29,333 bases of DNA from a virus, in the IMG/VR virus record IMGVR_UViG_3300011116_000947, positions 1-29,333 of that record; one strand, 5' to 3'. Both the position numbers and the translations under genes were made by a program. Below the pieces are notes generated by a model that did no database searches, was not told where the DNA came from, and saw nothing but the letters and a program-made list of their open reading frames with translations. Every line of letters begins with the position of its first letter. Within the stretch, counting starts at the first letter, position 1. Below are positions 1 through 29,333 of this stretch, in pieces.

Positions 1-366
1 GACGGGGGGGGGCTTAGGGTGCTGGCTTGGGTCAAGCCGTTTGCCGCGTTCAAGTCGAACGTGCCGCTGGCCTATGCGTGGGAGCCGGTGCTGGTGAGCG
101 CCGCCCGCAAGCCAGTCGTCGGCGGATTGACGGTCCCGCTCAGGGACTACCTCTCTGAGCCAATCACTATGCAACGTGGACTGTCGGGGGCCAAGCCCGA
201 GCGCGTGTGCTGGTGGCTTTTTGAGGCCGTTGGCGCTGAGCCTGACGATCAGCTTGACGATATGTACCCCGGCTCCGGTGCGGTTGCTCGCGCTTGGGAT
301 ACGTGGTGTGAGCGAGTCACAAACCGTCCCATCCAGACAGGCTTGTTTGCGGAGGAGGCAGCGTGA
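1..366 (+). CDS. DNA methyltransferase-like protein, C-terminal part (5' partial)
   Basis: The reading frame is open from base 1, so the gene starts outside the window; the GTG at 19 is internal. The visible 121 residues contain LAWVKPFAAFK, an AYAWEPVLV segment, GLSGAKPERVCWWLFEAVGA and then DDMYPGSGAVARAW. From family knowledge, the D-x-(F/Y)-P-G-(S/T)-G motif is a Rossmann-type SAM-binding loop, and the order WxKPF ... AYAWEPV ... GAKPExxCxWLF ... DDxFPGSG is typical of phage-encoded DNA methyltransferase-like proteins of actinobacteriophages. The target base cannot be told because the catalytic half lies upstream. It would protect phage DNA from host restriction (inference). Its stop overlaps the next GTG by 4 nt. 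A run of nine G at 4-12 at the contig edge could hide an indel. Confidence 0.6.
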   Translation, partial: DGGGLRVLAWVKPFAAFKSNVPLAYAWEPVLVSAARKPVVGGLTVPLRDYLSEPITMQRGLSGAKPERVCWWLFEAVGAEPDDQLDDMYPGSGAVARAWDTWCERVTNRPIQTGLFAEEAA

Positions 367-632
367 TCTCGTTCCGGTTGATCGGCGGCCCGTTCGACGG
401 CGCTGAGGGCGAGGGACTATGGGACAAGGTGCCTCCCGTCCTGTGGGCAAGGCATGACGCGAACAGTCCCGGCCCTCACAAGGGCGTAGTGAACATTCGT
501 CAGCGCCCCGGTGCCGTGGCTTACAGCCACGCCGAGGAGCAGGCGGGCGTGAACTGCTACGTGCTGAGCGACGTTTCCGACGTTGGCTGGATGCGCCTCG
601 TTGAGCAGGTATCGGAGCCGCTGGCGGCATGA
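363..632 (+). CDS. small phage protein with FRLIGGPFDG N-terminus
   Basis: 89 residues starting at a GTG that overlaps the preceding stop (GTGA), which implies translational coupling. The N-terminus MISFRLIGGPFDGAEGEG matches a pattern widespread in small phage proteins, (V/F)xLxGGPxDG, in which a beta strand is followed by a Gly-Gly-Pro turn; the function of these proteins is not established. The middle is basic and His-rich, and the C-terminal part (CYVLSDVSDVGWMRLVEQV) looks like another strand-helix unit. It is followed by an ATGA overlap with a 23-residue membrane peptide. The product is soluble with no signal peptide, and I cannot assign a function. Confidence 0.7.
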   Translation: MISFRLIGGPFDGAEGEGLWDKVPPVLWARHDANSPGPHKGVVNIRQRPGAVAYSHAEEQAGVNCYVLSDVSDVGWMRLVEQVSEPLAA

Positions 633-700
633 CCGTTTGGCTTGCCGTGTTCCTGGGCTTGGCGATGCTTCTCTACTGGGGGAGTCACGATGCCCGCTGA
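629..700 (+). CDS. 23-residue single-helix membrane peptide
   Basis: This very short ORF begins at an ATG overlapping the stop of the preceding gene (ATGA) and ends 11 nt inside the next gene. The product MTVWLAVFLGLAMLLYWGSH (plus three residues) is almost entirely one hydrophobic helix ending in a polar tail, so it would sit in the cytoplasmic membrane. Coupled overlaps on both sides support real translation. Similar tiny membrane peptides occur in the leftward operon (28, 26 and 41 residues). Function unknown. Confidence 0.55.
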   Translation: MTVWLAVFLGLAMLLYWGSHDAR

Positions 701-1058
701 CCGCCCCCCGGCGCTGGTGCTGACCGAGCTTGGTCGGGCGATGCGCGAAATGGTTGAGCGCGGTCAAGCGTACGCTGCTGCCCGCCGCTCTTTGGCTACG
801 TGCAAGGGCGAGTACGAGCGGGCGATGAGCAAAGAGCTTGTCCGGCTTAGGGATGAGTACCGCCAGTCCGGTGAGCGCCTGCCCTCTGAGGAGATGCGCC
901 GCGCTATCTGCCACCAGCGGATTGGGGATGAGTACCCGCTGCTGCTGGCCGCTGAGGCTGAGTGCGATGCGATGGAGCGCCTGCTGCGAGTGGATCAAAC
1001 CCACTGCTCCGGGCTTCAGTCTGAGCTTCGGTTCCTTCAAGCGACGGAGCTGATGTGA
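690..1058 (+). CDS. helical hypothetical protein, coiled-coil-like
   Basis: 122 residues. I chose the ATG at 690 because GGGGAG lies about 6 nt upstream; an upstream start at 642 would overlap the whole membrane-peptide gene and translate an implausible Trp/Cys-rich leader. The protein is strongly helical and charged (RRSLATCKGEYERAMSKELV, then RLRDEYRQSGERL), with two isolated Cys/His positions and no recognisable catalytic motif. It sits just upstream of replication genes (ATPase, SSB), so a recombination or replication accessory role is possible, but this is only context. The stop overlaps the next GTG by 4 nt. Confidence 0.7.
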   Translation: MPADRPPALVLTELGRAMREMVERGQAYAAARRSLATCKGEYERAMSKELVRLRDEYRQSGERLPSEEMRRAICHQRIGDEYPLLLAAEAECDAMERLLRVDQTHCSGLQSELRFLQATELM

Positions 1059-1252
1059 CCGACGACGAGCGCCGGGAGGACGTAGTGGTAGCCGCGCTCA
1101 ACGGCGCGATTGAAAAGACGCATGAACTGATGCGCCGCGAGCGTGAGCGGGGCGTCCGGCGAGCCCTGCGCGTGATGGGTTGGGAGCCGCGCACCATTGA
1201 CCTCGTAGTTCAGCAGGAGCAGCAGTTCATCCACGACGGCATTGACGAGTGA
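1055..1252 (+). CDS. small charged hypothetical protein
   Basis: 65 residues from a GTG overlapping the previous stop (GTGA); it ends with another 4-nt overlap into the ATPase gene. The sequence is highly charged and helical (TDDERREDVVV..., MRRERERGVRRALRVMGWEP) with no cysteine pairs and no membrane segment. Its position between the helical protein and the RepA-like ATPase, with overlaps on both sides, indicates one polycistronic mRNA. I do not recognise a family. Confidence 0.65.
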   Translation: MTDDERREDVVVAALNGAIEKTHELMRRERERGVRRALRVMGWEPRTIDLVVQQEQQFIHDGIDE

Positions 1253-1980
1253 ACGTCGAATGGCTGGACAACGAGCATCTGAAAGCCACGCCGCCACCGC
1301 CCGTCCCGTGGGTAGTGGAAGGCTTCTGCGCCAGGGGAGCCCTAACCATGCTGGTTGGGGAGCCGGGGCAGGGGAAGTCCTATCTCGCGTTGGCGCTGGC
1401 TGCCGGTGTGTGCGAGGGCAGCGATGCCGCTGGCTTCACTATTGCCAAGCGCAGGAAGGTCGCCGTGTTTGACGCTGAGAACGGTCACGGCGAGGTTCAC
1501 CGCAGGCTTGACAGCCTTAGCTACCCGGAGCATCTGCGCGTCGGCATAACCCAAGCCGGCTTCGATCTGGAACGCCAGCTCTACGAGGTAGAGGAAGCCG
1601 GATCTGAGCTTGGCACCGACCTGATCGTGCTGGACAGCCTCCGCACCCTCTGGCCGGGGGGCGACGAAAACGACAGCGACGAGGTAACCAAGCTGCTCGC
1701 CGGTTTGCAGCAGGCGGCGAGGGACACGGACACCGCCATCGTGATCCTGCACCACCGCAACAAGAGCGGGGGATACCGGGGGTCAGGGGCGATGGCTGCC
1801 GTCCCAGAAATCTTGATCCACATGGGGGCTCACCCCAGAGACAAGGACACCACCAGGAGGAGCTTGTGGTGGGAGAAGTGCCGCATCGGCAGGCGACCGT
1901 CGAAGCATTGGGTTCGCCTGAATGACGGTGTGCATGAGGCGTTTGCCCCTAGTGGCGACGAGTTGTGGAACGACCAATAG
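1249..1980 (+). CDS. RepA/RecA-fold AAA ATPase
   Basis: 243 residues from a GTG overlapping the previous stop. A Walker A loop GEPGQGKS lies at residues 37-44. It is followed by VAVFDAEN (around 71-78), the position where RepA-like ATPases carry their catalytic acidic residue. Walker B LIVLD is at 125-129, and the AIVILHHRNKSGGYRGSG segment gives the characteristic HH...RGSG sensor loop. This order is that of the AAA_25/RepA branch of RecA-fold ATPases: hexameric helicases or loaders such as plasmid RepA, also common in phages. The likely role is DNA replication, as helicase or loader, next to SSB. No primase or DnaB N-terminal domain is attached. The family call is confident; a helicase activity is inference. 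Confidence 0.85.
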   Translation: MNVEWLDNEHLKATPPPPVPWVVEGFCARGALTMLVGEPGQGKSYLALALAAGVCEGSDAAGFTIAKRRKVAVFDAENGHGEVHRRLDSLSYPEHLRVGITQAGFDLERQLYEVEEAGSELGTDLIVLDSLRTLWPGGDENDSDEVTKLLAGLQQAARDTDTAIVILHHRNKSGGYRGSGAMAAVPEILIHMGAHPRDKDTTRRSLWWEKCRIGRRPSKHWVRLNDGVHEAFAPSGDELWNDQ

Positions 1981-1988
1981 GAGGGATG

Positions 1989-2342
1989 ATGAGAAGTCCG
2001 AACACGGTAACGATTGAGGGCAACCTTGCCCGACCCCCGGAGCAGCAGGGCAACGGACCGGTGAAGTTCTCTATCTGCTGGAACGCCCGCAAGAAGGATG
2101 AGGCGAGCGGCGAGTGGACGAGTATCCCGAACTGGTTTGACGTAATCAGTTGGGACAGGGAGCAGGTTGCCGCTGCTGGACTGGACAAGGGCAGCCGCGT
2201 GGTGGTCACGGGCCGCTTGCAGCAGGACACTTGGGAGGACAAGGAGACAGGGCAGAAGCGCAGCAAGGTTGTTGTGGTGGCTGACAACGTGGCCCGCACC
2301 CTTGATCGGGTGGAGCAGCGCCAGGACGCGCCGGACTGGTGA
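1989..2342 (+). CDS. ssb: single-stranded DNA-binding protein (OB fold) without acidic tail
   Basis: 117 residues. The N-terminus MRSPNTVTIEGNLARPPE is the usual SSB beta-1 signature, and FSICWNARKK, WFDVISWDREQVAAAGLDKG and SRVVVTGRLQQDTWEDKETG follow the canonical OB-fold order. GGAGGG at 1980-1985 supports the ATG at 1989 or the adjoining ATG at 1986; a GTG at 1965 would extend it into the ATPase gene. Bacterial SSBs end in a flexible acidic tail with a terminal (D/E)xxPF tip that recruits partner proteins. This one stops soon after the OB fold (RVEQRQDAPDW) with no such tip, although a DADIPF end occurs on the leftward zinc-ribbon protein at 7181-7750. It protects ssDNA during replication and recombination. 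Confidence 0.9.
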   Translation: MRSPNTVTIEGNLARPPEQQGNGPVKFSICWNARKKDEASGEWTSIPNWFDVISWDREQVAAAGLDKGSRVVVTGRLQQDTWEDKETGQKRSKVVVVADNVARTLDRVEQRQDAPDW

Positions 2343-2665
2343 TGCTTTCCGCTACTGAGGAGCGCGATGCGGCCCTAGCAAGGGTGGATGCTGCCGCGGC
2401 GCAGGAGTGGAAGCGACTAGCTAACCGAGCGGTTGAAAGCCTTGCCGCCTCGGGTAAGCCGTTCACTACCGACGAGGTGTGGGAGCTACTGGCCGGACAG
2501 CCAACGGCCTCCACGCATGAGCCGCGAGCTTTGGGCGCGGTCATGGCTGCTCACTGCCGGCGCGGACTGATTGAGAAAACGGGTCGGCAGGTTCCCACCA
2601 AGCGGGCTGCTTCTCACGCTCGTCCGTTGTCCGAGTGGGTTGGGACTGGCGGGATGGACTGGTGA
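2342..2665 (+). CDS. winged-helix-like small phage protein
   Basis: 107 residues from an ATG overlapping the ssb stop (TGATG). An N-terminal helix (ATEERDAALARVDAAAAQEW) precedes FTTDEVWELLAGQPTA, EPRALGAVMAAHCRRGLI and a basic beta-hairpin-like stretch. This arrangement (TxDEVW, ...EPRALGAVM, RxGLIxxTG, HARPLxxW) recurs in small proteins of actinobacteriophages and resembles a winged helix with a basic wing. It may bind DNA near the replication proteins, but no function is established. The product ends in MDW and overlaps the next GTG by 4 nt. Confidence 0.7.
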   Translation: MLSATEERDAALARVDAAAAQEWKRLANRAVESLAASGKPFTTDEVWELLAGQPTASTHEPRALGAVMAAHCRRGLIEKTGRQVPTKRAASHARPLSEWVGTGGMDW

Positions 2666-2826
2666 GCGGCGACCCGTACGACCGTCCGTGGCGCGACAGC
2701 GAGTGGGCTGAGCGCGTTGAGCGTGACTGGATCATTCGTGAGCGCGGCGAGCGTGACGATTCCGTTTGGGAAAACGGAAACGAATCTGACGGGCCGGTTG
2801 ATGATTCGCAAGAGGACAGCGAGTGA
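2662..2826 (+). CDS. small acidic/arginine-rich hypothetical protein
   Basis: 54 residues from a GTG overlapping the previous stop by 4 nt, and itself overlapping the next GTG by 4 nt. The N-terminal half is Arg/Trp-rich (DRPWRDSEWAERVERDWIIR) and the C-terminal half strongly acidic (NGNESDGPVDDSQEDSE). An upstream start at 2635 in the same frame would extend it into the previous gene and is less likely given the overlap pattern. The product looks partly disordered. No family recognised. Confidence 0.55.
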   Translation: MSGDPYDRPWRDSEWAERVERDWIIRERGERDDSVWENGNESDGPVDDSQEDSE

Positions 2827-3287
2827 CCGACCAGCACAAGACCTTCCGCGTCCTTCAACACCAAGCGACCGTTATGCGCCGGCAACGGCTCAGCCTCGGA
2901 CACCGCTTGGATAAGGCGCTAAGGCAAGCGAAGCTGCTCACCGCTCAGCGTGGGGCGAGCATGGAGCGCCGCGCCCGGTCAGCGGAGAACATGAGCATCG
3001 GCCCAGGTGGGGATCCGTCCTTACTTTACGAGCCCGGTAAGGAGAACCCTTACGACGCTTTCAGCTTCCGCGCCACCGTCCTCATTGAGCTGCTGGAACG
3101 GGAGGTGGATGCTCACCGCACCGCCCCCGTGTTTGGGGATGCCGCACTAGAAACCCAGGAGGAGCGGGATCGAAGGCTGCTCGGGTACGTGGAGCGCGGC
3201 CTAGCCCCGGAGGTAATCAACCTTCTTGACCCTGCTCAGGGCGGCGTCAGGGCGATTCGTCAAGCGTTGAGGAGACTAAGTGACTAG
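2823..3287 (+). CDS. basic helical hypothetical protein
   Basis: 154 residues from a GTG overlapping the previous stop; the 3' end overlaps the next GTG by 8 nt. The N-terminal half is rich in Arg/Gln/Lys (TVMRRQRLSLGHRLDKALRQ), the middle has a turn-rich linker (GPGGDPSLLYEPGKENPYD), and the C-terminal half is amphipathic helix (ATVLIELLEREVDAHRTAP). I see no catalytic motif, cysteine pair or membrane segment. It sits between SSB-associated genes and a zinc-finger regulator, so a DNA-related role is plausible only by context. Confidence 0.65.
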   Translation: MTDQHKTFRVLQHQATVMRRQRLSLGHRLDKALRQAKLLTAQRGASMERRARSAENMSIGPGGDPSLLYEPGKENPYDAFSFRATVLIELLEREVDAHRTAPVFGDAALETQEERDRRLLGYVERGLAPEVINLLDPAQGGVRAIRQALRRLSD

Positions 3288-3702
3288 AACCTGCTCGGCT
3301 TGCGGGAAAGACAAGCCTTTGACTACCAACAATTTCTATCGGCGGGGGCAGGGGTATCGCCGGCAGTGTATTTCGTGTGTCAGGAATCGTGCTGGTTCGA
3401 CAACCAAGACGATTGCGGGTGGTGGCCGGCTGCCTATCGGCCCGTTCCGTGACTGGATGGAACGCAAGCTCGCCTACTACGAGGGCAGTGTGGAGCTTCT
3501 GGCGCAGGCTACGGGCCTGCCCGACCGTCAGGTTAGGCGTGTGCTTAGGGAGGCTGACAGCGTGGCCCTGGACACTGTGGACAGGGCGCTGATAAACGAG
3601 GGTTCGACCCCGCTTTGGGCTCTGGATTATTCGGAGGAGGATTTCCAGCGAGCGGCGCATGAGGTCAGTAGGCAGCGGGGCAAGAGGAAGGTGGCAGTGT
3701 GA
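3280..3702 (+). CDS. zinc-finger plus helix-turn-helix DNA-binding protein
   Basis: 140 residues from a GTG. The N-terminus TCSACGKDKPLTTNNFYRRG followed by CISC gives a CxxC...CxxC zinc ribbon at about residues 4-34. From family knowledge this treble-clef-like CxxC-KPLxxxxFYRR-CxxC unit occurs in phage DNA-binding and HNH-like proteins, but no HNH catalytic residues follow. From residue 50 (LPIGPFRDWMERKLAYYEGS) a helix-turn-helix is apparent: ELLAQATGLPDRQVRRVLRE as the helix pair, then LDTVDRALINEGS. It is probably a transcriptional regulator encoded at the end of the early block. The same PFRDWL...GLxxRQxRRxL organisation is seen in other phage regulators. Confidence 0.7.
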   Translation: MTRTCSACGKDKPLTTNNFYRRGQGYRRQCISCVRNRAGSTTKTIAGGGRLPIGPFRDWMERKLAYYEGSVELLAQATGLPDRQVRRVLREADSVALDTVDRALINEGSTPLWALDYSEEDFQRAAHEVSRQRGKRKVAV

Positions 3703-3775
3703 GTGTTTTCCGTCCGGTCTTTTTGCTAGTTTCCTTTTCGGGTCGTCTTGCCATGCCCGCGTTTAGGAGATAGGC
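3703..3775 (+). promoter_or_regulatory. T-rich leader before terS
   Basis: A 73-nt gap between the zinc-finger regulator and terS, unusual in this otherwise overlapping block. It has T-runs (gtcttttt, ccttttcggg) and ends in an AGGAGA Shine-Dalgarno before ATG 3776. I found no convincing -35/-10 pair or stable hairpin. Confidence 0.3.
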
Positions 3776-4282
3776 ATGGAACTGGAAGCGATTGTTAGCC
3801 GCGACTACGACCACGACACGGTTGATATGGCGTTGTTGCAGCTTGTCTTGAATGACTACAACGTGAGTAAGACCTGCCGCGACCTGGAAGCTCACGCGGG
3901 TATCAAGATTCCGCGTAAAACTCTTTCGCAGTGGAAGGATCGTTACCCTCGCCGGCTTCAATTTCACGCAACGCAATCTGCCCGAGAATTGGAGGAGCGG
4001 ATTGTCACGAAGCAGCGGGCTATCGCTTCCGCCGCCCTAGATGTGGTGCATGAAGCGATTGAGAAGGAGGCCGTGAGGGTGAAAGCCGGCGACGTTAGGG
4101 ATATGAGCGCCGCCGCCAGGAACATGGCGACCACTTCCGCCATCGCCACGGACAAGCTGCTCGCTATGACGGGCCGACCTTCCGCCATTGTCCAGCATGA
4201 ACGTAAGCCTGAGCAGATCATTGAGCGCCTGAAAGAGCTGGGCGTGGTTGAGGGAACCGCTGAGGAGGTCAGTGATGAATGA
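3776..4282 (+). CDS. terS: terminase small subunit (probable)
   Basis: 168 residues with AGGAGA ahead of the ATG. The N-terminal third contains a helix-turn-helix (DMALLQLVLNDYNVSKTCRD, then IPRKTLSQWKDRYP), as expected for the DNA-recognition domain of phage small terminases. The rest is helical (EERIVTKQRAIASAALDVVH) and ends with AARNMATTSAIATDKLLAMT-GRP and a REPEQIIERLKELG-like tail, a pattern typical of actinophage small terminases, where the helical core oligomerises. It would recognise the packaging site and regulate TerL. It lies 5.8 kb upstream of terL with a leftward operon between, which is unusual. A general HTH transcription factor is the alternative. Confidence 0.65.
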   Translation: MELEAIVSRDYDHDTVDMALLQLVLNDYNVSKTCRDLEAHAGIKIPRKTLSQWKDRYPRRLQFHATQSARELEERIVTKQRAIASAALDVVHEAIEKEAVRVKAGDVRDMSAAARNMATTSAIATDKLLAMTGRPSAIVQHERKPEQIIERLKELGVVEGTAEEVSDE

Positions 4283-4451
4283 TGAGGAGCGCCGCGACTG
4301 GCTGCGGCATAACTATTTGGCTCGCCGTCCTTCCGCCTGGGGTCGAAGCGTTATCCCGGTCGGCCACAAGGTCAGGGCGGGGCTCGGGTATCCGCCTACG
4401 TCGAAGCTGATGCCTTCGCTGGGTCGTCCGTGGACTGAACTCGGGCGCTGA
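4275..4451 (+). CDS. small basic hypothetical protein
   Basis: 58 residues from the ATG at 4275, which overlaps the terS stop by 8 nt and has GAGGAGG about 6 nt upstream. The sequence (MNDEERRDWLRHNYLARRPS..., VGHKVRAGLGYPPTSKLMPS) is basic and turn-rich with no recognised domain. It is the last rightward gene of the early block; two hairpins follow within 35 nt. Confidence 0.55.
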   Translation: MNDEERRDWLRHNYLARRPSAWGRSVIPVGHKVRAGLGYPPTSKLMPSLGRPWTELGR

Positions 4452-4456
4452 ACGAC

Positions 4457-4482
4457 AACGGGCCGCCCGAAGGCGACCCGTT
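4457..4482. terminator. hairpin with UUCG loop between convergent operons
   Basis: The inverted repeat is AACGGGCCGCC / GGCGACCCGTT with one C-A mismatch and a 4-nt loop. Read leftward the loop is TTCG closed by C-G, the extra-stable tetraloop found in many rho-independent terminators; read rightward it is CGAA. Only a short T-run follows (TTT at the right edge). It would serve the leftward operon best and may act on both strands. Confidence 0.65.
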
Positions 4483-4485
4483 TAC

Positions 4486-4517
4486 CTAGATTGGAGGCTA
4501 GGTGTCCTCCATTCTAG
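4486..4517. terminator. second inverted repeat at the convergent junction
   Basis: A 12-bp inverted repeat, CTAGATTGGAGG / CCTCCATTCTAG, with one mismatch and an 8-nt loop (CTAGGTGT). It starts 7 nt beyond the stop of the last leftward gene. It could form an mRNA 3'-end hairpin or a regulator site; there is no U-tract. Its GGAGGCTAG core resembles the Shine-Dalgarno cassette reused before several leftward genes. Confidence 0.5.
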
Positions 4518-4523
4518 CGGAAG

Positions 4524-4604
4524 CTACTGCCAGATGATCCGCACTAGGCAGTATCCGATTGCTCCCCATAGGAATATGAGGAGGTAGGCGTTAGCGGCGC
4601 TCAT
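4524..4604 (-). CDS. 26-residue membrane peptide
   Basis: Last gene of the leftward operon. The ATG overlaps the stop of the preceding gene (ATGA), with the GGAAGGTGG of the operon repeat acting as a plausible ribosome-binding site 5 nt upstream. The product starts MSAANAYLLIFLWGAIGYCL and is a single hydrophobic helix with a short C-terminal tail. A longer same-frame reading from 4820 would translate an Arg/Gly-rich leader that overlaps the true 55-residue gene in another frame, so it is rejected. Function unknown. Confidence 0.5.
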   Translation of the reverse strand: MSAANAYLLIFLWGAIGYCLVRIIWQ

Positions 4605-4768
4605 GCGACCACCTTCCGCTTCTGCATCGCCGCCTCCACCCTTCTCGCGGCGGCGCCGGCTTCGTGAATGTTCACGTAGGGGCCAACCTTCCGCCCCGCG
4701 TGAGTGAGCCAGTAGCGCGTCGTCTGCACCCCTGGCCGGACGGTTACGTGCTCGCGGGTGATTCTCAT
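4601..4768 (-). CDS. small basic hypothetical protein
   Basis: 55 residues, with ATG and TGA overlaps (ATGA) on both sides. The sequence begins MRITREHVTVRPGVQTTRYW and continues LTHAGRKVGPYVNIHEAGAA before a Lys/Arg-rich helix ending RKVVA. It looks like a small beta-hairpin plus helix. Two copies of the operon repeat fall inside it (as GRKV and KRKV codons). No family recognised; it is too short for simple ORF thresholds but fits perfectly into the overlapping chain. Confidence 0.6.
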   Translation of the reverse strand: MRITREHVTVRPGVQTTRYWLTHAGRKVGPYVNIHEAGAAARRVEAAMQKRKVVA

Positions 4769-5004
4769 ACGGGATCACCGTTCCCGAGCCAGAACGTCCA
4801 GACAATTGCGCCCTCACCATCGTCCAGGTGTTCGATATCCCAGTTGGGGATCAGTTCACCTACCGCGTCGGCAATATGCCGGTCTGCCTCCGGCACAAAG
4901 AAGCACACTCGCGCCTCCTGGTCGTTCATCTCCCAGCCCATCGCTTCCGCGAACGCGAACGCTCGCTTCATCGTTGGGGTAACGGTGCGGTCATGGTTTC
5001 TCAT
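4765..5004 (-). CDS. acidic small hypothetical protein
   Basis: 79 residues from an ATG that overlaps the upstream stop (ATGA) and has GGCGGAAGGTGG 4 nt before it. The product is acidic: MKRAFAFAEAMGWEMNDQEA, CFFVPEADRHIADAVGELIP, then DDGEGAIVWTFWLGNGDPV. An N-terminal helix followed by beta strands suggests a small alpha/beta fold. No catalytic motif. The acidity would fit a DNA-mimic or binding partner, but that is only speculation. Confidence 0.65.
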   Translation of the reverse strand: MRNHDRTVTPTMKRAFAFAEAMGWEMNDQEARVCFFVPEADRHIADAVGELIPNWDIEHLDDGEGAIVWTFWLGNGDPV

Positions 5005-5192
5005 GCCGCCACCTTCCGCCGCTCCTGCACGATCTCGTCGGTGCTTGTGTCGGTGACGTACATCGTGTCACCTTCCTTGAGCATCGGGGCTATCCGGTTT
5101 ACTACCCGGTACATGGCGGGCTCGTCCTGCGCCCACTCCTCGTACGGGGGTTCGCCGGGGTCGTCGGTGAATACTTCGATCAGGTACGTCAT
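5001..5192 (-). CDS. acidic small hypothetical protein
   Basis: 63 residues. I chose the ATG at 5192 because AGGAGGCTAGG lies directly before it; the alternative at 5264 would read through the upstream 28-residue gene. The product starts MTYLIEVFTDDPGEPPYEEW and continues AQDEPAMYRVVNRIAPMLKE before VTDTSTDEIVQERRKVAA. It has an N-terminal strand, an acidic loop and a helix. It overlaps the next gene by 4 nt. No family recognised. Confidence 0.65.
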   Translation of the reverse strand: MTYLIEVFTDDPGEPPYEEWAQDEPAMYRVVNRIAPMLKEGDTMYVTDTSTDEIVQERRKVAA

Positions 5193-5194
5193 TC

Positions 5195-5281
5195 CTAGCC
5201 TCCTATCCTGGTTATCACTATTGCCGCGAAGGGAATGGCCGCGATGAGTAGCGGCACAATCCATTCGTGACTGTCCTTCAT
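5195..5281 (-). CDS. 28-residue single-helix membrane peptide
   Basis: The ATG overlaps the stop of the 152-residue gene (ATGA). The product is MKDSHEWIVPLLIAAIPFAA followed by IVITRIGG: a short polar N-terminus and one hydrophobic helix. Its last codons (AGGATAGGAGGCTAG) contain the Shine-Dalgarno of the next gene, whose ATG begins 2 nt after the stop, so translation is probably coupled. Function unknown. Confidence 0.55.
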   Translation of the reverse strand: MKDSHEWIVPLLIAAIPFAAIVITRIGG

Positions 5282-5736
5282 GCGGGCAAGACCTCCCGAA
5301 CCTCTTGCCCGAGGTAGTAGTCCAGGCGCATAGCTTCTATGGCCTCTTTACTCACATCGGTCCAAGCGTCCGGGTTTGCCCACGGGTTGTCCTCATGGCC
5401 CGCGTCGCCCTCGTCGTGGTAGTCGCCCACGATTGCGATGCGATCACCGGCCCACCTTCCGACTACCTCATTCATTAGGTAGTCCTCGCGGCCCGTAACT
5501 GGCACCGGGCGGTCGTCATAGCCCGGACCCCAATACGCGAACGCCTCATTCCAGGGGTGAAGGTCGCCCCCGCCCCTTCCGTTAGGCCCGTTAGTGGCCG
5601 CCAGAAGTACGGCAAGACCGGCCATTACACCGTTGCCGCTAGGCGCAAACTCCAAGAGCTTGAGCCCATCGCCAAACGTGGTCGGCTTCAGATACTCGCG
5701 CCGATCCAGATTACATATGTAGTGATACTGCCCCAT
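5278..5736 (-). CDS. conserved protein of the MGQYHY-NLDRREYL type
   Basis: 152 residues from the ATG at 5736, preceded by AAAGGAGG at 8 nt; an in-frame upstream start at 5796 is less likely because it would overlap a Cys-pair gene. The N-terminus MGQYHYICNLDRREYLKPTT followed by FGDGLKLLEF is the hallmark of a family of uncharacterised proteins that I recall from actinobacteria and their phages. Further conserved-looking parts are WAGDRIAIVGDYHDEGD and the C-terminal YLGQEVREVLP. No membrane segment, and no catalytic triad I can name. Family membership is moderately sure; function unknown. Confidence 0.7.
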   Translation of the reverse strand: MGQYHYICNLDRREYLKPTTFGDGLKLLEFAPSGNGVMAGLAVLLAATNGPNGRGGGDLHPWNEAFAYWGPGYDDRPVPVTGREDYLMNEVVGRWAGDRIAIVGDYHDEGDAGHEDNPWANPDAWTDVSKEAIEAMRLDYYLGQEVREVLPA

Positions 5737-5897
5737 TACCTGCCTCCTTTGATAAAGAGCGGGAGCTGCGGCTGCCTGTCCCGGCACTCGTAGCACCGCC
5801 CGGTTTCATCTACTAGCTGCGGCGATATGCCGCAGGTACGACACTTGGATACCCCCGCCCGCTGGCGGCTTGTGACGACTGGCTTAGACGCCTGCAT
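5736..5897 (-). CDS. small zinc-ribbon protein
   Basis: 53 residues. The ATG at 5897 lies 14 nt inside the preceding gene, and the stop overlaps the next ATG (TAATG). The sequence has C-x2-C-x12-C-x2-C (CRTC at 19-22 and CYEC at 35-38) with the intervening GISPQLVDETGR, a typical zinc-knuckle ribbon. The basic N-terminus could contact nucleic acid. Its tail RQPQLPLFIKGGR carries the Shine-Dalgarno for the next gene. Role unknown; one of several Cys-pair mini-proteins in this operon. Confidence 0.6.
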   Translation of the reverse strand: MQASKPVVTSRQRAGVSKCRTCGISPQLVDETGRCYECRDRQPQLPLFIKGGR

Positions 5898-6111
5898 GGC
5901 TGCGCCACCTTTCATTCTGTTCCAGCAGCTCGGCGTACTCCTGGCAGTCAGCGAGGGTGAGAAACGTGCCTAGCGGTTTCTCGCCCCCGTAGTCCTGACG
6001 GCGCAGGTGCCATTTATCTCCGCGCAGACTTGCGATAAAGCGGTTGTCGGGCGACTCGTATATGCCGGCCTGCACCTTCCGCCACCTCTGGCTTGACTTG
6101 TAGCGGTTCAT
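5884..6111 (-). CDS. small basic hypothetical protein
   Basis: 75 residues from the ATG at 6111, which overlaps the upstream stop (TAATG). A longer reading from 6222 gives an Arg-rich leader overlapping the upstream gene and is rejected. The product begins MNRYKSSQRWRKVQAGIYES and continues DNRFIASLRGDKWHLRRQDY, then a helix (TLADCQEYAELLEQNERW). The first half resembles a three-stranded beta-sheet (AGIYESxDxRFxAxxRGDxWxLR) as seen in many small phage proteins. No assigned function. Confidence 0.65.
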   Translation of the reverse strand: MNRYKSSQRWRKVQAGIYESPDNRFIASLRGDKWHLRRQDYGGEKPLGTFLTLADCQEYAELLEQNERWRSHAGV

Positions 6112-6311
6112 TAGTCCGGCTCCCCGGCAAGCCATATGCCGTATTCGACTTTCTGGCAGAACCCGCACTCGTCGCCGGCTTCCAGCGTCCGGCCCTGCCC
6201 GTCGCAGTGTTCGCCGCTGCAAACCTCGGAGCCTTCGCTACCTTCCGCGATCCGCTTGGCGATCCGGTCGTCAAGCTCGCAAGCGGCATCCATCCAGTCG
6301 GGACGGTTCAT
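6111..6311 (-). CDS. small Cys-rich (zinc-binding) protein
   Basis: 66 residues from the ATG at 6311, overlapping the upstream stop (ATGA). The N-terminal part MNRPDWMDAACELDDRIAKR is helical. The C-terminal half has VCSGEHC and DECGFC with an acidic loop between, so four cysteines plus a histidine can bind zinc. It follows the 267-residue protein, which has its own zinc module, and precedes two more small proteins in a chain of overlaps. Function unknown. Confidence 0.6.
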   Translation of the reverse strand: MNRPDWMDAACELDDRIAKRIAEGSEGSEVCSGEHCDGQGRTLEAGDECGFCQKVEYGIWLAGEPD

Positions 6312-7111
6312 ACCGCCACCCCCGTAGTGATCCAGGTGTCCGGCAGGGTCTGGCCCATATCCTGAGCCCACTCCAGTACCTTCCGCCCCTCGTCCACGTA
6401 ATCGTCGTACAGAGCCCGTAGCTGCGACTCAGCTTCCTTCAGAGTGTCCTTGTAGCCGATATACCCGCCGACACTTTCGACAATCTCTCCGTCAGCGTCG
6501 TAACTGACGATGTAGTAGCACTCGTCCTCTACCCACTGCTGGAACGTGCCTGCCTCTGCCAGCAGTGACTTAGCGATCCGATCCGCGCTCCAGTCCTCGC
6601 AGCCGACTTCCTTCCGGGTTTCCGGCGTGTCGAATAGGTAGAGATTGTCTGAGGCGTCGTGCTTATCGTCCGGTCCCATCGGTCGGCCCCGGTAAAGACG
6701 CGACCCGCTGGAGCCGTGGTCACTAAACTGGAGCGGGATAACCGCCCGCGCCCCGTACTCCCGCTGGAAGTAGGTGAACGGTGCGATAGGCACCTGCCCG
6801 GTTCCCCGGCAGGTGCCGCACTCCTCGTCGTCACCTTCCCCGACCGCGAGCCACCCGTCACCGTCGCAACCCGAGCACTCGTCCTCCAACTCCCACTCCA
6901 TGCTCAGCTCTGAGTCGTATCCGAGCCGGTAGTTGATTACGTCACTGTCACTGTCCGCGACTAGCTGCCCGAGGTTTGACCATTCGCGGGGATTGAAAAA
7001 CTCCGCGTCCTGCTCCTGGCAAACCTCAACCCGGAACCTTCCGAGCTTCATTACCTCCACGGCGGGGTACTCGCCCGTCATGGTTTCGATCCGTTCACCT
7101 TCCGCCTTCAT
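6308..7111 (-). CDS. conserved phage protein with DnaJ-like zinc module
   Basis: 267 residues; the ATG at 7111 has GGAGGCAGG directly upstream. Residues around 36-55 (DAEFFNPREWSNLGQLVADS) and the YRLGYDSE segment match a widespread phage/plasmid family whose members start with a PREWDNLGTM-type motif and also carry an S-(D/G)HS-like segment (FSDHGSSGS). Specific to this protein is an inserted CxxCxGxG pair (CSGCDGDG at 79-86 and CGTCRGTG at 98-105), as in the DnaJ zinc finger. The C-terminal region (ECYYIVSYDADGEIVESVGG ... YKDTLKEAESQLRALYDDYV) is also typical of that family. The family has no established function. It is the first gene after the promoter at 7140-7168. Confidence 0.75.
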   Translation of the reverse strand: MKAEGERIETMTGEYPAVEVMKLGRFRVEVCQEQDAEFFNPREWSNLGQLVADSDSDVINYRLGYDSELSMEWELEDECSGCDGDGWLAVGEGDDEECGTCRGTGQVPIAPFTYFQREYGARAVIPLQFSDHGSSGSRLYRGRPMGPDDKHDASDNLYLFDTPETRKEVGCEDWSADRIAKSLLAEAGTFQQWVEDECYYIVSYDADGEIVESVGGYIGYKDTLKEAESQLRALYDDYVDEGRKVLEWAQDMGQTLPDTWITTGVAV

Positions 7112-7139
7112 ACCTGCCTCCAATCGTTAGGGTTCTGCT

Positions 7140-7168
7140 CTTTTACACGACCGCATCGGTCTAGTCAA
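7140..7168 (-). promoter_or_regulatory. sigma70-like leftward promoter with palindrome in spacer
   Basis: On the minus strand, TTGACT (7168-7163), a 17-nt spacer and TAAAAG (7145-7140); the start site should be near 7133, about 20 nt before the ATG at 7111. The spacer contains GACCG-CAT-CGGTC (7149-7161), a perfect 5-3-5 inverted repeat suited to a repressor dimer. The octamer GTCTAGTC (7159-7166) also occurs at the other leftward promoter. Confidence 0.55.
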
Positions 7169-7180
7169 GTGACGACTACC

Positions 7181-7750
7181 TCAAAACGGGATATCCGCAT
7201 CGGGCCTTGCAATCTGCCCGACCTTCACGCGCTCGGGCTCCCTCACCTTCCGCCCCCTCCTGGCCGGCTTATCCTTAGCCAGTCCGTTACACCGCTCCAC
7301 CTCCGGGGAGAATGGCGCGGCGTGAAAGGTTCCCCGGCTGCCATCGGCAAGCCTGCCGTTTACTCTCCCGCAGTGGCGGCAGTACCACTCGTCGGGGTCT
7401 AGGTGCTCGGGCATAGGCTCCTCGCAACCCCCGCACCATTCCCTGGCGGGCGCAATCTGCCGCAGCTCGCGCTCCCCTTCCGCCTCCTGATCCTCAATAT
7501 AGACCGGATGCTGGCGTAGTAGGTGCGGCGCTAGGCGCTCGCAGTCCTCTACGTTCGATGGCAGCACCCTTCCGCCGCAATCCGGGCAGGCCAGCGCGGC
7601 ACTTTCCCCGCAGAGCCCTTCCGCCCTGGCCGGCGTAGCGTTCACTACTAGCGACCCGTAAACGCCGCAGCGTTCGCATTCCAATCGAACCTGCGGGCGA
7701 CCGGGTTTCACGTATCGGGCGCTCTTTGGCAGCGCAGCGCCCCTAGCCAT
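7181..7750 (-). CDS. multi-zinc-ribbon protein with SSB-tail-like C-terminus
   Basis: 189 residues; ATG at 7750 with GGAAGGGGGG ahead of it. It has three CxxC pairs: CERC and CPDC (about residues 24-58), then CGGC and CRHC (about 107-125), so probably two zinc ribbons, plus a basic RRGRKVREPERVKVG stretch. The final residues are ARPDADIPF. A terminal acidic-DIPF is the signature by which bacterial SSB docks on its partner proteins; here it sits on a different protein, while the phage SSB lacks it. A nucleic-acid-binding role linked to replication or repair is inferred. It follows a 41-residue membrane peptide and precedes the palindromic promoter. No enzymatic motif. Confidence 0.65.
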   Translation of the reverse strand: MARGAALPKSARYVKPGRPQVRLECERCGVYGSLVVNATPARAEGLCGESAALACPDCGGRVLPSNVEDCERLAPHLLRQHPVYIEDQEAEGERELRQIAPAREWCGGCEEPMPEHLDPDEWYCRHCGRVNGRLADGSRGTFHAAPFSPEVERCNGLAKDKPARRGRKVREPERVKVGQIARPDADIPF

Positions 7751-7868
7751 CCTGGCCCCCCTTCCGCCATTCCCGATTGGCCTTCCACGTTCCCCCCGCC
7801 AGTCCGGCGAGGTAGAGAACTACCGCCGCCGCCAGCAGGTAACCGGCGACAATCACTACCGCTTCCAT
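7743..7868 (-). CDS. 41-residue membrane protein
   Basis: The ATG at 7868 follows GGGGGCTGGGAAT, and the stop lies 8 nt inside the next gene. The product MEAVVIVAGYLLAAAVVLYL continues AGLAGGTWKANREW and a basic tail: one hydrophobic helix with a charged cytoplasmic end. The operon repeat CGGAAGG falls in the tail codons and doubles as part of the next gene's ribosome-binding region. Function unknown. Confidence 0.6.
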   Translation of the reverse strand: MEAVVIVAGYLLAAAVVLYLAGLAGGTWKANREWRKGGQDG

Positions 7869-7891
7869 ATTCCCAGCCCCCAATAGGTAGA

Positions 7892-7918
7892 GAGCCCCCG
7901 CCACTAGGGCGAGGGCTC
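7892..7918 (-). terminator. hairpin after the 108-residue gene
   Basis: An 11-bp stem GAGCCCCCGCC / GGCGAGGGCTC with one mismatch and loop ACTAG, 10 nt past the stop of the leftward gene at 7928. No strong U-tract follows, so it may attenuate transcription or stabilise the mRNA between the first three leftward genes and the rest of the operon. Confidence 0.5.
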
Positions 7919-7927
7919 ACGTAATGG

Positions 7928-8254
7928 TTAGTCCGATTCGACGGCGACGGAACCGAACCGTTCCGCGCTACGGATAGCCAGCTCGAACCGCATAGCGCCG
8001 ACCAGCTCGCGCTTAGACGTGAGGGTTGTGATGTCCCTGGCGGCGGTGTAGGTCTGCTCCTCCCCGTTACGTGGCGGACTATCGGCGCAGTGGGCCTCAA
8101 TCCGCCATAGCCCCCCGAACTCCTCGCGCAGATACACCGCGCCGTCCCGGCGGGGATCGGTTAGCGGCCAGTCCTCATCGGACACCCGCCACCCGTGAAC
8201 ATTCGCAAAGTGAGCGAACACTTCGCGCAGTGTCTTTTCTGTGATCCGTTCCAT
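7928..8254 (-). CDS. hypothetical protein, small alpha/beta
   Basis: 108 residues with GGAGGTTAGGA just before the ATG. The N-terminal helix (ITEKTLREVFAHFANVHGWR) is followed by DPRRDGAVYLREEFGGLWRI and a strand-rich part, then a C-terminal helix (SKRELVGAMRFELAIRSAER). The layout (helix, GWxVSDED, hydrophobic strands, helix) resembles small phage proteins of unknown function. No cysteine pairs and no membrane segment. It lies between two hairpin regions, so its mRNA may be separately processed. Confidence 0.65.
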   Translation of the reverse strand: MERITEKTLREVFAHFANVHGWRVSDEDWPLTDPRRDGAVYLREEFGGLWRIEAHCADSPPRNGEEQTYTAARDITTLTSKRELVGAMRFELAIRSAERFGSVAVESD

Positions 8255-8274
8255 TCCTAACCTCCATTCGTCGC

Positions 8275-8319
8275 CCCGCCTTATTGCGGGAGAGCGCGCC
8301 GGGGAATTGCACCCCGGCG
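8275..8319. terminator. two hairpins in an 82-nt intergenic gap
   Basis: CGCCGGGG / CCCCGGCG (8297-8304 and 8312-8319, loop AATTGCA) is a perfect 8-bp stem. CCCGC / GCGGG (8275-8279 and 8286-8290) forms a second one. They sit between the genes at 8337-8525 and 7928-8254. No U-tract is visible on either strand, so the role (terminator, processing site or attenuator) is undecided. Confidence 0.5.
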
Positions 8320-8336
8320 ATAGCCACTAGGCCGCG

Positions 8337-8525
8337 CTATTTCTTTTGCCCTGGATCCTGGCCCCGAAAAACCGCAACATTGTCATGCGGAAACGGCACC
8401 CCCTGAGCCTTCCCGTACCGGACGGCCTCTCTTCGTGTCGGGAAGGTCAAAACCTCGCCCTCGTCGTTTCTCAGCGGCGACGGCACCGGGTAAGTAGGCC
8501 ACGCGACTACGTAGCGGCGGCTCAT
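8337..8525 (-). CDS. small hypothetical protein
   Basis: 62 residues from the ATG at 8525, overlapping the stop of the upstream gene (ATGA); a same-frame start at 8594 would give a Gly-rich leader and is rejected. The product MSRRYVVAWPTYPVPSPLRN continues EGEVLTFPTRREAVRYGKAQ and ends with a basic tail. The arrangement of strands and a helix (TRREAVRYGKA) resembles proteins with a short beta-beta-alpha unit. No known family. Confidence 0.6.
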   Translation of the reverse strand: MSRRYVVAWPTYPVPSPLRNDEGEVLTFPTRREAVRYGKAQGVPFPHDNVAVFRGQDPGQKK

Positions 8526-8770
8526 GCTGCACCCCCGCCACTCACCTGCACAACCCGACAGGAATAGTCCCCCGCCTCCCGGCGAGCGCGGCAATCCGCC
8601 ACCGCCCGGTCATAATCGCCGGCAAGATACAACCGCCCGACCGTGTCGCCCGCGTCCCGCCAATAACACTGCACCGCGTAATCGGTCCCGGTTAGCGGGT
8701 TACGGGACATGAGCACGTAACGGACACTGTGCTCATGTCGCCGCTCACTTTCACAAACTGACACCTTCAT
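8522..8770 (-). CDS. small hypothetical protein, first leftward gene
   Basis: 82 residues; CTAGGAGGCTAGGAAT precedes the ATG. The sequence MKVSVCESERRHEHSVRYVL continues LTGTDYAVQCYWRDAGDTVG, RLYLAGDYDRAVADCRARRE and SCRVVQVSGGG. Alternating strands with a central helix (DYDRAVADCRARRE) suggest a compact alpha/beta fold. Three cysteines are scattered rather than paired. It is the promoter-proximal gene of the leftward operon, about 35 nt downstream of the predicted start site. Function unknown. Confidence 0.65.
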   Translation of the reverse strand: MKVSVCESERRHEHSVRYVLMSRNPLTGTDYAVQCYWRDAGDTVGRLYLAGDYDRAVADCRARREAGDYSCRVVQVSGGGAA

Positions 8771-8811
8771 ATTCCTAGCCTCCTAGTTAGGGAATAAACA
8801 ACTACCCCGCG

Positions 8812-8841
8812 TTTATACCACGCCCAAACAATGTTTGTCTA
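8812..8841 (-). promoter_or_regulatory. strong sigma70-like leftward promoter with palindrome
   Basis: On the minus strand, TAGACA (8841-8836), 18 nt, TATAAA (8817-8812), each one mismatch from consensus. A perfect 13-nt palindrome CAAACA-A-TGTTTG (8825-8837) fills the spacer and touches the -35 box, so a bound dimer would block RNA polymerase. The GTCTAGTC octamer (8837-8844) is shared with the promoter at 7140-7168. The element CGCGTTTATAC that holds the -10 box recurs at 9050-9060. Confidence 0.65.
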
Positions 8842-9243
8842 GTCGCCTACACGTTAGGGTAGGCCAGACAGTTTCTAGGGGCCAGCGCCGAGAGGCAACG
8901 CGCCCGCCTACAACCCGCCCGATCCCTGGCCCCGGCGACGTGACTATCTACCCAATAGGAATATTCCCCGCCGCTACTGACTCTTTACCTGGCGGCGTGA
9001 GCTGGCAGGGCTCAAAACCCGGAATCCCCGCCGGCCAGGAACCGGAAACCGCGTTTATACGTGGCAGGGGGGGAGGGGAGGGGCCGGCGTCACGTTTACC
9101 CGCGTATATATATCTCCTAGCGGGCAGAGATTTTTGACCCTAAAAGGGGGGGTGGGGGCTGTATTTCCCCTGTGAGGGCTTGTGGGACTCCTGTGGGTGG
9201 TGGACCCTTATTTGTTGTTCAACGTGCGGGAGGATGGCTGAGA
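8842..9243. other. non-coding divergent spacer
   Basis: About 400 nt between the leftward promoter and the first late gene. It holds a 6-bp inverted repeat GCCTAC/GTAGGC (8845-8864), a repeat of CGCGTTTATAC (9050-9060), a G-run block (9067-9083), a TA-rich element GTATATATAT (9104-9113), TTTTTGACCC (9131-9140) and a second G-run block (9146-9158). A rightward late promoter is expected here, but TTGACC at 9134-9139 has no good -10 at 16-18 nt. A packaging or replication site is possible. An open frame at 8835-9137 lacks a start with a ribosome site and looks non-coding. Confidence 0.5.
9067..9083 (+). repeat. potential G-quadruplex
   Basis: G7-A-G4-A-G4 gives four runs of at least three G with 1-2 nt loops on the plus strand. 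A second G7-T-G5 block lies at 9146-9158. Structure formation is inferred from sequence only. Confidence 0.5.
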
Positions 9244-9396
9244 ATGCCTCTGAGCGAGTATTTCAAGGGTGATGGGAAGAAGATCCTGGCTGACTTCGTT
9301 AAGAGGTATGGCGAGAGGCGCGGTAAGCGGATTTTCTACGCGACTGCGAATAAGCGGGGTTTGGCCCCGAAAAAGAAGTTGAGAAAGAGGAAGTAG
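9244..9396 (+). CDS. small basic phage protein (YATANKRG type)
   Basis: 50 residues from the ATG at 9244 (GGGAGG about 11 nt upstream); the GTG at 9172 would add a Gly-rich leader across the spacer. The product MPLSEYFKGDGKKILADFVK continues RYGERRGKRIFYATANKRGL and a Lys/Arg tail. The YG...GKxxFYATANKRG motif is one that I recognise from tiny basic proteins encoded next to terminase genes in many tailed phages; their function is not established. It is the first gene of the rightward packaging/virion block and probably binds nucleic acid. Confidence 0.7.
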   Translation: MPLSEYFKGDGKKILADFVKRYGERRGKRIFYATANKRGLAPKKKLRKRK

Positions 9397-9672
9397 ATGG
9401 ATTCGCGTTCTGTTGCCGCTGCGGCGGTTAAGAAAAATCTTGGGCCTGATCCTTCGATGGGTCGGAAGGTTGAGCTGCTTAGGCGGCTTGTTTCGATGCG
9501 TCAGGAGCGTAAGGGGCCGAAGGCAACTACGAATCCTCCGAGGCGTGGGGGGTATGGGCCGCGTGGCCCGGTGACGCCGGGGAAGCCGACTCGTTTGCCG
9601 CGTCGGGATCGGATGCCGGCTCGGTTTAACGATTTGCCGGGGTATAACTTTGGCCCGCCGAGGGGGATGTGA
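9397..9672 (+). CDS. basic, Pro/Gly-rich small protein
   Basis: 91 residues; the ATG directly follows the previous TAG, with GAGGAAG as ribosome site. The first half is helical (KVELLRRLVSMRQERKGPKA). The rest is basic and turn-rich (NPPRRGGYGPRGPVTPGKPT, RLPRRDRMPARFNDLPGYNF) and likely disordered. No family recognised. Low complexity and a strong positive charge would suit contact with DNA or with the capsid. It overlaps the next start (TGATG). Confidence 0.6.
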   Translation: MDSRSVAAAAVKKNLGPDPSMGRKVELLRRLVSMRQERKGPKATTNPPRRGGYGPRGPVTPGKPTRLPRRDRMPARFNDLPGYNFGPPRGM

Positions 9673-9899
9673 TGGACGGCATTACGTTTAGTGAGGTTGA
9701 GGTCAAGAAGCTGATTTTGGCCCTGGCGGGTTCTAAGGCTCCGGTTGAGGAGAGCCCGGTGCATGAGGCTGATCCGAAGGATTCGGAGGAGGATAAGGCT
9801 GAGGATAAGCCTGGGGAGTCGGCAGGTAAGCCGTTCGGTAAGGATGCTGAGTCCACGAAGGATATGTTGAAGCGCAAGCTGGAGGAGAAGAATGCCTAA
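9672..9899 (+). CDS. acidic small protein
   Basis: 75 residues from the ATG overlapping the previous stop (TGATG); a GTG one codon earlier is also possible. The N-terminal helix (MDGITFSEVEVKKLILALAG) is followed by a long, acidic Glu/Asp/Lys linker (EADPKDSEEDKAEDKPGESA) and a charged helix (TKDMLKRKLEEKNA). It contrasts with its two basic neighbours, so it may pair with them electrostatically (inference). No recognised family. Confidence 0.6.
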   Translation: MDGITFSEVEVKKLILALAGSKAPVEESPVHEADPKDSEEDKAEDKPGESAGKPFGKDAESTKDMLKRKLEEKNA

Positions 9900-10011
9900 G
9901 GGTCGCCCGTGGGATTACGCTAAGTCTGATCCTCGCTATAAGCCGAAGAAGGACAGGAAGAAGCGTGTGGCTGCGTTTCACAAGATGCTGAGGATGCGCA
10001 GGGGTGCGTAA
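9892..10011 (+). CDS. 39-residue very basic protein
   Basis: The ATG lies 8 nt inside the previous gene. The product is MPKGRPWDYAKSDPRYKPKK followed by DRKKRVAAFHKMLRMRRGA: more than a third Lys/Arg. It overlaps the next gene by 8 nt. Tiny basic proteins between a late promoter and terL are common in phages, but their roles are unknown. It could bind nucleic acid. Confidence 0.5.
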   Translation: MPKGRPWDYAKSDPRYKPKKDRKKRVAAFHKMLRMRRGA

Positions 10012-10117
10012 GTGTTCCTGCTGGAAGGGGTATAGGCGTGTTCCGGGTAGTAAGCCTTGCGCCCCTGGTTCGTGTGTGCGCGTGAAGGCTGTGCGTAGGT
10101 TGGCGCGAGGGAAGTAA
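10004..10117 (+). CDS. 37-residue Cys-rich mini-protein
   Basis: Starts at a GTG overlapping the preceding stop by 8 nt and ends exactly one base before the terL GTG. The sequence MRKCSCWKGYRRVPGSKPCA continues PGSCVRVKAVRRLARGK. Four cysteines (CxC at 4-6, then C19 and C24) in a compact basic peptide suggest a single zinc knuckle. It is short, but its position, frame and coding pattern fit the operon. Function unknown; proximity to terL hints at packaging, which is inference. Confidence 0.5.
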   Translation: MRKCSCWKGYRRVPGSKPCAPGSCVRVKAVRRLARGK

Positions 10118-11689
10118 GTGCAGGTCAGTGAGGGGGCGCTTGAGAAGCTGACCCCGGAGGCCCGTGAGGAGGCTGAGCGGCTTCTTCAGGAGCTTGACAA
10201 TCGGATTGAAGGTAATCCGCTTTACAAGGTTCGCGCTGATAATGAGCAGCAGGTGGCGTTCTGGAATGCTCAGACCCGCATTATCGCGGCGTTTGCGGGC
10301 AACAGGTTCGGTAAGACCACTGCTCTGCTGGTGAGGACGATTGTGGAGTGCCTGGACCCTGAGTGGGTTCCTGAGTGGATGATGGAGTTCAAGAAGTGGA
10401 CTCCTGGCGTGAACACTGATTATCCGGGTACGAAGTGCCGGCTGGTGTGTCCGTCCTTCCAGGTGCTTGAAACGGTGATTTTGCCGGAGCTGCGGTTGTG
10501 GTGTCCTCCGAAGGCATTGAAGGGCGGGTCGTTCGCTAAGGCTTACCACAAGCAGCTTGGGATGCTTCAGTTCGCTAACGGCTCGTGGATTGAGTTCAAG
10601 ACCTACGTGCAGGATCCCTCAATGTTTGCGGGTTCTTCGATGCACCTTGTCGGCTATGACGAGCCGCCGCCGTGGGAGATTCGCCGCGAGTGCAAGGTTC
10701 GTTTGGCGCAGTACGACGGCTTTGAGATGTTCGCCATGACTCCCTTGACGACGAACACGACTTGGGTTCGCCGGGAGATCTACAAGAATCGTGAGAGCCC
10801 GGATATTACGGTCATTCGCGGTTCGATTCACGATAACCCGACGCTTTCTAAGGAGGGTGTCGCGGCGGCCCTGGAAGCTCAGCCTGATGTGTGGCGCAGG
10901 GCCGTTGAGTTCGGTGACTTCATTGATATTGGAGGTTTGGCTTATCCAGAGTTTGAGAAGTGCGTTACTCCCGGCCCGTATCCACCTAACGCTAAGGGAC
11001 GGCAGGGTGGGTGGACGCCGTGGTACACCAGTCAGTCAGGGAAGTGGTCAGGGAACGAGTCTGCTGCTAACCGGCAGGTGTGGGATGTGGTTGTGGGGAT
11101 TGACCCTGGAATCCGAAACGCGGCAATTGTCTGGGTTGGGTTCGATAAGGACAATGTGGCCTACGTCTTTGACGAGGTACTGCTTCAGGATCTAACCCCG
11201 GTTGAGTACGCGGAGGCGATTAAGCGCACGAACAAGAAGTGGGGTATCCGCGAGTGCATTTACGTCATTGACCCTGCTTCCCGGCAGAGGGCGCAGGTCA
11301 ATTCGGACACGGTGCAGTCGGAGCTGATTCGGCAGGGGATCCCAACCCAGAACGGGCAAAACAACTTTGAGGCCGGGTTCTTCCAGGTTAAGCAGCGCAT
11401 TGAGCAGGGGCGGTTGAAGGTAAACCCGGAGTGTCGGGGGCTTCGCTCCGAGGCTGATGATTACGCGCTGGAGTCCCGTGAGGACGGGGTAATCAAGCCA
11501 ATCAAGGGTAACGATCACCGTCTGGATGCTTTGCGTTACGCGCTGATGGCTCGCGCCTGGAAGCCGCTGGAGGAGATGGAGGAGCCCCGGCAGCAGCTCG
11601 GGTGGATCCCTGACACCTACGACCCGGAGTGGGAGAACGAGATGTTGGAGTACCAGATTCAGTCCGGGCCGATGGGTGAGTTCGGGTGA
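10118..11689 (+). CDS. terL: terminase large subunit (packaging ATPase-nuclease)
   Basis: 523 residues from a GTG directly after the mini-protein stop. N-terminal ATPase: Walker A GNRFGKTT (61-68), Walker B HLVGYDEPPP with D181/E182, and a coupling-like MTPLTTNTTW segment. C-terminal RNase H-like nuclease: VVVGIDPGIRNAAIV (D329 as first metal ligand), FDEVLL (352-357) and GNDHRLDALRYAL (acidic residues 466-470). It cuts concatemeric DNA and drives it into the prohead through the portal using ATP. The usual partner gene, terS, is not adjacent but at 3776-4282. Complete length and all key residues are present. Confidence 0.95.
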   Translation: MQVSEGALEKLTPEAREEAERLLQELDNRIEGNPLYKVRADNEQQVAFWNAQTRIIAAFAGNRFGKTTALLVRTIVECLDPEWVPEWMMEFKKWTPGVNTDYPGTKCRLVCPSFQVLETVILPELRLWCPPKALKGGSFAKAYHKQLGMLQFANGSWIEFKTYVQDPSMFAGSSMHLVGYDEPPPWEIRRECKVRLAQYDGFEMFAMTPLTTNTTWVRREIYKNRESPDITVIRGSIHDNPTLSKEGVAAALEAQPDVWRRAVEFGDFIDIGGLAYPEFEKCVTPGPYPPNAKGRQGGWTPWYTSQSGKWSGNESAANRQVWDVVVGIDPGIRNAAIVWVGFDKDNVAYVFDEVLLQDLTPVEYAEAIKRTNKKWGIRECIYVIDPASRQRAQVNSDTVQSELIRQGIPTQNGQNNFEAGFFQVKQRIEQGRLKVNPECRGLRSEADDYALESREDGVIKPIKGNDHRLDALRYALMARAWKPLEEMEEPRQQLGWIPDTYDPEWENEMLEYQIQSGPMGEFG

Positions 11690-11913
11690 AGCTCTTTAAC
11701 AGCTACTACGACGAGACTCTTGATTTGTTGGATGCTGGCGCGTGTTCGGTGTTTGTTCCGTTGAAGGGCGGGGTGTACCGGGCGGTGTTTGCGCCGGCTA
11801 CGGGCCGAGTCCGGTCCAGAATGTTGAATGACCCGATGGGCTTCGCGGTGACTGCGGCGCATAAGACGCGGGAGTTTGCGGTGAGGCAGGGTTACGAACT
11901 GGAGGGATACTGA
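11686..11913 (+). CDS. small hypothetical protein
   Basis: 75 residues from a GTG overlapping the terL stop (GTGA). The sequence (MKLFNSYYDETLDLLDAGAC, then SVFVPLKGGVYRAVFAPATG) is beta-rich and turn-rich with a helical end (GFAVTAAHKTREFAVRQGYE). It overlaps the next ATG by one base (TGATG). No domain recognised. Between terL and portal, a small capsid-assembly or decoration role is conceivable by context only. Confidence 0.6.
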   Translation: MKLFNSYYDETLDLLDAGACSVFVPLKGGVYRAVFAPATGRVRSRMLNDPMGFAVTAAHKTREFAVRQGYELEGY

Positions 11914-12281
11914 TGGCGGTTGTGCCAAAGGATGATTCACTGGTTGTTGTTGAGCGTTGCGAGATGCCCCCTGGGCAATGCATCGCCACGATGAGCCATG
12001 ATGATCCGAAGGGGTTTGTGGACACGCTCCTGACCCCCGCTGTGGTTGATCCGAGGGTGTATCTGTCGGTGAGCTGGATTGAGGAGATTGCTCGCAAACT
12101 GGGCATGGAGTACGCCGATGAGGCTAAGACCGCTGCTCTTGAAGCGCGGGTTGAGCAGCTTGAAGCTGAACTGGTTGAGGCTGACAGGCGCATTGAGGCG
12201 ATTGACGTTATGGAGTCGGCTGGGTTCACGGCGCGTAAGCGTCCGGGCCGCAAGCCGGCGAAACCGAAAGCGAAGGCTTGA
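11913..12281 (+). CDS. coiled-coil protein with basic Ala/Lys/Pro tail
   Basis: 122 residues. The N-terminal half is a mixed alpha/beta region (MAVVPKDDSLVVVERCEMPP, then DPKGFVDTLLTPAVVDPRVY). Residues 70-100 form a coiled coil (KTAALEARVEQLEAELVEAD). The tail is RKRPGRKPAKPKAKA, basic and probably disordered. It overlaps the next TTG-started gene by 4 nt. No catalytic motif; a head-assembly accessory role is possible by position. Confidence 0.6.
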   Translation: MAVVPKDDSLVVVERCEMPPGQCIATMSHDDPKGFVDTLLTPAVVDPRVYLSVSWIEEIARKLGMEYADEAKTAALEARVEQLEAELVEADRRIEAIDVMESAGFTARKRPGRKPAKPKAKA

Positions 12282-12535
12282 TCTATCTATTTGCTGGGCT
12301 CGCCCTGGCTCTTGCTGTTATCGCGTATCAGCAGTTCACGTTCTCCCGCCTGATTGAGCGGGAGCGTGACGCTGCCGCCGCCGACAGGGCTTCGCTGCTT
12401 CAGCGTATTCAGGATCCGCACACCGCTAACGCCGTTCAGGCCGCTGAGAGCCTGGACGTAACTGTGCCACGGCATTTCGTGGAGTTCGACGACGATGAGG
12501 ATTTCACGATGGCTAAAGAAATGCTGGGTGACTGA
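12278..12535 (+). CDS. small membrane-anchored protein upstream of portal
   Basis: 85 residues from a TTG overlapping the previous stop (TTGA). One N-terminal hydrophobic helix (MIYLFAGLALALAVIAYQQF) is followed by a coiled-coil-like stretch (RLIERERDAAAADRASLLQR) and an acidic C-terminal part (FVEFDDDEDFTMAKEMLGD). Proteins with this N-terminal anchor plus charged tail are often encoded just before the portal in actinophages, but their role is unknown. The TTG start is supported by the overlap; there is no other start that keeps the membrane helix. Confidence 0.6.
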   Translation: MIYLFAGLALALAVIAYQQFTFSRLIERERDAAAADRASLLQRIQDPHTANAVQAAESLDVTVPRHFVEFDDDEDFTMAKEMLGD

Positions 12536-14532
12536 TGGCCGTCATTGACGACTTGAAGAAGGCGATTGGGCTCAATCAGGACGTTCCGGGCGCTATCACG
12601 GAGCGCATTGAGCGCGGCAAGAAGCAAATTAACGACCGGGCTCCCGAGCGTAATGAGTGCCTTAGCTTCTGGCGCGGCAACCAGTACGTCTATCGCAACA
12701 AGGAGAACTGGCTGGTTAAGCAGGGTGTTCTCTTTGGGGAGGGCGGCAAGCCCCGCCATCGTGTCCGTACGACCCGCAACCTGATTGGGCCGATTGTCCG
12801 TCAGGAGGTCGCGTACGCCACGCAGCGCGTCCCGTCCTACCAGATCAACCCTTCAACCTCAGACCCTGATGATGTGTCAGCTGCCGCTGTCGCCCAGAAG
12901 GTTGCTTACTACGGTTTCGATGAGTGGCAGGTTCGCACCGTAACCGAGCAGGTGGTGACGTACGCCGTCGTCGCTGATGAAGGGTTCGCTTGGCCGTATT
13001 GGGATCAGTCGGTTCCCCCGTTCGTCAAGGATGAGAACGGTCAGGTCGTCGGCCTGGGTGATGTGCGGATTGAGGTTCTTGGCCCGAATGAGGTTGGTTG
13101 GGAGCCGGGTGTGCGCTTTGAGGATGCCCGCTGGTACATCGTGCGTAGAGCCATGAGCGGTGAGCAGGTCAAGTCGCTGCCCGGTTTCATCCCCGGCACG
13201 AAGGTCACGCCGGATGCCTCCACGGAGTACGTGGTTGGGGAGCATAAGGACAAGCGTGATCTTGTGATGGTCACTGACTATCTGGAGCGTCCTTGCGCGG
13301 AGTACCCGGAGGGCCGGCGCTACTGCATCGCTAACGGCAAGATCATTACTCCCCCGGAGGCTTACCCGTTTAGCGACGGTAAGGGCGGGATCGTGGATGA
13401 GCCGGTGCTGCACAAGCTCTCCTACATTCTGGACCCGGACAGTGATCGTGACCAGGGGCTCGTAAGGCATCTGCTGGACGCGCAGCGCACGATTAACGAC
13501 GCGACCAATAAGCAGATTGAGTGGAAGAACATGGCGCTGATGCCGCAGGTGTTCGCTCCCCTGGGGGCGTTCCCGAAGCGTCAGCGGCTCACCGATCAGC
13601 CCGGTGCGGTGTTCGTCTACAACCCCGTCAATGGCCTGAAGCCCGAGTGGCGGCCCACCCCGCCGATCCCGCCGGAGTTGTCGCAGCTCAAAAGTGAGGC
13701 GCTGGGGGATATGCAGCGCATCGCTTCGCAGAATGACACGCCGGCTGATGCTTCCGGTCGCGCCCTGTCGGTGCTGATTGAGCGCGACAACGCTGCTCGT
13801 CAAGCGTTCATTCAGCGCCTAGCGGAGTTCCATAGTCGCCTGATGCGTCACTGCCTGACACTTGTTGCTCAGCACTACTCCGAACCTCGTCTTATCCATA
13901 TCAACGGCAGGTTTGGCCCGGAGTCAATCAAGGACTTCACGGGCGCTCAGCTTCGCTCGCAGGTGGACGTAACGGTGTTCCCTGAAAGCATTGAGCCCCG
14001 TACCCGTCAGGCTCTTGAGCAGCGCGTGATGGCTTACGCGGACAGGGGTTGGGTGCAGCCTGAGAAGGCGATGGCCGCTATTGAGCAGGGAACCGCCGCT
14101 GATGTGGTGGACTCCTACGAGCTTGACGTTGCCAGAGCTAACCGCGTGATTCAGCGGATTCTCGCTGGGCCGGAAGTGTTCCTCGCTGAGCCCCTTCAGG
14201 CCGGCCCGGACGGAACCGATGTGCCGTCGTGGATGCCTCGGGCGGGGATTGACAACCTTGCGGTGCATCGTTCGATCTTTCAGGACTTCGCTAAGACGCA
14301 GGAGTTTGAGCTTGCCGCTGATGCGGTACGTGAGGCAATCCTGCTGTACCTCCAGGGGCTTGACTGGCTTGAAGCTCAGGAGCAGCAGAAGGCGATGATG
14401 CAGCAGGCGATGCAGGCGCAGCAGCTTGGCATGACGAACGCCGCTAAGCCGCAGTCGCCGCAAATGCCCGATCAGCGTATGCCCGGTGGTCAAACCGACC
14501 AGCAGGGCGGGGGTCCGGGCGGCGCGATTTGA
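12535..14532 (+). CDS. portal protein
   Basis: 665 residues, with the start overlapping the previous TGA by one base (TGATG). Typical portal features: an N-terminal clip/wing region with YRNKENW and RTTRNLIGPIVRQEVAYATQ, a long alpha/beta crown, DPDSDRDQGLVRHLLDAQRT ahead of NDATNKQIEW (stem helix region), PEWRPTPPIPPELSQLKSEA, and a Gln/Met-rich C-terminus (MMQQAMQAQQLG). The protein forms the dodecameric vertex channel through which TerL packages DNA and to which the tail attaches. The length and the Q-rich barrel-like end fit podovirus-sized portals. A 150-nt gap with a hairpin follows, so expression may change after this gene. Confidence 0.85.
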   Translation: MAVIDDLKKAIGLNQDVPGAITERIERGKKQINDRAPERNECLSFWRGNQYVYRNKENWLVKQGVLFGEGGKPRHRVRTTRNLIGPIVRQEVAYATQRVPSYQINPSTSDPDDVSAAAVAQKVAYYGFDEWQVRTVTEQVVTYAVVADEGFAWPYWDQSVPPFVKDENGQVVGLGDVRIEVLGPNEVGWEPGVRFEDARWYIVRRAMSGEQVKSLPGFIPGTKVTPDASTEYVVGEHKDKRDLVMVTDYLERPCAEYPEGRRYCIANGKIITPPEAYPFSDGKGGIVDEPVLHKLSYILDPDSDRDQGLVRHLLDAQRTINDATNKQIEWKNMALMPQVFAPLGAFPKRQRLTDQPGAVFVYNPVNGLKPEWRPTPPIPPELSQLKSEALGDMQRIASQNDTPADASGRALSVLIERDNAARQAFIQRLAEFHSRLMRHCLTLVAQHYSEPRLIHINGRFGPESIKDFTGAQLRSQVDVTVFPESIEPRTRQALEQRVMAYADRGWVQPEKAMAAIEQGTAADVVDSYELDVARANRVIQRILAGPEVFLAEPLQAGPDGTDVPSWMPRAGIDNLAVHRSIFQDFAKTQEFELAADAVREAILLYLQGLDWLEAQEQQKAMMQQAMQAQQLGMTNAAKPQSPQMPDQRMPGGQTDQQGGGPGGAI

Positions 14533-14682
14533 GCCAGTAGGCCCGCGTTCATAAATCCCCCTCGGCAGACCGTAAAGCCCCGATAGGCGCTGCCCTAAGA
14601 CTTTCCCCATTGTGGGGTAAGGCCGCGTGAGCGGTTCATTGGCGACAACCCTTCGTGGATCGCCGTCATCTAAGGAGAACAC
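14533..14682 (+). promoter_or_regulatory. intergenic leader before scaffold gene
   Basis: A 150-nt gap, the largest in the virion block. It contains CCCCA-TTG-TGGGG (14605-14617) and ends in TAAGGAGAACAC before ATG 14683. A CATAAAT at 14551-14557 lies 16 nt after TTTGAG, a weak promoter candidate. I see no terminator with a U-tract. Confidence 0.4.
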
Positions 14683-15420
14683 ATGGATACCGAACACCCC
14701 TCTGAGGATTCGGTCAATGACGCACCCCCGGTAAGTGGCGAGGGGGCAAGCGAATCATTCACTGAGGTCGGTAGTGACTTGCCGCCGGAACTTGAGTCCC
14801 GGTACAAGTCAATGCAGGCGGATTACACCCGCAAGACCCAGGAGTTGTCTGAGCTTCGTCGTGAAGCTGAGGCCGCTACTGAGTTTTTCAACGCGCTCAG
14901 TGATGAGGATATGCGCGAGGACGCGCTTCGCCAGCTCGCAGAGTACGGGGGGCCAGATGTTTTGGCTGCCGCTGCGGGCTTTGAGGTCGCAGACGAGGAC
15001 AACCTGGAGCCTGACTTCTCGGAGTTCGATGAGAAGCCGGCTGCGGATCCTCGCATAGACCAGTTGGCCGCCGAATGGGAGTCCTATAAGGAAGCCCAGC
15101 AGGAGCAGGCCATCTTGCAGGAGATTGAGTCATTCACTGATGGTGAAATGACTCGCCTCGGAGTTGAGGATGAAGCCGAGCAACGTGCGGTCCTGTCTAT
15201 CGCAGCGACGATGGACCTGGATCGTGAGGGCTTCCCGCAGCTTGAGGCCGCTAAGCAGATGCTGGATGAGCTTTACGGCTCTAAGCAGAAGGAGTGGATC
15301 GAAAGCAAGAAGGCTCCCCGGCAGCCGCTTCAGGGTGAGCAGGCCGAAGAAGGGTTCGATTTCAGCGATGCTGACGAACGCCGGAAGCGGATTGCGGCCC
15401 TGATTGAAGCCAACGAGTAA
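14683..15420 (+). CDS. scaffolding protein
   Basis: 245 residues with a clear AAGGAG site. It is acidic and helical: a disordered N-terminus, LPPELESRYKSMQADYTRKT followed by QELSELRREAEAAT as a coiled coil, then long helices (AAEWESYKEAQQEQ and EAAKQMLDELYGSKQKEW). The C-terminal FDFSDADERRKRIAALIEAN is a basic helix-loop unit of the kind that docks on coat protein. Position between portal and major capsid protein and the helical, Ala/Glu-rich composition are typical of tailed-phage scaffolds, which are absent from the mature virion. Confidence 0.8.
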   Translation: MDTEHPSEDSVNDAPPVSGEGASESFTEVGSDLPPELESRYKSMQADYTRKTQELSELRREAEAATEFFNALSDEDMREDALRQLAEYGGPDVLAAAAGFEVADEDNLEPDFSEFDEKPAADPRIDQLAAEWESYKEAQQEQAILQEIESFTDGEMTRLGVEDEAEQRAVLSIAATMDLDREGFPQLEAAKQMLDELYGSKQKEWIESKKAPRQPLQGEQAEEGFDFSDADERRKRIAALIEANE

Positions 15421-15459
15421 TCCCAATACGGGATCACTCGTCATTTCTGTCAATTACTC

Positions 15460-15476
15460 AAGTACCGGAGGTACTT
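15460..15476 (+). promoter_or_regulatory. hairpin enclosing the Shine-Dalgarno of the capsid gene
   Basis: AAGTACC-GGA-GGTACTT is a perfect 7-bp inverted repeat with a 3-nt loop. The ribosome-binding GGAGG (15467-15471) lies in the loop and the right arm, 8 nt before the ATG at 15480. If the hairpin forms, it would limit initiation; a regulator or an mRNA rearrangement could release it. Confidence 0.5.
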
Positions 15477-15479
15477 TAG

Positions 15480-16688
15480 ATGGCTGCTGATCCCAGCACT
15501 ATCCAGAGCGCCCTTAAGGAGACTTGGACCGAGCAGCGTATTGCTGAACAGCTTTACAATGACAACCCGGTTCTGTCTCGCGTTAAGCGCCTCAAGAACA
15601 CGGAGATGGGCGAGTATGCCCTGACTCCGATCCACATTGGTCGTAACTGGGGGTTCTCAACCACCAGCTCGTCCGGTGGAACCCTGAACTCGGCTGGTAA
15701 CCAGTCGTACGCTCAGGCGCAGTGGGCCTATACCAACCAGCACGTCCAGGTGAAGATCCAGGGCTCCGCTATTGACCAGACGAAGGGCGATGCTCTTTCG
15801 GTTGCGTCGGTGGTGGATGAGGAGGTTTCGGGCGCGGTCAATGACCTCAACCGTAACCTCAGCCGTCAGATTTTCATGGACGGTTCGGCGCAGATCGCCC
15901 AGTGTGGCACTACGTCGTCCAGCACCACGGTTCAGCTCAACACGACCAGTGGCTACAACGCCATTGAGCGTGGCTGGATTGGTGTCGGTGCCGTTGTTGA
16001 TATTGGTACTGCCGCTAACCCGACCAGCATCGCCAGCGGGGTTTCGATCACCGCTACCGATCTGGCTAACAGCACGATCACCATTTCGGGTTCGGCTGTC
16101 TCCACTACCTCGTCGGCCTATGTGTCGCTGAAGGGTACGCGGAGCGGTTCGACCTCGTACGAGATGAACGGACTGCGGAACATCGTTTCGACTTCCGCAA
16201 CTCTCGGTGGTCTTGCCCCGGCGAGCTACCCGGAGTGGGTTGCTGCTGGCGTGGATTCCACGTCGCAGGCGATCACTCTGGCCCTGCTCTACACCCAGAA
16301 CCAGCTCATCGCGCAGAAGACCGGCAAGCCGGCTGACTTCGTGGTGACGGGTCTGAAGCAGCAGCGCAAGGCGTACACGCTGCTCCAGGCTCAGGTTCGC
16401 TACGCGAATGACAACAACACCCCGACTGGTGGTGTGGACGGCGTTGATATTAACGGCGTCAAGCTGTTCGCGGTGCCGGACTGCCAGAACGAGGCGGTTT
16501 ACTTCCTGACCATCGGTGATGTTTTCACCGTGTCGGCGGGTGACCCCTACTGGCAGAGCAGGATCACGGGCGGGGAAACCCTCGCCTGGGTGCAGGGCGA
16601 GGATGCCTACGCGGGCAAGATTACGACCCGGATGCAGCTTGGCGTCCGTCGTCGTAACTCCCACGCGGCTCTTACGGGCCTGACCTGA
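15480..16688 (+). CDS. major capsid protein (HK97 fold)
   Basis: 402 residues after the hairpin-embedded GGAGG. The early part (IQSALKETWTEQRIAEQLYN, PVLSRVKRLKNTEM, IHIGRNWGFS) corresponds to the N-arm and E-loop region. VVDEEVSGAVNDLNRNLSRQ followed by IFMDG is the spine helix characteristic of HK97-type coats. YTQNQLIAQKTGKPADFVVT, then GLKQQRKAYTLLQAQ and VPDCQNEAVYFLTIGD, form the A/P-domain strands and helices. A Thr/Ser-rich insertion (about 150-220) looks like an added beta domain (STTVQLNTTSGYNAIERGW). Context between scaffold and connector confirms the role. It is followed by a strong terminator, as expected for a highly expressed gene. Confidence 0.9.
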   Translation: MAADPSTIQSALKETWTEQRIAEQLYNDNPVLSRVKRLKNTEMGEYALTPIHIGRNWGFSTTSSSGGTLNSAGNQSYAQAQWAYTNQHVQVKIQGSAIDQTKGDALSVASVVDEEVSGAVNDLNRNLSRQIFMDGSAQIAQCGTTSSSTTVQLNTTSGYNAIERGWIGVGAVVDIGTAANPTSIASGVSITATDLANSTITISGSAVSTTSSAYVSLKGTRSGSTSYEMNGLRNIVSTSATLGGLAPASYPEWVAAGVDSTSQAITLALLYTQNQLIAQKTGKPADFVVTGLKQQRKAYTLLQAQVRYANDNNTPTGGVDGVDINGVKLFAVPDCQNEAVYFLTIGDVFTVSAGDPYWQSRITGGETLAWVQGEDAYAGKITTRMQLGVRRRNSHAALTGLT

Positions 16689-16694
16689 TTCATC

Positions 16695-16736
16695 GTGGCC
16701 CCCTGCCTTCGGGTGGGGGGCCACTTTGTTTTCTTC
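16695..16736 (+). terminator. rho-independent terminator after the capsid gene
   Basis: 13-bp stem GTGGCCCCCTGCC / GGTGGGGGGCCAC with two G-U wobble pairs and a TTCG tetraloop (16708-16711), followed by TTTGTTTTCTT. This is a canonical strong terminator, limiting transcription of the connector and tail genes relative to the capsid gene. Confidence 0.9.
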
Positions 16737-16752
16737 TCAAGGAGGATTTGCA

Positions 16753-17250
16753 GTGACGAGCCTATGGGTGCCGCCTACGGCACAGATAGACCATGAACTT
16801 GACAGCCAGCTTGAACGCCTCGGGCGCAGGCATGAATGGCTGAAATATTTTGACCGCGAGCTTCAGGCGATGGATCCGCGCTTGTCGCTTGTGAAGGCAA
16901 GCGAGGGTGCTACGGAGCCTGGGCTAACGCCGGGTTTCTGGCATATCCGGCGCGATAACGAGCAGACAATGGCGACCTACTACCCGCTTCGCGGTGAGAA
17001 CGGGGAGTTTGTTGAGCCCGGTTCGGAGCATCTGGAGATGATGCGCCGTAATGACCTAACCAAGCCTGAGAACTTCAAGCGGCTTGTGGAGCAGGGTGAG
17101 GCTCACTTGAAGCGCATTGAGGATCAGCGCAAGGAACGCGCTGAGGAGCGTCAGGTGGAGTTCGCTGAGCGGTTTGAGTCAGCGCAGCGGGCGCATGTGT
17201 CAATGAAGGACGGCTGGACTAACAGCGTGAAAGGCAAGAAAACAGCGTGA
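16753..17250 (+). CDS. hypothetical structural protein
   Basis: 165 residues from the GTG at 16753, chosen because AAGGAGGATTTGCA precedes it; the upstream start at 16726 lies within the terminator. The sequence is helical and charged (QIDHELDSQLERLGRRHEWL, DRELQAMDPRLSLV, then LKRIEDQRKERAEERQVEFA). The middle, ATEPGLTPGFWHIRRDNEQT followed by MATYYPLRGENGEFVEPG, is a beta-rich segment. Proteins of this layout are encoded between capsid and connector genes in actinophages, function unresolved. Overlaps the next GTG by 4 nt. Confidence 0.6.
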   Translation: MTSLWVPPTAQIDHELDSQLERLGRRHEWLKYFDRELQAMDPRLSLVKASEGATEPGLTPGFWHIRRDNEQTMATYYPLRGENGEFVEPGSEHLEMMRRNDLTKPENFKRLVEQGEAHLKRIEDQRKERAEERQVEFAERFESAQRAHVSMKDGWTNSVKGKKTA

Positions 17251-18173
17251 TCTTTGCGAAACCCTCCACATCTTTTGAGTCCACGGCTACGGGCTTCACA
17301 TCGGGGCTTGTCGGCACCATTGGTGTCCGGGTCACTGATGGTGTTGGGGGTACGACGATTGCCAGGACCACTTCGGGGATCGTGGAGACTCCCACGGGTT
17401 CGGGTGTTTATGTGGCGACCCTGACTGCCCCGGTGAACGTCGGGCAGTATCAGGTCACTTGGGATGATGCCGGCTCGCCTACGACTTGGGCGGCTGAGGA
17501 GCTTACGATCACCTCTACCGGCACTCAGACGGTCACGCCGACAACTGGTGTTGGCATGACGTTCCGCGAGATGCTGACGGAGTTCTACGCTCGCGGCTTT
17601 AACTATCTGGAGGATGGTGGCGCGGGTGAGGTTCGCGCTAAGCGGTGGATCAACCAGTCGTACATGGAGATTCTGGAAATGGAGGACTGGCCGTTTCTTC
17701 AGACCTCTGTTCAATCACCGGCCCCGCTGATTATCAGCGACCTCGGAACCATTGAGTCGGTGACCAACAACACGGCGGCGAGGAACATTAGTTTCATTGA
17801 CCGCCGTACTCTTGCTGAGCGTTACCCGAATCTTGACGCGACTGGCTCACCGAACTACGCCTATATCACTGAGGGTACGACGGTTCGCACTTATCCGGTT
17901 GGTTCTGACACGCTGCTGGTGCGTTACCTGAGGCTCGCGGGCGAGCTGTCCCAGGACACCGATCAGCCTGAGATTCCGTCGCGCTACCAGTACGCGATCA
18001 TTGACTACGCCTGCGCCCGCGCCTACATGGATTCCGATAACCCGGAGATGGCGCAGATTGTTCGCCGTGACGGGGATGCTGTTATCCAGATGATGCGCGA
18101 GCGCCTGCTGGTGCAGCAGCACCAGGACGCCGATCTGATCGTCACGTACGGCTACTCGTCTGATTACCGCTGA
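17247..18173 (+). CDS. head-tail connector with N-terminal Ig-like domain
   Basis: 308 residues from a GTG overlapping the previous stop. Residues about 15-95 (GLVGTIGVRVTDGVGGTTIA ... YQVTWDDAGSPTTWAAEELT) form a seven-strand Ig/fibronectin-type sandwich of the kind found on phage surface proteins. From about residue 105 (TFREMLTEFYARG ... AKRWINQSYMEILEMEDWPF) the protein resembles adaptor proteins that dock under the portal: helix-rich with RWINQ(A/S)Y-EI...WPF, then YLRLAGELSQDTDQPEIPSR and a DYACARAYMDSDNPEMA helix. An adaptor (head completion) role is likely. The N-terminal Ig-like module fused to an adaptor is unusual. Confidence 0.65.
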   Translation: MIFAKPSTSFESTATGFTSGLVGTIGVRVTDGVGGTTIARTTSGIVETPTGSGVYVATLTAPVNVGQYQVTWDDAGSPTTWAAEELTITSTGTQTVTPTTGVGMTFREMLTEFYARGFNYLEDGGAGEVRAKRWINQSYMEILEMEDWPFLQTSVQSPAPLIISDLGTIESVTNNTAARNISFIDRRTLAERYPNLDATGSPNYAYITEGTTVRTYPVGSDTLLVRYLRLAGELSQDTDQPEIPSRYQYAIIDYACARAYMDSDNPEMAQIVRRDGDAVIQMMRERLLVQQHQDADLIVTYGYSSDYR

Positions 18174-19726
18174 TGGCTTACGCGGATAGGCCGGCTGCGC
18201 TTTTCAGCGGTGGGCTCAACCTTCGTGACAGCTATGAGCAGATGGAGCCCAATCAGGCGTACGACCTGCTGAATGTTGCGTTCGATAACCGGGGTGGGGT
18301 GAAGTCGCGCCCTGGGTTTGCGGCGTTCACGGCTGCCGGGACGAACCGTTATGACAGCATGGCGGCGTTCTACACGACGGGCGGGACTAAGCACCTTGTC
18401 TGCGGTGCGGGGAACCGCCTTGAGGTCTTTGACAGTACGGGTGCTGCGGTTACTAGCTCTACTTCAACGGCCCCGACCGCTAACCCGCATTACTTCGCTC
18501 GGTTTGGCGGGCCGACCAAGACCGTCATGTACGCCGCGAACGGCACAGATTCGTTGCGGCAGTGGAACGGGACGGCGTGGAGTGTTCCGAGCTTCACTGG
18601 CACTACCCCCACCGGAAAGTATCTGGCGGTGACGCCGTGGGATAACCGCTTGGTGAACGCTCGCAGGTCAGGATCCACGGGGGGTGATAACCCCTCCACT
18701 GTTCGATTCTCTAATCCTTCGGTGCCGGACACTTGGCTGGCTGACAACTGGGTTGATCTTGCCCCAGGTGACGGCGAGCAGATCATGGGTGTTGCCACGT
18801 TCAACAACTACCTGATCGTGTTCAAGGAGTCGCACTTCTTCGTGTTCTACGGCACGACACTGGATGCTGACGGCAACCCGGAGTTCAACTACCGCGCCGT
18901 TGAGGCCGGCGTGGGGCTCGCCTCAGCGGACGCTTTGTGCGTAGCCCCTGACGGCGTGTATTTCCTCGCTGACAACGGGATCTACAAGACTGATGGTGGC
19001 CTGCCGATTCTCGTTTCGGGACTGATTGATCCGCTTTTCACGGGGTCGCTGCCTCCGCTCTATGGTGGCTCGCAGGTCACGATTGCCGGCGCAAAAATGG
19101 CCTATCACAATCTTCAGGTGTTTGTCTCTGCTGGGCCGCTGCTGATGTTTGATTTGCGTAACCAGTCGTGGACAGTGTGGGATATCCCAGCTGGGGCGAT
19201 GTGCCAGTTTGAGGTGTCCGGCTCGCTGCCTGACCTTATGTTTGCCTACTCCTCGGGTGCTAATCGGATTGGGCGAGTGTCCAGCAGTTACAGCACCGAC
19301 GCCGGGGCCAACATTTCAAGCCGGATCAAGATTGCTTTCAGCGACTTGGGGGAGGACAATCATAAGACTGTCCGTGAGTCGAAGGTGTGGGGAACCGGAA
19401 CGGTGCGGTTCGGAATCGCTGACGATTTTGGTACTGCCGAGAACCTGGAGGAAGTGGTTTTTGGTGGTGCGCCCGATAAGTGGAGTGACGGCACTACGTC
19501 GGATCTGTGGGCTGACGGTACTAACCCGACTGATCTTTGGGCGAACAGTGTCGGCACTCACGCGAAGCTCGTCAGGACGAGTGTTCGCGGAACGTATTTG
19601 AGCATTGAGCTGTATTCCCAGTCTGTTGCGGGGTCTGATGTTTCGCCGGCTTGGAGCATAAATCGTGTTGTTCACCATATGAGGGAGCGCAGGGTTCCTT
19701 CTGTTACAAATCTGGATGGAGAGTAA
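18173..19726 (+). CDS. tail hub/nozzle-like protein (beta-propeller type)
   Basis: 517 residues, with the start overlapping the previous TGA by one base (TGATG). The opening FSGGLNLRDSYEQMEPNQAY followed by DLLNVAFDNRGGVKSRPGF is the signature of tail proteins such as P22 gp10-like nozzle/stabilisation proteins: GGLN, PNxAxxLxNV, GGVxxRxGF. The rest consists of repeated strands with W/Y/G blades (LRQWNGTAWSVPSFTGTTPT, LIVFKESHFFVFYGTTLDAD, GVYFLADNGIYKTDGGLPIL), suggesting a beta-propeller. It would form the short tail under the adaptor. The family suggests podovirus morphology; certainty is moderate because similar proteins occur in other tailed phages. Confidence 0.65.
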   Translation: MAYADRPAALFSGGLNLRDSYEQMEPNQAYDLLNVAFDNRGGVKSRPGFAAFTAAGTNRYDSMAAFYTTGGTKHLVCGAGNRLEVFDSTGAAVTSSTSTAPTANPHYFARFGGPTKTVMYAANGTDSLRQWNGTAWSVPSFTGTTPTGKYLAVTPWDNRLVNARRSGSTGGDNPSTVRFSNPSVPDTWLADNWVDLAPGDGEQIMGVATFNNYLIVFKESHFFVFYGTTLDADGNPEFNYRAVEAGVGLASADALCVAPDGVYFLADNGIYKTDGGLPILVSGLIDPLFTGSLPPLYGGSQVTIAGAKMAYHNLQVFVSAGPLLMFDLRNQSWTVWDIPAGAMCQFEVSGSLPDLMFAYSSGANRIGRVSSSYSTDAGANISSRIKIAFSDLGEDNHKTVRESKVWGTGTVRFGIADDFGTAENLEEVVFGGAPDKWSDGTTSDLWADGTNPTDLWANSVGTHAKLVRTSVRGTYLSIELYSQSVAGSDVSPAWSINRVVHHMRERRVPSVTNLDGE

Positions 19727-20374
19727 ATGGCGCAAGTGACGCTGCCGTACACGCTGACTGCGGGTACGCCTGAGAATGTGAATAACCTTGTGGCGAACCT
19801 GAATGCGCTTGTCGCTGGGATCAACACGGTTGATACGGCGCAGCTTGCGTCTGCTTCAGTGACGACCGCGAAAATCGCTGACGCGAACGTGACGGCTGAC
19901 AAGCTCTCGGCGGCGGCGGCTGCCAGCGTCGGACTCAATCAGACGGGCGTTACGAATCGTGCGGCTATGGCCGCCATGACTACTGAGCGTTCCACTACTA
20001 GCACTAGCTGGACGGACGTTACGGGCGCTTCCCTGTCTTTCACGGTTGCCTCTGGCGCGTATGTGATCGTCGGTTACAACGCTCAGGTGAAGTGTGGCAC
20101 CGGCACAAATGCCGGCAACACCTACTGGCGTGTGCTGGCCGATACGGCTGTCTGTAACGCTTCCTCGCCGCAGAACCCTGGCGTGGTGACTGGCTACACG
20201 GACGGTTCGCAGACCTCCTACCTTAAGGTTGGCGGTATGGCGATGTTCTCCGCCGCCGAGCTTGGCACGGGCTCTAAGACGTTTAAGTGGCAGTTTGCGA
20301 CCTACGGCGTGTCCGGTACCCCCACAGCGTTCATTGACGAGGCTTACCTGACTGTCACGCAGGTGACGTTCTAA
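19727..20374 (+). CDS. tail fibre or appendage protein
   Basis: 215 residues, ATG immediately after the previous TAA. The N-terminus ([20 protein letters not shown] ... [20 protein letters not shown]) is a common attachment segment of phage appendages. The middle, [20 protein letters not shown], is a repeat typical of triple-stranded fibre coiled parts. The C-terminal part ([20 protein letters not shown] ... [14 protein letters not shown]) is a jelly-roll-like beta domain. It precedes the collagen-like fibre, so both likely belong to the same adhesion structure. Confidence 0.65.
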
Positions 20375-20375
20375 G

Positions 20376-21857
20376 TTGCCGGCTATTGCTCCCACGCCTG
20401 GACCTACCGGGGCAACAGGAGCGAGCGGGCCTAGCGGTCCTGTCGGCGCGACCGGCAGTGTTGGCCCAACTGGGGCCACGGGAAACGTGGGAGCAACCGG
20501 CCCTGCTGGCGCTACGGGCGCAACTGGCCCGCAAGGTATTCAAGGCGTTGTCGGCGCCACTGGCCCTGTTGGGGCTGCTGGCCCCGTTGGGGCTACGGGA
20601 CCGCAGGGAATCCAGGGAGTTGTCGGGCCTACGGGCGCAACTGGCCCTGTGGGCGCTACTGGTTCTCAAGGCATTCAGGGCGACGTTGGCCCAACCGGGC
20701 CGACCGGCCCTCAGGGGATTCAGGGTGTTGTCGGTGCAACTGGACCGCAGGGTGATGTTGGGGCTACTGGATCGGTAGGCCCAACCGGCCCTGCTGGCGC
20801 TACGGGGCCACAAGGGATTCAAGGCAATCCCGGTCCTACGGGTGCCACGGGACCGCAGGGTATTCAAGGTGACGTTGGGGCTACGGGTCCGACTGGTGCT
20901 GCTTCGACCGTTCCTGGCCCAACTGGCGCTACCGGACCGGCTGGTGCGGTGGGGGCTACTGGCCCTGCTGGTGCCGTAGGCGCAACCGGACCCACGGGCC
21001 CAACTGGCGCTGCTGGCTATTCAGTGTTAAGCGGTGTTGGGGCTCCTGCTGCTGGTGTTGGCGTCAATGGTGACTTTTACATTGACACCTCAGCTAACAC
21101 GATTTATGGCCCGAAGGCCGCTGGAGCTTGGGGGTCGGGAACGCTTCTTGTTGGCCCAACGGGGCCAACTGGCCCGGTGGGGGCTACTGGTGCTGCCGGA
21201 AGTGTCGGCGCTACAGGAGCTACTGGCCCCGCTGGTGCGGCTGGCGCTGTGGGGGCAACGGGGCCAACTGGTCCAACCGGCAGCGTCGGAGCCACCGGGG
21301 CTACGGGGGCTACGGGCTCCGCTACTTACGTTACTTCGCTGCCATCTTCCCCGGCAGACGGCCAGGAAATCTACTACGCTGCCGATGCTACTAACGGCGT
21401 TATCTGGCATTTGCGTTACCGAAGCGGATCCAGCTCGTCGTATAAGTGGGAGTTTGTCGGTGGTGCGGCGCTTAACAGTTCTGTCAAGAACGGCACGATC
21501 AGCGACAACGAAACGACTACTTCAACCACTTACGCCGCCCTGACTACAGCAGGGCCAACAATTACACTGCCGCTTGCCGGCGACTATGAAGTAACCATTG
21601 GAGTTACTGGGTATAATGGCAACACAAGCGCCATTATTTACATGAGCTACGATATTGGCGCTACGGGAGCAGTGGACGCAGACAGCGTGAACCTTGCTCA
21701 GTCAAACGTCGCTGCTAACGCTTACGCAACAACAACTAAGACGCGAGTAAAGACTGGTATTAGCGCCGTTGCTCTTACGTCTAAATACAAGGTGTCAGCC
21801 GGTACAGGCGTGTTCTGGAACCGCTTTATGATCGTGCGCCCAATCCGCGTCGGATGA
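20376..21857 (+). CDS. collagen-like tail fibre
   Basis: 493 residues from a TTG one base after the previous stop. Gly-X-Y triplets run from about residue 9 to 214 and again from about 259 to 315 (for example [20 protein letters not shown]), interrupted by a module [20 protein letters not shown] common in phage fibres. After [20 protein letters not shown] and a [20 protein letters not shown] unit, the C-terminal ~125 residues are a beta-sandwich ([20 protein letters not shown]) that should be the receptor-binding tip. Collagen triplets fold as triple helices, giving an elongated trimeric fibre. The TTG start gives [11 protein letters not shown]; no ATG fits. Confidence 0.85.
20400..21325 (+). 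repeat. collagen-coding repeats
   Basis: Tandem, imperfect 9- to 45-nt repeats encode GXY triplets in two blocks (20400-21018 and 21147-21325), including several near-identical units that encode GPQGIQG. Such repeats favour slippage and unequal recombination, so fibre length probably varies between relatives. Confidence 0.8.
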
Positions 21858-22894
21858 GGTTTCACCTAGCGGCGCTCCCCGGACAACCAGTAGGAGGCCC
21901 GGACGCTAACCCGACGTGCGCCTTCACGGAGAAGGTCCGCAAGTTCGGCCCGATGATGGAGCCGCTGGGCCATGAGGTGATCGTGTACGGCGACCCGAGG
22001 GGGGAGGGGGTCGCTGCCTACCCGAAGGCTGATCCGCCGGAGTTCACCCCGGAGGCGTGGGAGCCGTTTAATCGCAGCGCGACTACGGCGATCCGATACC
22101 GGATGGAGCCCGGTGATGTTCTCGGGCTGATGGGCGGCTTGGCGCAGGCTGAGCTTGCGGCGATGCTGCCGGAACTTTGGCCGGTGGAGTACGGCATTGG
22201 TTACGGCGGCTCATTCGCTCCGTACAAGGTCTTTGAGTCTTACGCCTGGATGCACACCACCTACGGTCAGCAGCGCGGCACGAACACTGCTGACGGCTCG
22301 TTCTTCGATGCGGTTATCAACGCCTACTTTGAGCCTGAGCTGTTCCCTGAGCCCAGTCACGGCGAGTACCTGCTGTACGTCGGTCGCTTGACTGAGCGTA
22401 AGGGCGTGGAGGTTGTCTGTGAGACTGCTAGGCGGCTTGAGATGCCGCTGCTGATTGCGGGCGAGGGCGATGTGAAGCCTAGTTACGGCGAGTGCCTGGG
22501 GGTTGTGAAGCCTCAGGAGCGCGGCGAGCTGATGGCCGGCGCGTCGGCTCTGATGTGTCCGACGATTTACGTGGAGCCGTTTGGCTGCATCGCGGTTGAA
22601 GCGCAGTTGTGTGGGACGCCGGTTATCTCAACGGATTGGGGGGCGTTCACGGAGACTGTGGAGCAGGGCGTGTCGGGCTACAGGTGCCGGACGCTGGGTG
22701 AGTTCATGTGGGCCGCTGAGAATGTTCACAGTCTGGATCGGGCAGCTATTCGGGCGGCGGCGCAGCAGCGTTGGTCGCTGGAGGCGATTGGCCCTCAGTA
22801 CGACAGATTTTTCCAAAGACTAATGACCCTGAAGGGGGATGGTTGGTATGACGACAACAAGGTTTCCCCATTGGGGGGTGTCCTAATTGGCTAG
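21854..22894 (+). CDS. GT4-family glycosyltransferase
   Basis: 346 residues from an ATG overlapping the fibre stop (ATGA). It is a GT-B fold: an N-terminal half with the acceptor side ([20 protein letters not shown]) and a C-terminal half with [50 protein letters not shown] and [20 protein letters not shown]. The [10 protein letters not shown] segment is the E-x7-E nucleotide-sugar-binding motif of GT4 retaining enzymes. Its direct coupling to the collagen-like fibre gene suggests that it glycosylates the fibre, or another virion or host surface target. The donor sugar cannot be told from sequence. Confidence 0.85.
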
Positions 22895-23714
22895 GAGGAG
22901 AACCCCGCAGCAGGAAGCGCGGGAAGCTAATAGGCGCAATATTCCTAAGACACCGCCACCTGGGACGGTGCGGATCATTGGTTCCCAGAACGGCGCTGGT
23001 GTCGCTTATGACGCTGCCGGGAACGCTTTGGGGATTGTGCAGGCCTCGCTTCGTGCCGGCGCTACGGTCTATTACTCGGGTGGAGCTAACCCGGTCCCAA
23101 TTCAGATTCAGGGCGTGGGGCAAAATGCCCCAACTACAACTTTCACGGGTGATCCGCTGCCGGGGTCTGCGCCCCCTGGTGGTGGGACGCCCCCGCCGTC
23201 GCGGTTTGACGGGTACACGCCGGACAGCTTCTATAACGAGGCGCTGTCCACGATTGCCGCTAACCGCAGGCGAACACTGGACTCCGCTACTGAGGGTGAG
23301 AGGGCGCTGGCCGGTGACTACGGGCTTGGGATTACCCAAGACGACACGGGAGCGAAGTTCACTGGGCAGTGGGCGGCTTCTGATGCGAACATGGGTGGGA
23401 TTGACCCGTCCAACCCGTTCTCCAGGGCTTCGCTGCTGAACAAGAGCTATTTCACTGCTGGCAAGATTGGTGAGGGCTCGTACGCCAACCGGGGGCTTTT
23501 GACTTCCGGGGCGTATCAGCGCAGCCAGCAGCGTGACGCTTTCCGATTTGAGTCAGGCCGCGATCAGCTCTTGAAGCAGTTTGCTTCCGGCCTTCAGTCC
23601 TACCGGGATCGTCGCTCGCAGGCTGAGATTGACGCTGAGAACCAGCGCCGGCAGGCCAGCGTGGACCTGTTTGGGCGCAATCGTGACAACTACGACCGGA
23701 CTAACCCGAGCTAA
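22887..23714 (+). CDS. internal virion protein (probable)
   Basis: 275 residues from a TTG overlapping the previous gene by 8 nt ([11 protein letters not shown]). The N-terminal part (GTVRIIGSQNGAGVAYDAAG ... IQIQGVGQN) is a small beta domain followed by a Pro/Gly linker (PGSAPPGGGTPPPSRFDGY). The C-terminal half is helical: SFYNEALSTIAANRRRTLDS, then SYANRGLLTSGAYQRSQQRD and FESGRDQLLKQFASGLQSYR. The RGLLTSGAYQR segment recurs in actinophage proteins encoded among tail or ejection genes. No enzymatic motif. It likely belongs to the set delivered with DNA. Confidence 0.55.
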   Translation: MARRRTPQQEAREANRRNIPKTPPPGTVRIIGSQNGAGVAYDAAGNALGIVQASLRAGATVYYSGGANPVPIQIQGVGQNAPTTTFTGDPLPGSAPPGGGTPPPSRFDGYTPDSFYNEALSTIAANRRRTLDSATEGERALAGDYGLGITQDDTGAKFTGQWAASDANMGGIDPSNPFSRASLLNKSYFTAGKIGEGSYANRGLLTSGAYQRSQQRDAFRFESGRDQLLKQFASGLQSYRDRRSQAEIDAENQRRQASVDLFGRNRDNYDRTNPS

Positions 23715-24934
23715 TGCCAAGACCCAGGAAGCCCAAGAGAATTACCAAAGAGCAGTTTGATCGCTGGAGCCCCGAGAGGCGGCAGCGGGCGCTAAACGAC
23801 ATGCGCACCCGTATTCGCATTGAGGATCGTGCGCTGCCGGCTGAGTGGCTTGAGCGCCGCAAGAAGGCGCGGTGGAACCGTACCCCAATCACGCAGGGTA
23901 CGGCAACTACGTATGGTGATCTTGAGAAGCAGCGGGCCTACCTAGAGCCCTTGACGTTCGGTGAGGGCGACCGTCAGCTTTCGGATCGAACCGCGAATCT
24001 TGCGGCTGCCCGCCAGCGGGACGCCGACTGGTTTACGCAGTATCGCGCCGATGTGGCTGCCGCTCAGCAGCGGGCGATTGGCGCTCAGACCCAGATGGCT
24101 GAGGGTAATCGGGCTCTGATTGACTCCGCTAATCAGGTGAGCGTGTCGGGCCGTGACGCGGTGGTTCGTCAGCTTCAGGACAGGGCGGCGCAGCTCGGTC
24201 AGGCTCCGCAGGGCGGGGAGTATCAGGCTATTGCCGATCAGGCGGCTTCTGCTCGCGCCGCGTCCCTGGCGAACACTGCTCAGCGTCAGGTCAGTGATGC
24301 GAACACGAATGTTGGTTTGGCGACTGATGCGGTTGGGACTGCGCGGTTGAAGGATCGTGAGGCCCAGGGCTACCGTGATCGGCAGGCTTCGGCGCTGGAT
24401 CAGGACAAGAAGGATTACGGGTCGAAGAAGGATGCGTGGCGCAAGAAGTTCATTGACGACGCTATCGCTGAGGCTCGTAAGCAGGTTCTTGAGGATCGCG
24501 TGTTCCAGTTGAACGCTGCTGATAAGGCGGCGGATAATGCTCGCGCTGACGCTGGGTTGAGTATTCAGGAGAGGCGTTTGCGTGAGCAGCGTAGGGCTGC
24601 TCGGGAGCGTGAGCGCCTTGCGCGTGAGCGTGAGTCGCGGCAAGCCTCTGATGGCGGTCGCAATAGGTCAAGCGGGCCTAAGCCTGCCACGCCTAAGGAA
24701 ACCCGCACTCAGGCATCGGCTATTCGCCGCGCCGTAACACTTGTGCGCGGCTACAAAGCTCAGAATAAGCCAACTGGGGAAATCCGTCAGGGTCTTGCGG
24801 TCATGGGTATTGACACTGATGTTGTGAATACCGCAATGGATATTGTTTACCTGGGTGGTATTGGCAAAGTAAATCGTAGTCGCTGGCGCAAGGCTGGCTA
24901 TAACCCCCGCGACTTTGGACAGCCGTTTAAGTAG
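23714..24934 (+). CDS. helical internal virion (ejection) protein, probable
   Basis: 406 residues; the ATG overlaps the stop of the preceding gene (TAATG). It is very rich in Ala/Gln/Arg/Asp and almost entirely helical, with long coiled-coil stretches (LAAARQRDADWFTQYRADVA, QRRAARERERLARERESRQA) and basic N- and C-terminal parts (MPRPRKPKRITKEQFDRWS; SRWRKAGYNPRDFGQPFK). Such Ala/Gln-rich helical proteins next to a giant protein are typical of podovirus internal core or ejection proteins. No catalytic motif seen. It overlaps the next GTG by one base (TAGTG). Confidence 0.55.
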   Translation: MPRPRKPKRITKEQFDRWSPERRQRALNDMRTRIRIEDRALPAEWLERRKKARWNRTPITQGTATTYGDLEKQRAYLEPLTFGEGDRQLSDRTANLAAARQRDADWFTQYRADVAAAQQRAIGAQTQMAEGNRALIDSANQVSVSGRDAVVRQLQDRAAQLGQAPQGGEYQAIADQAASARAASLANTAQRQVSDANTNVGLATDAVGTARLKDREAQGYRDRQASALDQDKKDYGSKKDAWRKKFIDDAIAEARKQVLEDRVFQLNAADKAADNARADAGLSIQERRLREQRRAARERERLARERESRQASDGGRNRSSGPKPATPKETRTQASAIRRAVTLVRGYKAQNKPTGEIRQGLAVMGIDTDVVNTAMDIVYLGGIGKVNRSRWRKAGYNPRDFGQPFK

Positions 24935-27900
24935 TGCCAGGACCGGGCTATACCTCACCCAAGTCGAAAAGAGGTAAGGCGCTTGGGCTGAAGAAGCCCA
25001 AGTTTACGTATGTGTCTAATACGTCTAAGCCCGTAGCATCGCCTAAGCCGAAAGCGCGGCCTAAGGCGAAAGCTAAGCCTAAGCGCAAGCCGCTGGGCTC
25101 CAAGATGCCTACGGTGCGCCAGCAGCTTAACGCCCCGAAGTACCGTGAGCTTCGCCGTCAGAGTCAGAGTGCGGATCTGAGGCGTACTGCCGAGCAGGCG
25201 CTTCGCGTTGCGTCGGCTAAGCCCTTGTCTAAGCGTTACAGGTACGTTGCCGCGCCTAAGCCTAAGCCGCTACGGGTGTCTCCTCGTCGTGTTGGTACTG
25301 ATGTGCCGAAGCGGTTTGCGTCGAAGCCGACTGCCGCTGAGCGTCGTGACGTTCGCCGGATGCGCCGGCAGGATGAGCGTGATTTTGGCAAGGTGCTGCT
25401 GGCTGCGTACGGGAAGGGCAGCACGAAAGAGGGCGTCAAGGCTCGTCAGCGTCTTGTGGATCGTGGGACGCTGAGTGGCGAGACTTCTGCCGCCCAGGCT
25501 GAGCGGTTCAAGCGGATTATGAACGCTCGGCCTAAGCGCAAATACCCAGGCGACAAGGTTCTCAAGAAGGGTCTTGCGGCTGCCGGTCGTGCGCTTGACG
25601 ATGCACTCCCCAACCCTGCTCGCTCAACAGTCAATCTTGGTAAGGGCCAAACTGCGAGGTCTGTTGCTCGCGCTGGTGGCCGAGTTAAGACTGGCGGGAT
25701 TCCTGAACCCAAGATCCCTCGTAGCGGCGCTGCGGCTGCTCTTGTTGCTGCCGAACAGCTCACTCGTATTTCGTCCGCTGGTGGTAAGGGCGCAACGGAG
25801 GCGATCAAAGCTATTCAGCGCGGTGATTCAGCTAGTGAAGTTGGCAAGGCGTACATTCAGGGACAGGCTAAGGGCTTTGTTGAGAACAGGTCTAGTTATG
25901 GCGATGCGCTGCGTCAGGTGGGTGCGTCTAAGGGCGCGTCGGCTGGTATCGGCTTCGTGCTGGATGTTGTTCTGGACCCGACGACTTACCTAACTCTTGG
26001 TATTCCGGCTGCCGGTCGGGCCGCTGCCCGCGCCGCTGGTGAAGCTGCTGGTCGCGCTGCGGTAAAGCGCGGTGCTTCTCGGGCTGAGACTGAGCGGATC
26101 ATTAAGGCCGCGCCTGGGGCTACGCGCCCGCGTGGAAATATTGCGGGCCGGATGCGTTCTCGCGCTAGGGCGCTTGAGTCTGAGCCTGAGAGTCCTGCGA
26201 TTACTCGTCAGCGTCGTCAGCTTCGTGATCTTGAGCAGAGTGGTCGGGGCCGGTCGCGTAAGGCGCAGAACATTCGCAAGAACCTTGACCGCGCCGGCAG
26301 GCGGAAGGCGAGCCGAGTTGAGCGAGCGGAGGGTACGGCTGCGCGAGTTCAGCGCCGCGCTGATGATGCTGCTTCAGTTGTGACGCCTTTGGGGCGCGTG
26401 AAGGCTAAGGCTCCTCGCTCTACGAGGTTGTTCCCGTCGAAGGGCTCTCAGCGGGCGAGGGTTCGCAACATGCTTCGTCCGGCGCGTACAGAGGCCAAGA
26501 CGAAGTTCAGCCGCATGGCTGAGCGTCAGGTTGAGAACAGCGCGAGGGGGCAGCGCACCGATCCGGTTCTGTCTGTTCGGTTTGCGGGGCGGCGGATGGC
26601 CGATGTTCCTTTGCAGCCGTTTAGCAAGGGTGCGGTCAAGAACAGCGGCAAGGTTGGCAGTACGGCCCGCGAGGTTGTTGGCTACGTTGCTCCTGGGATT
26701 AGACCTGACAGTGGGCTGGCAGAGAAAGGCTTTGCGGGCGCTCGGCAGGCTAGTCGTGATGAGCGTTCCGGTCGCGGGACGGCTGAGGTCAATGCTGTCC
26801 TGAACATGAAGGCTGTCCAGCGGGCTACGGGCCGCATTGACGATGCTGACCGTGATTTGTGGGTTGCGGTGTGGGAGCGGTCTGGTGATCCGGCTACGCG
26901 GGTGCGCGTGAGGGATGGCCGGTTTGTGTTTGGCGCTGATGATGTGCTTCAGGATCTTCCTGATGATTTCGCTCGTCGGTATCTAGTTAAGACTCGTCGC
27001 CGTGGCTATCAGCTTCGCGGGACTAAGCGCGTTAATGATGTGTTGAAGGGTGCGCGGCGTAAGGTTGAGCGTTCCGGTCAGCCTGTCGGTGACGCGCTGA
27101 AGATCAAGCCAAATGATCCAGAGGTTGAGCTGGCGTCCCAGTATTACCCGCGTCGTGCGGCGCAGGATCAAGACCTGCCGTATCAGGACAAGGTGGATTA
27201 CATTCCGCCTAGTCGTGAGGCTCAAACTGTTGGCGCTGCCGCAAGGGAGCAGGCTGGCGCAGCAGCATTGGGTGGTTCGGTGCGCGGCAACCTCATGGGT
27301 CGTCAGGATCCCAGGCCGCAGGACGTAGCAAACCTTGAGCGGTTTATGGGTGAGGGCAGCGGCCCGATCATGGGCGCTAACCCGGCTCAGGATTTTGCTC
27401 AGTACGGGCTAAACATGGAGCGCATCGCTGCTTACAATGCTGGTGTGCGCCGGCTTGCTGAGTCGGGTCAGTCGGTTCGCATGAAGCCTGTGGGCGAGGA
27501 AACGCTTGAGGAGTTCTACAAGCGCAACGGGATTATGAACGGCGAGCCCGAGAGCGCCGGCATGAAGGTTTATGAACTAGGCGTTCGCGGTGAGGGTGCT
27601 GGTCGTTATGACCTGCGTGAGATTGAGCCCGAGGTTCTTCAGCAGCTCATTACCGGCAAGGCTCCTGGCGGGGAGCCGACGAAGCTAAAGCGTGTCGGCC
27701 AGTACGTGATTCTGGATGAGCGAGCGGTTGCCCGGTTCCGTCAGTTCCGCAGCGCAGAGGTTCTTGGGAATAAGCCACTTACTCGGCTTTGGGACAGGCT
27801 TGGCGGTCGGCTTCGTCAGCTTGCGATCTTTACGCCGATGTATCAGGCGATCAACGAGATGGGCGATACGTGGATCATGTTCACGGTTGTCCCTGGCTAC

Positions 27901-29333
27901 AAGATCCCGGTCTATAAGACGAAGGCGTTGCCGATTGTCAGGTACTTGCAGGCCGCTGAGGCCGGTAATCGTCGCCTTACCCGTGAGCTTGGTGATGCTG
28001 AGATTCTTGTTGGCGGCAAGTTTATGAAGGTGAAGGACGTTGCTCGCCTTACTCGCGCCGAGGGTGTTGCTCGCCAGGGTGTGTTTGCCAAGACGGTTGA
28101 TATTACGAACCCGGAGGTTCGTCAGGTCACGAAGCGCCGCAAGCCCGGTCGTATTCGTGACGCCGCTGCTGACAAGCTGGCAGGTAGCGACCCATACCTT
28201 CAGTTCCTTGCGACGGCTCCGAAGCGCGGGGCTCAGTCCACTGGACGGTTCTTCCGTTCGCGTGAGGACTGGTCGCGGGTAGCTACGTGGCTTTACTTCA
28301 TGGATGAGGGCTACACCAGTGACCGCGCTGTTGCGGATTCGCTTGAAGCCCTCATTGACTACGGCGAGCTTTCGCGGGCTGAGCGCAATGTTCTTCGTCG
28401 CTTCGCTTTCTTCTACACCTTCCCGGCGCGTCAGATTCCGTACCAGACTAAGGCGCTGTTCCGTCGCCCTGGCAAGCTCGCCGCATACGAGAAGCTGCGG
28501 GTCGCTGCCGCCGACTATCAGAACATTGACTTGTCGGATCTGTACGAGCAGCCGTGGTACGTCCAGGCGAACGTGCCTATTCCGCTGCGCGTCGGCGGTG
28601 AGGTTCGTTGGGTGAGCGCAAACCTGCCGTTTAACATGCTAAATCAGACGCTTCCGATTGGCTCTAACTGGCCTCCGCAAGAGTTGTTCATGCGAGATCT
28701 TGAGTTCATTGGCAGCTCCTTGAATCCGCTGCTTCGTGTGCCGCTGGAAGATTACACGAACCGTAACTTGTTTTTCCGTAGCCCTATTGAGGGCGAAAGC
28801 GGAATGAGTGCGAATGAAACTCCTGCTCCGTGGTACATCGTGCAACTTGCAAAAGCTTCGCCGGCTATCCAGCGCAAGCTAGGGGTGTATTACAAGGAGA
28901 CTCGCACCTCTGAGGGTCGCAAGATTTGGCTGATGGACAAGAAGTGGGCGTGGCGACTTAGCCAGCTTACGTATGGTCCGGTGCGCGTCCCGGCTGAAGC
29001 TGGCAAGTTCCGTAATGAGCGTGGTCAGAGTTTCGGGGATCAGTTGTTTAGGTTCACGACTGGTATTCGCGTTGATCGGGACAAGGCTATTCAGAGGCGT
29101 ACCGGGGATATTCTTGATCGCCAGGGCGAGATTCGTGAGCAGTTGAGCAAGATGCGCGGCGATCCTCGCTTTGAGGGTAAGGCCCGCTGGATGAAGTTGC
29201 AGGCTGAGCAGAAGCGTCTTGACGCCGAGCTAAGAAGCTTGGTGAAGATGCGGGTCTTAGCTGGGGCTGGGGCGAGCAGCGACCCAAAAGCAAGGGCGGC
29301 TTGCCTTCGCTCCCGACTTTGCCAACACTACCG
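24934..29333 (+). CDS. giant polyvalent internal virion protein (3' partial)
   Basis: At least 1466 residues from a GTG overlapping the previous TAG; open to the right edge. The N-terminus is extremely basic (KPKARPKAKAKPKRKPLGSK). The middle is helical and Arg/Ala-rich, with a short Gly/Ala-rich hydrophobic run (SAGIGFVLDVVLDPTTYLTL). At about 26820-27180 there is a mixed domain (DRDLWVAVWERSGDPATRVR). The C-terminal third has RLRQLAIFTPMYQAINEMGD and, later, VADSLEALIDYGELSRAERN followed by RRFAFFYTFPARQIPYQTKA. These two segments resemble conserved motifs of very large phage polyvalent virion proteins. A role in DNA ejection is inferred. The frame seems to break near 29223-29257 (see findings). 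A tape measure is less likely. Confidence 0.65.
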   Translation, partial: MPGPGYTSPKSKRGKALGLKKPKFTYVSNTSKPVASPKPKARPKAKAKPKRKPLGSKMPTVRQQLNAPKYRELRRQSQSADLRRTAEQALRVASAKPLSKRYRYVAAPKPKPLRVSPRRVGTDVPKRFASKPTAAERRDVRRMRRQDERDFGKVLLAAYGKGSTKEGVKARQRLVDRGTLSGETSAAQAERFKRIMNARPKRKYPGDKVLKKGLAAAGRALDDALPNPARSTVNLGKGQTARSVARAGGRVKTGGIPEPKIPRSGAAAALVAAEQLTRISSAGGKGATEAIKAIQRGDSASEVGKAYIQGQAKGFVENRSSYGDALRQVGASKGASAGIGFVLDVVLDPTTYLTLGIPAAGRAAARAAGEAAGRAAVKRGASRAETERIIKAAPGATRPRGNIAGRMRSRARALESEPESPAITRQRRQLRDLEQSGRGRSRKAQNIRKNLDRAGRRKASRVERAEGTAARVQRRADDAASVVTPLGRVKAKAPRSTRLFPSKGSQRARVRNMLRPARTEAKTKFSRMAERQVENSARGQRTDPVLSVRFAGRRMADVPLQPFSKGAVKNSGKVGSTAREVVGYVAPGIRPDSGLAEKGFAGARQASRDERSGRGTAEVNAVLNMKAVQRATGRIDDADRDLWVAVWERSGDPATRVRVRDGRFVFGADDVLQDLPDDFARRYLVKTRRRGYQLRGTKRVNDVLKGARRKVERSGQPVGDALKIKPNDPEVELASQYYPRRAAQDQDLPYQDKVDYIPPSREAQTVGAAAREQAGAAALGGSVRGNLMGRQDPRPQDVANLERFMGEGSGPIMGANPAQDFAQYGLNMERIAAYNAGVRRLAESGQSVRMKPVGEETLEEFYKRNGIMNGEPESAGMKVYELGVRGEGAGRYDLREIEPEVLQQLITGKAPGGEPTKLKRVGQYVILDERAVARFRQFRSAEVLGNKPLTRLWDRLGGRLRQLAIFTPMYQAINEMGDTWIMFTVVPGYKIPVYKTKALPIVRYLQAAEAGNRRLTRELGDAEILVGGKFMKVKDVARLTRAEGVARQGVFAKTVDITNPEVRQVTKRRKPGRIRDAAADKLAGSDPYLQFLATAPKRGAQSTGRFFRSREDWSRVATWLYFMDEGYTSDRAVADSLEALIDYGELSRAERNVLRRFAFFYTFPARQIPYQTKALFRRPGKLAAYEKLRVAAADYQNIDLSDLYEQPWYVQANVPIPLRVGGEVRWVSANLPFNMLNQTLPIGSNWPPQELFMRDLEFIGSSLNPLLRVPLEDYTNRNLFFRSPIEGESGMSANETPAPWYIVQLAKASPAIQRKLGVYYKETRTSEGRKIWLMDKKWAWRLSQLTYGPVRVPAEAGKFRNERGQSFGDQLFRFTTGIRVDRDKAIQRRTGDILDRQGEIREQLSKMRGDPRFEGKARWMKLQAEQKRLDAELRSLVKMRVLAGAGASSDPKARAACLRSRLCQHY

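What the first reader, a model, noticed from the sequence alone, without database searches (positions are those of the whole stretch)
4612..7766. Strand-specific, frame-independent short motif saturating the leftward operon
CGGAAGG occurs 16 times in 3.15 kb on the sense strand of the leftward operon, whereas roughly 0.2-0.5 copies would be expected by chance per strand. Copies are read in all three codon frames: RKV-type (4612, 4687, 5012, 6075, 6379, 6610, 7246, 7760), GR-type (4 copies: 5455, 5575, 7037, 7568) and AEG-type (4 copies: 6241, 7098, 7476, 7617). Protein conservation therefore cannot explain it; selection must act on DNA or RNA. I saw it only a few times elsewhere (for example plus-strand CCTTCCG at 2842, 4180 and 4329). 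Candidates are a polar DNA motif such as Chi- or KOPS-like elements, binding sites for a phage DNA-binding protein that silences or marks the operon, an RNA-binding-protein site on the leftward mRNA, or internal Shine-Dalgarno-like pausing sites. The motif also precedes at least three start codons (4604, 5004, 7750).
Basis: partly seen in the sequence, partly recalled or inferred. Interest (0 to 1): 0.78.

Follow-up and report, generated by a model that had tools for sequence, protein, structure and literature searches.

The report
Repeated strand-specific word in phage genes
A bacterial virus and a diverged relative both pack the exact seven-letter word CGGAAGG onto the message strand of the same group of small genes, far more often than their proteins or codon habits require, so it is probably a recognition site in the message or its DNA; what reads it is unknown.

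Summary
CGGAAGG occurs 19 times on the minus strand and twice on the plus strand of this 29.3-kb phage fragment. Sixteen copies lie in 4612-7766, on the sense strand of a leftward small-gene operon. Expected numbers are 0.8 (order-1 Markov) or 3.5-5.2 (same proteins, shuffled synonymous codons; maximum 10 in 5000). All three frames are in excess, and one-mismatch neighbours are not. In 543 4-kb stretches of phage DNA it is the strongest word that is neither single-frame nor a repeat.
A diverged relative (24-kb IMG/VR contig, same operon, 33-69% protein identity) has the same excess: 9 copies against 2.5. Only 3 of 14 site positions in orthologous genes are shared, so copies come and go while density is kept. 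Where the local protein is unchanged, 6 of 6 sites keep the exact word (background 36%).
Shine-Dalgarno pausing, codon bias, protein repeats, SAS-type start motifs and G-quadruplexes fit poorly.
My best reading is a site read on the transcribed copy (sense RNA or exposed non-template strand) by an unidentified factor regulating this operon. A stoperator-like duplex DNA site is the main rival. Strand-specific selection is well supported; the mechanism is inferred. No host, reader protein or third operon-bearing relative was found.

The parts
4524..8770 (-). leftward operon of about 14 small genes that carries the word on its sense strand
   Evidence: ORFs; no confident family match for any tested product; divergent from the terminase-large gene (10118-11689 +)
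8812..8841 (-). probable host-type promoter of the operon (TAGACA-N18-TATAAA, read by eye)
   Evidence: sequence; the consensus scan did not report it; the relative has TTGACA-N17-GATAGT at the equivalent place
7760..7766 (-). CGGAAGG site 1, 9 nt before the ATG at 7750
7617..7623 (-). CGGAAGG site 2 (AEG frame)
7568..7574 (-). CGGAAGG site 3 (GR frame)
7476..7482 (-). CGGAAGG site 4 (AEG frame), shared with the relative
7246..7252 (-). CGGAAGG site 5 (RKV frame), shared with the relative
7098..7104 (-). CGGAAGG site 6 (AEG frame)
7037..7043 (-). CGGAAGG site 7 (GR frame)
6610..6616 (-). CGGAAGG site 8 (RKE)
6379..6385 (-). CGGAAGG site 9 (RKV)
6241..6247 (-). CGGAAGG site 10 (AEG frame)
6075..6081 (-). 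CGGAAGG site 11 (RKV)
5575..5581 (-). CGGAAGG site 12 (GR frame)
5455..5461 (-). CGGAAGG site 13 (GR frame)
5012..5018 (-). CGGAAGG site 14, 7 nt before the ATG at 5004, shared with the relative
4687..4693 (-). CGGAAGG site 15 (RKV)
4612..4618 (-). CGGAAGG site 16, 7 nt before the ATG at 4604
4329..4335 (-). copy antisense to a rightward ORF, exact in the relative
4178..4184 (-). copy antisense to the putative small-terminase gene, exact in the relative
2842..2848 (-). copy antisense to the rightward 154-aa gene, exact in the relative although one amino acid there changed
9463..9469 (+). copy on the sense strand of a rightward gene, exact in the relative; the relative has two more sense copies just upstream

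Best explanation
CGGAAGG, with preferred context ggCGGAAGG[T/G], is a selected, strand-specific recognition site carried many times by one phage transcription unit. I think it is read on the transcribed copy, either in the sense RNA or as the exposed non-template strand in the transcription bubble, by a sequence-specific phage or host factor, and that many sites per transcript together control elongation, stability or translation of this probably early operon, for example to switch it off. Shown: strong enrichment, strand and operon specificity, exactness, independence of reading frame, maintained density with positional turnover in a diverged relative.
For: All 16 operon copies are sense, none antisense. 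The copies across the divergent promoter region are also sense to their own rightward genes (9463 in the window; 12985, 13138 and 13267 in the reverse-complemented relative), so orientation follows transcription there rather than one DNA strand. Excess over synonymous shuffles in every frame, 8/4/4 against 2.76/0.60/0.10. One-mismatch words 11 against 14.4 expected, so recognition is strict. Relative G001: 9 against 2.5 in operon genes; 3 of 14 positions shared. Six of 6 sites with unchanged local protein keep the exact word, background 0.36, p about 0.002. Sites are slightly more unpaired in predicted RNA than composition-matched words (0.51 vs 0.44, p 0.017 in the window; p 0.13 in the relative).
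Against: Three conserved copies (2842, 4178, 4329) are antisense to rightward genes; they need leftward read-through, or a DNA-level function, or coincidence. No site in the first 0.8-1.0 kb of either operon (joint chance about 0.0015 for uniform placement), which a simple shut-off signal would not predict. No candidate RNA-binding protein, RNase or elongation factor was recognised among the products tested, though the record is an incomplete genome. The RNA accessibility signal is weak.
Confidence: 0.45

Rival explanations
1. Stoperator-like duplex DNA sites: a phage repressor or nucleoid protein binds the asymmetric word as a monomer and blocks or slows RNA polymerase only when oriented with transcription.
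For: Stoperators of Cluster A mycobacteriophages are asymmetric, 20-30 per genome, oriented with transcription, conserved as a set, and lose function when reversed (PMC6550527; PMC9283540). A strict short word fits a DNA-binding protein. Conserved minus-strand copies outside the operon fit a DNA-level role.
Against: Stoperators are 13-14 bp, scattered through the genome and mostly in short intergenic gaps; here the core is 7-8 bp, nearly all copies are inside genes, and they sit in one operon. No repressor was recognised in the fragment. No copy near the operon promoter.
Confidence: 0.22
2. A polar DNA element read during recombination, replication, packaging or DNA translocation (Chi-like, KOPS-like, or pac-like, since the operon lies between the small and large terminase genes).
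For: Strand asymmetry 19:2; several copies antisense to rightward genes including the putative small-terminase gene; strict exact word.
Against: Confined to one operon of about 4 kb rather than spread over the genome; opposite-strand copies in rightward small genes of the relative; pac-type boxes normally cover a few hundred bases (general knowledge).
Confidence: 0.1
3. Codon usage and protein composition of a G-rich, Arg/Lys/Glu-rich operon produce the word without selection on nucleic acid.
For: Proteins plus codon usage already give 3.5-5.2 copies; half the copies are CGG-AAG codon pairs.
Against: 16 exceeds all 5000 shuffles; the rarest frame has 4 against 0.10; it is the top word against its own synonymous shuffle; the relative repeats the excess.
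Confidence: 0.07
4. Internal Shine-Dalgarno-like or start-associated sequences (SAS) acting in translation.
For: Three copies lie 7-9 nt before starts; AGGTGA, which can pair with the 16S tail, is also enriched.
Against: GGAGG, AGGAGG, AAGGAG and GAGGTG are near or below expectation in the same genes; 13 of 16 sites are not at starts; the essential CGG part does not pair with the anti-SD when AGGTGA does (general knowledge of the 16S tail).
Confidence: 0.05
5. Remnants of a small mobile or recombination-linker sequence, or two-tier G-quadruplexes.
For: Same orientation throughout; GG tracts in ggCGGAAGGtgg.
Against: Decaying copies would leave one-mismatch neighbours, which are not in excess; flanks are unrelated (flank identity 0.35); G-quadruplex loops should vary, yet C and AA are invariant and the outer GG is not.
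Confidence: 0.06

Closest known systems
Stoperators of Cluster A mycobacteriophages (L5, Bxb1)
   Same: asymmetric short word, many copies, oriented with transcription, conserved as a set while sequence diverges (PMC6550527, PMC9283540)
   Different: 13-14 bp, mostly intergenic, genome-wide, bound by a known repressor; here 7-8 bp, mostly inside genes in three frames, one operon, no repressor found
Start-associated sequences (SAS/ESAS) of Cluster K mycobacteriophages and Cluster EF Microbacterium phages
   Same: unusually well conserved short oriented motif in non-structural genes; unknown reader (PMC3203893, PMC7302621)
   Different: SAS sit at the ribosome-binding position and pair partly with 16S rRNA; only 3 of 16 copies here sit there
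T4 RegB sites (GGAG in early mRNAs)
   Same: short purine-rich word in early transcripts, also within some coding sequences, read on RNA (PMC3014915)
   Different: four-base word mostly in translation-initiation regions; no RegB relative recognised here; different word
ops element recognised by RfaH on the non-template strand
   Same: GGCGGTAG matches GGCGGAAG at seven of eight positions and is sense-strand specific (PMC5995543 for the mechanism)
   Different: one per operon leader (general knowledge); the flipped-out T that RfaH recognises is A here; 16 copies within genes
Oriented repeats of Microbacterium Cluster EC, EG and EI phages
   Same: repeats oriented or placed with one set of genes and retained where sequence diverges (PMC7302621)
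   Different: 18-30 bp, intergenic, upstream of starts

Membership tests
Stoperators (Cluster A mycobacteriophages) | asymmetric word in many copies oriented with transcription | tested here: met
   16 sense, 0 antisense in the operon; exceptions at 2842, 4178, 4329
Stoperators (Cluster A mycobacteriophages) | 13-14 bp consensus, mainly intergenic, across the genome | tested here: not met
   7-8 bp core, nearly all intragenic, one operon
Stoperators (Cluster A mycobacteriophages) | bound by a phage immunity repressor that stops elongation | not testable with these tools
   no repressor recognised in the fragment; no binding data
Start-associated sequences (SAS) | located at the ribosome-binding position of start codons | tested here: not met
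   3 of 16 sites
Shine-Dalgarno-like internal pausing sites | other strong anti-SD-pairing words enriched in the same genes | tested here: not met
   GGAGG 12 vs 16.7, AGGAGG 4 vs 4.5, AAGGAG 1 vs 2.6 expected; AGGTGA is enriched, 6 vs 1.4, but as part of the extended word
Chi / KOPS-type polar motif | over-represented along the genome or replichore | tested here: inconclusive
   confined to one operon in this fragment; complete genome and host not available
RegB-type mRNA cleavage sites | cleavage of early mRNA at the word by a phage RNase | not testable with these tools
   no RNA data; no RNase recognised among tested products
ops / RfaH non-template element | GGCGGTAG with the flipped-out T | tested here: not met
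   A at that position in all sites; 16 copies rather than one
Two-tier G-quadruplex | four GG tracts with variable loops | tested here: not met
   loop bases invariant, outer GG not

The most novel reading that the evidence does not exclude
The phage marks one transcription unit from within its coding sequences with a dense, exact, strand-specific 7-8-base tag that a dedicated factor reads on nascent RNA or the non-template strand. Coding capacity is bent to carry the tag, and selection keeps its density rather than its positions. I know of no described phage system that does this inside genes.
Probability: 0.3. Interest if true: 0.8.

Novelty: new variant of a known kind. Interest (0 to 1): 0.55.

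Why it matters
The repeated phage regulatory sites I compared with lie between genes or at starts. A short exact word kept at high density inside genes, in all frames, with turnover of positions, would show that a phage transcript can carry a distributed address label written over its proteins. It gives a concrete handle (an exact word, two genomes, 16 and 9-12 sites) for finding a new sequence-specific RNA- or elongation-level regulator, and a general statistical recipe for finding others.

Tried and rejected
Codon usage or protein repeats: synonymous shuffles; other high-scoring words in the window, GCCTAAG, CTACGGG and CAACTGG, are protein repeats, unlike CGGAAGG. Shine-Dalgarno pausing. 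Mobile-element decay. G-quadruplex. Known RNA family: none in Rfam; no tRNA. Related phages: MCP and terminase relatives found, but only G001 carries the operon; scans with the helicase, small terminase and operon proteins found nothing else. Named phages: operon proteins have no match; capsid/terminase relatives are actinobacteriophages at 24-29% capsid identity and show no CGGAAGG excess. Host: two scans of bacterial and archaeal genomes found no relative. Structure models of two operon proteins were too poor to use (pLDDT 49 and 34), so no fold search was made.
Full report
WHAT THE RECORD IS. The window is a whole IMG/VR record of 29,333 bases, an incomplete phage genome. It holds a RecA-like ATPase and SSB, a protein that looks like a small terminase (3776-4282, +; by position and comparison; no family match), a large terminase (10118, +), portal, capsid and tail genes. 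A leftward operon of about 14 small genes (8770 to 4524, -) lies between the two terminase genes. Its products have no confident family match. The closest named relatives by capsid and terminase are Arthrobacter, Microbacterium and Cellulosimicrobium phages at 24-29% identity, so the host is probably an actinobacterium (inference).

THE OBSERVATION. CGGAAGG occurs 19 times on the minus strand and twice on the plus strand. Sixteen copies fall in 4612-7766, all sense to the operon, none antisense. It is the most over-represented 7-mer of the operon: 16 against 0.83 by an order-1 Markov model, 1.87 by order 2 and 3.0 by order 3 (the higher orders are fitted on the same sequence and absorb part of the signal).

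PROTEINS AND CODONS. Shuffling synonymous codons while keeping every protein gives means of 3.5 (pooled) and 5.2 (within gene), maximum 10 in 5000. By frame the counts are 8, 4 and 4 against 2.76, 0.60 and 0.10. CGGAAGG is the top 7-mer of the operon even against this null. About a quarter to a third of the copies could therefore be expected from coding alone; the rest could not.

SHARPNESS. The 21 one-mismatch neighbours total 11 against 14.4 expected in the window. The relative is a little looser (18 against 12.7; TGGAAGG 5, CAGAAGG 3). Beyond the core, G is preferred at the two preceding bases and T or G follows, never C. A decaying repeat or a compositional effect would leave neighbours in excess.

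RARITY. In 543 stretches of 4 kb from about 125 phage contigs, every word scoring higher than CGGAAGG is essentially a single-frame protein or triplet repeat; this one is spread over three frames with unrelated flanks and at least 49 bases between copies. Most of the contigs were fetched because they contain a pair of the word, which makes the comparison conservative for this word.

AN INDEPENDENT CASE. IMG/VR contig 3300034012_001790 (G001, 24 kb) has 95% capsid identity and the same operon with 33-69% protein identity. Its operon carries 9 copies in genes against 2.5 by synonymous shuffle and 0.8 by codon-order shuffle; as this word was fixed beforehand, no multiple-testing correction applies. 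Synonymous sites between the two phages are far diverged (0.43-0.59 identical at fourfold sites). Of 14 site positions in orthologous gene pairs (including one weakly aligned pair), 3 are shared and 11 are private. Where three codons keep the same amino acids, 6 of 6 sites keep the exact word, against 36% of other 7-mers (p about 0.002). Density is maintained while positions turn over, which is what selection on a nucleic-acid site would give.

ORIENTATION AND LAYOUT. In the relative, three copies on the opposite strand lie just across the divergent promoter region, sense to the rightward small genes; the window has one such copy at 9463. That fits orientation by transcription. Against it, 2842, 4178 and 4329 are antisense to rightward genes and are exact in the relative; leftward read-through is possible because no terminator-like site was found on the minus strand between the operon end and 2601 (a weak scan). 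Neither operon has a site in its first 0.8-1.0 kb (joint chance about 0.0015 if uniform; noticed after the fact, so indicative only).

MECHANISM. Shine-Dalgarno pausing is disfavoured, since canonical SD words are not enriched in the same genes and several of the operon's own starts use GGAGG-type sites. Start-associated sequences are excluded as a description of the set: 3 of 16 sites are at starts. G-quadruplexes are disfavoured by invariant loops. A site read on RNA or on the non-template strand accounts for strand, frame independence and confinement to one transcription unit; predicted accessibility is slightly raised. A stoperator-like duplex site accounts for the same facts less fully, because those sites are longer, genome-wide and intergenic. 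ops, which RfaH reads on the non-template strand, resembles the extended word, but its key T is A here and it is used once per operon. I commit to the RNA or non-template reading at 0.45 and to selection on a strand-specific nucleic-acid site, of whatever kind, at about 0.85.

LIMITS. Two genomes only; both fragments; no host; no expression data; gene starts predicted from sequence; no candidate reader.

Noticed in passing
L031 (Microbacterium phage Shocker NC_073470): ACCCTAA at 523, 539, 681, 722, 880, 1916, 1928, 3571 (+) and 44348, 44326, 41830, 38746, 37384, 31236 (-): A distant relative carries a different repeated word, ACCCTAA, usually TACCCTAA, oriented with transcription on both arms and mostly just upstream of start codons (14 of 15 copies). 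One copy also lies before the leftward promoter of the window (8860 -).
   Followed up: partly
window 7767-8770 and L021 11635-12440: The promoter-proximal 0.8-1.0 kb of both operons lacks the word although later genes are dense in it.
   Followed up: partly
L021 17001-18329 (-): The relative has a C5-cytosine methyltransferase gene (Pfam PF00145, 1.6e-58) next to its replication genes where none was seen in the window.
   Followed up: no
L021 around 12040-17130 (+): In and around the relative's operon, CCTTCACC (5 against 0.05) and AGGAGGCTA (4 against 0.03) are also over-represented on the sense strand; the latter looks like a Shine-Dalgarno with a fixed flank.
   Followed up: no
window 3280-3702 (+): 140-aa protein with an endonuclease-VII/HNH-like zinc-finger N-terminus and a C-terminus that may be a helix-turn-helix; a possible DNA-binding regulator.
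   Followed up: no
window 20376-21857 and 24676-25536 (+): CTACGGG and CAACTGG (collagen-like tail fibre repeats) and GCCTAAG (Pro-Lys repeats) are enriched because of protein repeats.
   Followed up: yes
L144: CTGGCCG / CCTGGCC reach 18-19 copies in 4 kb with non-repeat flanks, CTGGCCG mostly in one frame; another possible dispersed word in an unrelated phage contig.
   Followed up: no
L058, L109: Two related contigs carry 10 and 12 CGGAAGG copies on one strand against 2 and 1 on the other, at lower density; unrelated to the window as far as seen.
   Followed up: no
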